In this document: positions 1-43,542 of the stretch, piece after piece
How the letters are laid out: the number at the start of each line of letters is the position of its first letter
Position numbering within the stretch: position 1 is the first letter of the stretch
IMG/VR virus record: IMGVR_UViG_3300030380_002011
Coordinates: 1 to 43,542 of that record
From: a virus
Length of the DNA stretch: 43,542 bases
Strand: one strand, 5' to 3'
Position numbers and translations under genes: made by a program
Notes under the pieces: generated by a model
Databases searched by the model: none
What the model saw: the letters and a program-made list of their open reading frames with translations, nothing else
Told to the model about the DNA's origin: nothing

Positions 1-222
1 CGATTTCCCTAGCAAGTATGCGCACTTGGGGTTAGTTTGCGTGGCGATGTTCCATTGTTCCAGGTATTCCAGGTTGTATACAATACGTCGACCGTGAACC
101 GTGGTTCGTTTTTCGTTAACATTTTGTACTGGAACATCTGGAACATTAACAAAGAACAGCTTACAACCCGCATTCTTTGGCACTTCTTCGTGTTCCAACT
201 TGTCCCGTTCCACGTGGAACAT
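1..222 (-). CDS. Possible partial protein running off the left edge (MFHVERDK...)
   Basis: A minus-strand frame opens at ATG 222 (MFHVERDKLEHEE...) and has no stop through position 1, so any gene would be incomplete at its C-terminus. The 74 visible residues are rich in E, K, V, N and D and look more protein-like than the other open frames here, but I recognise no family. The start codon lies inside the parS-like palindrome, so MFHVE is simply that palindrome translated; several bacterial rsmG (gidB) genes begin the same way for the same reason. The frame is also crossed by repeated TGGAACA boxes, which may be regulatory DNA rather than code. No Shine-Dalgarno is obvious. If the contig were a circle this frame would join the terminase frame, but the joined protein would lack the ATPase Walker A region, so I do not take that as evidence of circularity. 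Confidence 0.33.
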   Translation of the reverse strand, partial: MFHVERDKLEHEEVPKNAGCKLFFVNVPDVPVQNVNEKRTTVHGRRIVYNLEYLEQWNIATQTNPKCAYLLGKS

Positions 223-241
223 TGTGGAACATCATGGAACA
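48..241. repeat. Cluster of TGGAACA / TGTTCCA boxes
   Basis: Eight exact copies of TGGAACA or its complement TGTTCCA occur at 48-54, 56-62, 130-136, 139-145, 191-197, 215-221, 225-231 and 235-241, plus a one-mismatch copy (CGTTCCA) at 206-212. About half a copy of the 5-base core GGAAC would be expected by chance in this length. The last three copies are spaced exactly 10 bp apart, one helical turn, which suits a protein binding one face of the DNA. Candidate roles are iterons of a replication origin, a partition site or a repressor array at the divergent early promoter. Confidence 0.85.
206..221. promoter_or_regulatory. parS-like: parS-like centromere palindrome
   Basis: CGTTCCACGTGGAACA contains the perfect 14-bp palindrome GTTCCACGTGGAAC. 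It matches 15 of 16 positions of the chromosomal parS form TGTTCCACGTGGAACA described for pseudomonads and related bacteria, the binding site of ParB. It is immediately followed by half-sites at 225 and 235. No ParA or ParB gene is in the window, so if functional it would use a host ParB or a gene beyond the edge. A different DNA-binding protein could use the same palindrome. Confidence 0.5.
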
Positions 242-252
242 TTATTCACGAA

Positions 253-270
253 CGGTGGCTAACACCACCG
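253..270. promoter_or_regulatory. Small inverted repeat upstream of the first plus-strand gene
   Basis: CGGTGG (253-258) and CCACCG (265-270) form a perfect 6-bp stem with a 6-base loop. No T-run follows in either direction, so it is not a standard terminator. It sits between the TGGAACA array and the conserved element at 276, in the probable control region for the first early gene. Confidence 0.35.
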
Positions 271-275
271 CTCGA

Positions 276-295
276 AAGTAAATCCTAATTGAACT
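276..295 (+). promoter_or_regulatory. Conserved upstream element, copy 1
   Basis: AAGTAAATCCTA, two bases, then TGAACT. The same 20-bp arrangement, 18 of 20 identical, recurs at 824-843. Each copy lies upstream of a plus-strand gene start with a strong ribosome site (copy 1 is 50 bases before ATG 346; copy 2 is 29 bases before ATG 873). It does not resemble a sigma70 promoter closely. It may be a phage-specific promoter, activator site or shared leader. Confidence 0.45.
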
Positions 296-296
296 T

Positions 297-310
297 GATA
301 CAGGTGTATC
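297..310. promoter_or_regulatory. Operator-like dyad
   Basis: GATAC (297-301) and GTATC (306-310) are inverted repeats around a 4-base centre, directly downstream of conserved element copy 1 and about 35 bases before the first plus-strand gene. The size and position suit a dimeric regulator site. No matching regulator is identified. Confidence 0.3.
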
Positions 311-345
311 AGGTCACAAACCTAGTCAACCATATGGAGGTTTTT

Positions 346-582
346 ATGACTACATTATATTCTTTATACATTCTAGTACCTGGCAAAGACAAGCCAAGAA
401 AGAGAGAAGTTGGTATTGCAACTGTGAACAAAGACTCAAGTCTTACATGTCACTTCGACGTTGCTGTGCCTACTGATGTCAACACTGGCTACCCAGTCAA
501 AGTCTTTCTAAGAAAGATTGAAGCTAAGCAACCAGCTCAGCCTCAGGCAGAGGTACAACAAGAGCTAGACCTTGCAGTCTAG
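346..582 (+). CDS. Small hypothetical early protein, 78 aa
   Basis: I do not recognise a family. The protein starts MTTLYSLYILVPGKDK and ends with a Q/A/E-rich tail (QPAQPQAEVQQELDLAV). ATG 346 is chosen because a GGAGG ribosome site lies 5 bases upstream; a longer in-frame TTG at 289 lies within the conserved upstream element and has no ribosome site. The gene is monocistronic: it is preceded by the regulatory region and ends 10 bases before a strong intrinsic terminator, so it is probably expressed very early and independently of what follows. That position and size suit a host-takeover protein, but nothing in the sequence shows a function. Confidence 0.75.
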   Translation: MTTLYSLYILVPGKDKPRKREVGIATVNKDSSLTCHFDVAVPTDVNTGYPVKVFLRKIEAKQPAQPQAEVQQELDLAV

Positions 583-592
583 TTCATCTCAA

Positions 593-626
593 AGGGAGGA
601 TCACTTCGGTGGTTCTCCCTTTTTTT
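593..626 (+). terminator. Strong intrinsic terminator after the first early gene
   Basis: A 12-bp stem (593-604 with 609-620, including two G-T wobble pairs) closes on a TTCG tetraloop and is followed by a run of T to 626. This is a textbook rho-independent terminator and isolates the 78-aa gene. Confidence 0.92.
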
Positions 627-681
627 ATGATAAAGCAGCGTCAACTTGCCAGTAAAACGTGCTCCGTACCCCTTCCTCGTG

Positions 682-817
682 TCCGAAGCCCCAAGGCGCT
701 TCGGATTGCGTTTGCATACGCAAACCCACACTGCAGCCAGTCGTGCGTACCGCTCTCTGGCTTGGTGCACTTCGTCTCGGCGTACTCCGCACTCAACTCT
801 CGCGAGTTAACACTCGC
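682..817 (+). other. Non-coding stretch with four consecutive hairpins
   Basis: Between the terminator and the next gene I see no convincing protein, but there are four hairpins: 682-689 with 698-705 (8 bp), 710-715 with 720-725 (6 bp, ATAC loop), 735-740 with 757-762 (6 bp), and 802-807 with 812-817 (6 bp, TAAC loop). Base composition is more GC-rich than the flanks. It could be a small RNA, a structured leader or an origin. No tRNA or known riboswitch motif is visible. Confidence 0.45.
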
Positions 818-823
818 AAGAGC

Positions 824-843
824 AAGTAAATCCTATGTGAACT
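824..843 (+). promoter_or_regulatory. Conserved upstream element, copy 2
   Basis: AAGTAAATCCTA, TG, TGAACT, matching 276-295 at 18 of 20 positions. It ends 29 bases before the ATG of the 50-aa gene at 873. A TATAAC at 843-848 could act as a -10 box, but no good -35 is seen, so the element itself may be what is recognised. Confidence 0.45.
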
Positions 844-872
844 ATAACAATACATACATAAGGAGGTTTTAT

Positions 873-1025
873 ATGTATCTACAAGAAGTTCATGTACCTG
901 ACTGGGTACTCAAACGCGCTGAGCGAGCAGAACAACGTTCGCAAGCTAATTATAATGAAATTAAATTCTCACAACCAAAAGGAGGTAATCATGGGAAAGA
1001 GAAATACACCAAGCGACATCTTTGA
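873..1025 (+). CDS. Small charged hypothetical protein, 50 aa
   Basis: MYLQEVHVPDWVLKRAERAE... ends in a Lys/Arg/His-rich stretch. ATG 873 follows a strong AGGAGG site by 6 bases. Its last 35 bases overlap the next gene, whose GGAGG ribosome site lies inside this frame, suggesting translational coupling. The frame is open further upstream to a GTG at 609, but that part spans the hairpin field and is not protein-like. No family recognised. Confidence 0.6.
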   Translation: MYLQEVHVPDWVLKRAERAEQRSQANYNEIKFSQPKGGNHGKEKYTKRHL

Positions 1026-1761
1026 TCCAGCGGATCAGGAAGTCGGACCGGAGTTGGTATACGCTGGTCCAACAGATGAGTCTATGTTTGTACCAGATAC
1101 ATCTGGTGATCCAGAAGGCTCAGAAGCTAGGGCGATGCCCGATGCTATTCAGCTGCCTGACTATTTCTTCAAGAAATATCAGTTGGACAACGAAGGTAAT
1201 CCTACTTTCAACAGTTCAAGAGTTGAAGGCATTATGGAAATCTTTCGTAGTAAGAAAGATACACCATTCAGTGGACCGTCGACCGATGACGACCAAAAGT
1301 CGAAAGAGGTTGAGTTGTATGAGATGCAAGTACAATCAGTCGCTGATGGTCTAATGCCTTTGCTCGAGGTTGATCCACAAACCACTGGTATCAATTTTCT
1401 ACAATTGACCACAAGAACGTGGGCAGAGTTCGCATCTATCGCGTACGAGTACAACGAAGATGCAACAGCTGCTAATCCAATGGAGGATCTACCAGTTTGG
1501 CTAATCGAGCGAGAAGACAAGATGTTTCAGCTCGGTCGTAAGGCAAGGATGTGCCGCGATGTGTTGTCGAAGATCGACATCAAGTTCGGCTTGAATGACA
1601 CTTCAATCAATGAAGGCAGAGTTCAAAACGAAGTTGAACGCAGGCTGCAAAGACTTGCAGAGTGGAACTACAAAAACGTTGCAGACAGATCGCTCAAAAC
1701 AGCGATGGACTACAACAAAGAGTCCCACGATCATGTCAAGACAGTGTTCGAGCTGGCTTGA
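991..1761 (+). CDS. Hypothetical acidic protein, 256 aa
   Basis: No family recognised. ATG 991 is preferred over earlier in-frame starts because GGAGG lies 5 bases upstream. The N-terminal third is acidic and probably flexible (IFDPADQEVGPELVYAG...), followed by a mixed alpha-helical region and a C-terminal helical stretch with many charged residues (EVERRLQRLAEWNYKN). No cysteine clusters, signal peptide or membrane segments. It forms a two-gene unit with the overlapping 50-aa gene and is followed by a hairpin at 1828, so this pair seems to be transcribed as its own early unit. Confidence 0.8.
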   Translation: MGKRNTPSDIFDPADQEVGPELVYAGPTDESMFVPDTSGDPEGSEARAMPDAIQLPDYFFKKYQLDNEGNPTFNSSRVEGIMEIFRSKKDTPFSGPSTDDDQKSKEVELYEMQVQSVADGLMPLLEVDPQTTGINFLQLTTRTWAEFASIAYEYNEDATAANPMEDLPVWLIEREDKMFQLGRKARMCRDVLSKIDIKFGLNDTSINEGRVQNEVERRLQRLAEWNYKNVADRSLKTAMDYNKESHDHVKTVFELA

Positions 1762-1827
1762 TTAGCTAACACGTTACCTAGTAAACGGACGTAAAGTATT
1801 AGGCGTATGCACCACGGAGAAAGCACG

Positions 1828-1851
1828 GGGGAGGATTGAGATAGCCTCCCC
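1828..1851 (+). terminator. GC-rich hairpin, possible terminator
   Basis: GGGGAGG (1828-1834) pairs perfectly with CCTCCCC (1845-1851) over a 10-base loop, 66 bases past the stop of the 256-aa gene. The following AACTTTATTAT is only weakly T-rich, so termination may be partial. The rest of 1762-1887 holds nothing else I can identify. Confidence 0.55.
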
Positions 1852-1887
1852 AACTTTATTATCAACCCAGAAACTAAGGAGGTAACA

Positions 1888-2310
1888 ATGGGATTAGATC
1901 AAGCAGCAGGATGGACAACGAACCATGAACCGATAACCGAGGACGAAAAAGTTGTAAAACTAAGCACTGAGAATGATGACGTGCGCGAGTTTGACTGGCG
2001 TAAACACGCTAGACTTCAACAATATATGATGGAGTTATGGCACAAGAAGAAAAGAGAAGAAGCACCACTCGGTGTTATGTCTTCCGATTTCAATTGTGAA
2101 AACTTGTATTTAGAGAAGGAAGATATTCTTGATTTGAAAGAAAAGATTGAGAGCGACAACCTTCCATTTTGCCCAGATGGATTCTTTTGGGGGCATCAGT
2201 TCCAAGAAGATTCTATGAAAGAGTACAAAGCTTACGACCTTCAGTTTTGTGAACAAGCACTTAAATGGCTTGATGAAGGCAAACGAGTTTGGTACTCGTG
2301 CTGGTGGTAA
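1888..2310 (+). CDS. MGLD-type phage hypothetical protein, 140 aa
   Basis: The N-terminus MGLDQAAGW, the central DGFFWGHQF block (about residues 97-105) and the C-terminal stretch ALKWLDEGKRVWYSCWW resemble a family of phage and bacterial proteins that begin MGLDMYL and share a DGFFFG-like block. Function of that family is unknown to me. The start follows an AAGGAGG site. Aromatic residues are unusually frequent near the C-terminus. It leads the plus-strand run that includes the MoxR/VWA cassette. Confidence 0.75.
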   Translation: MGLDQAAGWTTNHEPITEDEKVVKLSTENDDVREFDWRKHARLQQYMMELWHKKKREEAPLGVMSSDFNCENLYLEKEDILDLKEKIESDNLPFCPDGFFWGHQFQEDSMKEYKAYDLQFCEQALKWLDEGKRVWYSCWW

Positions 2311-2311
2311 C

Positions 2312-2704
2312 ATGAACGTAGAAAATGTAACCATCGTAATTTCTGTAGATCCTGAAGATGTAAAGGTTGCCTGGTATGGACCGATGGACTTTGACAAGCT
2401 ATCTCCAGCAGCCATGTGTTACAACGCAGATCATCTTTTAGAAATAGGTTCAGGAGAAGCTAAGCCCTATGAAGGTAACAATGAACTTCTAGGGCTTTAC
2501 AAAATTACAGAACAACTCATAACCGCATATCGCGAGTCAAGTAATCTAGATCCAACAGAACAATTACATGTTGGACTTTGGTTTACAAACCAAGAAGACA
2601 GATCAGAGGTTGAGTTTGTTCCTGACCCTAATTGGAACAGACCAAATTTAACAGTAGTTCAAGGAGGTAAAAATGAAACTAATGTCAATGATCCAAAAAG
2701 CTAG
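2312..2704 (+). CDS. Hypothetical protein, 130 aa
   Basis: MNVENVTIVISVDPEDVKVAWYG... has an N-terminal beta-strand pattern and an acidic remainder. ATG 2312 is chosen because it starts 2 bases after the preceding stop and has a GGTGGT-like site; the earlier in-frame ATG at 2249 would overlap the previous gene by 62 bases. The last 32 bases overlap the next gene. No family recognised. Confidence 0.7.
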   Translation: MNVENVTIVISVDPEDVKVAWYGPMDFDKLSPAAMCYNADHLLEIGSGEAKPYEGNNELLGLYKITEQLITAYRESSNLDPTEQLHVGLWFTNQEDRSEVEFVPDPNWNRPNLTVVQGGKNETNVNDPKS

Positions 2705-2924
2705 TCCGTCTTTTGTAGACAGACAAACTTATGTTTGGTGGCGCGCTACATTTACAGATGCAGCTACACCAGATATGCAAATCACAATCGAGTTCATGGC
2801 ACCAAAGAAAGGTGCTTCACAAGATGAGCTAGAACGTAGTGCTATCAGTAAACTTAATGACATGATTCAAGATAAAGAAATCAAGATTAAATTTATTGAG
2901 CCAGTAGAAACTTACAAATCTTAA
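2673..2924 (+). CDS. Small hypothetical protein, 83 aa
   Basis: MKLMSMIQKASPSFVDRQTYVWWRATFTD... looks like a small beta-alpha domain with a lysine-rich C-terminal half. A clear AAGGAGG site precedes the ATG and overlaps the end of the upstream gene. It ends 26 bases before the MoxR gene. No family recognised. Confidence 0.7.
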   Translation: MKLMSMIQKASPSFVDRQTYVWWRATFTDAATPDMQITIEFMAPKKGASQDELERSAISKLNDMIQDKEIKIKFIEPVETYKS

Positions 2925-2950
2925 TGCAAATTTATATATAGGAGGTAATT

Positions 2951-3973
2951 ATGCATTCAGTTAGACCAACGACTTTGATCAACCGTATCAAGTCAAACTT
3001 AAAATCAGGACTTAACACAATGGTCTGGGGCGGCCCAGGTATTGGTAAGTCAGAAATTGTGCAACAAGTTGCCGATGAACTCGGTGTATCACTTGTTGAT
3101 TTTCGTGCAAACCTATTCGACCCGGTCGATGTGCGTGGTGTGCCACACATTATGCAAGTCAAAGAAACAGGTAAACGTTACACACGTTGGGCTGTGCCCG
3201 ATGTATTTCCAATCGCTGAACGCGATGGTGAAAACGGTATCATGTTTATTGATGAGCTATCTACTGCACCACCAGCTACACAGAATGCATTCTTACAATT
3301 GTTACTAACCAGACAGGTTGGCGATTACGAACTACCAAACGGTTGGTCAGTTGTCGCTGCTGGTAACAGACTTACAGATGCTGCAGCTGTGTATCAAATG
3401 CCTGCACCTCTTCGTGACAGATTCAGTCATTACGAACTGGATGTCAACTATGAAGACTGGTGTGAGTGGGCAGTATCAAAAAGAGTAGATCCATTGGTTG
3501 TATCGTTTATCAGGTACAGAACCAATCTACTTTACAACTTCAGTGCCGATGAGTATGCATTCCCAACTCCCAGATCTTGGGTGTTTGTACACAAGCTACT
3601 CAGCAAAGAAGCTGAAAATACAGATCAGCAAGAACTTTACTATGGTGTGTCTTCACTTGTTGGTGATGGCCCTGCCGGTGAGTTCATTGCTTTCAAAGAA
3701 GTTGCAGACAAGCTACCAGATGTAGATGAGTTGATCAAAGACCCATCTATATACAAGAAAGATGACAATCCAGCTATTTTGTATGCACTTACAGGCGCTG
3801 TATCCGCTCGTGCAACAGATGACAAAATGGAAAACATCATGAAGCTAAACAAAAAGCTACCTGTTGAGTTCCAGGTCATCCTGGTCAAAGGGTGTTTGTC
3901 AGTTGATAAGCAACTTAAGAGTAATCCAGATGTTAAAAAATGGATTATAGATAACGCTAATGTCGTATTATAA
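2951..3973 (+). CDS. MoxR-type AAA+ ATPase
   Basis: A 340-aa AAA+ protein. Visible motifs are Walker A GGPGIGKS (27-34), Walker B IMFIDE (97-102), sensor 1 AAGNR (136-140) and the arginine-finger region LRDRF (154-158). The order and the short core fit the MoxR/RavA branch, whose members act as ATP-driven chaperones for partner proteins with VWA domains. The partner is present two genes downstream (4643-5752), the classical pairing. Strong AGGAGG ribosome site. Known MoxR systems mature metal enzymes or protein complexes; the archaeal virus ATV also carries a MoxR ATPase that binds a VWA protein. The target here is unknown. Confidence 0.92.
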   Translation: MHSVRPTTLINRIKSNLKSGLNTMVWGGPGIGKSEIVQQVADELGVSLVDFRANLFDPVDVRGVPHIMQVKETGKRYTRWAVPDVFPIAERDGENGIMFIDELSTAPPATQNAFLQLLLTRQVGDYELPNGWSVVAAGNRLTDAAAVYQMPAPLRDRFSHYELDVNYEDWCEWAVSKRVDPLVVSFIRYRTNLLYNFSADEYAFPTPRSWVFVHKLLSKEAENTDQQELYYGVSSLVGDGPAGEFIAFKEVADKLPDVDELIKDPSIYKKDDNPAILYALTGAVSARATDDKMENIMKLNKKLPVEFQVILVKGCLSVDKQLKSNPDVKKWIIDNANVVL

Positions 3974-3984
3974 AGGAGGTTTAT

Positions 3985-4650
3985 ATGGCTACAGTAAGAA
4001 TGGCTGACTATCGCAAACGCGACATAGTCAAAAGAGCTGAAAACAAATGGGATGAAGTAAATCCAAAAAGAGGATATGACCCTTCTGTTGGTGAAGCTTT
4101 ATTTACAGAAAAACTTTCAAAGAATATTGAAAAGTATGAAGCTTTCATGGAAGAAAACTTTCCAGAGCTAGATGTAAAACAATCAGAGATCTCAGAGCTC
4201 AGTATCCGTTTTACCAAAGCTACTGAAGAAGAAGATCAAGAAGATGCTTACGATACTTATCGAGGATCTGTACCTTTGACTACATACAAGAATGTGCCCA
4301 AAGCTTTGACTACTGGGTATGACACTGTAGAGCTGACGCTACCGCCAACTCATGAAGCAGTTATACATTATTTGGATGTTAAGAACTTCAATGAATCTTT
4401 GGATACTAGACAGTATGAATATCGTACAAAGATCAAAGATATGTTGGATAAGTTTCCAACTCTTAACCAAGCATTACGTGCTTTCCCGTCCCTGGAGAAG
4501 CTATGTGATGCAGAAGATGTTCGTAAAGTACATCAAAAGGTAGATCGTACAGCTAGACGTAACGAGCTTCAAGAAATCGCAGAAGAAGAAGGTCAAGAAC
4601 TAAAAGAGATACTTCTTACTTCAAGTCTATTAGGAGATGATGATGAGTAA
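3985..4650 (+). CDS. MATVRM-type protein A, 221 aa
   Basis: Not recognised as a known family, but it appears related to the gene at 6339. Both begin MATVRM and end with a similar acidic tail (LLGDDDE here, LLGEDD there), and both have a helical C-terminal region with a pattern like tLnq-lraf-sLekl and a later KV-R segment. The protein is highly charged and mostly helical, with no cysteines arranged for metal and no membrane segment. It sits between the MoxR ATPase and the VWA metallopeptidase and overlaps the latter by 8 bases, so it is likely part of the same complex, perhaps as adaptor or substrate. Start follows AAAGGAGG. Confidence 0.8.
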   Translation: MATVRMADYRKRDIVKRAENKWDEVNPKRGYDPSVGEALFTEKLSKNIEKYEAFMEENFPELDVKQSEISELSIRFTKATEEEDQEDAYDTYRGSVPLTTYKNVPKALTTGYDTVELTLPPTHEAVIHYLDVKNFNESLDTRQYEYRTKIKDMLDKFPTLNQALRAFPSLEKLCDAEDVRKVHQKVDRTARRNELQEIAEEEGQELKEILLTSSLLGDDDE

Positions 4651-5752
4651 TGACTTATTTGTCAAAGCTAGATCCAAACTTGTTTTGGACAACCCATTCT
4701 TTGGGACCTTGTGCTTACGTTTGACACCAAAAGAAACTGATCAGTTACCTACAGGTGCAACTGACGGGGTGTCATTATTGTACAACCCAAAGTGGTTTGA
4801 AAAACTAAAACCATTGGAACGTGTAGGTTTCCTAGCGCACGAAGTAATGCATGTAGTTTTGATGCATCACATTCGTAGACAAGAACGTCATGCTGAGAAG
4901 TGGAACGTTGCAGCAGATTATGCCATCAATAATCATTTGATTGTTAATGGTTTCATTCTTCCAGAAGGAGGGCTAGTGGATGATCAGTACGCTGACATGT
5001 CTTCTGAGCATATCTACAACTTACTACCTGAGCCTCCTCAGGGTTTTGGTGCGTTGTTAGCTTCAGCAGATTGTGGAGGCGTGCTTGATCATCCCGACTT
5101 ACAAAGTGGCCAGGCTACTGCAGAAAATATCAGTGCTATTGAATCACAGCTTACTGTTGCAATTAACCAAGCAGCAGAAGCTGCAAAAGCACAAGGTAAG
5201 CTACCTGCAGGTCTTGAATCAGTTATTGACGATATCAATACTCCCAAAGTTGATTGGCGAGCAGTACTTGGTAGATTCTTGCGTGCTAATTCAAAATCAG
5301 ATTTCAGTTGGCAAAAGCCAAACAGAAGATTTATTGGTAGTGGTTTGTACTTACCATCTATGTACAACCCAGCATTGGAACAGATTGCAGTTGCAGTAGA
5401 TACTTCAGGTTCAATATCTGATGAAGAACTGCAACAGTTTACATCTGAGACTTCATGTATCTTGCGTGAGCTAAATCCTGAAGTTATACATTTCATACAA
5501 TGTGATGCTGAAGTACATGCATGTGATGAGTACACACGTGAGTCATTGCCACTAAAAGTCAATTACAAAGGCAGAGGCGGAACTGCTTTCGAGCCAGTTA
5601 TTGATTACATAAATGAAAAGTTACCTAACATATCAGCTTTGGTTTATCTAACTGATCTTATGGGTAGCTTTGGTAATGAACCAAGTTACCCGGTTTTGTG
5701 GGTAACAACAGAAGAAGGAGGTGCACCTTATGGTGAAGTCATTCAAATGTAA
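4643..5752 (+). CDS. Zinc metallopeptidase-like / VWA domain protein (DUF2201-type)
   Basis: 369 aa. The N-terminal half carries HEVMH (66-70), continuing into HVVLMHH, a zinc-binding HExxH motif, followed by NVAADYAIN as in the DUF2201 putative metallopeptidase family. The C-terminal half is a VWA-like domain with the metal-ion-dependent adhesion site: DTSGS (253-257), a GRGGTAFEP threonine segment and a later LTDLMG aspartate. All MIDAS elements are present, so it should bind a divalent metal and ligand. Three ATGs in a row (4637, 4640, 4643) follow TAGGAG; 4643 has the best spacing. VWA proteins of this type work with MoxR ATPases, encoded two genes upstream. Confidence 0.9.
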   Translation: MSNDLFVKARSKLVLDNPFFGTLCLRLTPKETDQLPTGATDGVSLLYNPKWFEKLKPLERVGFLAHEVMHVVLMHHIRRQERHAEKWNVAADYAINNHLIVNGFILPEGGLVDDQYADMSSEHIYNLLPEPPQGFGALLASADCGGVLDHPDLQSGQATAENISAIESQLTVAINQAAEAAKAQGKLPAGLESVIDDINTPKVDWRAVLGRFLRANSKSDFSWQKPNRRFIGSGLYLPSMYNPALEQIAVAVDTSGSISDEELQQFTSETSCILRELNPEVIHFIQCDAEVHACDEYTRESLPLKVNYKGRGGTAFEPVIDYINEKLPNISALVYLTDLMGSFGNEPSYPVLWVTTEEGGAPYGEVIQM

Positions 5753-5909
5753 AGAAACCGTAAAAGATTACGGTGTATCTATACTTGTGGGTACTGCTGT
5801 GTTGCTAGTTATGCTTGGCGTAGCTACTTCAGTACATCACATACTTATGATGCTGGGCATTGCAGCTTTGCTCGGTATAACAATTTATTCATTATGGAGG
5901 ATATTATGA
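5730..5909 (+). CDS. Small membrane protein, two predicted helices, 59 aa
   Basis: MVKSFKCKETVKDYG is followed by two hydrophobic segments (about residues 17-36 and 39-57) separated by a short SVHH turn, so both ends are probably on the same side of the membrane. ATG 5730 is preferred because GGAGG lies 8 bases upstream, inside the end of the VWA gene; the two genes overlap by 23 bases and should be translationally coupled. It is the first of three membrane proteins tied to the MoxR/VWA unit. Not recognised. Confidence 0.7.
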   Translation: MVKSFKCKETVKDYGVSILVGTAVLLVMLGVATSVHHILMMLGIAALLGITIYSLWRIL

Positions 5910-6058
5910 CAAGTGTTGTCTCGACAGTTACAACTGTCTTATGGATCTTAATCGAAGCCATTCAGTTTGCTTACATGGCTTATCTTATGTGGAGGAGTAG
6001 AAACAATGTATCTAATCGGCATCTTCAGCGCGCTAGGTCTGCTTTTGCTTGCGCTTAA
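5906..6058 (+). CDS. Small single-span membrane protein, 50 aa
   Basis: MTSVVSTVTTVLWILIEAIQ... has one hydrophobic helix (about residues 4-28) followed by a basic tail (WRSRNN...HLQRARS), which predicts the C-terminus in the cytoplasm. The ATG overlaps the previous stop (ATGA), and GGAGG lies upstream. The 3' end overlaps the next gene by 53 bases in another frame. No family recognised; holin-like in size, but the true holin is elsewhere. Confidence 0.6.
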   Translation: MTSVVSTVTTVLWILIEAIQFAYMAYLMWRSRNNVSNRHLQRARSAFACA

Positions 6059-6329
6059 AATTGGTGGTCGTAAGACTATTGGTTCAGACATCTTCGTCGA
6101 CGTGCTCATCACGTTGACACTTATGGTTGCCTTTTACGGCACCTTCAGCGGCATGGCAGCAGCTATGCTCGGTGGCCTTTGTGCATCTGTGGTTTTGTTT
6201 CTTCTCAAACGAACCATGTATCACGAAACATTGACAGTCAAACCTGTCGACAAAAAAGTATTTAACAAAACGGTAAGTATTCCTTTCCCTACATGGGAAG
6301 GACAAAAACCAAAGTGGCGTAAACTATAG
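6006..6329 (+). CDS. Membrane protein, 107 aa
   Basis: ATG 6006 follows GGAGGAG and is preferred over an earlier in-frame TTG-type extension. Hydrophobic helices are at about residues 1-18, 29-47 and 49-67, then a soluble basic tail ending FPTWEGQKPKWRKL. A GRKTIGSDIFVD segment links the first two helices. It is the third membrane gene in succession after the MoxR/VWA pair, followed 9 bases later by the MATVRM-type protein B. Similar hypothetical membrane proteins appear in marine phages, without known function. Confidence 0.75.
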   Translation: MYLIGIFSALGLLLLALKIGGRKTIGSDIFVDVLITLTLMVAFYGTFSGMAAAMLGGLCASVVLFLLKRTMYHETLTVKPVDKKVFNKTVSIPFPTWEGQKPKWRKL

Positions 6330-6338
6330 GAGGTTATT

Positions 6339-7223
6339 ATGGCTACAGTAAGGATGTCAAAGACATTAATAGATCAGATTCTTAACAACTTTAAGAATCA
6401 GTGTGCAACAGCATACGCAAACAACAGTGGAGTTGGAGACTTTGTACAAGAAGTTAACAGGTCACTTCATTCACCAGATTTCTATGCTCTTATTGATAAA
6501 CATCAAGAGTATCAAGAAATGGTTGAAGCATTTAGAACAAAAAATAATGAACAAAATGCTCATTATTATGAGAGAAATACAGAACAATCTAGATTTCCAT
6601 TTACTTTATGTAAATCAGTTTTCTTTGTTGTAAATGCAAACAGGCCTGATATGGAAAATAGGACTCAACTAGATACTTGGTCTATGGAAACATATGATAC
6701 AGGTTCTTTAGAAGAAAGAACTACTAATAAAGCAGAGAACTTTGTTCAAGGTGATCGATTGATTGAGTTAGAAGTAACTAATCCTATGGAAGCTTTAGAT
6801 GAATATGATACCTCTGTAAAAGGTATGCCTTTTTATAAAGCACCAAGAGATGATCGTCCTTGGAATTTGCATGATGACTTTAGACATCAAACAGTACAAG
6901 CAAAAAATCCAATAGTTATCTCAGAAACTTCAGATATACAACGACTAGAAACTGTAGCGGGTGGTACATTCAAAATAAAACAAGCAGTAGAAGATATGGA
7001 AAACTACTTGAACCAATTGACTACTTTAAAACAGTTTGTTGATAATTGGTCAGGTGGTTCAGAACTTGTTCCAGATGAATATCTGCAAAGACTCAACAAA
7101 AAAGTTGTAAGAAACAAAGCAACGCTTGATGTCCCTACTCTAGCTGATGACTTAAAAGCAGATATTAATACTGCAATTTTTGAAAACAAACTTCTAGGTG
7201 AAGATGACAAATCAACAGCGTAA
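6339..7223 (+). CDS. MATVRM-type protein B, 294 aa
   Basis: Starts MATVRMSKTLIDQIL and ends KLLGEDDKSTA, resembling the gene at 3985 at both ends. The middle is longer and carries its own sequence (aromatic and acidic, with FRHQTVQAKNPIVISETSD). No enzyme motif, cysteine cluster or membrane helix is visible. A strong AGGAGG site precedes ATG. The relationship suggests duplication and divergence of a component that works with the MoxR/VWA pair. The 3' end overlaps the next small gene by 20 bases. Confidence 0.8.
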   Translation: MATVRMSKTLIDQILNNFKNQCATAYANNSGVGDFVQEVNRSLHSPDFYALIDKHQEYQEMVEAFRTKNNEQNAHYYERNTEQSRFPFTLCKSVFFVVNANRPDMENRTQLDTWSMETYDTGSLEERTTNKAENFVQGDRLIELEVTNPMEALDEYDTSVKGMPFYKAPRDDRPWNLHDDFRHQTVQAKNPIVISETSDIQRLETVAGGTFKIKQAVEDMENYLNQLTTLKQFVDNWSGGSELVPDEYLQRLNKKVVRNKATLDVPTLADDLKADINTAIFENKLLGEDDKSTA

Positions 7224-7377
7224 GTTAATATTTCATCTTCTAGTAGAGAATAGACTTATGTTAGAAGGGTTTGCAGAAAGAGCTGGAGACCCTTCTTTAA
7301 CCGCAAAATATTTAGAGGAAATAAAGTTAAACCAAGAAGCAACTTTATCTTTTTCAAAGTTATTAAGAGATTCTTAA
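7204..7377 (+). CDS. Small helical hypothetical protein, 57 aa
   Basis: MTNQQRKLIFHLLVENRLML... to SKLLRDS, almost entirely helical and charged. It starts within the end of the MATVRM-type B gene, with no strong ribosome site of its own other than AGGTGAAG upstream (7196-7203), suggesting translational coupling. Its stop codon (7375-7377) falls inside the 5' arm of the predicted RNA stem at 7371, so translation could affect folding of that element. Confidence 0.6.
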   Translation: MTNQQRKLIFHLLVENRLMLEGFAERAGDPSLTAKYLEEIKLNQEATLSFSKLLRDS

Positions 7378-7452
7378 CTTCACTCCTCAATAGCTGCGCG
7401 GGTTCAGGCGGCGTAATCGAAGTAAATGTGTGTGACACGGCGAAGTTAAGAA
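7371..7452 (+). ncRNA. Candidate structured RNA 1 (82 nt)
   Basis: The ends form a perfect 11-bp stem, 7371-7381 with 7442-7452. Inside, 7391-7400 holds GCTGC that can pair with GCGGC near 7409 over a GCGGGTTCAG loop, and GTGT/ACAC (about 7428-7438) forms a small hairpin. The result is a branched fold closed by a long helix. It is too long in the closing stem and lacks the arm pattern for a tRNA. It lies between the 57-aa and 118-aa genes. Orientation is assumed from the neighbours. Confidence 0.45.
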
Positions 7453-7457
7453 AGAGA

Positions 7458-7504
7458 TGGGGTTTTGTTTATTTCCCCAGGCTCATATTCATTAATATAT
7501 TAAT
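7458..7504. promoter_or_regulatory. Hairpin and palindrome before the 118-aa gene
   Basis: TGGGG (7458-7462) pairs with CCCCA (7475-7479), and ATTAATATATTAAT (7491-7504) is a perfect 14-bp palindrome. CCCC at 7508-7511 could compete with the first hairpin, allowing two alternative folds. TATGAT at 7541-7546 is a possible -10 box, without a good -35. The stretch 7378-7566 has no gene and appears to be regulatory. Confidence 0.4.
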
Positions 7505-7566
7505 GGACCCCGTTAATTTACTACTGAACCCACTTTTAGGTATGATATGAATATAGGAGGTTATAT

Positions 7567-7923
7567 ATGTCTTATCATGACGAAGAATTCATCTACGACA
7601 ATATGTCAACTTACGATGTTAATTTTACTAACTGGTTTCGAATGGTTAACAGAGAAAGAAGAAATTACTCTGAACCAGAATACAGCTATGAACATGGCTA
7701 CGAAACATTCAAAAAAATGTACAACATGGAGGAAAAAATGGGTGCACTAAAAGCTTACATGAACGATATACACGACTCTTGTATTGATATTGGAGTTACA
7801 GCTACTGCTGAAAAGTTCAAGATTTCTCAACAAGAAGTTAAAAATACAACAATGGTTTGGGCCGGACACGATGGAACTTGGGAAGATTTTGTTTCATACA
7901 GCCCAGATGATTTTAAAGAATAA
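7567..7923 (+). CDS. Hypothetical protein with possible helix-turn-helix, 118 aa
   Basis: Begins MSYHDEEFIYDNMSTYD, acidic and aromatic. The second half, ATAEKFKISQQEVKNTTMVWAG (about residues 79-100), has the rhythm of a helix-turn-helix segment (an alanine and an I-S-x-x-x-V turn), so a DNA-binding role is possible but not demonstrated. A strong GGAGG site precedes the ATG by 6 bases. It is a single gene flanked by the two candidate structured RNAs. Confidence 0.7.
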   Translation: MSYHDEEFIYDNMSTYDVNFTNWFRMVNRERRNYSEPEYSYEHGYETFKKMYNMEEKMGALKAYMNDIHDSCIDIGVTATAEKFKISQQEVKNTTMVWAGHDGTWEDFVSYSPDDFKE

Positions 7924-7928
7924 GTTTC

Positions 7929-8027
7929 GTAACGTACAAGGCTGATACGACCGATGACGCTAGAGATCTCAAAAGCAGTTTAAACCCTGCAGCGTACTGC
8001 CGCCTGATACCAAACCTTGTGCGTTAC
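7929..8027 (+). ncRNA. Candidate structured RNA 2 (99 nt), possible leader of the next gene
   Basis: A 13-bp stem with one G-T wobble closes the element (7929-7941 with 8015-8027). Inside, ACGCT can pair with AGCGT and GCAG with CTGC as a nested hairpin, and CTGATAC occurs twice (7942-7948 and 8004-8010) just inside the closing stem. It fills nearly the whole space between two genes and ends 15 bases before ATG 8043, which has no Shine-Dalgarno. It could be a cis-regulatory leader or a separate small RNA. I cannot match it to a known riboswitch, ribozyme or tRNA. Confidence 0.5.
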
Positions 8028-8042
8028 ACCTTATAAAAAACT

Positions 8043-8411
8043 ATGAAAACTAATATATCAATTGAACTTACTGATGCTGAACGACTTAACTTAGGTCAAA
8101 AGTATTATAAAAAAAAGAGAATGATCACTCGTGCAGATCTTAATACAATTATTAAGAACTACATTGGTAATATACTCGAAGCTACACCCCCAACTGTTGA
8201 ACAAAGATTAGAAGACCCATTGTTAAAAAAAGAATGGAACAGTCTTAGTCAACTTAAAACTTATCTGATCAAAGAAGGACAGACTAACATTGTTATGTTT
8301 GATGGATTTCAATTAGTCGTTAAAGACGATGAAGGAAGACACTATGCTTACACTCTTAGCTGTGATGAGTTACATAAAACTAAAACTACAGAGAAAGGTA
8401 TAAAAATATAA
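8043..8411 (+). CDS. Hypothetical protein, 122 aa
   Basis: MKTNISIELTDAERLNLGQKYY... The first 50 residues (a strand, then helices with many Lys/Arg) are reminiscent of small DNA-binding folds such as ribbon-helix-helix, but no signature is clear. The C-terminal half is a mixed beta segment (NIVMFDGFQLVVKDDEGRHYAYTL). There is no ribosome site before ATG 8043, unlike nearly all neighbours, and the structured RNA element ends 15 bases upstream, so initiation may depend on that structure. It ends at a bidirectional terminator. Confidence 0.7.
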   Translation: MKTNISIELTDAERLNLGQKYYKKKRMITRADLNTIIKNYIGNILEATPPTVEQRLEDPLLKKEWNSLSQLKTYLIKEGQTNIVMFDGFQLVVKDDEGRHYAYTLSCDELHKTKTTEKGIKI

Positions 8412-8441
8412 AAAAGGGGCTACCGAAGTAAACCCCTTTTT
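8411..8441. terminator. Bidirectional intrinsic terminator
   Basis: AAAAAGGGG (8411-8419) pairs perfectly with CCCCTTTTT (8433-8441); an inner TAC-CGAA-GTA mini-stem extends the fold. The flanking A and T runs let it work on both strands, ending the plus-strand 122-aa gene and the minus-strand gene that stops at 8462. Confidence 0.92.
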
Positions 8442-8461
8442 ATTTAGCAGTTCTAGCTAAC

Positions 8462-8869
8462 TTAAGATACGTATACCCAAAGTTCGATGGTACCTGTACC
8501 ACCACCAGCTGGACCGGCTTGTACTGTGATGTCAATTGTGTCATCAGATGAGTACTCGTATGGTGCAAAAGCTGCGTCTGTTTTGTCTACGCCACCAGCT
8601 TGTCCACTTGTAGAACCATCAATGATTCTGTCAGTGTCGCCGCCGTCGCCAACATCAAGGACTAGCGTTGTACCTGTGTCTAAGTCATCCACTTTAAGAA
8701 CAACATCATGCACAGTTTCACCTGCAAATACGTCAACCATTTTTATTACATCACTTGTTGCAACAGCAGTAGTAGCTTCAAACTTTGAATACCTAACACC
8801 TAGTTGCCCAGATGGAAAAGGTTTAAAAGATTGATTACCACTTACCACGTCTGAAGTATAAGTCGCCAT
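8462..8869 (-). CDS. Probable structural (head decoration-like) protein, 135 aa
   Basis: MATYTSDVVSGNQSFKPFPSGQLGV... is a beta-rich, Gly/Asp/Thr-rich, lysine-poor protein with repeated strand patterns (VHDVVLKVDDLDTG, LVLDVGDGGDTDRI, TGTIELWVYVS). It resembles small virion surface or decoration-type proteins seen in marine phages; the family name is not certain. It is the only minus-strand gene in the plus-strand early region, far from the other virion genes, with its own consensus-like promoter (8919-8946), a dyad at the start site and a shared terminator. It therefore behaves as an independent transcription unit like a moron. Confidence 0.75.
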   Translation of the reverse strand: MATYTSDVVSGNQSFKPFPSGQLGVRYSKFEATTAVATSDVIKMVDVFAGETVHDVVLKVDDLDTGTTLVLDVGDGGDTDRIIDGSTSGQAGGVDKTDAAFAPYEYSSDDTIDITVQAGPAGGGTGTIELWVYVS

Positions 8870-8890
8870 AGTTTCACCTTATTATTTTAC

Positions 8891-8912
8891 TATTACACAC
8901 CATTGTGTAATA
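8891..8912. promoter_or_regulatory. Operator-like perfect dyad at the minus-strand start site
   Basis: TATTACACA (8891-8899) and TGTGTAATA (8904-8912) are perfect 9-bp inverted repeats around CCAT. The dyad begins 6 bases downstream of the minus-strand -10 box, so it covers the expected transcription start and first bases. That placement suits a repressor site; as RNA it would be a stable 5' hairpin in the leader. Confidence 0.6.
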
Positions 8913-8918
8913 CTTTCC

Positions 8919-8946
8919 CTTATAGGCAATTTTTTTCAAATGTCAA
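8919..8946 (-). promoter_or_regulatory. Strong sigma70-type promoter for the 135-aa gene
   Basis: On the minus strand, TTGACA (8946-8941) and TATAAG (8924-8919) are separated by 16 bases. The -35 is a perfect consensus and the -10 differs at one base. It points at the 135-aa structural-like gene with a leader of about 45 bases containing AAGGTG before the ATG. Confidence 0.8.
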
Positions 8947-8967
8947 ATTTAATTAAGGAGTAATTAA

Positions 8968-9189
8968 ATGACACAACCCCCGAAATATGTGTATGTAAAA
9001 AGGAATCCAATAAATCCTTATACTTACACTAACCCAAAAGATCTACCATATTTGCAATGGAAACGCGTTAAAGTTTCTGTTGCCTATAATATGTGTGTTA
9101 GTAAAAGAATAGGGTGGGAACGAGCAAGAGAACAAGAATACCAATTATGGCGTGAACAAATGATTCACTTAGGCCACAAAATAGTTTAG
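8968..9189 (+). CDS. Small basic hypothetical protein, 73 aa
   Basis: MTQPPKYVYVKRNPINPYTYTNP..., Tyr- and Pro-rich at the N-terminus and Arg/Lys/Glu-rich helical at the C-terminus. AAGGAG precedes the ATG. It opens the DNA metabolism operon and ends 8 bases before the DNA polymerase gene. Not recognised; possibly a polymerase accessory by position only. Confidence 0.65.
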   Translation: MTQPPKYVYVKRNPINPYTYTNPKDLPYLQWKRVKVSVAYNMCVSKRIGWERAREQEYQLWREQMIHLGHKIV

Positions 9190-9197
9190 GAGTAACT

Positions 9198-10997
9198 ATG
9201 CAAAAATTATATCTAGATTTCGAAACTTATTATGATGTTCATTTTAGTCTTACAAAGATGACCACAGCCCAGTATGTAAATGATGAACAATTTTCTGTAT
9301 GGGGCGTGGGTATCAAAGTAGAAGATGAACCAACACAATGGATCCCAGGTGATGAATGTTTTGATGTATTACACTCTATTGACTGGGACAATACCGCTGT
9401 AATTTGTCACAACACTTTGTTTGATGCATACATTCTTACGCAGCACTATGGAGTTACACCAAAGTACTATTACGATACTGCAGCAATGAGCCGAGGTATT
9501 TATCCAAATGAAAGTGCAAGTTTGAAAGCTGTGGCCAAACGTGTGTTTCCAAACGATGAATCAATGCGTAAAGGTGAAGAACTAGTTACTGCAAAAGGTA
9601 TAAAAGATCTCCCACCAGATGTCGAAGAAAGTATTGCAGGATATTGTATACAAGACGTAGATCTGACTTATGCAATCTTCAATCAGTTTATTGCTGGTTA
9701 CCCACAACAAGAACTAGATCTCATAGATCTTACTTGTAGGATGTTTGTAGAACCAAAGATTATATTAGATAAACAAATGCTTAGAGACCACCGAGATAAT
9801 GTAATCGAAACTACTAAGAACCTAATAGAAGAAAGTGGACTTACAAGAGAGGTCCTGGCTTCCCAGGTTAAGTTTACACAACACTTGACCGAAGAGCTAG
9901 GACTTGTAATACCTAAAAAGAAAAGCCCACGCACAGGAGAAATGATTCCAGCACTTGGTAAATCTGATTCAGGTTACATACAAATGTGTAACGCCCACCC
10001 AGAATACAAACACATCTGGGATGCCAGGGAGGCTGTAAAGTCACGTATTGAAGAGACAAGAGCAAATAGATTTCTTGATTCAGTAAATCCTGATGGCACT
10101 TTCTCTATACCGTTACGTTACTATGCTGCGCATACAGGACGCTTTGGCGGTGCAGAAAAACTTAATCTACAGAACCTACCCAGAGGATCTAAGTTACGTA
10201 CTGCATTACAGTCCCCAGCAGGTCAACTAATGTATATCGCTGATTTATCTAATATTGAAGCACGGATGCTCGCTTGGTTAGCTAAAGAACAAGACCTAGT
10301 TGATGCTTTTGCAACAGGTAGAGATGTCTATTGTGAGTTTGCTAGTCAAATATATGGTAGAGAAATTACAAAAGCTGACAAGCTAGAACGTTATGTAGGC
10401 AAGACTGCAATACTAGGACTTGGCTATGGTATGGGAGCTCCGAAGTTTAAGATGACTTTGAAGTCAGGTTCACCCTCTGTAGAAGTTACAGACTCTACAG
10501 CGCTAGCTATTGTAAGCCAGTATCGAGCTATGTACCCAAACATTCCGATGTTATGGAATGGTTGTAAGAACTTACTTTATGCAATGATGAACCGTAGTTC
10601 GTTGGGCATGAGTTATGGACCGTTGACCGTAGATACAAATGCCATCCGGTTGCCTAATGACATGCATCTTAAATACCCACAACTAACCTATCAAAGCGGT
10701 CAGTTTGTTTACTTCTCAGGTAAAAGTGTTATACGTACGCATGGCCCTAGGATGACAGAAAACATTGTTCAAGCTCTAGCAAGAATAGTTATTACCGAAC
10801 AAATGCTCGAAATACAAAACTTACCAGAAGTATCAGTTGTATTACAGATACACGATGAAGTAGTGGCAATTGGTTCTGATGGAGAAGCCGACAAGACATT
10901 AGAAAAAATTCTAGCTATAATGAAAACACCTCTATCTTGGTGTCAAGATCTACCGTTAGATGCAGAGGGAAACTACAGCACAAGTTATGACAAATGA
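9198..10997 (+). CDS. polA: DNA polymerase I (family A) with 3'-5' exonuclease, Leu at the 762-equivalent position
   Basis: 599 aa. The N-terminal DEDD exonuclease is intact, with LDFET (D7, E9), a CHNTLFDAY segment and a YCIQDVDLT segment. The polymerase part shows motif A ADLSNIEARMLAWL, motif B RYVGKTAILGLGYG (R398, K402, L406) and motif C QIHDEVV. By alignment with E. coli Pol I R754/K758/F762, position 762 is leucine. In marine phages this residue correlates with replication style: Phe/Tyr in fast lytic phages, Leu in temperate or slower ones. No 5' nuclease domain. It overlaps the CsrA-like gene by 4 bases (ATGA). Confidence 0.96.
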   Translation: MQKLYLDFETYYDVHFSLTKMTTAQYVNDEQFSVWGVGIKVEDEPTQWIPGDECFDVLHSIDWDNTAVICHNTLFDAYILTQHYGVTPKYYYDTAAMSRGIYPNESASLKAVAKRVFPNDESMRKGEELVTAKGIKDLPPDVEESIAGYCIQDVDLTYAIFNQFIAGYPQQELDLIDLTCRMFVEPKIILDKQMLRDHRDNVIETTKNLIEESGLTREVLASQVKFTQHLTEELGLVIPKKKSPRTGEMIPALGKSDSGYIQMCNAHPEYKHIWDAREAVKSRIEETRANRFLDSVNPDGTFSIPLRYYAAHTGRFGGAEKLNLQNLPRGSKLRTALQSPAGQLMYIADLSNIEARMLAWLAKEQDLVDAFATGRDVYCEFASQIYGREITKADKLERYVGKTAILGLGYGMGAPKFKMTLKSGSPSVEVTDSTALAIVSQYRAMYPNIPMLWNGCKNLLYAMMNRSSLGMSYGPLTVDTNAIRLPNDMHLKYPQLTYQSGQFVYFSGKSVIRTHGPRMTENIVQALARIVITEQMLEIQNLPEVSVVLQIHDEVVAIGSDGEADKTLEKILAIMKTPLSWCQDLPLDAEGNYSTSYDK

Positions 10998-11167
10998 GCA
11001 ATCTTATACTTACAAGAAGAAAGAAAGAAGGAGTCATTATCTACAAAGATGATGAAGTCATCGCTGAAGTTGTTGTAACTAGCCTTGGCCCTAAACAATG
11101 TAAGCTCGGTTTTGTAGCTAAAGAAAATGTTAAAATAGATAGAAAAGAAATATACAAAAAGAAATAG
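10994..11167 (+). CDS. csrA: CsrA-like carbon storage regulator
   Basis: 57 aa. MSNLILTRRKKEGVIIY aligns with the CsrA N-terminus (LILTRR-GE), VVVTSLGPKQCKLGFVA with the central strands (VTVLGVKGNQVRIGI-A), and VKIDRKEIY (46-54) with V-VHREEIY. The RNA-contact arginine of CsrA (R44 in E. coli) corresponds to R50. CsrA dimers bind GGA-containing hairpins over ribosome sites and repress or stabilise mRNAs. The gene overlaps polA by 4 bases and ends 9 bases before the primase-helicase, so it is made with the replisome. It could retune host metabolism or the phage's own GGAGG-led messages. The typical long C-terminal tail is absent. Confidence 0.88.
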   Translation: MSNLILTRRKKEGVIIYKDDEVIAEVVVTSLGPKQCKLGFVAKENVKIDRKEIYKKK

Positions 11168-11176
11168 GAGGTTTGT

Positions 11177-13621
11177 ATGGAAATAGTTTTTCTACAAGCA
11201 AAGAAAAAACTAATAAAAGAAATATCAAAGGACGCAACTACACCCTACCCCCTTGTTAAAAAGTTTACTTCTCATCATTTCAATGTAAAGAAAACACAAA
11301 AAGGAATTGAAGATTTCTACGCACACTTACAAACCGCAGCAGCTGCAGGTATGTGTTTACACAAAGGCCTATTGTTACGTAACTTACAAGATGAGCCCAG
11401 GGCTTTAGTAGCTGACAGAAACGCCCCAACTGAATTATTAGTTATTGATATAGATGGCTTACAAATGCCAGCTCAGGATCTAACTGATGTACAAACACTA
11501 GCAGAGAAGATTGTTGTACATCTTCCAGAAGAGTTTCAGAATGTGTCTTACATTGCTCAAGCTAGCGCATCATTAGGTTTAAAACAAGATAAAGTCTCAC
11601 TTCATTTATTCTTTTTCTTAAAACATGCAGTACATCCAAAGACCCTGAAGGAGTGGTTGAAGATGTTAAATTATGAAACCGATATACTAGCTAAACACTT
11701 AAAGCTATCTGCTAATGGTCAAAGTTTAAGTTACACCTTAGACCCTTCAGTTGCAGACAACAGTAAATTAATTTATTTATCTGCACCAAAGTTTGTTGAC
11801 ATACAAGACCCGATAGCTGGAGACAGGTTTGTACACATCAAACGTGGTTCGCCAACCTTAGATCTTAATGTAAGTAACATAAACCCAGAAAGAGTTCATA
11901 ACTTAGGAATACAAATAAAAGATAATCTCCGTAAAAAACTAAACTTACCTAAGAAATCTGAAAAGATTAGATCAATTACAATTGCAGGAGAGTCTCAAGA
12001 AGTCTTACAAAACCCAGATAAAATGACTATAGATATAGTCCGTGTAAATGAACCTTACGTAAACTGTAATGTAAATGGAGGCGACAGTAATGGATATTAC
12101 TTCTTACTTAGCAACCCACATTATATGTACAACTTCAAAGGAGAACCTGTTTGGGAAATACAAAAAGCAGATCCAGAGTTTTATAAAAGTATATTTGAAA
12201 CTTTCGCTGATAAAATAGATGGTGATCAAAAACTAAAACCAATAGTTCTTAGAGATTTCTACACTGATACTTATTTCAATGGTATTTATGATGAAAACAA
12301 AGAACAGTTTACAGACGATTATCCACTCACTCCTACGCAGAAATCTTCTTTAAACGACTTTATGCGTACACATAATCGTACGCTGCCTGACTATGTACCA
12401 GATGCACAAGTTGTATTTGATCCAGCATCTGATAAAGGCATACAACTAGAACAACCTCCATATCACGTTAATTTATATAGAAAAACTTCTTACATGCTAC
12501 AAGCAAAAGAAACGGTCGAACTTGAATATGGGACTGCAAAAAAACTACAAGAACGTATACCTAACATATACAAATTAATACATCACATATTAGGCGGAGG
12601 CGATACTGAGTTTGAACATTTCATAAATTGGTTAGCTTATATTTACCAAAATAAACAAAAAACTATGACCGCATGGATATTTACAGGTGTACCAGGTACC
12701 GGTAAAGGTTTGTTTGTACATAAAATATTAAAACCTTTATTCGGTGAACAACAAGTCCCAATGCGTTCATTAGAAAATATAGAAGAACAATTTAATTTAT
12801 ACATGCGCACAGCGCTCTTCTTAGTTGTAGATGAATTTCGTATGAGTGACTCTGGCAACACCAATCGTATGGCTGATAAATTAAAACATCAGGTTACTGA
12901 ACCTACATTAACTATCCGTGCTATGCGTACAAACCAAGTCGAGCTGCCAAGTTTTTGTAACTTTATCTTTCTTACAAACAGAGGAGATGCTGTAAAGATT
13001 GAAGATGGAGATAGACGTTACAACGTAGGCCCCAGGCAAGAAAGTAAGTTACAGCACTCAATACCTGAGTTATTAGATAACTTAGACCAATTGTCATCTG
13101 AGTTATATTACTTCGCCGGTGTCTTACAAGCTTTCCAGGTAGATAATCGTATGGCACATACAGCGTTAGAAAATGATGCTAAACAACAAATGAAGCAAGT
13201 ATCTATGTCTGTACTAGAAGAATTTGCACATGCAATAAAAGAAAAGAACTTAGAATACTTTATAGAAATATTAGATATAGAAATTACAAACACATTTGAT
13301 GCAGGTGGCATTGCATCAGCGCAACGTTATGTAAAAGATTGGATTTCAAAAGTTGGTGTAGAAACTGTTATACCAATGCAGCATTTCAAAGTTGTATATG
13401 ATGTACTTACAGATAGCCGTAACAAGCTGTCTCAAAGAGACTTTTCAAAAGCAATGTCTAGGTTAAATGTTGTTACTAGAAGAAAAAGAGTATCGTCTGA
13501 CAAACACGCTAGCATTCCTCGCGGGGTTGTAATAACTTGGAAACTCGAAGATAATGTTAAAGATACTTTAATAAAAGATCATTTCGACGAAAAAGATTTA
13601 AAACTTTTAGCAACAAAATAA
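11177..13621 (+). CDS. Primase-helicase (AEP-type primase plus SF3-like helicase)
   Basis: 814 aa. N-terminal archaeo-eukaryotic primase-like motifs are LLVIDIDG (D91, D93), SLHLFF (S141, H143) and a third acidic site near LDPSV (D189). The C-terminal helicase has Walker A GVPGTGKG (504-511), Walker B LFLVVDEF (about 538-545) and a sensor-like block PSFCNFIFLTNRGDAVKIEDGDRRY, as in phage/plasmid DUF5906-type helicases. One protein would thus prime and unwind at the fork with the PolA encoded just upstream. Strong AGGAGG site overlaps the end of csrA. Confidence 0.88.
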   Translation: MEIVFLQAKKKLIKEISKDATTPYPLVKKFTSHHFNVKKTQKGIEDFYAHLQTAAAAGMCLHKGLLLRNLQDEPRALVADRNAPTELLVIDIDGLQMPAQDLTDVQTLAEKIVVHLPEEFQNVSYIAQASASLGLKQDKVSLHLFFFLKHAVHPKTLKEWLKMLNYETDILAKHLKLSANGQSLSYTLDPSVADNSKLIYLSAPKFVDIQDPIAGDRFVHIKRGSPTLDLNVSNINPERVHNLGIQIKDNLRKKLNLPKKSEKIRSITIAGESQEVLQNPDKMTIDIVRVNEPYVNCNVNGGDSNGYYFLLSNPHYMYNFKGEPVWEIQKADPEFYKSIFETFADKIDGDQKLKPIVLRDFYTDTYFNGIYDENKEQFTDDYPLTPTQKSSLNDFMRTHNRTLPDYVPDAQVVFDPASDKGIQLEQPPYHVNLYRKTSYMLQAKETVELEYGTAKKLQERIPNIYKLIHHILGGGDTEFEHFINWLAYIYQNKQKTMTAWIFTGVPGTGKGLFVHKILKPLFGEQQVPMRSLENIEEQFNLYMRTALFLVVDEFRMSDSGNTNRMADKLKHQVTEPTLTIRAMRTNQVELPSFCNFIFLTNRGDAVKIEDGDRRYNVGPRQESKLQHSIPELLDNLDQLSSELYYFAGVLQAFQVDNRMAHTALENDAKQQMKQVSMSVLEEFAHAIKEKNLEYFIEILDIEITNTFDAGGIASAQRYVKDWISKVGVETVIPMQHFKVVYDVLTDSRNKLSQRDFSKAMSRLNVVTRRKRVSSDKHASIPRGVVITWKLEDNVKDTLIKDHFDEKDLKLLATK

Positions 13622-13634
13622 CAGGATATTATTT

Positions 13635-14390
13635 GTGACAAAGCTTGTACAAAACAAGCGTCCGGATCTAGATAATGTAATAGTTTCGGACAAACCAAAG
13701 GAGTTGGGTTTAATACCAGCCTGGTCTTATTCTTCACTTAAGACCTATGAGTCCTGTCCCTATAGAATCTATATAGCCAAAGTTAAGAAAGTACAAGAAG
13801 ATTATGGGCCAGCTGCTGAACGTGGTACACAAATACACCAGCAAGCTGAAGATTATGTAAAAGGCGAGTTAGGTGAACTACCTGATACTCTTAAAAAATT
13901 TACATCGCAATTTGAATCTCTTCGGGAGATGTATGCAGATGCAAAAGTAGAATTAGAAGGAGAATGGGGGTTCACTATAGATTGGGAAGCATGCGAGTGG
14001 ATGGCTCCTAACGTATGGGCTCGTGTAAAACTCGATGTAATCGTACATGAGTCAGAAACTTCAGCACGTGTAATTGATCATAAAACCGGTAAACAATTTG
14101 GTAATGAGATTGCGCACAGCCAACAAGGGCTTGTTTATGCAATAGGAACTTTTTTTAGATTTCCGCATTTAGAAAGTTTAAATACAGAATTTTGGTATCT
14201 AGACCATGGAACTACTATGGAGAAAGTATATACGCGAGATCAAGCTATGATGTTCATGCCAAAACTACAAGAGCGAGCATTAGACATGACTACCGCTACT
14301 AAATTTTCTCCTAATCCATCTCAATATAATTGCAGGTGGTGTTCTTATGGAAAAGGAGAATACCCAATATGTGAGTGGGCTTCAAAATAA
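13635..14390 (+). CDS. RecB/Cas4-like PD-(D/E)XK exonuclease with iron-sulfur cysteines
   Basis: 251 aa, GTG start with AGGA 8 bases upstream. It shows YSSLKTYESCPYRIY with C41, RGTQIH with H68, KLDVI with D134 and DHKTGK with D148-x-K150, the RecB-family nuclease core. C41 plus C233, C236 and C246 make the four-cysteine pattern that holds a 4Fe-4S cluster in Cas4 and AddB. It probably acts in recombination, end processing or host DNA degradation. No Cas1/Cas2 genes or arrays are present, so it is a phage nuclease rather than a CRISPR gene. Confidence 0.9.
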   Translation: MTKLVQNKRPDLDNVIVSDKPKELGLIPAWSYSSLKTYESCPYRIYIAKVKKVQEDYGPAAERGTQIHQQAEDYVKGELGELPDTLKKFTSQFESLREMYADAKVELEGEWGFTIDWEACEWMAPNVWARVKLDVIVHESETSARVIDHKTGKQFGNEIAHSQQGLVYAIGTFFRFPHLESLNTEFWYLDHGTTMEKVYTRDQAMMFMPKLQERALDMTTATKFSPNPSQYNCRWCSYGKGEYPICEWASK

Positions 14391-14409
14391 TTAAAAAATA
14401 AAGTATAAT
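14381..14409 (+). promoter_or_regulatory. Probable sigma70-type promoter before the SNF2 helicase
   Basis: TATAAT (14404-14409) lies 17 bases after TTCAAA (14381-14386). The -10 is perfect consensus; the -35 matches 4 of 6. It lies in a short AT-rich gap 32 bases before ATG 14442, one of the few real gaps in the replication operon. Confidence 0.5.
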
Positions 14410-14441
14410 GAAATATAACAACGAACGACGAAAGGTGAACT

Positions 14442-15824
14442 ATGAACGAATCCATACAGGATGCTTATCAGCATCAGACTGAAACTACCCAATTCATTAA
14501 CAGCCACCCTAGATGTCTTATTACATCTGATCCTGGGACCGGCAAAACAAGAGCAGTATTAGACGCAATTGACTCTTCTTCAGGGGCTACACTTGTACTT
14601 GCACCATTGTCTATACTTGAAGCTTCGTGGGGAGAAGATATAATAAAATTTAAACCCTCACTTAACTATGGAATTGCATATGCTAAAAACAGGAAAAAAA
14701 TATTTGAAGACGATAGCTACGATGTGGTCATCACTAATTTCGAAGCTGTTAACTTCTTACATAAACATCCATTACTACTTAAGCGATTTAATACCATCGT
14801 CCTTGACGAATTTACTGCCTTTAAAAATAGGGAGGCCAAGCGCTCGAAGAATCTCAAGTCTATTATTCATAATTTTGATAATAGAATTGCTATGTCTGGT
14901 ACTCCTAACAGTAATACTATTCTAGATCTTTGGCACCCTGTCTTTCTTATTGATGATGGAGAACATCTAGGAAATAGATTTTGGTCATTTAGACATCAAG
15001 TTTGTCAACCTAGGTTCAATGGTTTTGCTAATGAGTGGATTGACAAACCTGGTATTGAAGCAGTTGTTGCAAATAAACTTTCAGATATCACTATTCGTCA
15101 TGCAATTGATGAATGTATGGATCTGCCTGACAATATTGTAAGAAATGTATATACAAAACTCACACCACGGGTACAAAAGATGTACGATACCCTTGCTGAA
15201 GAGTCAGTGTTGTACACTACAAAAGGGACTATCAATGCAGTCAACGCTGCAGCTCGTGTAAAGAAACTACTACAATTAGTTAGTGGCGCTGTCTACAACG
15301 AAGACGGCCAGCCTACTGTATTACATGATGAGCGTTACGAGCTAGTTATGACACTAGTGGGACAACGTAAACATTCATTAGTTGCATACAATTGGAAGCA
15401 TGAGCGTGATGCGTTGATAAAAATCGCGGAGCGAGAAAAGATTTCTTATGAACTAATTGACGGTACAGTACCTGCACACAAGCGTAAGGATATCGTACAA
15501 CGTTTCCAGGCCGGTCAGATACAAGTATTATTTGCTCACCCTCAGTCTACTTCTCATGGACTTACTCTTACAAAAGCTACCACAGCTATTTGGTGTTCGC
15601 CTACATACAGCGCTGAACAGTTTCAACAATTTAACAGACGTATACATAGAGCTGGACAAAATCAAAAAACAGAAACTATTTTAATTACCGCAAAAAAGAC
15701 ATGGGAAAAACATGTATATAGTAAACTAGATGGTAAATTAGGAAAAATGGAGAATTTACTCCATATATTATCAAAGATAAATAATGTCAGAACAAAACAA
15801 GAGGGTACTAATGTTAACTCATGA
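14442..15824 (+). CDS. SNF2-family DEAD-like helicase
   Basis: 460 aa. Motif I SDPGTGKT (29-36), motif II LDEFT (121-125, DEFT in place of DEAH), motif III MSGTP (151-155), and in the C-terminal lobe a GLTLTKA segment and the motif VI region QFNRRIHRAGQ. These are the SNF2/SWI2 superfamily 2 helicase motifs. Such phage proteins resemble T4 UvsW in role: ATP-driven remodelling of DNA or DNA-protein complexes, branch migration and late replication control. It lies beside the RecB-like nuclease, suggesting joint work in recombination. Confidence 0.93.
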   Translation: MNESIQDAYQHQTETTQFINSHPRCLITSDPGTGKTRAVLDAIDSSSGATLVLAPLSILEASWGEDIIKFKPSLNYGIAYAKNRKKIFEDDSYDVVITNFEAVNFLHKHPLLLKRFNTIVLDEFTAFKNREAKRSKNLKSIIHNFDNRIAMSGTPNSNTILDLWHPVFLIDDGEHLGNRFWSFRHQVCQPRFNGFANEWIDKPGIEAVVANKLSDITIRHAIDECMDLPDNIVRNVYTKLTPRVQKMYDTLAEESVLYTTKGTINAVNAAARVKKLLQLVSGAVYNEDGQPTVLHDERYELVMTLVGQRKHSLVAYNWKHERDALIKIAEREKISYELIDGTVPAHKRKDIVQRFQAGQIQVLFAHPQSTSHGLTLTKATTAIWCSPTYSAEQFQQFNRRIHRAGQNQKTETILITAKKTWEKHVYSKLDGKLGKMENLLHILSKINNVRTKQEGTNVNS

Positions 15825-16041
15825 ACTACAAGAAGTAGTTGATGAGCTAATTAAACGTTCGCCATCTGCAATTGCGACTGCTTTAGTTTTTACTATGGCT
15901 GAAGTTATCAATAACAATAAGGAAGTAACTACCCTAGACGAAATAAATCAACTCTTAGCTTTAGCTGGAGTTGAATCACTTATTTTAGTCGACGGTGTAT
16001 TTATGGCATCAAGCAATACTAATAAGGAGGTACTACACTAA
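15811..16041 (+). CDS. Small hypothetical protein, 76 aa
   Basis: MLTHELQEVVDELIKRSPSAI..., two helices then a strand (ESLILVDGVFMA). ATG 15811 is preferred because GAGGG lies just upstream; an earlier in-frame ATG at 15784 would deepen the overlap with the helicase gene. The stop overlaps the next start (TAATG). No family recognised; the AIATALVFTMAEV stretch is moderately hydrophobic but not a convincing membrane span. Confidence 0.6.
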   Translation: MLTHELQEVVDELIKRSPSAIATALVFTMAEVINNNKEVTTLDEINQLLALAGVESLILVDGVFMASSNTNKEVLH

Positions 16042-16421
16042 TGTCAGAAGAAATAAAAAATATGGATGATTTACTTAACGAACTATCTAATTCGAAAGCC
16101 GCACTCAAAGATCTTCAAGGTGAAGAAAAATCTTTGAAACAAGCTATTAATGAATTAGAAAGCAGAATTATTCTTAATCTTGAAAACCAAGGAGTGGATA
16201 GGATTGGGAATGATGTGTGTACAGTGTCTATTAAAAAAGATGTTGTACCAACTGTAGAGGACTGGGATCTTGTGCACCAGCATATAATTGACAATGGTCA
16301 GTTTGAGTTGTTGCAGAAAAGAATGTCAGCAACCGCCTACAGAGAGCTTCAACAAATGGGACAGGATGTTCCAGGTGTTAAGCCAACGGAGCTTACTAGA
16401 ATTAATTTTCGAAGTAAGTAA
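16041..16421 (+). CDS. Coiled-coil phage hypothetical protein, 126 aa
   Basis: An N-terminal coiled coil (about residues 5-50, NSKAALKDLQGEEKSLKQAINELES) is followed by a compact beta-containing domain (VCTVSIKKDVVPTVEDWDLVHQHI) and a C-terminal AYRELQQMGQDVPGVKPTEL segment. This layout is frequent in phage genomes next to replication genes, but the function is not known to me. It overlaps the previous gene by 1 base and precedes the 224-aa gene. Confidence 0.75.
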   Translation: MSEEIKNMDDLLNELSNSKAALKDLQGEEKSLKQAINELESRIILNLENQGVDRIGNDVCTVSIKKDVVPTVEDWDLVHQHIIDNGQFELLQKRMSATAYRELQQMGQDVPGVKPTELTRINFRSK

Positions 16422-16455
16422 ATAAAATATATCGACGAAATAAGGAGTACGTACT

Positions 16456-17130
16456 ATGAACGATATAGCGTTAGTCGCAACTGAGTTGCCTGCTCATGCA
16501 AAAAAAGGTAGCGGTCTAGGTAATGAAAACATTACTCAAGACCATCTTCAAACCCCACGTGTAAAACAACTTCAACAGTTGTCTAACGAAGTGGACGAGA
16601 ACCATAGTGAACACATTAAAGGAGCCAAACCTGGCGACTTTATCAACACTATTACTCGTGAAAACTACGGCAGAGAGATGTACTTAATGAATGTACGTTT
16701 CACTGAAGAGTATGTTGTTTGGAGAAAACGTGAGAAAGGTGGAGGACTTATTGGTTCTTTTGCAAGTCAAGGAGATGCTTTAGATCATCTAAAAGCTGAA
16801 GGCTTGAATGTAGAAGACCATGAGATTACACAAACACAATCTCACTTATTGGTTAAGAAAGATGCGGAGACAGGTAAACTAGACACGCCTTTCTTATTTG
16901 ATTGTACCAGCTCAAAGCTTCGTGTAAGCAGAGAATGGAATACTCAAATTGCAAGATTGGGCGGAGATAGATTTTCTTCTTTATGGAAGATGTCATCCTC
17001 CCAAACTCAAAACAGAACTGGACAAAAGTTCTGGAATATCGCTGTTGCGAATGAAGGTTGGGTAACTGACGAAGATTATGAAGTAGCTAAAAAGTTATTT
17101 CAGTCAGTTACAAAACAACCTGCAGCGTAA
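16456..17130 (+). CDS. Replication-associated hypothetical protein, 224 aa
   Basis: MNDIALVATELPAHAKKGSGLGNENI... then blocks GAKPGDFINTI, YGREMYLMNVRFTEEYVVWRKREKGGGLIG and a C-terminal EVAKKLFQSV. The glycine-rich beta core and position in the replication operon would suit a single-stranded DNA-binding or recombination accessory protein, and similar proteins sit beside phage helicases, but I see no diagnostic OB-fold motif or acidic tail. A clear AAGGAG site precedes the ATG. A two-stage hairpin follows its stop. Confidence 0.7.
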   Translation: MNDIALVATELPAHAKKGSGLGNENITQDHLQTPRVKQLQQLSNEVDENHSEHIKGAKPGDFINTITRENYGREMYLMNVRFTEEYVVWRKREKGGGLIGSFASQGDALDHLKAEGLNVEDHEITQTQSHLLVKKDAETGKLDTPFLFDCTSSKLRVSREWNTQIARLGGDRFSSLWKMSSSQTQNRTGQKFWNIAVANEGWVTDEDYEVAKKLFQSVTKQPAA

Positions 17131-17144
17131 TAGTGTAACTATAT

Positions 17145-17181
17145 CTTACATGGTGCGACATATACTGTCGCATCGTGTAAG
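17145..17181. promoter_or_regulatory. Two-stage perfect hairpin between operon genes
   Basis: An outer stem CTTACA/TGTAAG (17145-17150 with 17176-17181) and an inner stem TGCGACA/TGTCGCA (17154-17160 with 17166-17172) are both perfect, separated by a 3x3 internal loop and closed by TATAC. No T-run follows, so it is not a standard terminator. It could be an mRNA processing or stability element, or an operator. Confidence 0.6.
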
Positions 17182-17218
17182 TAACCTTCTATTATAAGGA
17201 ATATGATTGAGGCGGTAT

Positions 17219-17488
17219 TTGGCAAAACAAATTGATAAAAAAGCTATGTTAGAGTCTGTTACAGATACAGCTCTAGGCTTTTGTGTAAATTTTCCTCTTT
17301 CGTGGCTTGTGTTATTCTCCATGTTATACTTTACGCAAGATGCATTGCTTATATCTGTAATACAAACCTTTGTGCTTACAGTTACTGCAATTATCCGTAG
17401 GTACATTACAAGACTGTATTTTAAGGATTTAAAGTATAAAGATGACAGAAAGGGAGTTCATAGCGAAGATCCACAAAGCACTAGATAA
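17219..17488 (+). CDS. DUF7220-like small membrane protein
   Basis: About 89 aa from TTG 17219 (GAGG lies upstream), with alternatives at TTG 17207 and ATG 17246. The protein MAKQIDKKAMLESVTDTALGF... has two hydrophobic helices (about 16-39 and 45-62), then IIRRYITRLYF and a basic tail. The ESV-T-GF-NFPL and IRRY-RLYF pattern matches a family of small phage/bacterial membrane proteins annotated DUF7220, of unknown function. It overlaps the nuclease gene by 47 bases. The start is uncertain. Confidence 0.7.
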   Translation: MAKQIDKKAMLESVTDTALGFCVNFPLSWLVLFSMLYFTQDALLISVIQTFVLTVTAIIRRYITRLYFKDLKYKDDRKGVHSEDPQSTR

Positions 17489-17831
17489 CGATATCTATAA
17501 GTGGAAAATTCATGATGCTTATCATGGCGGTGTCCCGGATGCGTATTACAGCGGCCCTGCTGGTTGTATGTTTATAGAATATAAATACCACAGGAAAATG
17601 CCTGTAAGAACCACTTCTAAAATAGCCACTAAAACTAGTTCTCAACAAAAACTTTGGTTACAAAGAGCTATTGATCATAATGTGCTTGCATATTTAGTAA
17701 TAGGAGTAGAAGACTTAATTTTAATGACTCAAGATGTGCAAAGAGAATTTTTTACTGTAGAAGAGTTTAAAGACAATGCCTGCACATTCGACGAATTTAT
17801 AGACAAACTTACAAAAATATGCCTAAAATGA
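17442..17831 (+). CDS. VRR-NUC-like nuclease
   Basis: 129 aa. GGVPDAYYSGPAGCMFIEYKY (about residues 26-46) contains the PD...(D/E)xK nuclease core with E-x-K spaced as in VRR-NUC/Holliday-junction type enzymes, then SSQQKLWLQRA and a V-x-AYLVIGV strand. Family members cut branched or recombination DNA. The position between a DUF7220-like gene and a DUF3310 gene is typical of phage replication modules. The 3' end overlaps the next gene. Confidence 0.85.
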   Translation: MTEREFIAKIHKALDNDIYKWKIHDAYHGGVPDAYYSGPAGCMFIEYKYHRKMPVRTTSKIATKTSSQQKLWLQRAIDHNVLAYLVIGVEDLILMTQDVQREFFTVEEFKDNACTFDEFIDKLTKICLK

Positions 17832-18085
17832 CACGTAAATTAGCTAAAACTAGCAAAGATATGGTGAATCACCCACCACATTACAACTCAGGAGAGATTG
17901 AATGTATTGATGCTATACAAGCTAGTATGAGTAAAGAAGGTTTTATCTCATACTGTAAAGGTAATATTATTAAGTACCTATGGAGATTCGAGCATAAGAA
18001 TGGGTTGGAGGACCTTGAAAAAGCTGGATGGTATTTTGATAAGTTACTGGAAGTAGCTAATGACTATTATGAGGGAAGCAAGTAA
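17819..18085 (+). CDS. DUF3310 (SaV-like) protein
   Basis: The conserved block VNHPPHYNSGEIECIDAIQ (about 16-34), FISYCKGNIIKYLWRFEHKNGLEDLEKAGWY identifies DUF3310, a nucleotide-related small family widespread in phages; exact function unproven. It is 88 aa from ATG 17819, or 85 aa from ATG 17828, which overlaps the preceding stop as ATGA. It overlaps the DUF1289 gene by 26 bases. Confidence 0.93.
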   Translation: MPKMTRKLAKTSKDMVNHPPHYNSGEIECIDAIQASMSKEGFISYCKGNIIKYLWRFEHKNGLEDLEKAGWYFDKLLEVANDYYEGSK

Positions 18086-18320
18086 TACGGTAACTCGATT
18101 TACTAGACTTGAATCTGTCTTAGGTAAGACAACTAGTTTATCTGATTCTCCTTGCACCGGTGTATGTACAGTCACACAATGGGGTGATGCTCGTTGTAAA
18201 GGCTGTGGTCGGTTCGAGGCAGAGATCAAAAACTGGGCAAAGTTCTCAAATCTTGAAAAAAAGTTAATAAATCTGAGAAATTCTAAAGATTACAATATAA
18301 GACAGAAGAGATTAAGGTAA
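18060..18320 (+). CDS. DUF1289 cysteine-rich protein
   Basis: 86 aa. SPCTGVCTVTQWGDARCKGCGRFEAEIKNW (about 30-59) has the DUF1289 cysteine pattern C-x3-C-x9-C-x2-C. Four cysteines imply a zinc or iron-sulfur site. In bacteria these proteins are often found near Fe-S or oxidoreductase genes; in phages the function is unknown. GGAAG precedes ATG 18060. It is the last plus-strand gene before the convergent junction. Confidence 0.92.
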   Translation: MTIMREASNTVTRFTRLESVLGKTTSLSDSPCTGVCTVTQWGDARCKGCGRFEAEIKNWAKFSNLEKKLINLRNSKDYNIRQKRLR

Positions 18321-18350
18321 ATCGCTTACAAGCCCCGTAGAAGCCCACTG

Positions 18351-18369
18351 AGACAAAATCTGTCTTTTT
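18351..18369 (+). terminator. Intrinsic terminator of the plus-strand operon (first)
   Basis: AGACA (18351-18355) pairs with TGTCT (18361-18365) over AAATC, followed by TTTT. The stem is short, so termination may be incomplete; a second terminator lies 41 bases on. Confidence 0.55.
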
Positions 18370-18409
18370 GGACCTAGACCCTTCTGTCCCCTAAGAAAAC
18401 CTCACCACG

Positions 18410-18434
18410 TTGATTTCTCGAAGTCAATTTTTTT
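18410..18434 (+). terminator. Intrinsic terminator of the plus-strand operon (second)
   Basis: TTGATTT (18410-18416) pairs with AAGTCAA (18421-18427, one G-T wobble) around CTCG and is followed by seven T (18428-18434). With the preceding hairpin it insulates the two converging transcription blocks. No equally good minus-strand terminator is seen here. Confidence 0.75.
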
Positions 18435-18456
18435 AAAATCCTATTTTTTTATAGAA

Positions 18457-18612
18457 TTATCTACCTTGTCCCCTATATTTTTTATAACTTCTACGTTTTG
18501 ACTTATTCATGTGAGAAAAGCCCCTATTGTGCCTGCCTATAGAAGTTTTCTTTCCTCTTGCCCCAGTTACTGGTTGGTGTTTTACAACAGTAAAACCTGC
18601 TTTTCTTGCCAT
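18457..18612 (-). CDS. Tiny basic protein, 51 aa
   Basis: MARKAGFTVVKHQPVTGARGK... to KKYRGQGR, with no acidic residues and about 17 Lys/Arg. The ATG overlaps the upstream stop (TAATG), so it is translationally coupled to the DUF6321-like gene. It is the last gene of the whole minus-strand block. Probably binds nucleic acid by charge; no family recognised. Confidence 0.65.
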   Translation of the reverse strand: MARKAGFTVVKHQPVTGARGKKTSIGRHNRGFSHMNKSKRRSYKKYRGQGR

Positions 18613-18923
18613 TACTTCTTACGTCTACGTGTTGTTTTTCTTTTCTTTTTTGCAAAAGTCCTAACATTAGTTGGTTTACCACCCGGGTTGCCTGCTCTAC
18701 GTTTACGAGCTACTGCACTCTTTCTTTGTGCAGCTGTCATACGTTTGGCCGTGGATCTTGGTACGCATTTCGGGTACTTTCTTTTACTTTTGCCTTTAGC
18801 AGATTTTCTACCACAAGCTTGAAACTTACCTTTTTTCTTAGGCGCACCAATATCTACCCAGTCACCTTTCTTGCCCTTGCCGAACCAGGCTGTTAGTCCT
18901 CCTGTTGGTTTTCTACTCGCCAT
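18612..18923 (-). CDS. DUF6321-like basic protein, 103 aa
   Basis: MASRKPTGGLTAWFGKGKKGDWVDIGAPKKKGKFQACGRKSA, KYPKCVP, then a Lys/Arg-rich tail (KKKRKTTRRRKK). The GLTAWF, WVDIGAPKKKGKFQ-CGR and KYPKCVP blocks match a family found in marine phages and some bacteria (annotated DUF6321). Two cysteines sit in conserved blocks. The strongly basic tail suggests DNA binding or packing in the particle; the function is unknown. It overlaps the MscS-like gene by 11 bases. Confidence 0.8.
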   Translation of the reverse strand: MASRKPTGGLTAWFGKGKKGDWVDIGAPKKKGKFQACGRKSAKGKSKRKYPKCVPRSTAKRMTAAQRKSAVARKRRAGNPGGKPTNVRTFAKKKRKTTRRRKK

Positions 18924-19281
18924 CTTTTTCCAATAAGTCTTTTATCCTACGTGCTTTCTCTTCCCTTGTATCGGGATGTAACTCAGGATCCACCACTTTA
19001 GCTAATTTTAACATAGGGATCCTTTGATTAGGTATGTATCTCCAAGTATATCCAGCTTCTGAATATATGCCAAATACACTTTCAGTTAAACCAATCTTAA
19101 CAACCATAGCAGGCTCATTGTCTAAAAGAACTCTATCCCCTTCTTTAAAAGCACCACTAAAACGAAAAGCTAAACCTTTTATAAAACTTCCAGCCCAGTC
19201 TTTAATACCAAGACCAACCAATAAGGTTATTAAAAACCCTATAAGTTCTATATAGTATTCGTTTAACTCTATCGCAGGCAT
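18913..19281 (-). CDS. Truncated MscS-like channel domain protein, 122 aa
   Basis: One hydrophobic helix (about residues 10-26, YIELIGFLITLLVGLGI), then FSGAFKEGDRVLLDNEPAMVVKIGLTESVFGI and WRYIPNQRI, the beta domain signature of mechanosensitive MscS channels (F-GD-V-...-G-V--I---T...YIPN). E. coli MscS has three transmembrane helices; only the pore-like helix and beta domain remain here. It could form a small heptameric channel, jam host MscS or aid lysis. It sits at the far end of the late block, away from the lysis genes, coupled to its neighbour by TAATG. Confidence 0.75.
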   Translation of the reverse strand: MPAIELNEYYIELIGFLITLLVGLGIKDWAGSFIKGLAFRFSGAFKEGDRVLLDNEPAMVVKIGLTESVFGIYSEAGYTWRYIPNQRIPMLKLAKVVDPELHPDTREEKARRIKDLLEKDGE

Positions 19282-19454
19282 TATCTATAGCCGCCCCCTC
19301 GCTTTTTGTAAGTACGCACCAACCAACCATTTGCATATGCACTTGGATATACTTTAAATTTTCTTTTAGCTTCAGCTTTTACTCTTGCGTATAAAGCTTT
19401 GTTAGTAGGTGTAGCACCCTTTTTCTTGGTAGTTTTTTTCTTTGCTCTTGGCAT
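19281..19454 (-). CDS. DUF5872-like basic protein, 57 aa
   Basis: MPRAKKKTTKKKGATPTNKALYARVKAEAKRKF then VYPSAYANGWLVRTYKKRGGGYR. The ALYARVKAEAK--FKVYPSAYAN-WLV--YKKRGG-Y block matches the DUF5872 family, seen in giant and marine viruses and some bacteria. The basic N-terminal tail suggests nucleic acid contact. Coupled to the MscS-like gene by TAATG. Confidence 0.85.
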   Translation of the reverse strand: MPRAKKKTTKKKGATPTNKALYARVKAEAKRKFKVYPSAYANGWLVRTYKKRGGGYR

Positions 19455-19477
19455 AGTTTTCTCCGTTATTAATCATT

Positions 19478-19732
19478 TCATTTTACCCTTTTTTTACGAG
19501 ATGTTCTCGTCCTAGGGAATGACCTATTAGACTTCTTAGATTCCATTCTAATATTTTTTGGAGAATCATTCAGAGGATTTCCGTCAATGTGATGTACATC
19601 TTTTCCATCACCTTTTTTTGCTTTACCAGTGCGCATCATTTTTCTACGCACTTTGTTCCTAGCAGCTCGTCTTTTCTTTTGGGCAGGGCTAGAGTGGTAG
19701 TTATCGTATTCAGAACGATAATTACGAGCCAT
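19478..19732 (-). CDS. HNH endonuclease, 84 aa
   Basis: A basic N-terminal helix (SPAQKKRRAARNKVRRKMM) is followed by DVHHIDGNPLNDSPKNIRMESKKSNRSF, the HNH core with a histidine pair, the central Asn and the downstream NIR-x4-S. In phages such small HNH proteins cooperate with terminase or act as homing nucleases. It lies among other tiny basic genes, 3 bases from the next one and far from the terminase. Some Cys pairs of classical HNH folds are absent. Confidence 0.85.
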   Translation of the reverse strand: MARNYRSEYDNYHSSPAQKKRRAARNKVRRKMMRTGKAKKGDGKDVHHIDGNPLNDSPKNIRMESKKSNRSFPRTRTSRKKRVK

Positions 19733-19734
19733 GA

Positions 19735-19923
19735 TTATCTGCCTACTTTATTCTGCGCTTTTTTATGTGCGGCCCTAAAGGTGTCTCCCATGAGCATACG
19801 TCTTTTCATAAACTTCATGTGGGCCTGTGTGTGATGTTTTGAGTGCCTTTTCAAAGTGTCTTGTTGCCTTTTAGTTAAGACTTTTTTTGCCTTCATAGAA
19901 GGTTTTTTCTTCATTCTAGCCAT
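19735..19923 (-). CDS. Small His/Lys-rich basic protein, 62 aa
   Basis: MARMKKKPSMKAKKVLTKRQQDTLKRHSKHHTQAHMKFMKRRML...AAHKKAQNKVGR. The DTLKRHSKHHT--HM-FMKR--M-G-TF--AHK-AQ pattern recurs in marine phages as a small hypothetical protein. Histidines and lysines predominate, with almost no acidic residues. Overlaps the 51-aa gene upstream (ATGGCTAG). Likely a nucleic acid binder; function not established. Confidence 0.8.
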   Translation of the reverse strand: MARMKKKPSMKAKKVLTKRQQDTLKRHSKHHTQAHMKFMKRRMLMGDTFRAAHKKAQNKVGR

Positions 19924-20071
19924 TTTTAATACTCATAGATTTAATTTTTTTAGGTTCACCATCTCCCTTTTTAGGTAGTTGGTAAAGAGTAATTGTGTGA
20001 TTACCTTTTTCGTCTTTTTCCCAAACTAAGTCTTTATCTTCACTAGTAGTTGAACTAATTATAATTGACAT
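19916..20071 (-). CDS. Small hypothetical protein, 51 aa
   Basis: MSIIISSTTSEDKDLVWEKDEKGNHTITLYQLPKKGDGEPKK..., a beta-hairpin-like pattern with a basic tail. AAGGAG precedes the ATG by 5 bases. Less basic than its neighbours. It overlaps the next gene by 8 bases. Not recognised. Confidence 0.65.
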   Translation of the reverse strand: MSIIISSTTSEDKDLVWEKDEKGNHTITLYQLPKKGDGEPKKIKSMSIKNG

Positions 20072-20080
20072 ATTTACTCC

Positions 20081-20272
20081 TTAATATGATTTATAAGTGT
20101 CCATAGATTCACCTATAGACGGCATCATGCCTAATTGCATTTTCTTTTGTTGCATCGGATCCATCATTTTGTCATTAGCGCTGTTAGGAACATTTGGTTT
20201 CATTTGAAACTCTGCTACTTCCATATCGCCTATCATTTTATTTTTAGGACCCATTTTTATTCTATTCGCCAT
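20081..20272 (-). CDS. Small Met-rich hypothetical protein, 63 aa
   Basis: MANRIKMGPKNKMIGDMEVAEFQMKPN... contains 13 methionines in 63 residues, clustered as MMDPMQQKKMQLGMM. GGAG precedes the ATG and the 5' end overlaps the 75-aa gene by 11 bases. Function unknown; methionine-rich segments can be flexible or metal-binding, but no pattern is decisive. Confidence 0.65.
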   Translation of the reverse strand: MANRIKMGPKNKMIGDMEVAEFQMKPNVPNSANDKMMDPMQQKKMQLGMMPSIGESMDTYKSY

Positions 20273-20489
20273 CGATTTCTCCTTTTTTAATCATAAAATC
20301 AATTACTTTTATTTTATCATTAATTTCTGCTATTACACCAACAAACTTATCTATTTCTACACTGTAAGCAGTATGTTCTGGAATAGAGTTTGGGTTCTCT
20401 AAAAAGACTTCTAAATCTAAAGTAACCTGTGCACGTTGGCCAATAAGGCTCTCTTTCTGTGCATACAGAATTTCCAACCTACTAGGCAT
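20262..20489 (-). CDS. Small coiled-coil protein, 75 aa
   Basis: MPSRLEILYAQKESLIGQRAQVTLDLEVFLENP...KIKVIDFMIKKGEIDGE is helical with heptad-like hydrophobic spacing, interrupted by NPNSIPEH. The ATG directly abuts the stop of the 37-aa upstream gene (TAAATG). Similar small proteins occur in marine phages, without known role. Confidence 0.7.
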   Translation of the reverse strand: MPSRLEILYAQKESLIGQRAQVTLDLEVFLENPNSIPEHTAYSVEIDKFVGVIAEINDKIKVIDFMIKKGEIDGE

Positions 20490-20603
20490 TTACTTTTTCC
20501 TTTTTTTCTTACGTTTTAGAGCTTTAAAATCTGCGCCTGTAATACGATTACGAGGCTTAGCAGCTCTAGCAAGTTTTTTTTGTTTAGGAGATAGTTTCTT
20601 CAC
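20490..20603 (-). CDS. Tiny basic protein, 37 aa, GTG start
   Basis: VKKLSPKQKKLARAAKPRNRITGADFKALKRKKKRKK. The KLSPKQKKLA-AA-P-N-ITGADF-ALK pattern is a recognisable small protein of many marine phages. GTG overlaps the upstream stop (GTGA) and the gene ends directly before the next ATG, so it is tightly coupled on both sides. About half of the residues are Lys or Arg. Role unknown, probably nucleic acid or virion binding. Confidence 0.75.
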   Translation of the reverse strand: MKKLSPKQKKLARAAKPRNRITGADFKALKRKKKRKK

Positions 20604-20698
20604 TTCTTCTTCTTTTTGCCGTAGCCTTTCATTTTCATAGGCTTGGCTTTTTTAGTCATGCCTTTCTTTTTCTTTTTTGGGCCATATGAATACGCCAT
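20600..20698 (-). CDS. Tiny lysine-rich protein, 32 aa
   Basis: MAYSYGPKKKKKGMTKKAKPMKMKGYGKKKKK: half the residues are lysine, with Gly, Met and Tyr. Although very short, it has a GGAG site, starts 1 base after the previous stop and its own stop overlaps the next gene's GTG, which supports translation. A polycationic peptide of this type could condense DNA or bind RNA. Confidence 0.65.
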   Translation of the reverse strand: MAYSYGPKKKKKGMTKKAKPMKMKGYGKKKKK

Positions 20699-20699
20699 A

Positions 20700-20873
20700 T
20701 TAATACTCCGCTTTAGTGTTTTTAAATTTACGATGAGATTTTGTGTCAACAAAGTTTTTGTTCGGGCCCTCTCCTGGCACTGAGCCATCATGGTTTGGAA
20801 CAGTAGAATACTTTTTAGTACAAATATCTTTATACGTATGTGGTTCTTTGTGATTTATAGGTCTGTTAATCAT
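20700..20873 (-). CDS. Small basic hypothetical protein, 57 aa
   Basis: MINRPINHKEPHTYKDICTKKYSTVPNHDGSVPGEGPNKNFVDTK... to KNTKAEY. Largely disordered-looking with a basic C-terminus. The ribosome site is weak (GAGT). It fits the gap between the 175-aa gene and the 32-aa gene exactly, abutting the latter. No family recognised. Confidence 0.6.
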   Translation of the reverse strand: MINRPINHKEPHTYKDICTKKYSTVPNHDGSVPGEGPNKNFVDTKSHRKFKNTKAEY

Positions 20874-20894
20874 AATTAAATTTTACTCTATTTT

Positions 20895-21422
20895 TTAATC
20901 AAAGCCAAAATCTGTTACAAATATAGCTATTTTAGTCTTGTCATTATAAGGCTGTATTTCAGTTAAATTAAGATCACTATTGGCCCCAGCTTTCATAAGG
21001 TCGTACATCTCTTTAGTTTGAGTCTCTAAAAATAAACCTATAACATCTTGTTCCGCGTGTAATGCTTTAGCTGTAGGAGTCATACCATTTGCAATACTTG
21101 CATCATAGATCCAACTTTTAGTACCGCTTTTATTCTTAGCCTTTAACACATGCCCTACACGTGCTCTAGTTTGACCATCAAGTTCATTTGTTTTACTTAA
21201 AAACTGTATTTGTATAAGTAGATCGTCGTGATAATAACCCACGACATATTGATTACTACCAGCTATAGCATCAACAAAAGCTTTTTTTAGATTAGCCTTT
21301 ATGTCTGAAGGGTCCCAACCTCTTGCAGATTTGTAATAACTTTCAATAATATTATCTTCGTCATACAAACGATCAAAGTCTGAATCACTTAGGCTACTAA
21401 GTATTTGTCTTGTATATGCCAT
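20895..21422 (-). CDS. Hypothetical protein downstream of the tail chaperone, 175 aa
   Basis: MAYTRQILSSLSDSDFDRLYDEDNIIESYYKSARGWD... contains a central beta stretch (QYVVGYYHDDLLIQIQFLSKT, RARVGHVLKAKNKSG) and a later ALHAEQDVIGLFLETQTKEMYDLMK helix, a layout reminiscent of GNAT-like or tail-tip folds but without a clear acetyl-CoA motif. ATG 21422 is preferred: it overlaps the previous stop (TAATG) with GGAGG 10 bases upstream. Likely a late protein linked to the preceding tail genes. Confidence 0.7.
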   Translation of the reverse strand: MAYTRQILSSLSDSDFDRLYDEDNIIESYYKSARGWDPSDIKANLKKAFVDAIAGSNQYVVGYYHDDLLIQIQFLSKTNELDGQTRARVGHVLKAKNKSGTKSWIYDASIANGMTPTAKALHAEQDVIGLFLETQTKEMYDLMKAGANSDLNLTEIQPYNDKTKIAIFVTDFGFD

Positions 21423-21829
21423 TATTCTGGTTCCTCCGGCCAAACTACGTTGTCTATGTTTATTATATTAGTGTGTGAATCTGGTAAATCTCGCAGCGCT
21501 TGTCTATAAGTTGCCCATTCTGCTTTCTTTTCTGTTGATAAAGGGCTATCTTCTCCCTGTGTCCAGTCCGACTCATATAGCCTATCTCTTCGTTCTGCTT
21601 TCATTTCAGATATAGCTTGCTCTCTTAGTTTAGATACACCTACCGTAACAGCAGCTCCATCCACTATTTTGTAATGCTTTGCTAAATACTCTCCTTCTAT
21701 ATAACTTTCGCCATCTTTTACAAAATTGGAAAATGGTTGATCATTACCACTAGCACCAAACTGCCCTGTAATCTCACCAGTTGCAGTCTTATACTTAGTA
21801 TATTTTTTACCTGCCTCTAAATTACTCAT
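21422..21829 (-). CDS. Phage tail assembly chaperone-like protein (copy 2), 135 aa
   Basis: The C-terminal half, RRDRLYESDWTQGEDSPL...WATYRQALRDLPDSHTNI...VVWPEEPE, matches the tail assembly chaperone/tail-fibre assembly pattern (R--LL--SDWTQ-x-D...W--YRQ-LRD-P). The gene at 28888 carries the same module. The N-terminal half (AGKKYTKYKTATGEITGQFGA) is a distinct beta domain. It directly follows the 710-aa fibre-like protein and overlaps it by 1 base, suggesting it helps that protein fold or attach. Confidence 0.85.
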   Translation of the reverse strand: MSNLEAGKKYTKYKTATGEITGQFGASGNDQPFSNFVKDGESYIEGEYLAKHYKIVDGAAVTVGVSKLREQAISEMKAERRDRLYESDWTQGEDSPLSTEKKAEWATYRQALRDLPDSHTNIINIDNVVWPEEPE

Positions 21830-23961
21830 TATACTTTGTTTAACCTCGAGATATTTATAAAAGAACTAACAGTAGGCGAACCACCACTTGGAGGATTACC
21901 TATTCCTTTACCATAGAAAAACCCAGCAATTTGATAACTACGCCCTGCTGTAAAGGTTACCTGTTCTTGTCTAATTTTAGGAGCAAAATGAAACCCATCA
22001 TTTCCTGTCATTTCTCCAGTGGCAAAATTAAAATAGCTATTGGCATGGTTTGTACTTACAGAACTACTATTTGTACTTTCTGTTATGTTTATTGCCATTC
22101 CTGATCGACTACTACTGGTAGAGCTACCAGAAGTTTGCATCATAACAGTAACTACATAAGTACCACTTTCTTTAATAGTATTTCCTAGTACATTTAATTG
22201 TATTTGCCCAGTGGTAGATCCACCCATATATGTAGTGCTCGTAGCAATACCAAACTTATCTGTGCTTATAAAAAGGTGAAAAGGTGATGAATTAGTAAAA
22301 CTCGCCATATTAACACTAGACTGAGTGTAAGATTGATTAAGATTATCAGTAGAAGATATCTTTCCAATCTGGTTAGCTCCAATCATATCAACTACAATCC
22401 CACCACTTCTTATAGTTAAGACAGCATTGGAGCCACTACCACTGACAGTAATAGTTGCATTTCCGCTTGTGCTATCAAAATTTAATTGACTTAACGTAAG
22501 TGTATTTGCAGTTATGTGAGTGCCACTTAAAGTACCAGTCATAACACTAGCAAAAGTAGCAAAACTCCCTGATAATTTATCTACAGCTAAAGATCCAATC
22601 TGCGCACTAGCAAGAGCACCATTTTTTATAAAAGCAGTATCTATGTAAACACCCGCTGGGTTACCACTACCATCGGTACTTGTGAGTACAGTAAATGGCA
22701 CGATGTTATTACCATGTGGGTTACGAATAGTTACCTGACCTGCTTCAAAAATTATATTTGAACTACTAGTATTGTTTTGTAAAGCATTGCTCGAGTCAGC
22801 AATCAGATACATACCAGCAATAGCACCATTCGCATTAACTGAAAGTCCATGAGCTGCTCTAGCAGAAGTCCCATCTACAACTGCATTCGATACACTAGTA
22901 ATACTAGAAGTATTTTGACCAACAGTAGTAGTTAAATTAGAAATAGAAGTTGCATTCGCACCCTCGGCACTAACTCTAACAGTTCGTTCATGCGCAATAG
23001 CTGCTGCTAAAGAAGTATCTGTACGACTATTAGAAGAGTTTAAACTAGCCAATAAAGTGCCACGGTCTGTAGCAATTGCATTAGACTGATTAGTTACCGT
23101 AGCAATATCTTGTTGTGCTGAAGCTGTAGCTGCAGTTAAAGTAGAGCCTGTAAAACTACTAGTACCTACTAAGTTAACTAACGTAGCATCTCGTCCCGCC
23201 ACCCAAGCATTGTTTGCAGCGTTTCTCCAATAAACTTGACCATCATCGGTATCAAACCAAAGATCATTTGCAGTTATAGCACTACTTCCGTCACCTCTAG
23301 TAGTTGGAGCAGATGAGCTCCTAATAACTTCTCCTGCCCCTTGTGTAACTAAATTAGTAATTGCAGAATACCCAGGCAAGTCAGCTAAAGTTTGAGTCAA
23401 ACTAGTCATAACCGCTGCTATATCTATAGCAGTCGTAGCATTTACAGGATTAGCAAATGGCCCTCTTATATCTGAAGTAGATACAAATCTAATCCAATAG
23501 TAGAATGTTTGATTGTAATCTGCAGAGTCTGACCAAACATTAGCCGTTGTTGTATCTGCTAAAACAGCGGCACTTACGTCGTTACTTGTACCTCTATATA
23601 TCTCCGCAAATGCAAAATTACCAAACTGTGGGGCATCCCAAGATACAACTACTGTTGTAAAAGCTGCTGAAGCACTGACTCCAGTAGGTACAGGCGGTAT
23701 TGTAGTATCGGTTACAGTACGTGGTTTAAAGTCCACGACTCCCGTTCCAGCATTAGGATCAAAAGGATTATCTAAAAGTTCTTCAGCTAAACCAGAATCA
23801 ATAAGTTCTCTTAAAGTTATTGCTCTATCTCTTGGATCTCCCCTACGTCCTAATCTTATCTCTACGGCTTCTTGAATAGAAACCATGTGGTTTTTTAATT
23901 GTGGGTCTATTCTACTAGGTACAGATACTATAGACGGTACTTTTGTTCCCGACGTAGCCAT
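21829..23961 (-). CDS. Tail protein with fibronectin type III domain (gpJ-like C-terminal architecture), 710 aa
   Basis: Residues 1-80 are a short charged N-terminal domain. Residues about 90-175 (PPVPTGVSASAAFTTVVVSWDAPQFGNFAFAEIYRG...) form an FN3 domain. Then comes a region with a tryptophan-containing NDLWFDTDDGQVYWRNAANNAW motif, alternating helical ATVTNQSNAIATDRGTL segments and a long beta-rich Ser/Thr/Asn region with ADSSNALQNNTSSSNIIFEAGQ, as in DUF1983 tail-tip proteins. The C-terminus is a probable receptor-facing domain. It follows the nozzle-like gene with a TAATG overlap and precedes a chaperone-like gene. Confidence 0.85.
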   Translation of the reverse strand: MATSGTKVPSIVSVPSRIDPQLKNHMVSIQEAVEIRLGRRGDPRDRAITLRELIDSGLAEELLDNPFDPNAGTGVVDFKPRTVTDTTIPPVPTGVSASAAFTTVVVSWDAPQFGNFAFAEIYRGTSNDVSAAVLADTTTANVWSDSADYNQTFYYWIRFVSTSDIRGPFANPVNATTAIDIAAVMTSLTQTLADLPGYSAITNLVTQGAGEVIRSSSAPTTRGDGSSAITANDLWFDTDDGQVYWRNAANNAWVAGRDATLVNLVGTSSFTGSTLTAATASAQQDIATVTNQSNAIATDRGTLLASLNSSNSRTDTSLAAAIAHERTVRVSAEGANATSISNLTTTVGQNTSSITSVSNAVVDGTSARAAHGLSVNANGAIAGMYLIADSSNALQNNTSSSNIIFEAGQVTIRNPHGNNIVPFTVLTSTDGSGNPAGVYIDTAFIKNGALASAQIGSLAVDKLSGSFATFASVMTGTLSGTHITANTLTLSQLNFDSTSGNATITVSGSGSNAVLTIRSGGIVVDMIGANQIGKISSTDNLNQSYTQSSVNMASFTNSSPFHLFISTDKFGIATSTTYMGGSTTGQIQLNVLGNTIKESGTYVVTVMMQTSGSSTSSSRSGMAINITESTNSSSVSTNHANSYFNFATGEMTGNDGFHFAPKIRQEQVTFTAGRSYQIAGFFYGKGIGNPPSGGSPTVSSFINISRLNKV

Positions 23962-25703
23962 TACACACCCCTTAGCTCATCCATAGACTCTGCAATACAA
24001 ATCTCATTGATTGTATGTGCCCCCTCTACTTGAATAGAGTATGTTTTGTAAATACCAGAGGGTAATCTAAGAATTGGTTCAGATATTGTAGTTGCACTAA
24101 AACTAGGAGTAGCGCCTGTTACACTAAAAGAACTACCTGAAGCGGTAATTGTAGCGTTGTAGTACAAACTACCATCTCCAAATACTTTTACTGTAATACC
24201 ATTTCCACTGTAGGCTTCCGCTTCTATTTTTACAAAAGCCATTTTAGTTGGCTTACTAGGTACAAATTCTTTTGTCTTAAACGTAAGTGATTCATTTGTA
24301 GTACTACCTTGAAACTCTTTTACATTACTTCCTTCGATTACATACAATTCGTTTGTATCGGGATCTGTGTGCCCACCTTTTGTACTTGTAGAAGAAGTTT
24401 GAGTAAGGGTAGTAAGAGCATTTTTACCACCTCTAGGATCAAATATAAATCCTCCAAAGTTTGAACCACTAGCATAATATCCTACATACTTACCTTGCCA
24501 TAAGAAACCTTGTATTGTTGATGGATAAAAATCTGCTTGCCATTGTTCTGGAGTAATTATGCCTTCTGTTGCAACTCTTACATCAGTACCAGCTGCAGCA
24601 ACTAAGCCGTCTGGAGATGCATAAATAACATATGGCCCCATATCAACCATAGACCTTTTACTCAAACAAGCCTGTGCTGCTTCTATACGTATAGAAGTCA
24701 TAGATTGTGGATCTACACCTTGTATGAAATATGGATTACCTTCTGTACCTACAAATAAACCATTCCCTGTTGTACCTATACCTACAATGTTATCTTCTAG
24801 TGTAGTACGGTATGCAACAGGCCATGCGTGAGGTAAAAACGGTTCAGAAAAACAAATACGCTTACCAGTAAAACCTGCAAAAATACCATTAGGTAATGCA
24901 GTCAAACCCTTCATCTGCCCATTTGGGTATAGAGAAGTTTGTTCGTCTGGCGGTGCAATCCAAAAAGTAGAAGGTATTAATTCACCTAAGTTTGCATTGG
25001 TTACACTATCTGTAGTTGATGCTGTAGCCAATGTAACTTCTTTTACAAACTGAAATGCTGTTGTATTAGAACCAGTATTAGATCTATAAATTCGTTTTTT
25101 TGCTAAGTTAGTATTTGTTCTACCTGCCCCTGATCCTGCTGAAGTTTCTAAACCACTTATAGTGACAGACTGAGCATCCACTTTATTTACTACAGCTGTA
25201 ACAGGTGAGGGCGGTCCTTCTTCTCCGTAAGCAGATACAAATGTATATACATACGCGGTGCTGTACTGAGTAGTAGTTCCGTCGTCTGTTCCTGTAACTG
25301 AAATATTAGGAGCTGCTGTTGGAGCGGGAATGCCTAACCTATAAAAGTTTCTTGGATATCTACCTGACCCAGAAGCCGCTACAACGTCGCCTGGTGCCAT
25401 TCTAGGAAAGGTTTCTCCTGTCCAATAGATCCTAGACAACGAATCATCAGCAATGGGCCCCGGTTGAACATCTACATCCTCGGTCCATTCTAACCAGTAA
25501 TTACTACCAGCGTATGAATAATAGTAGATACTAGTTCTACCTGATGAAGTTAGTGCTTGAGTTTGTGAATTTTCAGTTATTGGAGTAAGAACTCCTCTAT
25601 CTAAATCTAGATCATTTGCAGTTTGGCCAACGGTATCATCCAGTAGCCTTGGAGAAATTTGGGGCGCTATCCCCGAAAAATTAATGAGTTTGTAATATGC
25701 CAT
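23961..25703 (-). CDS. Probable tail nozzle/tubular protein, 580 aa
   Basis: MAYYKLINFSGIAPQISPRLLDDTVGQTANDLDLDRGVLTPI... The GIAP-ISPRLL-D---Q-A-D--L--G-L-P opening is typical of podovirus tail proteins related to nozzle (gp12-like) components. The rest is beta-rich, with a repeated-blade look (PNGQMKGLTALPNGIFAGFTGKRICFSEPFLPHAWP) and a FN3-like stretch near residues 130-190. It lies between the lysis genes and the FN3 fibre gene. The assignment rests on the N-terminal pattern and position. Confidence 0.75.
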   Translation of the reverse strand: MAYYKLINFSGIAPQISPRLLDDTVGQTANDLDLDRGVLTPITENSQTQALTSSGRTSIYYYSYAGSNYWLEWTEDVDVQPGPIADDSLSRIYWTGETFPRMAPGDVVAASGSGRYPRNFYRLGIPAPTAAPNISVTGTDDGTTTQYSTAYVYTFVSAYGEEGPPSPVTAVVNKVDAQSVTISGLETSAGSGAGRTNTNLAKKRIYRSNTGSNTTAFQFVKEVTLATASTTDSVTNANLGELIPSTFWIAPPDEQTSLYPNGQMKGLTALPNGIFAGFTGKRICFSEPFLPHAWPVAYRTTLEDNIVGIGTTGNGLFVGTEGNPYFIQGVDPQSMTSIRIEAAQACLSKRSMVDMGPYVIYASPDGLVAAAGTDVRVATEGIITPEQWQADFYPSTIQGFLWQGKYVGYYASGSNFGGFIFDPRGGKNALTTLTQTSSTSTKGGHTDPDTNELYVIEGSNVKEFQGSTTNESLTFKTKEFVPSKPTKMAFVKIEAEAYSGNGITVKVFGDGSLYYNATITASGSSFSVTGATPSFSATTISEPILRLPSGIYKTYSIQVEGAHTINEICIAESMDELRGV

Positions 25704-25707
25704 AGCT

Positions 25708-25992
25708 TCATCTTAAATTATACATTATAGCCGCTACTATTGCGGAGAGTACAATCCAGATGAACCTTTCAGTAACACTTACAGTCTTTGCATTTATGTT
25801 TGCTTGGTTTTCTACCTTATCTACACGGAGTTCAAGCTTTTCAAAGTTTGAAAACAATCGGTCATTTTGTTTTAAGACTGTTGTAACTCTCTCTTCGATA
25901 CGCGCAATAGAAACTACAGCTTCGGACAGTTTGTCCAGCTTATCTTCTATTTTTTCTAGTCTTTTGCCATTCTCATTCACTTGTAACTCCAT
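25708..25992 (-). CDS. Coiled-coil protein with C-terminal membrane anchor (XhlA-like)
   Basis: About 94 aa, a long coiled coil (residues about 8-72: GKRLEKIEDKLDKLSEAV...LELRVDKVENQ) ending in one hydrophobic helix, FIWIVLSAIVAAIMYNL. This is the layout of hemolysin XhlA-type proteins, which sit beside phage holins and endolysins and aid lysis. ATG 25992 is preferred over TTG 25998. It overlaps the M15 peptidase by 16 bases, completing a lysis cassette. Confidence 0.75.
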   Translation of the reverse strand: MELQVNENGKRLEKIEDKLDKLSEAVVSIARIEERVTTVLKQNDRLFSNFEKLELRVDKVENQANINAKTVSVTERFIWIVLSAIVAAIMYNLR

Positions 25993-26351
25993 ATCCAAGG
26001 CCTAGGTCTATTAGGTTCGGCCTCAAGAGTATCCAAATGAATAAATCTAGACTCTCCATGCTGCTTGACTCCAAGTCCCGTTATGCCATTCTTCAAAGCT
26101 ACCTCAATTAATTTCAAGGCATCCTGTCCTCGTACTCGTACATCTACGGCCTTGCCCGAAGAATGGGCTCCTGGCTTGCTTTTTGCAGCTTCGATAGGGT
26201 GGGTTTCATGTCGATATGCACTATTGATAATTAACGGAAATCCAACCTCTTCTCGTATTATATCTAGTTTGCGCATAAAGTCATCATCCATTGCGCACAA
26301 ACCAGTGTGTTTGCACTTTACTTCGTCTTCAGTAAAGTACTTCCAGCTCAC
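25977..26351 (-). CDS. Peptidase M15 (D-Ala/L-Ala-D-Glu peptidase-like endolysin)
   Basis: 124 aa. SAYRHETHP, PGAHSSGKAVDVRV and RFIHLD provide the M15_3 zinc ligands (His, Asp, His: H in GAHSSG, D in AVDV, H in FIHLD). These enzymes cut peptidoglycan cross-links. GTG start at 26351 overlaps the preceding stop (GTGA). No signal peptide, so access to the cell wall needs the holin encoded 0.3 kb upstream. It is the probable lysis enzyme. Confidence 0.93.
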   Translation of the reverse strand: MSWKYFTEDEVKCKHTGLCAMDDDFMRKLDIIREEVGFPLIINSAYRHETHPIEAAKSKPGAHSSGKAVDVRVRGQDALKLIEVALKNGITGLGVKQHGESRFIHLDTLEAEPNRPRPWIWSYK

Positions 26352-26650
26352 TTGTCTTCAGACTCTATAATGTTATGAGCAGCTTCCATTTGCTCATCTA
26401 CAACTTTAGTTTCAGCAGGCTCAACTTCTTTTATTTTATCTTCTTCTATGTTTTCAGTTATCTGCTTTGTAATTTCTGTTTGCGCAGCTTGTTGAATACG
26501 AACTTCTTGAGATAGATTATTTAAATCTTGTTGAATTTTTAAAAGAACGTTAATACCAGCTTTAACCCTATCGGTTAAATCTGCAATCATATATTCTTTT
26601 CCATTAAAGTTTAAACGGTCAATTGTTTGACCCTGATCTGAATTTGACAT
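26348..26650 (-). CDS. DUF6447-like small coiled-coil protein, 100 aa
   Basis: The N-terminal DRLNFNGKEYMIADLTDRVKAGINVLLKIQQDLNNL block matches a small family common in marine phages and cyanobacteria (annotated DUF6447), followed by a Q/E-rich coiled-coil tail. It lies between holin and endolysin genes, with a 4-base overlap with the latter. Function unknown; it may be a lysis or tail accessory. Confidence 0.8.
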   Translation of the reverse strand: MSNSDQGQTIDRLNFNGKEYMIADLTDRVKAGINVLLKIQQDLNNLSQEVRIQQAAQTEITKQITENIEEDKIKEVEPAETKVVDEQMEAAHNIIESEDK

Positions 26651-26665
26651 AATAAATACTCCTTA

Positions 26666-27064
26666 TTAATTGCCTTTTGTTACTTTTTCTTTTTTCTCGT
26701 ATGTCCTAAGACCGGCCATTCCGAGCATAGCCATAAGTATAGTTGATAATTGACTGAAATCAAACTCTGGTAATTGCACTTGTATACCAATAATATTAAG
26801 AAAAAACTGCATCATAGGCGCAATAATAAAGTGATATAACATAGCCAAACTACAGACCCAGCCAACACTCGGCCTCCAGCCTGCAACAAACCAACTTGTA
26901 CTTGCAGCTTCAATTTTGTTTACTTCTATCTGTGCAAGATTAGCAGTTTGTAGTTGTGTCTTGAGCTCATGCTCAAGTTGCATTTTAAGGTTCTTATCTG
27001 CAACGAACTTGTTAAGTACGCTACCTGCTATGCCTACTACTGATTTTGTTATTGGATCACTCAT
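26666..27064 (-). CDS. Holin, 3TM GTA-type
   Basis: 132 aa. An amphipathic N-terminal coiled coil (KNLKMQLEHELKTQLQTANLAQIEVNKIEAAS) precedes SWFVAGWRPSVGWVCSLAMLYHFIIAPMMQFFL, matching the 3TM holin family first defined from gene-transfer-agent release. A third hydrophobic stretch is STILMAMLGMAGL. It would permeabilise the inner membrane at the end of infection. AGAGG precedes the ATG. Its place beside the M15 peptidase makes the lysis role secure. Confidence 0.93.
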   Translation of the reverse strand: MSDPITKSVVGIAGSVLNKFVADKNLKMQLEHELKTQLQTANLAQIEVNKIEAASTSWFVAGWRPSVGWVCSLAMLYHFIIAPMMQFFLNIIGIQVQLPEFDFSQLSTILMAMLGMAGLRTYEKKEKVTKGN

Positions 27065-27075
27065 TTGTTAGCCTC

Positions 27076-27654
27076 TTATGCATTTTTCATTCCTAATACT
27101 TTATATCTCATTCTTAATAGATGGTTAGCTGTAGGACCGCTTGTAGTCATTCGTATTCCGTATCTTGCATTTTGTGTACAAGTCCCGCCACCTGCTATGT
27201 GTGATGCCAATGTACTTCCAAGTCTCATAGTTCCATGCCACCAGTAGTTTGGAACACCAGAAGCCGCATTGTCTCCTGTGTTTACTGTGAACTCAAAATT
27301 ACCCCTGTAGGTTCCGCTTAAAGCAGCTGATCCTTGATTGGCACTTACAGGTATCCTTGCTTGATTGTTCCATTTGACATCATAATCAGCTACATCTGCA
27401 TCCGCTTCACCGTGAGCAAAGGCACCTCCATACATGCCTATTGAGGGAACCGCATTATTTGCTGTAAGAAATGCTACTTCAAACTTATAGCCATCTGTCA
27501 GCCATAAATCTGTTATATATACCTTGAATATTCTATAGCCATCAGACCTAAAACTATCCCAAGCAAAGTCAACATGAGTTGTTGCAGAGCTTTGTGCTCC
27601 TCCACCTAGATCTACCCATATATCTAATTCTTTACCTCCGACAAAAAAAGCCAT
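27076..27654 (-). CDS. Tail-associated beta-rich protein, 192 aa
   Basis: MAFFVGGKELDIWVDLGGGAQSSATTHVDFAWDSFRSDGYRIFKVY... is almost all beta strands with many Gly, Ala, Asp and aromatic residues, in the style of receptor-binding tips or fibre caps. No family recognised. It follows the 407-aa fibre gene with a TAATG overlap and precedes the holin. Probably a structural component of the tail. Confidence 0.7.
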   Translation of the reverse strand: MAFFVGGKELDIWVDLGGGAQSSATTHVDFAWDSFRSDGYRIFKVYITDLWLTDGYKFEVAFLTANNAVPSIGMYGGAFAHGEADADVADYDVKWNNQARIPVSANQGSAALSGTYRGNFEFTVNTGDNAASGVPNYWWHGTMRLGSTLASHIAGGGTCTQNARYGIRMTTSGPTANHLLRMRYKVLGMKNA

Positions 27655-28877
27655 TATTCCTCGACCTCCGTAAGATCAAACTTATATTTTTTTCCATTCA
27701 ATCTATTAATTATAAATAAATCATTTTCTCCTTCTTGTATTGTCCAAGAACCATTTGTCCCGTCAACATCATTACCTGTTGCTTCATATTCTTGTTCGTC
27801 TGTTCCGACTCCTTCACTTGGCATATTAGAAAGATTTAAGTCATTGGTGTAAATGTTTCTCCAAGCTTTTGCAGTAGAACCCAAATCATATGTATTATTT
27901 GCCCCTGGCAACATGTGACCAGATGAAGTCCATTCAACAACACTAGCTTGAGTAGAATTTGAACCAATACCAAAGTTTGCTCCCCATACTCCTAGACCTA
28001 TTGCCCAAGTATCATTACCACCAGATGGAGCATTATTATCTACATTAGCTTGAGTTGTACTTCTCATAAATCCAAGTGAAGCTTCACTTGTACTTGAACC
28101 TATTCTCACTTGTCCATAATTATAATCGTCTGAAAATATTGTTATTCTATTATTAGAATGAGTAGTGTTAGGTCCTACCGAAAGGCTTGACCCAGGATCT
28201 GTAAGACCTATTCCTACATTACCTGTTGAACCCTCTATATAAAGTTGAGCATGAGTTGTATCACCATCGGCTGTAATTCTAATATTTCCGCCTCCGTTAT
28301 ACCCAGCTTTAATATTAAGATCAGTGTTACTTCCGTGGTTCGCAGTATTGTAGTGTCCGATCCAAGTTTTAAATGTATCGTTTGCTTGGTGGAATCCAAT
28401 GTGCGAACTGGTTCCTTGTAACTTAATGGTTCCTTGTGAGGCAGCACCTGTCGCTGTTATGTGAAGCGGAGCATCAGGTGAAGATTCTAATAACCCAAGT
28501 CTTCCATTAGCATCTCCTTTTAGGAATATAGTACCTTGATGTGCATAAGAATCTATTTCAATTAAGGGTGCATAAGAAGCATCTCCTGTTTCGTTTGATT
28601 GAATTACAAAAGTATCATTAGCAAGACTTCCTATTTTATAGCTGTAATTTGAAGTTCTAGCTATGTTTAAAACTGGATCTGATGCAGAGATAGTTGCACT
28701 TGTAAAAGAAGGCGTAGATCCTACTGTTTCAATAACATCAGAAAGTAGAGCTTTCTTTAGCGCATTGTCTGTAGCATCAAAAATAAGTACAGAGTCAGCT
28801 CCAACAGCCGTTACCTGGGTTTGTCCAGATATTACTGAAGGATCTAAATATTCACCATGTACTTTTGTTTTAGCCAA
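27654..28877 (-). CDS. Tail fibre protein, 407 aa, TTG start
   Basis: N-terminus MAKTKVHGEYLDPSVISGQTQVTAVGADSVLIFD resembles fibre anchor regions. The body is beta-rich with repeated VGIG-LTDPGSSLSVG, WAIGLGVWGANFGIGSN type phrases, and the C-terminus AWRNIYTNDLNLSNM...NDLFIINRLNGKKYKFDLTEVEE is the typical end of marine phage fibres, just before an S74-like or tip domain. TTG start has GGAG 6 bases upstream. Probably binds host surface glycans. Confidence 0.85.
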   Translation of the reverse strand: MAKTKVHGEYLDPSVISGQTQVTAVGADSVLIFDATDNALKKALLSDVIETVGSTPSFTSATISASDPVLNIARTSNYSYKIGSLANDTFVIQSNETGDASYAPLIEIDSYAHQGTIFLKGDANGRLGLLESSPDAPLHITATGAASQGTIKLQGTSSHIGFHQANDTFKTWIGHYNTANHGSNTDLNIKAGYNGGGNIRITADGDTTHAQLYIEGSTGNVGIGLTDPGSSLSVGPNTTHSNNRITIFSDDYNYGQVRIGSSTSEASLGFMRSTTQANVDNNAPSGGNDTWAIGLGVWGANFGIGSNSTQASVVEWTSSGHMLPGANNTYDLGSTAKAWRNIYTNDLNLSNMPSEGVGTDEQEYEATGNDVDGTNGSWTIQEGENDLFIINRLNGKKYKFDLTEVEE

Positions 28878-28887
28878 TTATGTCTCC

Positions 28888-29181
28888 TTATTGTGGTTTG
28901 TCGGGCCAGACTACTTCAGCTATATTATAATAGGTATCTGGAATGTCTCTAAGTTTTTGTCTATATTCAATCCATTTGTTTCTTGTTTCTTCTGGAACAT
29001 CTGGATTTTGTGTCCAATCACTTTCTTGTAAAAGTTTGTTTCGTTCTTCTCTTAGAATCTCTAAACCTTCATCTTCTATTTTTTGAAAAAAAGCTTCTCT
29101 TTCTTTTCCTGATAAATTAGTAGCATCTTCTCCAGAAGCTCCTGGAAAAAGCGGTTGCCCGTGATCTAATCTATGTGCCAT
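28888..29181 (-). CDS. Phage tail assembly chaperone-like protein (copy 1), 97 aa
   Basis: RNKLLQESDWTQNPDVPEETRNKWIEYRQKLRDIPDTYYNIAEVVWPDKPQ is the tail-fibre/tail assembly chaperone module. The gene at 21422-21829 has the same module with a different N-terminal half. It follows the 624-aa fibre gene and precedes the 407-aa fibre gene, so it may aid one of these. Confidence 0.85.
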   Translation of the reverse strand: MAHRLDHGQPLFPGASGEDATNLSGKEREAFFQKIEDEGLEILREERNKLLQESDWTQNPDVPEETRNKWIEYRQKLRDIPDTYYNIAEVVWPDKPQ

Positions 29182-29189
29182 TATTCCTC

Positions 29190-31064
29190 CTATGCTCCAG
29201 TAACACCATATGCTAGGGTTTTATCTCCACCTCTTATTTCACCCATTGTTGGCTCTGTACCATCACACTTATAAATTGCGGGTTGGCCAAAATGCAGTGT
29301 CGTACCATCATTTGCATTTCCATAATATAAATATGTTCTAAATCCTATACCATGCGTTGTCGTAGAAGATGGATAGGATCTATATAGGTTAACACCACTA
29401 AATTGTCCTGCCCAGTTTTGTAATCTAGCACCTGTATCCATTCTCCATAATCCCTGATTTAGCAAAGAAGCATTATCTGTATATTGATGAGAACATATGA
29501 AATGTACATCAGCACACCAAACACCAAGAGGTAAATTACTTGTCGCTGTGATTGTCATATATGGATTATTTCGAGCACTTCCACTTTGGTCATATATATT
29601 CTGTGTTCCAAAATAATATGTTCCTGTTGCTGTGCTTGTCATTCTTTTGACATAGTTAACAAGCATGTAAGTATAGTTACTATCTATTCCAATACTGCCG
29701 CAATCCCAACCAGCTTGGCCTCCACTGTTACTAGGATTTGCATTTATTCCTTTCCATATCCATGTTATTCCTCCATTAGGACCTTCTCCTAATATCCATC
29801 GATTATTTCCACTAGTATCGAGCGGACCAAAATTAACATTATAAGAACTTACAAAAGAAGATGTAATAGATGAATTATGGTCATAGGCTGAATTGCTTCT
29901 ATCTAAATGGTCCCAACCTAATACATTTGGCTGTCCGCCACGACCACCCATTGACCTTAGTCTTGCACCTTTAGTTACAGTAGTATCAACATCGCCCGAT
30001 GCAGCAGCACTATAATTCCCAAAACCTACATATCCAGTTAATTGAGTACTTCTGTCATTACCAAGCTTGATGTTATCTTTAGTACCAACTCCTATAAATA
30101 ATGGAAGGCTATTTTGTGATGCAATAAATCCTTGTGCATGAGTAGATCCGTCTGCAATATAGCCCATTGTTAAATGATTTGAACCAGCATAACGAGATTC
30201 AAAGGTATATTTTCTACCAGCAGTGTTGAATGGAGAGCCTGCAGCAAAACCAACAACTGTTGCTCCTGCAACTTGTAATGTTGTTGTGTTTGACGAACCA
30301 GCCGCAGGTGAGTCAGTTCCAATACCAACATGGCCGTTTGTATCTACATATAATTGAGCACCACTAGACTTTGAGCGAATGTTAATATCGTGATAAGAAG
30401 CATCACTCTGCTTATATCCAACAATTTCAGCTAAAGATGTAGTGCTACTACTACCTTGTATAGCTAATCCTGCACCAGTACTTTCAAAAGCTGCTACCCC
30501 TGCGCCAGAACTTTTGACATGCAATTCTCTAGCAGCATTAACATTTATACCTACGTTTCCATTAAATCTTCCGCCTGCGTTAAATGTAGCCGCACCTGCA
30601 TCTGCCATACTAAAGGTGACAGCTGTAACTGAATTACCACCATCAATACCTGTAATTGTTAAACTACTGTCATTGACAGGAACATGTAATATAGCTCCAG
30701 TAACTGCAGTTGGATCAGTGATACTAACTCTAAAAAATTCAGTACCTGCATCTTTAAAATTTACATCGCCACCATCGGCATCAAGAATGATGTCTCCAGC
30801 TGCATCAATAGTAAAAGTAGATCCAGATGTAATTTTTACAGTAGGGTCAGTAGCATCTCCTAAAACTATATTTCCGTTTGTGCTACCTGCATTTTTAAGA
30901 ATAATATCCCCACCAGCTGCATCGAGAACAATGTCTCCACCTGAATCTAGTATTAGACCGCTTGTATCTACGGCGGCAATAGTAAATCCATCAATAGTAA
31001 TATCATCAACTGTTAGAGTTGTTAGAGTATCTAAGTTTGCTGATGTTATTTTAGTGTTTGCCAT
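29190..31064 (-). CDS. Tail fibre protein with repeat-rich shaft, 624 aa
   Basis: MANTKITSANLDTLTTLTVDDITIDG opens a shaft with repeated GGDI(I/V)LDAAGGD units (residues about 40-115), which suit a beta-helix or triple-beta shaft. The middle has NVGINVNAARELHVKSSG and DTNGHVGIGTDSPAAGS, typical fibre repeats. The C-terminal 300 residues form a Trp/Tyr-rich globular region, probably receptor binding. Stop and start of neighbouring genes overlap closely. Host-range determinant by analogy. Confidence 0.85.
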   Translation of the reverse strand: MANTKITSANLDTLTTLTVDDITIDGFTIAAVDTSGLILDSGGDIVLDAAGGDIILKNAGSTNGNIVLGDATDPTVKITSGSTFTIDAAGDIILDADGGDVNFKDAGTEFFRVSITDPTAVTGAILHVPVNDSSLTITGIDGGNSVTAVTFSMADAGAATFNAGGRFNGNVGINVNAARELHVKSSGAGVAAFESTGAGLAIQGSSSTTSLAEIVGYKQSDASYHDINIRSKSSGAQLYVDTNGHVGIGTDSPAAGSSNTTTLQVAGATVVGFAAGSPFNTAGRKYTFESRYAGSNHLTMGYIADGSTHAQGFIASQNSLPLFIGVGTKDNIKLGNDRSTQLTGYVGFGNYSAAASGDVDTTVTKGARLRSMGGRGGQPNVLGWDHLDRSNSAYDHNSSITSSFVSSYNVNFGPLDTSGNNRWILGEGPNGGITWIWKGINANPSNSGGQAGWDCGSIGIDSNYTYMLVNYVKRMTSTATGTYYFGTQNIYDQSGSARNNPYMTITATSNLPLGVWCADVHFICSHQYTDNASLLNQGLWRMDTGARLQNWAGQFSGVNLYRSYPSSTTTHGIGFRTYLYYGNANDGTTLHFGQPAIYKCDGTEPTMGEIRGGDKTLAYGVTGA

Positions 31065-31294
31065 TATTCAACCCATCCTTCATCTCTGATCATTTGTAAG
31101 GCTTCTTCTTTATCAACTCCTTCAGGATAAGGAAGCATGTCTTTTACTTCTTGTCTTTTAGCTTCCCACTCTTCTTTTGTTATCTTACCTAAATTATATT
31201 GAACCATATATTTATCTGCTATTTTTGCATAGTGATATTTTCTTTGGACATACATTGAATGTACTGCTTGGGCTTGTTCTAATGTTATTGCCAT
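31064..31294 (-). CDS. Small tail-region helical protein, 76 aa
   Basis: MAITLEQAQAVHSMYVQRKYHYAKIADKYMVQYNLGKITKEEW...EALQMIRDEGWVE is helical and charged with many tyrosines. It lies between two fibre genes and overlaps the downstream one by 1 base. Its size and acidic end suit a fibre chaperone or connector; no family recognised. Confidence 0.65.
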   Translation of the reverse strand: MAITLEQAQAVHSMYVQRKYHYAKIADKYMVQYNLGKITKEEWEAKRQEVKDMLPYPEGVDKEEALQMIRDEGWVE

Positions 31295-31303
31295 AAATTA
31301 CTC

Positions 31304-33370
31304 CTATGAATCCAATCCTGTAACGCCTATCGGTACAGCAGTTGCATGACAAGTAATGCTGCCACCTGTACTTTTTATTTGCAGATTTCCACCACTTGCA
31401 TTAGCCACAAGACTGTTTGATGAAATTGTGTCATAAATAATTACAGCAGAGCCTGTTGATAAACCAACAAGCAATACAATAGAAGTCCCCACACTAGCAC
31501 CCTCTCTTACAACTGTTACCAAATAAAATCCTCTACCTGCATTAGTTGCTCCTGCTGTTGAAAAATCTAAAACATTTGAATAGCTAGATGTAATACTATT
31601 ATTTACACTTCTAAGCGTATCTGTATGCAGTCCAACACCATTTCCTAGAACTGCATGTCCATGATCTTGATCTAAATGTAAAACAACCTGACCTGCACCA
31701 TACGCATAAAAATTAAGGTCTTCAGTAGTAGCTTCATTATTTATCTGCCATTTATTTGTGTTTTCTCTTTGGAATACCATTCCACCATCGTTACCTGAAC
31801 CACTATTAACAATAAAATATTTATTACCTGTATTACCTGTTCCATAGTTAAAACTAAAATTTCCACCAGAGGTAATTCTTGCTCGTTCTGAATTGTTAGT
31901 TACAAAAGCTAAATCTTCATTAGCAACTGAACCAAATATTGTATGTCCGCTTGTGTTCCATCGCCACTCAGACTTAGGTGTTCCTGATACAGAGTTTTGA
32001 AACACACCACCCCATGTGTCGTCAAGTTCTAGAGATACTCTATTAGTTTCATTGTTTGCTGATGCAGTTCCGATTCCAACATTGCCTGCAAAATAATTAC
32101 TACCTCCACTTATATGTGCTATTTCTACAGGAGAAGAATAATCTGACCAAGGTGTTACATTCTGCTCTCTTCCGTATCTAAAAAATCTAAATTTAGTGCC
32201 GCCCTGACTTCTTCCTGCTAAGAAATTTATATTGTAGTCTCCGCTTGTATCGTCAGTAATTTTTAAACCAGAATAACCATTATTAGGATTATCAAAAATA
32301 ACTCCGTTACCTCCCATGGCGTGCAGCTGTGTAACAGGAGAACCGCCCATTCCAACTCTATTATTACTAGAGTCAACTACTAAGGTATTTGTATCAACTG
32401 TTAAATTAGCAGACATCTTCACATCCCCAACAATATCTACGGGGACAGAAGGAGAAGCAGTACCTAGCCCAACTCTTGAGTTAGCGTGATCTACAACAAA
32501 AGTAGGCGAATCAAAAGCAACATCATTAGATCCTACTATTAAATTACCTGGCATAGTAATGTTGCCAGACAACTTAGCACTAGTAACTGTGCTGTCGCTT
32601 GGTGTTCCAATATTAACTGGATTGATTACATAAACTGTTACGCCTCTACCAGCTATAACTCCTGTGGTTATCGTCAGAGTATTGGATGAGATTGTGTAAG
32701 CATCTTGATCTTGAAAAACACCATCTACAAAAACTATTAAATTAGTTTCGGCAGCTGGAGTATCAGATAAAACAAAATCTGTTTGTGGGCTACCGCTTGC
32801 ATCTGCTGCGGTAAAAGTATCAACTGTAAGATTAGAACTTTGTAAGTTAATTAGGTTATCAATAATAACCTCAAGAGCCATTCCATTGGGTGGGGCAGCA
32901 TCGAAGGTCAAATTTGTACCTGAAAAAGATAGAGTGTCGTGGTGCTGTAAAACACCATTTAAGAACACCATAGCGTTGGCTTCAACGCCTGGATTGGTTC
33001 CTATGTTATATGTTGTCGCTCCACCAGCTGTAGTTGCATTGAATACAGTCTGGTTTGCAGATTTAGCTGCAATGTTTTCTTGAATTGTTTCGAGAACTCC
33101 AGCAGTAACCCTACCTTCAGCAGAATCTCCAGACGAGAACGCTCTTGCCGTAGTGCTCTCTTGAGCACGGACAATAGTTAGAGTATTGCCAGACCTAGCA
33201 GTACACTTACATATTTCGTTGTTTGTTCCATCATCAAAAGTAACTAGGAAAAATTCACCAGCGTTTAAGCTAGGGAATACGCTACCATCAGTAACAGTAG
33301 CACTTGTAGCTGAGTTACTAAGGCTTGATGCAAGTGTCGTCTTGGCATTGTTCTTAAAAACAATTCCCAC
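31304..33370 (-). CDS. Tail fibre protein, 688 aa, GTG start
   Basis: N-terminus MGIVFKNNAKTTLASSLSNSATSATVTDGSVFP...GEFFLVTFDD...LTIVRAQESTTARAFSSGD is the head-proximal domain seen in many marine phage fibres. Two related beta modules follow (VFNATTAGGATTYNIG / FLNGVLQ and TAADASGSPQTDFVL / VFVDGVFQDQDAY), then DHANSRVGLGTASPSVPVDIVG and repeated VGIGT phrases, and a C-terminal beta domain. GTG start has GGAGG 8 bases upstream. Confidence 0.87.
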   Translation of the reverse strand: MGIVFKNNAKTTLASSLSNSATSATVTDGSVFPSLNAGEFFLVTFDDGTNNEICKCTARSGNTLTIVRAQESTTARAFSSGDSAEGRVTAGVLETIQENIAAKSANQTVFNATTAGGATTYNIGTNPGVEANAMVFLNGVLQHHDTLSFSGTNLTFDAAPPNGMALEVIIDNLINLQSSNLTVDTFTAADASGSPQTDFVLSDTPAAETNLIVFVDGVFQDQDAYTISSNTLTITTGVIAGRGVTVYVINPVNIGTPSDSTVTSAKLSGNITMPGNLIVGSNDVAFDSPTFVVDHANSRVGLGTASPSVPVDIVGDVKMSANLTVDTNTLVVDSSNNRVGMGGSPVTQLHAMGGNGVIFDNPNNGYSGLKITDDTSGDYNINFLAGRSQGGTKFRFFRYGREQNVTPWSDYSSPVEIAHISGGSNYFAGNVGIGTASANNETNRVSLELDDTWGGVFQNSVSGTPKSEWRWNTSGHTIFGSVANEDLAFVTNNSERARITSGGNFSFNYGTGNTGNKYFIVNSGSGNDGGMVFQRENTNKWQINNEATTEDLNFYAYGAGQVVLHLDQDHGHAVLGNGVGLHTDTLRSVNNSITSSYSNVLDFSTAGATNAGRGFYLVTVVREGASVGTSIVLLVGLSTGSAVIIYDTISSNSLVANASGGNLQIKSTGGSITCHATAVPIGVTGLDS

Positions 33371-33390
33371 AGTAAAAGCCTCCTATTATA

Positions 33391-33816
33391 TTAGCTGACT
33401 GTTACTGTCCAGGTAATTGTCATAGAGTCTGCTGATCCTTTGTTTACAACTGAAAAAACAGTTCTACACAACATAGTACCACCAGAAGAGGCATTAAATA
33501 AGCCAGCTTCTGTAACAGCACCCGTTCCTGTACCCGCTCCAAAAGTTGCAACATAAGTTACAACGGCACTAGAAACGTTTGTGCTTGTTAGAGATACTCT
33601 ACCAAGGGCCGATCCTAATGCGGTGTCTGAAGCAGCTGCAGCTGTAGAACCACTACCAATCTCCATATGAGACATAGCAGTTGCTGAAGCATCTTTAATA
33701 CGAGAAGCAACATAGCCCTTACCTGCGGTAACAACTAGGTTATCTACTTCTTGTACGACCTCACCATTGATTGCAATGGCAAGTTTACCTTTTAGTTTTA
33801 AATCATCATTTATCAT
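33391..33816 (-). CDS. Tail structural protein, 141 aa
   Basis: MINDDLKLKGKLAIAINGEVVQEVDNLVVTAGKGYVASRIKDAS... is a beta-rich protein with MEIGSGSTAAAASDTALGSALGRVSL and a TEAGLFNASSGG-MLCRTVF pattern, common to small phage tail or fibre-base proteins. It lies directly after the cupredoxin-repeat protein. Exact role unproven. Confidence 0.75.
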   Translation of the reverse strand: MINDDLKLKGKLAIAINGEVVQEVDNLVVTAGKGYVASRIKDASATAMSHMEIGSGSTAAAASDTALGSALGRVSLTSTNVSSAVVTYVATFGAGTGTGAVTEAGLFNASSGGTMLCRTVFSVVNKGSADSMTITWTVTVS

Positions 33817-33826
33817 TTATGAGCTC

Positions 33827-36229
33827 CTAATTTAATACAAATGTATTTAAAACAGCAGTATTCAAAATAGATCCCCCACCGGGAATAAATAGAATACTAA
33901 CTGACTCCGATATTGTAGCACTATCTGAAACAGATTTGCTAAAACTATGCGCCAAACTTTCTGCAATACTTGCAGCGTCTGTAGGGTTCATACCAAAACT
34001 GTGGGCTAAAGTCTCTACAATTGAGGTTGTATCTTGTTGTCCTTCTGCAGAGTTTAAGTTAGTTATTTCAGTAATGCTTACTACATCTGCAAATACATCA
34101 GCAGCTGCTAAACTTAGTCCTTCTGAAATAGATACAGTATCACTAAGAGCTTGTCCAATATTAAATACAGGTGTGCCATCTGTAGTTGAAACAGTATCAG
34201 AAGGACTTAAATTAGCTAAATAACTAAGATCTTCACTAATACTTGGGGCATCTGTTATACCAGGCTTACTAAAAGCTTTTGCTTCAGAGTCACTAAATCC
34301 AATAACATTGTTTTTTACTAAGTCTGATTGAGTGGCTAAGTCATCTGAAGCACTTGCAGTATCATCTAAAGCTGCTGCATCAGTAAAAGTTCTAATGAAA
34401 CTTACTACTCTAGCTAATGATTCTGACATTGTAAGGTCACCAACAGTAGATATTGAAGAATTTACCTCTCCTCCCATACCACTATGGTTTGTACAATAAT
34501 AGAAAAGGGTTGTAGCTGTGCTATTTGTTACTTGTATTCTGGTGAAAGCACCGCTTGAACCTGGAGTTCCATTCGTTGTAACTCCTGTTGTGTATTCTGT
34601 TCCACTTGCATGACTTCCATTTGAGGTTTCACTAAATCTAAATGGATGATTTGAATTAGATGAGTCCGATTGATTAAATGTGTAGGTATTACCAGCAACT
34701 AAATGCACTATGGGTGTTATTACGCCATCAATATAATATTTATTTCCAGATCCATGATTATTGACACCAGTTGCTACTGTTACATCAAAAGTAGTATCCC
34801 CATCATCTTGAACAGATGTTTCAGCTCCCATTCCACTATGATTGCTACAGTAGTAATGTAAATCAGGAGTTGATGATGTAACTTCTATCCTTGTGTAAGC
34901 TCCGCTAGATCCTGGGGTTCCGTTGGTTGTTATGTTTGTTGTGTATTCAGTTCCTGAATTATGTGTTCCATTTCCAGTAATTGAAAACCTTAAAGGGTGA
35001 TTAGAATTACTTGAGTCTGATTGATCAAATGTATAAGTAAATCCTTCATTTAAAATTAAACCTGGGCTTGGAAGACCATCTATGTAGAATTTATTTCCAG
35101 ATCCATAAACATTTGTTCCAGTAGCAACAGTTACCTCATAAGTCTTGGTTGTTGGTATGCCTGCCGTTGTAATGTTCGCTTGACCTCCCATTGCAGAGTG
35201 GTTAGTGCAATAGTAATAAAGAGTGCTTGGGGTTGAGTTTGTAACAGTAATTCTTGTATATGCACCAGAAGAACCAGGTGTTCCATTAATAGAAACATCT
35301 GTTGTATACGCTACTCCGCCTGCGTGAGTTCCATTTGATGTTGTTGAAAACCTTAACGGATGACCAGAATTGCTTGAATCAGATTGATCTAATGTATATG
35401 TAAATCCAACCTTTAAAGAAAGCGTATCTTGCTGAACTCCATCTATAACATATTTGTTTCCGTTGCCCGTGCTTACTACTGTAACTGCAAATGTTTGATT
35501 CTCTCCAGCTCCCTCTTCAACATTCTTTCCAAATAACTTTGTATCAGTTTCTGCAACTTGAAGTGTATCTGAGTTGGCTTTTCCAGTTTCTAGTGTGGGT
35601 GAGTCAGAAAATGATAGGCTATCAGCTTTGACAAGTTCAACCTCTACTTCTATTGGATCAGAAAATGATACTGTGTCAGTTTTTCCAATACCAACATTTC
35701 TTATTGCTTGTTCTGTAACAGATGTTGTATCTGCCTGGGCACTACTAAATAGCTTCGCAAGTTCTTCAGTTACAGTAGAAGAATCAGACTTGCCTATAGA
35801 AGTATCTTTAGATGCAATAGCTTCAGCCATTGAAGTGGCATCTGCTAGAGATCTATTGAATTGAACAACTTTAGTAAGTTGCTCAGTTATTGTTGGTGTA
35901 TCTGACTTGCCTAAATTAAATATCTTAGTTGGATCTTGATCTCCAACAGATGTGATATCTGATTTTCCTAAACCAACATTCCTTACATCTGTATCTGTAA
36001 ATGAAATAGTCTCCGCATTAGGCGAACCAAGCGAAGCCATAAAGTAAAGGTTTTTAGTGTCTGAGTCTAAAGTAAGAACAGTATTCAGATTAACAAAATC
36101 TAAACCTGTTTTAAGATTTACAAATTCTAGAAGTGTGGTTGCATCAGATGATGCTTGTAGGGATGCAAACTCCTGCTTGGTTATCTGGATATTGAGAGCA
36201 GAAAATTCTACCTTTAATCTGATAGCCAT
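33827..36229 (-). CDS. Large tail protein with three cupredoxin-like repeats, 800 aa
   Basis: Residues 1-240 and 600-790 consist of short degenerate repeats around S-D-T/S-x-S-x-T-E (for example KSDTPTITEQL, SDTVSISEGL), probably a fibrous shaft. Between them lie three tandem domains of 118-120 aa, each with a TYTFDQSDSSNS-HPLRFS block and a YYC-x2-H-x2-M block. His290/Cys341/His344/Met347, His411/Cys461/His464/Met467 and His528/Cys579/His582/Met585 match the type 1 copper ligand order, with the C-x2-H-x2-M spacing of amicyanin. The protein may bind copper or only keep the fold. It lies between a BppU-like protein and a fibre gene. Confidence 0.85.
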   Translation of the reverse strand: MAIRLKVEFSALNIQITKQEFASLQASSDATTLLEFVNLKTGLDFVNLNTVLTLDSDTKNLYFMASLGSPNAETISFTDTDVRNVGLGKSDITSVGDQDPTKIFNLGKSDTPTITEQLTKVVQFNRSLADATSMAEAIASKDTSIGKSDSSTVTEELAKLFSSAQADTTSVTEQAIRNVGIGKTDTVSFSDPIEVEVELVKADSLSFSDSPTLETGKANSDTLQVAETDTKLFGKNVEEGAGENQTFAVTVVSTGNGNKYVIDGVQQDTLSLKVGFTYTLDQSDSSNSGHPLRFSTTSNGTHAGGVAYTTDVSINGTPGSSGAYTRITVTNSTPSTLYYYCTNHSAMGGQANITTAGIPTTKTYEVTVATGTNVYGSGNKFYIDGLPSPGLILNEGFTYTFDQSDSSNSNHPLRFSITGNGTHNSGTEYTTNITTNGTPGSSGAYTRIEVTSSTPDLHYYCSNHSGMGAETSVQDDGDTTFDVTVATGVNNHGSGNKYYIDGVITPIVHLVAGNTYTFNQSDSSNSNHPFRFSETSNGSHASGTEYTTGVTTNGTPGSSGAFTRIQVTNSTATTLFYYCTNHSGMGGEVNSSISTVGDLTMSESLARVVSFIRTFTDAAALDDTASASDDLATQSDLVKNNVIGFSDSEAKAFSKPGITDAPSISEDLSYLANLSPSDTVSTTDGTPVFNIGQALSDTVSISEGLSLAAADVFADVVSITEITNLNSAEGQQDTTSIVETLAHSFGMNPTDAASIAESLAHSFSKSVSDSATISESVSILFIPGGGSILNTAVLNTFVLN
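34457..35491 (-). repeat. Three tandem cupredoxin-like domain repeats within the 800-aa gene
   Basis: Coding units of about 354-360 bp. The encoded Cys residues are at 341, 461 and 579, giving periods of 120 and 118 residues. Each unit has the same invariant stretches (DQSDSSNS, TNGTPGSSGA or INGTPGSSGA, and C-x2-H-x2-M). The high similarity suggests recent duplication or recombination. Confidence 0.85.
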
Positions 36230-36603
36230 TAGTCAAAATCATCTCTCACGCTAAGTTTTATTAAATCATTGACAGTTTGAATGTTGCCGTCTGATTTCGT
36301 GAACTCAACCTCCGCTTCATAAACTCCAGCATCTGGAAATGTGTCTGATGGAAAAAGCATTGCTACTTTTCCTCCTGAAGCATCTGTGATTGATGCTGTT
36401 ATTGTTTTAAGTATTGTTGTTTCGCCAATTTCCCTGACTCTTACTCTGACTGTTCCTCCAGTTATATTAATTGGAGCAAAAGTGTCTTGATCTTCAGGAT
36501 CTAAAGTTTGACCGCTTGCAGCTGTATTACTATCTTTAAGAGTAATAGTAAGCTCTGGCAGCGTATCGCCTTTTACTAATTTAATTGTTTCCGAATATGC
36601 CAC
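36229..36603 (-). CDS. BppU-like N-terminal domain protein, 124 aa
   Basis: MAYSETIKLVKGDTLPELTITLKDSNTAASGQ... then GGTVRVRVREIGETTILKTI...MLFPSDTFPDAGVYEAEVEFTKSDGNIQTV. The beta-sandwich pattern KGDT-P-L-ITL-D and AG-YEAEVE resembles the BppU N-terminal domain of baseplate upper proteins. GTG start overlaps the adaptor's stop (TAGTG) with GGAG upstream. It probably links fibres to the tail. Confidence 0.75.
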   Translation of the reverse strand: MAYSETIKLVKGDTLPELTITLKDSNTAASGQTLDPEDQDTFAPINITGGTVRVRVREIGETTILKTITASITDASGGKVAMLFPSDTFPDAGVYEAEVEFTKSDGNIQTVNDLIKLSVRDDFD

Positions 36604-37283
36604 TATACAAACTCCTGGTATTTAACTGTCAGAGGAGCTCCTACATTGCCGTATTTAGCTTTTCTGACTGCTTGTGCCTCTCCCTTATCATACAGTCTTT
36701 TATTGAGATCTGCTGCCTGTATATCAGTCCAGGGGCTATCTTTCATCATCTGTAGTCTATACAGAGCACCATGTACTATGGTCTCCATATACTCATTAGC
36801 TATTATAGATGGTATTGTGGTAGCCGTCTGCTTAGGTTTGAGAGAATATAAAACATAGAGTTTTTCATTAACAGTTGGTGTAGGTGCAAACAAAATTGTT
36901 TCCTGGTCCTTTTGAGTGTAATACTTAACAGCACCTTTCCCATAAACATCAAATATAGATACACCACCTATCTGTGCTTTTGGTTCTATCTTGGTGTATT
37001 TCTTTTGAGATATCTGAGTGCCAGTTGATTCTGAAAACTCTTTGTAAATATCAATAATGTGATTTAACTCAGTACCAACAGGTATATCGAGATCTGAAGA
37101 GCTATACTCATTGAGATTTTTAACAACCTGTAAGAGGGTAAGATCTTGTAAATATATGTCTGTATTAACACAAAAATCTATAAGTGTATTTCTTAACTCC
37201 TCAATAGCCAAAAACGAAGGACAGCTTGGAGCTTCTCTTCTTACTTTTGGTACTAATGTTTCTATTTTCTTTGATACTGCCAT
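36603..37283 (-). CDS. Head-tail adaptor-like protein, 226 aa
   Basis: MAVSKKIETLVPKVRREAPSCPSFLAIEELRNTLIDFCVNTDIYLQDL... has the helical N-terminus (PSC----I-EALR-A---FC---) of podovirus adaptor proteins and a C-terminal EYMETIVHGALYRLQMMKDSPWTD helix pair. It follows the first connector gene by 6 bases. Such proteins form the ring between portal and tail. Confidence 0.8.
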   Translation of the reverse strand: MAVSKKIETLVPKVRREAPSCPSFLAIEELRNTLIDFCVNTDIYLQDLTLLQVVKNLNEYSSSDLDIPVGTELNHIIDIYKEFSESTGTQISQKKYTKIEPKAQIGGVSIFDVYGKGAVKYYTQKDQETILFAPTPTVNEKLYVLYSLKPKQTATTIPSIIANEYMETIVHGALYRLQMMKDSPWTDIQAADLNKRLYDKGEAQAVRKAKYGNVGAPLTVKYQEFV

Positions 37284-37289
37284 TATTCA

Positions 37290-37952
37290 TTATTGTACTG
37301 GTGTTGATGGTCTTGGTGAAGTACCTGCATCAACTTGATTCTTAATTCCTAATGCATTTTGAAAAGATTGAAGATAGCCAGAGTATCTTTGTATATCTCC
37401 AGCAAACTCTGAATCTTTCTGATATGCACGATACAACATGAAGTCTAATATTGGATTTGCATAAAGATCATCCAAAGAAATCACTGTGGTATCTGACGAG
37501 AAGTTGCTAATAGTTATATCGCTAGGGGAAGCACTATAAACAATTTCAAGTGTGTGTCCGCCACCAGAAGGGTGGGGATAAACATAGAAGTTTTTTGGAT
37601 CTACGGGGTCGTAAACATAGTGTTCAACATTTGTAGATGTTGTTCCATACCAATCATCAACCTGGTCGTCTAATACTCTTCTTTCAATATTAGTTATTGG
37701 TTTGGTTGTTGGTGTTAAATTTCTATGAAGTGATAAAAGCCTAAGACCTCCAGTTGGGAGAGTCTGCTTTGCCGATTGTGCCAGGGTAAAACTAGCATTG
37801 ACTGGATTCGCATCTGGTCTGAAAAGAACTATTTCTCTTTGAGCATCGTTAAGGTAGTTAAGCAGAGTTTGTTGAGACCATCTAACATTTGTAGTGTCTT
37901 GTAAAATCTCCTCTGCTCTATCTAATAGATCTATTACCTTGACTGTTGCCAT
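37290..37952 (-). CDS. Head-tail adaptor / tail tubular A-like protein, 220 aa
   Basis: MATVKVIDLLDRAEEILQDTTNVRWSQQTLLNYLNDAQREIVLFRPDANP... shows the podovirus adaptor pattern (I---A---L-D---VRW----LL-YLNDAQREI---RPDA) often annotated DUF6682. The middle (EHYVYDPVDPKNFYVYPHPSGGGHTLEIVYSASP) and C-terminal ILDFMLYRAYQKDSEFAGD helices also match. It is the first connector after the coat protein group. Not to be confused with the MATVRM early pair; the short N-terminal likeness is chance. Confidence 0.85.
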   Translation of the reverse strand: MATVKVIDLLDRAEEILQDTTNVRWSQQTLLNYLNDAQREIVLFRPDANPVNASFTLAQSAKQTLPTGGLRLLSLHRNLTPTTKPITNIERRVLDDQVDDWYGTTSTNVEHYVYDPVDPKNFYVYPHPSGGGHTLEIVYSASPSDITISNFSSDTTVISLDDLYANPILDFMLYRAYQKDSEFAGDIQRYSGYLQSFQNALGIKNQVDAGTSPRPSTPVQ

Positions 37953-37956
37953 ATCA

Positions 37957-38244
37957 TTACAGACCTAACTGTTCTTTTTCTTCTTTGGAGAGAGCTCTTT
38001 CATCATAAATGAATGTCCAGTGTTCTTCTCTATGTATAGGATTCCAAGGCACAACTTTGCCGTATTCCCCTCTTGATGCAATAGGATTTCCCTTGCCAGA
38101 ACTTTTTTTCTTGGGCTTGGATTCTTTTGCATTATTCTTCTCTAATGTTTCAAGCTTGTCTTCAAGATCAGTAAGCTTCTCTTTAGGATCTAACTTAACA
38201 TTAAATTTATCTTTTGCGGTTTTTAAAATTTCGTCTTTTTTCAT
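37957..38244 (-). CDS. Small coiled-coil virion-region protein, 95 aa
   Basis: MKKDEILKTAKDKFNVKLDPKEKLTDLEDKLETLEKN forms a coiled coil, then a Lys/Ser linker (KPKKKSSGKG) and a conserved-looking VPWNPIHREEHWTFIYDE tail. It overlaps the upstream basic gene as ATGA. Proteins of this pattern follow the coat gene in other marine phages; the role could be head completion. Confidence 0.75.
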   Translation of the reverse strand: MKKDEILKTAKDKFNVKLDPKEKLTDLEDKLETLEKNNAKESKPKKKSSGKGNPIASRGEYGKVVPWNPIHREEHWTFIYDERALSKEEKEQLGL

Positions 38245-38438
38245 TTTCTTTTCCTCGATCTAGTTTTTTTGGATCTGACTTTACCAGTCTTCGATGCTTT
38301 TTTAGCACCACCAGGTCCCATAACTTTTGTTAAGGTACCATAAATATATGCATTCAATCTATCACCAGATAGACCTTTCTTCTTACCTTGAGCTCTAAGT
38401 CTTTTTTCTAGAGCTTCTTTTTTTGAACCTTTTGGCAT
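38241..38438 (-). CDS. Small basic protein after the coat gene, 65 aa
   Basis: MPKGSKKEALEKRLRAQGKKKGLSGDRLNAYIYGTLTKVM... ends in KTGKVRSKKTRSRKRK. Nearly one third of residues are Lys or Arg. It starts just after the coat gene terminator and has no clear Shine-Dalgarno except GGAG within the hairpin, so its translation may be low or linked to the fold. Possible DNA-binding head protein. Confidence 0.75.
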   Translation of the reverse strand: MPKGSKKEALEKRLRAQGKKKGLSGDRLNAYIYGTLTKVMGPGGAKKASKTGKVRSKKTRSRKRK

Positions 38439-38440
38439 TT

Positions 38441-38467
38441 GAAAAAGATGGGGAGCCGAAGCTCCCC
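38441..38467 (-). terminator. Intrinsic terminator/attenuator after the major coat gene
   Basis: On the minus strand GGGGAGC pairs with GCTCCCC (38467-38461 with 38456-38450) around a TTCG tetraloop, followed by ATCTTTTT. It is the only strong hairpin in the structural block and would lower transcription of connectors and tail genes relative to the coat protein. Confidence 0.88.
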
Positions 38468-38477
38468 AAATTTATGA

Positions 38478-39341
38478 TTAAGAATTTAACTTAATTTCGC
38501 CAAATGCTGTTGGTACAACAACCTTGTAGCCATATACAGATAATCCTCTCACACCATCACCGAATGAAGACTCAAGTCTTACAGTCTCAGTGTTAGTCAT
38601 TTGAGAAGCATATGCTATAGCTTTAGGGTGACCAAAGAAGCCAGAAGTTACTCCACTAGCAACAGTTAAATTGTTAGATACATAGACAGTAAATCTATCG
38701 ATCATTCCAATGTTACCATTTCTTAATGGAGATTCAGCATCACCTGTAAGGTATGCTTGTTTAAGGTCTGAATTTTTGATTATCGCAGCGGTTGCTGGGT
38801 CAATAATTAAGAACCTTTCAGTTTCTGGAATATTATTTTGGTCTAGTGATTTACCAGCATCCAAGATAAGCCCTAAGATGTTAGAAGCAGTAGTTCCACT
38901 ACCTGCACTATTTACATCTGATAGAGATGATCCTGAAGCGATGTTTCCAAAGACATCTTGCTCGATAGCAATTTTCATGTTTTGAGCTGCATCTTCTGCT
39001 GCTGCGTTCATGAAATCAATATCGGCTTGAGTTCTTAAAATATCATCAACTTTAAAAGCGTAGCTTTTAGCCTTGTTGATATCAAGCTCTACTGTGCCTG
39101 AAGTTACATCTGCGTAAGATAAAGAACCTGAATAGTCTGCAACTGTGACAGATGGGACTGTTCTGATGTTTACCTTATTACCTAATCCTGAAATCTCTCC
39201 TTCGTACTCGTTAGTTGTTACCTCAGACAAAATGGTTTGAGCGTAAAACTTAGCTTGTAACTTTTTAGAGAATACTTCAGGTATGAAGTGCTGTTCACCA
39301 CTTGCGAAGCTAAAGCTTCCACTTGAAGATGAATATGCCAT
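38478..39341 (-). CDS. Major capsid protein, HK97-fold type, 287 aa
   Basis: MAYSSSSGSFSFASGEQHFIPEVFSKKLQAKFYAQTILSEVTTNEYEGEISGLGNKVNIRTVPSVTVADYSG... The N-terminal FIPEVFSKKLQAKF, GNKVNIRTVP, DINKAKSYAFKVDDI and the C-terminal GLSVYGYKVVVPTAFGEIKL blocks are characteristic of P22/T7-like podovirus coat proteins. It follows the scaffold by 43 bases with a strong AAGGAG site, and a terminator follows. Many copies form the icosahedral head. Confidence 0.93.
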   Translation of the reverse strand: MAYSSSSGSFSFASGEQHFIPEVFSKKLQAKFYAQTILSEVTTNEYEGEISGLGNKVNIRTVPSVTVADYSGSLSYADVTSGTVELDINKAKSYAFKVDDILRTQADIDFMNAAAEDAAQNMKIAIEQDVFGNIASGSSLSDVNSAGSGTTASNILGLILDAGKSLDQNNIPETERFLIIDPATAAIIKNSDLKQAYLTGDAESPLRNGNIGMIDRFTVYVSNNLTVASGVTSGFFGHPKAIAYASQMTNTETVRLESSFGDGVRGLSVYGYKVVVPTAFGEIKLNS

Positions 39342-39384
39342 TATTTTACTCCTTAATTAAAAGTTTAAACAAATAGCAAAATTC

Positions 39385-40350
39385 CTAAGACCTCACCCTT
39401 CCATCTGCATAAGCTTGATCAATTTCTTTCTCATGCTTTGCAAATTCTTTATCAGAAAGTCTTCCAATTTCCTGGGCAGTCCAAGTCTTTTTGCTACTAC
39501 CTATATTTTGTTTCCTGGCTTTGGAGAGTGAAGGCTCAACATTTTGTTTTGCCTTTTCAACCAATTCCTCTTTGGAAACAGTTTTGGAAACGAGACCCAA
39601 ATCTTTTTTATATTTTGATATGAGGGATATAACATCCTCAGCATCTCCATCTGTTGCAGCGTTTTGCCACATCCTTGATTGTCTGCCTAACCATAAAGTG
39701 AAATCATCACTTGATGATAAAGACTTATAATCTGGATGAGCATCCGCTATAGCAGCAAAATGCTTTTTATCAGCTTCTTCTCTTTGCGATCTAAGAACCT
39801 CTTCTGTTGCCTGATTTACTTTTTGATCAACAGATGCGATGCGAGCATCAACATATTTTTGAAGCGGTTGTACTATCTCAGGATAATCTTTCATTATCTC
39901 AGAGAGATCTACATTAACCTCTTCTTTCTGCTGTTCAATCCGAGTCTCAGACTTCATCGAATCCATCGCTGTCAGTTTATTAGACATCTCAGCAATTTTT
40001 TGTTCGAGTTCCTTTTCTCGCTGGGTAGATTTGGTCATCTTCGCCTGGGCGTTTTTGTACCTTTCTTCCCACTGTTCAGCCGATAAACCCTTATCAGATT
40101 TAGCGTCTTCTTCCTGAATCTCTTCTGGCTGATCAGATGTATCTTCAGTATCCTGAGATTCATCGGGTGAATTTTCAACAACTTCTTCGATTTCTTCTGG
40201 GGTGTCCTGGTCTTCTGCCTCTGGGGTAGCAAGCCCCTTTGCTTCAGGTTCGGATTCCGTCTGAGAATCTTGAACTTGTTTCATCATCTCATCAGCTTCT
40301 TTTTCAAGCCTTTCAGCGATTAACTCGCCTTTAGTTTTTTCTCTTGCCAT
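39385..40350 (-). CDS. Scaffolding protein, 321 aa
   Basis: The first 110 residues are extremely acidic (EEADEMMKQVQDSQTESEPEAKG, DTEDTSDQPEEIQEEDA), followed by a long coiled coil (KMTKSTQREKELEQKIAEMSNKL) and a basic C-terminal segment (KARKQNIGSSKKTWTAQEIGRLS) that would bind coat protein. This charge layout and the position between portal and coat genes identify an internal scaffold. Removed or degraded on head maturation by analogy. Confidence 0.92.
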   Translation of the reverse strand: MAREKTKGELIAERLEKEADEMMKQVQDSQTESEPEAKGLATPEAEDQDTPEEIEEVVENSPDESQDTEDTSDQPEEIQEEDAKSDKGLSAEQWEERYKNAQAKMTKSTQREKELEQKIAEMSNKLTAMDSMKSETRIEQQKEEVNVDLSEIMKDYPEIVQPLQKYVDARIASVDQKVNQATEEVLRSQREEADKKHFAAIADAHPDYKSLSSSDDFTLWLGRQSRMWQNAATDGDAEDVISLISKYKKDLGLVSKTVSKEELVEKAKQNVEPSLSKARKQNIGSSKKTWTAQEIGRLSDKEFAKHEKEIDQAYADGRVRS

Positions 40351-40382
40351 TTTTTCGGTCCTCTTTGGGGGTGTCGATAAAA

Positions 40383-40652
40383 TTATTTATAAATGTTAGA
40401 TGTATCCTTTCGGGTACCTAACGAGTCGATTACTTTACCAGCAATCTCGTCTAAAGATACTATAAACTTGAGTATGTCGCAACGACCTTGACTAAAGCGG
40501 AAGTCCTCCGTTATTTCCAACTGGTCCCTCTCCATTTGGCGTAGGCGTTCCATTTCTTCCATCAGGTCCGACCATTCCTTCGGCATTTTGGACTTCATTG
40601 CCTTCACCGCCCTGCTGGCTGGCAAGGATAGCTTGTTGTAGTGCTTGCTCAT
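40383..40652 (-). CDS. Small gene overlapping the portal C-terminus, up to 89 aa
   Basis: MSKHYNKLSLPASRAVKAMKSKMPKEW...RLRQMERDQLEITEDFRFSQGRCDILKFIVSLDEIAGKVIDSLG. The first 54 codons overlap the portal's low-complexity end in another frame; the last 36 codons lie beyond the portal stop and are protein-like and helical. A shorter start at ATG 40535 (MERDQLEI) would reduce the overlap. It fits between portal and scaffold, as do small head genes in other podoviruses. Start uncertain. Confidence 0.5.
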   Translation of the reverse strand: MSKHYNKLSLPASRAVKAMKSKMPKEWSDLMEEMERLRQMERDQLEITEDFRFSQGRCDILKFIVSLDEIAGKVIDSLGTRKDTSNIYK

Positions 40653-42501
40653 TCATTAACTCCTCTTGCGATTTGATTACTTCGTCTGGATCAATATCCA
40701 ACGATTTAGCTATGTCGGTAAGTAGTTTTTCTCTATCTACCATTTGAGCATCAATCGGGTTATTGATTAAAGACAAGAACTGTAACAATCTTTGTGATTG
40801 TACTTCTTTTTGTATCAGGGCTGTGGATCCTCTTGCAACTACTCTCATATCAGATTTGACCATTTCATTTTCATTCCAAGTCATGTTCCAATCATATAGA
40901 GATCTAATCAATGGTTTTGTTAAAAAGTCATCGATATTTTTAATTACTGATTTAAGAACTATATTGGCGTTTGACATCAATATAGAAATACCAGTTGCTG
41001 TTCTGTTTAATGAGCTTTGTGTTTGTCCGTGTGTGTATGAAGGTAAGGCAGTTGTTTCGTCTGCAAACCTTCTAAATAATTCTATAACTGAAACAAGGGC
41101 AGGAGAATTAGACTGAGGCTGATAGAAACGAACCATGGGCTGATTTCCATCTCCCCCTTCTCTTAGGAACACCCTCCATGGATAAAGCTCTGTAGGGTCT
41201 TCTCCTGAAGCCATAATGTCTGTATTTACCTCTACCATCGGTCCAGAGGATAATGCAACATTATCAAGATAAATTCTTGTAGCAGCATTCATTGTGTTCT
41301 GAGAATCTCTCATCATTCTTGGTACGCCAGTACCCCAGAATGCATGAGGATTTTTTTCGTATGGGAAAATAAAATAAGGTATAACTCCGCCAGGCAATGG
41401 ATTTAATTGTGCTTTAATTATTTTGTCTTCAGTAAACCAAATGTTTGCCTGGTATTCTAAAGAAAGATCTTCATCGTCATCAAACTCAACTCCCACCTCT
41501 GCAAGTTCATATCCATTGATAGATCCCCAAAATTCTGTAACCTCAAACTTCCTAGTCTTTGTTTCATAATCATTGATGTTTGCAATTTCTCTTCTGTCTT
41601 TTTCGTGTTGCTCTTCGTAGTGATTACCATCTGGATATTCTTCAACACAGTAATTAATTTGATCTCTGTTAAATCCTGGATAATCTTTTAGATCAACAAA
41701 CTCTTGTCTAGAAATAATATGTCTTCTAAAAATATTTCGCATATCATCGACAGAAGTAGCATATGGGTCAGGGTATAAATCAAATATTGATACTGCCTCC
41801 ATTTCGGGCATTGGGCTTTCTTCATAGACTAAATTAAATCCTTCGTCTGTTTTTATCCATTTGTGATCTTTTTCAATTTTAAGAGTTCCTGCTTTCATGG
41901 CACCTGTGCCAAAGATAACTTGTTCCATAATGGCATCTTTCATCTTACCTTCAAGATTGGACTCTAAAGCTTGGTCAGCAATAGCCTCTGACATATTCTC
42001 AACTCTGATCTTTGTCTCTTCTTCTAGCTCTTCTTTAAGTTCTGCGAATCTTGCTGCGATAAGTTCATCAACCAAGTTTGGATCTATAACCTCAGCTGCT
42101 TGCATAATCTCAAGTGCAGCTCTTTCGGTAAGCTCCATTTCAACAGTTGGTTGTTTTGCAACGGGTGTTGATTCAATAGAAAAGAATTTTTGACCAGGTT
42201 GAAATAAAAGATCGGTCATTCTTGAGTAAGCTGCTAAAACTTTTGTTCTAGTCAAGCCAACATAAACCTGAGATCGTTCACCTTTCTCTTGTATCTTCGC
42301 AAGTATATCTGGGTCGTACTGACCCATGAATGCTCTTAGATCTTCAATCCAATCATCTTCAACATCATTCCTGGCATCCCTATATTCAGAGTATTTATCT
42401 CTGAGCATAGTGCCCAGCGATTCTAGCTCTTGCTCTTCCTCTTCGCTTGGGTCTACCGCAGCAGGAATACCTTCAGGTCCTAATTCTTTATCTATTTCCA
42501 T
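40492..42501 (-). CDS. Portal protein, 669 aa
   Basis: Large podovirus-type portal. N-terminal acidic region, then SEYRDARNDVEDDWIEDLRAFMGQYD, a long helical neck with many charged residues, WGTGVPRMMRDSQNTMNAATRIYLDNVALSSGP in the core, FADETTALPSYTHGQTQSSLNRTATGISILMSNAN (typical of P22-like portals) and a low-complexity Gly/Asn/Pro C-terminus (VGPDGRNGTPTPNGEGPVG). It follows the terminase directly. It forms the 12-mer ring through which DNA is pumped. Confidence 0.93.
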   Translation of the reverse strand: MEIDKELGPEGIPAAVDPSEEEEQELESLGTMLRDKYSEYRDARNDVEDDWIEDLRAFMGQYDPDILAKIQEKGERSQVYVGLTRTKVLAAYSRMTDLLFQPGQKFFSIESTPVAKQPTVEMELTERAALEIMQAAEVIDPNLVDELIAARFAELKEELEEETKIRVENMSEAIADQALESNLEGKMKDAIMEQVIFGTGAMKAGTLKIEKDHKWIKTDEGFNLVYEESPMPEMEAVSIFDLYPDPYATSVDDMRNIFRRHIISRQEFVDLKDYPGFNRDQINYCVEEYPDGNHYEEQHEKDRREIANINDYETKTRKFEVTEFWGSINGYELAEVGVEFDDDEDLSLEYQANIWFTEDKIIKAQLNPLPGGVIPYFIFPYEKNPHAFWGTGVPRMMRDSQNTMNAATRIYLDNVALSSGPMVEVNTDIMASGEDPTELYPWRVFLREGGDGNQPMVRFYQPQSNSPALVSVIELFRRFADETTALPSYTHGQTQSSLNRTATGISILMSNANIVLKSVIKNIDDFLTKPLIRSLYDWNMTWNENEMVKSDMRVVARGSTALIQKEVQSQRLLQFLSLINNPIDAQMVDREKLLTDIAKSLDIDPDEVIKSQEELMNEQALQQAILASQQGGEGNEVQNAEGMVGPDGRNGTPTPNGEGPVGNNGGLPL

Positions 42502-43542
42502 TTAAAAAAACTGCCTCTTTACTTGCTTATACTGTTGTCTATGTTTTCTAGGCATACTATTTAAACCAAACAAGGCAATAGCATATGCCATTATTCTATC
42601 ATCAAAACACCCTGCTTGGGCATTTGTGATGCCTCTAGCATCTACGACATAAGTTCGTAGTTCACTAATAAGCTCTTCATCAACTATGCCAGATTCTCCC
42701 TGGCGTAATAAATGTACTAAGTTATCAATAATTAAAGGTTTTGTCTTGCTTGTAGTTAAAAAACCTGCTCTTCGGGTTAACTTATCTACATAGGCATCAT
42801 CCACTGTTTGTTCAACATAGAGGTTTGGATAGCCTAGTTCTTGTATTTTTCTAATAGTAGTTAGACCATGATTGTTTCTTTCAATCAATGCCCAGGCTTT
42901 GTTGTAATACTGTCCAATAGTGCCAACGATGTAGGCTAGGTCAAACGGGTCAACATGACCGCTCCAGGTGGCGACCTGGTTTCCGAGGTGGTCCAAAACT
43001 TGTATACAGCTATAGTCTCCATGTTCTAACCCTTCGGAGACATCTACTCCCATGCAATATCTAAGAGAATCCCTTGGATTCTCGAAAATTTTTAGTAGAC
43101 CCTTGGTATGCGGGACTAACTCTGATTCCCTTACATCGAATCGCTCAATCGGGGTAAAGCACTCAACAGCTGCTTGATCTATATATTTTGGATCTACGAA
43201 TAATCTACCTGTAGTCAGAAACGCCTCTTGCGGGGTAGACGGGTATTCTTGTCTGAAAAGATCTTCGCCTCCAAGTTCCTGGATCTTGAGTCTGCGGAAC
43301 ATAATCTGCTCATCGCTCAAGTCATACATAACTTTGATATCTTCTTCTTCACGCTCTAACTCAAAATATGGATCAACCTTTCTTTGATAGTCTGGCATCA
43401 TGTACCACGGGATAAAACAAATATCCCATTCACCTTCACCACGGAGGGCTCGCATACAGGATTCATAGAACCATCCGCCAGCTCCATTCGCTGTGGATTC
43501 TAAAAGGATCTCGGATTCGGCTTCGGGCACTGTTTGGAGGAG
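42502..43542 (-). CDS. terL: Terminase large subunit, C-terminal part (truncated by the window edge)
   Basis: The frame is open to the right edge; about 346 codons remain. LLQTVPEAESEILLESTANGAGGWFYE contains motif C (ESTANG) at the end of the ATPase; Walker A and B lie outside the window. The nuclease domain is complete: CMGVDVSEGLEHGDYSCIQVLD (first acidic site), ALIERNNHG (second) and AGCFDDRIMAYAIAL (DD site). It packages DNA into the prohead through the portal, encoded directly downstream with no gap (TAA then ATG). Confidence 0.95.
   Translation of the reverse strand, partial: LLQTVPEAESEILLESTANGAGGWFYESCMRALRGEGEWDICFIPWYMMPDYQRKVDPYFELEREEEDIKVMYDLSDEQIMFRRLKIQELGGEDLFRQEYPSTPQEAFLTTGRLFVDPKYIDQAAVECFTPIERFDVRESELVPHTKGLLKIFENPRDSLRYCMGVDVSEGLEHGDYSCIQVLDHLGNQVATWSGHVDPFDLAYIVGTIGQYYNKAWALIERNNHGLTTIRKIQELGYPNLYVEQTVDDAYVDKLTRRAGFLTTSKTKPLIIDNLVHLLRQGESGIVDEELISELRTYVVDARGITNAQAGCFDDRIMAYAIALFGLNSMPRKHRQQYKQVKRQFF

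Follow-up and report, generated by a model that had tools for sequence, protein, structure and literature searches.

The closest described relatives of the locus reported here are found in phages: gp24 and gp25 of N4 are core genes of N4-like phages to which no function has been assigned (PMC4193335, PMC7650795), and jumbo phages carry a MoxR and metallopeptidase-vWA pair for which a role in virion assembly has been proposed (PMC7824862). On the bacterial side, RavA and ViaA of Escherichia coli, likewise a MoxR protein with a VWA partner, are lipid-binding proteins located at the inner membrane (PMC9489729), and the vWA-MoxR ternary systems, where a third conserved component joins the two and peptidase domains are sometimes fused to the vWA, are predicted conflict systems (PMC7159879). 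A further family relevant here is Nmad5 (PF18757, phrog_1965; YuA gp15 and Dhillonvirus nmad5 among its members), whose part in modifying nucleotides has been predicted and whose Dhillonvirus representative permits escape from Tmn immunity when altered by a point mutation but not when deleted (PMC11846954). As the MoxR/VWA pair has already been reported in N4-like and jumbo phages, the pair itself is not new; what is new in the cassette described below is the company of two Nmad5-like genes (MAT1 and MAT2) and a trio of small membrane protein genes (TM1 to TM3).

The cassette lies on a single viral contig of 43,542 nucleotides (IMG/VR record IMGVR_UViG_3300030380_002011, positions 1-43,542; hereafter the window), whose early/replication arm occupies the + strand at about 0.3-18 kb and whose late arm occupies the - strand at about 21-43.5 kb. 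The terminase frame passes off the right end and the contigs of relatives extend to 56-63 kb, so that the window is probably incomplete; independent contigs tile positions 247-28,880 and 32,346-40,995, and since none bridges 28.9-32.3 kb, a chimeric assembly at that point is conceivable. No direct DNA relatives were found among sequenced phages, and the cassette is carried by a group of marine bacterial viruses that are uncultured but widespread. Seven overlapping + strand genes make up the cassette (2951-7223), in the order MoxR, MAT1, VWA, TM1, TM2, TM3 and MAT2, with polymerase and primase genes following. Shine-Dalgarno-like sequences and gene overlaps run through its whole length, suggesting a single transcript and coupled translation; the promoter-like sites found do not exceed the number expected by chance. 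An earlier note on this DNA had extended the unit to position 7377; all its genes are present and intact, but the terminal 59-aa reading frame (7198-7377) falls outside the conserved unit, since relatives of it could be detected in no contigs beyond the two nearest.

The first gene (2951-3973, +), preceded by a Shine-Dalgarno AGGAGG, encodes a 340-aa MoxR-type AAA+ ATPase of the N4 gp24 family, with AAA_3 and AAA_5 exceeding their Pfam cut-offs and PHROG 1297 matched at E=3e-93; the bpMoxR Pfam model scores 23.4, under its cut-off of 27. Its Walker A and B motifs, sensor 1 (N139) and arginine finger are all intact, in line with the intact ATPase of the earlier note, and G32, K33, D101, E102, N139, R157 and R208 are invariant in at least 97% of the sequences when N4-like and jumbo phages are aligned with this lineage. 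The third gene (4643-5752, +) encodes a 369-aa protein of the N4 gp25 family (PHROG 1314, E=1e-104) in which a zincin-like DUF2201_N "putative metallopeptidase" domain (PF13203, E=1e-54) is joined to a DUF2201 VWA-like domain (PF09967, E=9e-29). Three ATG codons (4637, 4640 and 4643) could serve as its start, with 4643 best spaced from an AGGAG at 4632. In the same phage alignment its zincin residues (HExxH residues H68, E69 and H72, plus H77) and a complete MIDAS (D255, S257, S259, T316 and D340) are invariant, bearing out the predicted junction of HExxH and MIDAS; the numbers are two lower when counted from ATG 4643, which yields the H66/E67 and D253 that the earlier note had singled out together with D101/E102, all of them real. 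The invariance of ATP-hydrolysis, HExxH and MIDAS residues across distant phages is consistent with a working machine. The PHROG label "HNH endonuclease" does not hold for the VWA protein, where no HNH domain was found and PF13203 and PF09967 occupy the chain; phage VWA proteins often bear this mislabel.

With tblastn, homologues of the VWA protein were retrieved from at least 684 phage records, most of them N4-like phages, with jumbo phages and vequintaviruses also represented; no identity reaches 60%, and the highest is about 38%. The annotations of LUZ7 and G7C include genes like N4 gp24 and gp25. As in N4 and its relatives in the Schitoviridae, the two genes belong to PHROG families 1297 and 1314 and lie close together in the replication-gene arm, and, as in several N4-like phages, they share a strand and stand one gene apart. 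The difference lies in what accompanies them: between the pair N4-like phages have nothing, a homing endonuclease of the HNH type or some small gene of no relation, where the window has an Nmad5-like protein, and neither the TM trio nor MAT2 is found at their pair. Group 2.2 jumbo phages share the architecture of a MoxR protein plus a vWA protein with an N-terminal metallopeptidase, with no MAT or TM genes reported (PMC7824862). RavA-ViaA offers the likeness of a MoxR protein with a VWA partner, the inner-membrane association being that of RavA-ViaA (PMC9489729), whereas in the phage cassette a zincin is fused to the VWA domain and MAT and TM genes are attached. No sequence relationship to RavA or ViaA was encountered, nor any solved-structure match, RavA included, and PDB searches returned no sequence relative for MoxR (E<=0.1) or for VWA (E<=1). 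The earlier note's remark that it knew of no phage system with this composition agrees with the literature searched, where none of exactly this composition was found; the core pair, which the note did not recognize, is well known in phages.

MAT1 (221 aa; 3985-4650, +), placed between MoxR and VWA, and MAT2 (294 aa; 6339-7223, +) are true paralogues, separately built alignments of the two matching in hhalign at 99.3% probability (E=2e-20). This upholds the relatedness of the pair, called MATVRM proteins in the earlier note, but not their purely helical character, their predicted folds being alpha/beta; nor are they orphans. PF18757 is matched by 24 of 39 MAT1 orthologues (best 8e-8) and 11 of 27 MAT2 members, and phrog_1965 by 25 and 10 members, respectively; the window's MAT1 taken singly reaches 19.4 bits against PF18757, under the 27-bit cut-off. 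The predicted MAT1 model (pLDDT 81) matches Nmad5 proteins in the viral structure library BFVD, with Foldseek E values of 3e-6 to 6e-4 against phage proteins at modest TM-scores (0.39-0.53) and two of the top ten hits named nucleotide modification associated; the match of the MAT2 model to the Nmad5 fold is weaker. An N-terminal motif and a C-terminal TTxxxLxxWPExxxLxP segment are common to 11 Nmad5-type proteins of other phages, and MAT1 and MAT2 have the same N-terminal motif and a C-terminal segment of the same type, TTLxQxLxAWPxxxxLVP. Judged by profile and predicted fold, both MAT proteins belong to the Nmad5 family, sharing its motifs but strongly diverged from other members, and in this lineage only they are duplicated and locked to MoxR/VWA. 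No significant solved-structure relative was found for them by sequence or fold. Their conserved C-terminal LLGDD was considered as a docking tag for MoxR/VWA and set aside: in most MAT2 genes, as in MAT1 of the window, its codons overlap the Shine-Dalgarno sequence and beginning of the gene that follows and therefore cannot serve as evidence of a tag, and a related C-terminal LNxMIGLP motif occurs in Nmad5 proteins of phages that have no MoxR/VWA pair.

The three consecutive small membrane proteins recognized earlier stand as described, with two, one and three predicted helices. TM1 (59 aa; 5730-5909, +) overlaps the 3' end of VWA and has homologues in 63 loci; TM2 (50 aa; 5906-6058, +), joined to TM1 by an ATGA overlap, has a basic C-terminus and a conserved core (W-I-L-I-E-x-I-Q-F-x-Y-M-A-Y); TM3 (107 aa; 6006-6329, +) overlaps TM2 out of frame and weakly matches PHROGs 37899 and 19152, which have no assigned function. 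Each is preceded by a Shine-Dalgarno-like sequence. A lysis cassette was considered for the trio and rejected, as the holin sits elsewhere and the trio belongs to the early arm. The window's holin is of the GTA type with three transmembrane segments (26666-27064).

Queries with VWA, MAT1, MAT2 and TM3 against IMG/VR recovered loci in 92 contig clusters, 75 of which hold both MoxR and VWA; these searches relied on peptide patterns of the queries and so mostly reach this lineage. MAT1 stands between MoxR and VWA in 74 of the 75 independent contigs, the sole exception (L074) being a distant form at 36% identity, and the TM trio or TM3 adjoins the set in 68 (51 downstream, 17 upstream). MAT2 was found in 41 contigs of the 75; of the 64 in which the region is complete, 39 have it. 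Loci found through VWA might bias such counts, and each query was therefore also tallied separately: MAT1 alone led to 67 new loci, VWA and MoxR each being present in 64, and the loci short of one of them are truncated by a contig end; TM3 alone led to 42, of which 41 have VWA; and a polymerase search gave 17 contigs in which 6 kb or more precede the polymerase, all 17 with the VWA gene. Conservation of the MATVRM and membrane genes with MoxR/VWA, on which the earlier note had staked its reading, was thus observed. Among bacterial genomes MAT1 gave one match, on a contig of 60.8 kb that had been binned in a Neomarinimicrobiota MAG but is probably of phage origin.

Genes of a compact phage operon can remain neighbors through inheritance even when no function links them, and the cassette might be a bundle of unrelated early genes ordered by common descent and shared transcription, with only MoxR and VWA forming a joint machine. 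The compactness of the operon and the flanking g892, g1888 and polymerase genes, which likewise keep their order, are in keeping with such a bundle, as is the coming and going of MAT2, lost or gained at least four times on the MoxR+VWA tree. We nonetheless consider it rather improbable, for on the same tree the TM trio relocated no fewer than three times and still abuts the MoxR-MAT1-VWA set whenever near, abutting or overlapping MoxR where it has moved upstream, and MAT1 stays between the pair although other genes have been inserted there. Relocation with retained adjacency points to more than passive co-inheritance but does not in itself prove an interaction. On gene content and order the set is one conserved unit, of lineage-specific and new composition. 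Its members differ in tempo: between genome pairs whose VWA proteins are 60-70% identical, median identity is 66% for each of MoxR, TM3 and the polymerase, against 31% for MAT1 and 28% for MAT2. On these sequence comparisons the MAT proteins evolve fast within a unit that otherwise changes slowly, a pattern to be expected of a specificity component or of a weakly constrained one.

The distribution of the cassette relative to head genes bears directly on the main rival to an early function, a chaperone-peptidase role in virion assembly in which MoxR/VWA would fold or process structural proteins. This has been proposed for the jumbo-phage MoxR/metallopeptidase-vWA pair with the tail of Acidianus two-tailed virus (ATV), for which such a role has been shown, as precedent (PMC7824862), and the gp24/gp25 homologues of the N4-like phage RPP1 have genes for virion proteins close by (PMC4193335). 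In the window, however, the cassette sits in the replication arm on the strand opposite to the late genes. At the right end, most head genes share 73-94% identity with those of phages G002 and G005, where the early arm has almost no match; that arm is instead mostly 50-78% identical to cassette phages G016 and G020, which do not have the window's capsid and portal. Ten same-head phages (capsid 79-92% and portal 77-89% identical) have no VWA, while nine cassette phages, serving as positive controls in the same run, have it and show the reverse portal/capsid pattern; MAT1 and the polymerase likewise gave no match in twelve same-head records, in runs that carried no positive control. The cassette thus tracks the early/replication arm and is separable from head genes. 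Furthermore, the same-head phages encode a homologous internal virion protein (42-46%) and one homologous tail protein (79-94%), so that homologous heads, internal virion proteins and tail proteins are built without the cassette; the part of this argument that concerns tail and internal virion proteins is independent of the possible chimera at 28.9-32.3 kb. The virion-assembly role accordingly appears unlikely here, though it is the alternative we take most seriously.

The genomic surroundings of the pair and the identity of the MAT proteins also admit an accessory role in nucleotide or DNA metabolism, in which MAT1 and MAT2 would act in modification or replication and MoxR/VWA would load or activate an enzyme. 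In N4-like phages gp24/gp25 are surrounded by genes for deaminase, thymidylate synthase, helicase and polymerase, polymerase and primase follow the cassette here, and Nmad5 genes adjoin those for thymidylate synthase or dUMP-hydroxymethylase in YuA, Pollock and SP-076. We regard this role as improbable, given that no base-modification enzyme was recognized among the window proteins scanned and that "nucleotide modification" is itself a prediction, nmad5 deletion having left Tmn sensitivity in place (PMC11846954). The earlier suggestion of superinfection exclusion or anti-host defence at the envelope draws on the three small membrane proteins beside an ATPase machine and on the bacterial ternary conflict systems (PMC7159879), with which the cassette shares a MoxR protein, a vWA protein and a third conserved component. 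That component is here phage-encoded and Nmad5-like, however, with no Pfam match to VMAP, iSTAND, FtsH or beta-propeller within the unit; a PADLOC defence scan returned only marginal, partial MoxR matches (E 6e-4 or worse) and none for the other proteins; and the cassette is core to its lineage rather than patchy. Nothing points specifically to exclusion or defence, which we deem very unlikely.

The absence of the cassette from same-head phages and its adjacency to polymerase and primase favor early remodelling over virion assembly, and we tentatively prefer, at somewhat less than an even chance, an early-expressed MoxR/VWA remodelling machine with a dedicated third component, acting at takeover and replication and not on the head. 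MoxR would form a ring supplying ATP-driven force, and the zincin-VWA protein would bind it through the VWA/MIDAS domain and hold or cut the substrate. MAT1, translated from between the pair, may be a lineage-specific adaptor or client that chooses the substrate, with MAT2 as an optional second one, and the target would be a host-side or early phage complex. The TM trio might bring the machine to the inner membrane or mark the target there; we draw this address by analogy from RavA-ViaA, and the notion of a third component from the vWA-MoxR ternary systems. The earlier idea of a membrane-directed machine is reasonable insofar as it means remodelling near the membrane; a host metal enzyme as the target is not implicated. 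Weighing against the remodelling machine, besides the heritability of operon order noted above, is that the other MoxR/VWA phages examined have no recognizable MAT1-like gene beside the pair: none was detected near MoxR/VWA in N4-like, Thermus, cyanophage and jumbo phages at E<=5. Some N4-like phages (Pollock, D283b) carry an Nmad5 protein kilobases away, indicating that Nmad5 and MoxR/VWA can exist apart. A bolder idea, which we put forward as a long shot, is a phage-encoded system of regulated proteolysis or remodelling in which MoxR would drive the zincin-VWA protein to process or exchange, at the inner membrane, the fast-evolving Nmad5-type MAT proteins that are its own partners; if true, Nmad5 proteins generally would be clients or adaptors of remodelling and not nucleotide-modification enzymes.

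Pairs of the gp24/gp25 type belong to the core genome of a large phage family and are present in at least 684 phage records, and a lineage that keeps the pair locked to MAT1, to a mobile membrane trio and to the replication arm narrows the hypotheses on their function. It argues against extending the virion-assembly proposal to every phage MoxR/VWA pair, with an early, probably membrane-associated remodelling role and MAT1 as adaptor or client the reading we infer instead, and it names a small set of proteins for co-purification. The Nmad5 family, recently tied to escape from Tmn immunity (PMC11846954), in turn gains a possible context besides base modification.

Both PHROG 1314 and many GenBank phage records label the zincin-VWA protein of the cassette (N4 gp25 family) "HNH endonuclease". 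Despite this label, it matches DUF2201_N/DUF2201, and in some N4-like phages genuine HNH homing endonuclease genes adjoin the zincin-VWA gene, making these neighbors a possible source of the mislabeling. In some lineages an additional gene encoding 124 to 263 aa is inserted between MAT1, the Nmad5-family gene, and VWA, as in the related-contig loci L022 (9339-9989), L055 (8993-9784), and L050 (9627-10001), and a Pfam search of these three products returned no match. A relative of MAT1 is further carried by L280, a locus on the 60.8-kb contig PBPT01000002.1 of a Candidatus Neomarinimicrobiota MAG; the contig probably comes from a phage and ended up in the bacterial genome through binning, so it provides only a weak clue to the host.

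Beyond the cassette, a solitary minus-strand gene of 135 aa (8462-8869) lies within the plus-strand early arm and is found in most relatives, immediately ahead of the polymerase. Its product, for which a Pfam search gave no match, is 93% identical to its counterpart in the cassette phage G016, with the adjoining genes at about 70%. Comparison of related contigs shows that a CsrA-type translational regulator (10994-11167; PF02599, E=4.6e-11, exceeding the cut-off) is kept throughout the lineage; its gene is flanked by those for DNA polymerase and primase.

The late arm (20000-43542) is mosaic: its tail genes switch affinity between cassette phages and the cassette-free relatives that share the window's capsid and portal, and the head block is entirely of the latter type. 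The 814-aa primase (11177-13621) matches Pseudomonas phages KPP25 and phiR18, as well as Aeromonas phages, at about 30%, an affinity that differs from that of the head genes and is a further sign of mixed ancestry.

What the first reader, a model, noticed from the sequence alone, without database searches (positions are those of the whole stretch)
34457..35491. Three tandem type 1 copper-like domains in a phage tail protein
Each of three 118-120-aa repeats holds His...Cys-x2-His-x2-Met, the ligand set and spacing of amicyanin-type blue copper sites, with HPLRFS and YYC-TNH-GM context. All twelve ligands are present, so copper binding is likely rather than a decayed fold. A metal-loaded tail shaft could aid stability, adhesion to copper-related receptors or local redox action at the host surface. 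Adjacent shaft repeats suggest an exposed rod.
Basis: partly seen in the sequence, partly recalled or inferred. Interest (0 to 1): 0.75.

Follow-up and report, generated by a model that had tools for sequence, protein, structure and literature searches.

The report
Copper-protein domains on marine phage tails
A marine phage tail protein carries three copies of a small domain with the predicted fold and the full set of metal-binding residues of blue copper proteins, and the same domain recurs in hundreds of marine phages, so many ocean viruses may carry copper on their tails, which the literature searched here does not mention.

Summary
The 800-aa gene at 33827-36229 (-) holds three ~110-aa repeats, each with His...Cys-x2-His-x2-Met. 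Its only three cysteines are these ligands.

AlphaFold models one repeat with pLDDT 97.5. Its PDB fold neighbours are almost all type 1 copper proteins. In 18 diverged copies the four ligands are the only invariant columns, and in 247 copies they are the four best-conserved. In a sample chosen without looking at the ligands, 51 of 52 domains keep the site; the exception lost all four residues at once. A gp9-type copy in cyanophage S-B05 lost three ligands together.

The domain is marine: 74 phage records (cyanophages, pelagiphages, a Methylophilales phage), at least 591 IMG/VR stretches, and a gp9-type form in 331 marine cyanophage records. Relatives also end secreted or lipid-anchored proteins of SAR86, Actinomarina and a marine archaeon. 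No Pfam or NCBIfam model claims it, and the open-access search found no report.

Copper binding is therefore likely (about 0.8) but not measured. What the copper does is open. I favour a copper-dependent tail module facing the host over a purely structural staple. The flanking ~18-residue repeats exist; a rod is not shown.

The parts
33827..36229 (-). 800-aa tail (fibre) protein carrying the three domains
   Evidence: PHROG tail-fibre families 30742 (3.5e-70) and 693 (1.5e-38)
35165..35494 (-). Domain 1 (aa 246-355). Ligands H290 (35360-35362), C341 (35207-35209), H344 (35198-35200), M347 (35189-35191)
34808..35146 (-). Domain 2 (aa 362-474). Ligands H411 (34997-34999), C461 (34847-34849), H464 (34838-34840), M467 (34829-34831)
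34454..34792 (-). Domain 3 (aa 480-592). Ligands H528 (34646-34648), C579 (34493-34495), H582 (34484-34486), M585 (34475-34477)
35603..35959 (-). N-terminal ~18-20-residue repeats D-x-x-[ST]-[IVLMF]-[STAG]-[ED], from aa 91 to aa 209 (7 copies)
   Evidence: pLDDT below 50 in the model
33905..34252 (-). C-terminal repeats of the same kind, from aa 660 to aa 775 (5 copies)
33391..33816 (-). Next gene: small fibre-like protein, weakly similar to podophage GP4 fibre gp80
36229..36603 (-). Preceding gene: BppU N-terminal-like protein
   Evidence: 2.6e-05

Best explanation
Each repeat is a cupredoxin domain with an intact type 1 copper site (His, Cys, His, axial Met; amicyanin-type C-x2-H-x2-M loop). 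The phage displays three of them between shaft-like repeats of a tail protein. Inferred mechanism: virions assemble without copper in the cytoplasm; after lysis the sites take up trace copper from seawater or cell debris; the loaded, rigid domains act as modular tail decorations whose metal site and conserved polar rim contact the host surface. Shown by computation: fold, site residues, coordinated conservation, tail context, marine spread. Inferred: copper loading (about 0.8), loading after lysis (about 0.5), host contact as the main role (about 0.4). The stated confidence is for the first two sentences including copper binding.
For: AF2 of domain 1: pLDDT 97.5, pTM 0.89. Foldseek against the PDB: rusticyanin, pseudoazurin (including 2ux6 with an amicyanin loop), amicyanin, purple cupredoxin, nitrite reductase and multicopper oxidases fill almost all of the top 50, at high probability; the whole protein matches multicopper oxidases and factor VIII, which are cupredoxin arrays. 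A profile of 18 diverged copies hits only three PDB sequences, all blue copper proteins, at weak E 0.029-0.84. hhalign to marine plastocyanin-like proteins scores 31 against at most 15.5 for 30 column shuffles, with the first His and the Cys..His columns aligned. The four ligands are the only invariant columns and the four most conserved of 95. In a ligand-blind sample 51 of 52 domains keep the site and one lost all four residues; S-B05 lost three together. Cellular relatives sit on proteins with secretion-signal-like or lipobox N-termini and stalks. Copy number is 1, 2 or 3 in related genes. Between related copies silent sites are saturated or nearly so while amino-acid-changing differences stay near 0.1 per site.
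Against: No spectroscopy or metal analysis exists. Matches to Pfam PF00127 stay below its curated cut-off. Foldseek E-values for one domain are only about 1e-3 with TM about 0.5. His-Pro replaces the usual His-Asn of small cupredoxins. No redox partner or receptor is identified. A few diverged cyanophage copies lack the site, so the fold does not need copper, and a role in contacting hosts is inference.
Confidence: 0.75

Rival explanations
1. Structural staple: copper (or another metal) only stiffens the domain and protects the tail in seawater; there is no contact or redox role.
For: Modular, copy-number-variable use in fibres, gp7-like and gp9-like baseplate proteins, as for Ig-like decorations. 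Holo-cupredoxins are more stable than apo forms (general knowledge).
Against: Natural copies without the site keep the same sequence frame (L032, S-B05, P-RSM4), so the metal is not needed for the fold, yet ligands are conserved above the core.
Confidence: 0.35
2. Copper Trojan horse: the loaded tail is taken for a copper or redox partner by host surface proteins, in parallel with the iron-based Ferrojan Horse hypothesis.
For: Exclusively marine records; the same domain on surface proteins of marine cells, which invites mimicry of a host docking partner.
Against: No receptor known; phages with the domain infect very different hosts; no test done.
Confidence: 0.2
3. Redox trigger: reduction or oxidation of the copper site at the host envelope changes tail conformation.
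For: A C-terminal copy in gp9/gp10-like baseplate proteins (PF07880 N-terminus), which in T4 connect fibres to the baseplate (general knowledge).
Against: Type 1 sites change little in structure on reduction (general knowledge); no partner protein found.
Confidence: 0.1
4. Decayed or coincidental fold: no copper is bound, residues are conserved for packing or for zinc/iron binding.
For: Below Pfam cut-off; some diverged copies lost the site.
Against: Ligands are the best-conserved columns and are lost together, with no one-residue losses in the ligand-blind sample.
Confidence: 0.12

Closest known systems
Amicyanin / pseudoazurin / plastocyanin (small type 1 cupredoxins, PF00127)
   Same: Predicted fold, His...Cys-x2-His...Met set, amicyanin loop spacing, extracytoplasmic cellular relatives
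   Different: His-Pro instead of His-Asn, long conserved polar FDQSDSSNS loop before the first His, located in virion tails, sequence below family cut-offs
Multicopper oxidases
   Same: Three tandem cupredoxin domains; top hits of the whole protein; first ligand in a His-Pro context (general knowledge)
   Different: All three domains carry a type 1 site and there is no HxH or HCH motif for a trinuclear centre, so no oxidase activity is expected
Cyanophage gp9-type baseplate connector C-terminal domain
   Same: Same four ligands in 11 of 12 examined; 331 marine cyanophage records
   Different: One copy, on a T4 gp9/10-like N-terminus, low sequence identity
Iron-binding tail proteins (Ferrojan Horse hypothesis; Alteromonas phage R22Y, PMC11705849)
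   Same: Metal sites proposed on marine phage tails
   Different: Iron, not copper

Membership tests
Type 1 copper cupredoxin | Greek-key beta-barrel (cupredoxin) fold | tested here: met
   AF2 pLDDT 97.5, nearly all-beta model; PDB neighbours are type 1 copper proteins
Type 1 copper cupredoxin | His, Cys, His ligands and axial Met, C-x2-4-H-x2-4-M loop | tested here: met
   natural loop variant C-x2-H-x3-M in L189
Type 1 copper cupredoxin | Ligands close in space around one metal | not testable with these tools
   model coordinates not returned; inferred from fold match and profile alignment
Type 1 copper cupredoxin | Binds copper; ~600-nm band and narrow EPR hyperfine coupling | not testable with these tools
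   needs purified protein
Pfam PF00127 Copper-bind | Score above curated cut-off of 21.2 bits | tested here: not met
   18.1 bits for the whole protein; 8 of 69 copies match at E 0.1 or better, best 0.015
NCBIfam amicyanin / plastocyanin equivalogs | Score above curated cut-off | tested here: not met
   11.4 and 12.3 bits against 110.2 and 87.85
Multicopper oxidase | His-x-His pairs for the trinuclear centre | tested here: not met
   no HxH or HCH in the protein

The most novel reading that the evidence does not exclude
Many marine phages carry copper-loaded blue copper domains on fibres and baseplates and use them to dock on, or sense, the host envelope, possibly by mimicking cell-surface cupredoxins of the marine plankton; copper availability would then affect ocean viral infection.
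Probability: 0.25. Interest if true: 0.9.

Novelty: new variant of a known kind. Interest (0 to 1): 0.7.

Why it matters
If copper is bound, virions of abundant marine phages are copper metalloproteins. That would tie viral adsorption to a trace metal scarce in seawater, add viruses to the marine copper budget, and give a ready bench test (blue colour, EPR, chelation) for an unexplained conserved part of cyanophage baseplates. It also fills a gap: this domain has no model in Pfam or NCBIfam.

Tried and rejected
Nucleotide search in phages gave nothing. Single-sequence PDB search with the three repeats gave nothing; only the family profile reached blue copper proteins, weakly. CBM_4_9 matched 12 of 69 copies (best 1.6e-4) and the window protein only below its cut-off; rejected because fold neighbours are cupredoxins and it does not explain the invariant ligands. 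Multicopper oxidase rejected (no HxH). Tandem duplication of all three repeats within this gene is not favoured: domain 1 is closer to domains of other phages (74%) than to domains 2 and 3 (58-65%), though the tree is poorly resolved. The tree does not decide between viral and cellular origin. One genome scan with the wide alignment failed for lack of a conserved stretch. Literature searches with cupredoxin, blue copper, plastocyanin-like and copper plus phage terms found no report; only an open-access library was searched.

Full report
Observation. The gene at 33827-36229 on the minus strand encodes 800 aa in a tail module: terminase and portal at the window's end, then capsid, SU10-like adaptors, a BppU-like protein, this protein, a small fibre-like protein and further fibre genes. 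It contains three repeats with His at aa 290, 411, 528 and Cys-x2-His-x2-Met starting at aa 341, 461, 579. The three cysteines are the only ones in the protein. The motif occurs nowhere else in ORFs of the window, and shuffled proteins never reach three copies.

Fold. AlphaFold2 on repeat 1 with 69 sequences gives pLDDT 97.5 and pTM 0.89, a nearly all-beta model. The PDB search returns rusticyanin, multicopper oxidases, nitrite reductase, pseudoazurin, amicyanin and a purple cupredoxin in almost all of the best 50 places, with high probability but E-values of only about 1e-3 and TM-scores near 0.5. The full-length model is confident only over the three repeats; its hits are multicopper oxidases and factor VIII. 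A profile of 18 diverged copies found just three PDB sequences, all blue copper proteins, at weak E-values. The gp9-type copy of S-SSM5 finds one PDB sequence, a nitrite reductase with an engineered amicyanin loop, E 0.53, with the Cys-x2-His-x2-Met columns aligned. hhalign to plastocyanin-like proteins from the same marine genomes scores twice the best shuffle and aligns the first His and the Cys..His columns.

Site. In 18 copies sharing as little as 30% identity with domain 3 the only invariant columns are the four ligands; this set left out the decayed L032 copy. In 247 distinct copies they are the four most conserved columns of 95. Because most copies were fetched with patterns that include the Cys loop, I repeated the search with the region between the ligands: 51 of 52 distinct domains keep both halves of the site and the remaining one (L032/L266) has Asn, Ser, Asn, Leu in place of His, Cys, His, Met. 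In 12 gp9-type copies 11 keep all four and S-B05 has lost His, Cys and His together. A few diverged second copies in cyanophages lack the site or part of it; P-RSM4 keeps the first His but has no Cys loop. Within domains 242 of 246 cysteines are the ligand. Together this says that the residues act as one unit, separable from the fold.

Spread. tblastn found 74 phage records, all marine as far as named: cyanophages, pelagiphages, a Methylophilales phage and seawater viruses. A gp9-type domain is in 331 records, all Synechococcus and Prochlorococcus phages or marine single-cell viruses; one of these proteins was checked and has a T4 gp9/10 N-terminal domain. Genes related to the window's carry one, two or three copies, and only the window's ORF has three among 218 distinct ORFs.

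Cellular relatives. The domain also ends proteins that look secreted or lipid-anchored: a SAR86 lipoprotein (L194:5797-6279), Actinomarina proteins with a Thr-rich stalk (L185, L183, L186, L190), a marine archaeal protein with collagen-like repeats (L191:5209-6303) and others. Signal peptides were judged by eye. This is where blue copper proteins normally work (general knowledge), which supports a copper role for the domain. Some other loci in these genome collections are plainly phage contigs (for example L193).

Function. Copper binding is inferred at about 0.8. How the copper is used is open. Because the fold survives without the site in natural variants but the site is kept above all else, I lean to a role of the metal beyond folding, most likely at the host surface (about 0.4), with a structural staple next (0.35). 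Steps not shown: copper loading, the oxidation state, any receptor, and whether the flanking repeats form a rod.

Novelty. Type 1 copper proteins are a known kind; their use as repeated virion tail modules across marine phages was not found in the open-access literature searched, and no Pfam or NCBIfam model names the domain. Reports in subscription journals could have been missed.

Noticed in passing
L086:2643-3866 and 331 phage records: The C-terminal domain of cyanophage gp9-type baseplate connectors is a diverged member of the same cupredoxin family with the four ligands.
   Followed up: partly
L032:357-686 and L296 (S-B05): Natural knock-outs: copies in which the copper ligands are replaced together.
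   Followed up: yes
L189:4499-5143: Two copies with a one-residue longer loop, C-x2-H-x3-M.
   Followed up: no
L187:5803-7593: Marine Rhodobacteraceae contig protein joins the domain to repeats like RTX calcium-binding repeats.
   Followed up: no
BFVD hits A0A481Z7Q7, A0A481Z6J5, A0A481YVH3: Beta-sandwich proteins of pithovirus and marseillevirus relatives match the fold; ligands not checked.
   Followed up: no
window 42502-43542: The terminase gene runs off the window's end, so the record is probably an incomplete genome.
   Followed up: no
window 31304-33370: Neighbouring fibre gene holds two DUF4183 matches (5.3e-06).
   Followed up: no
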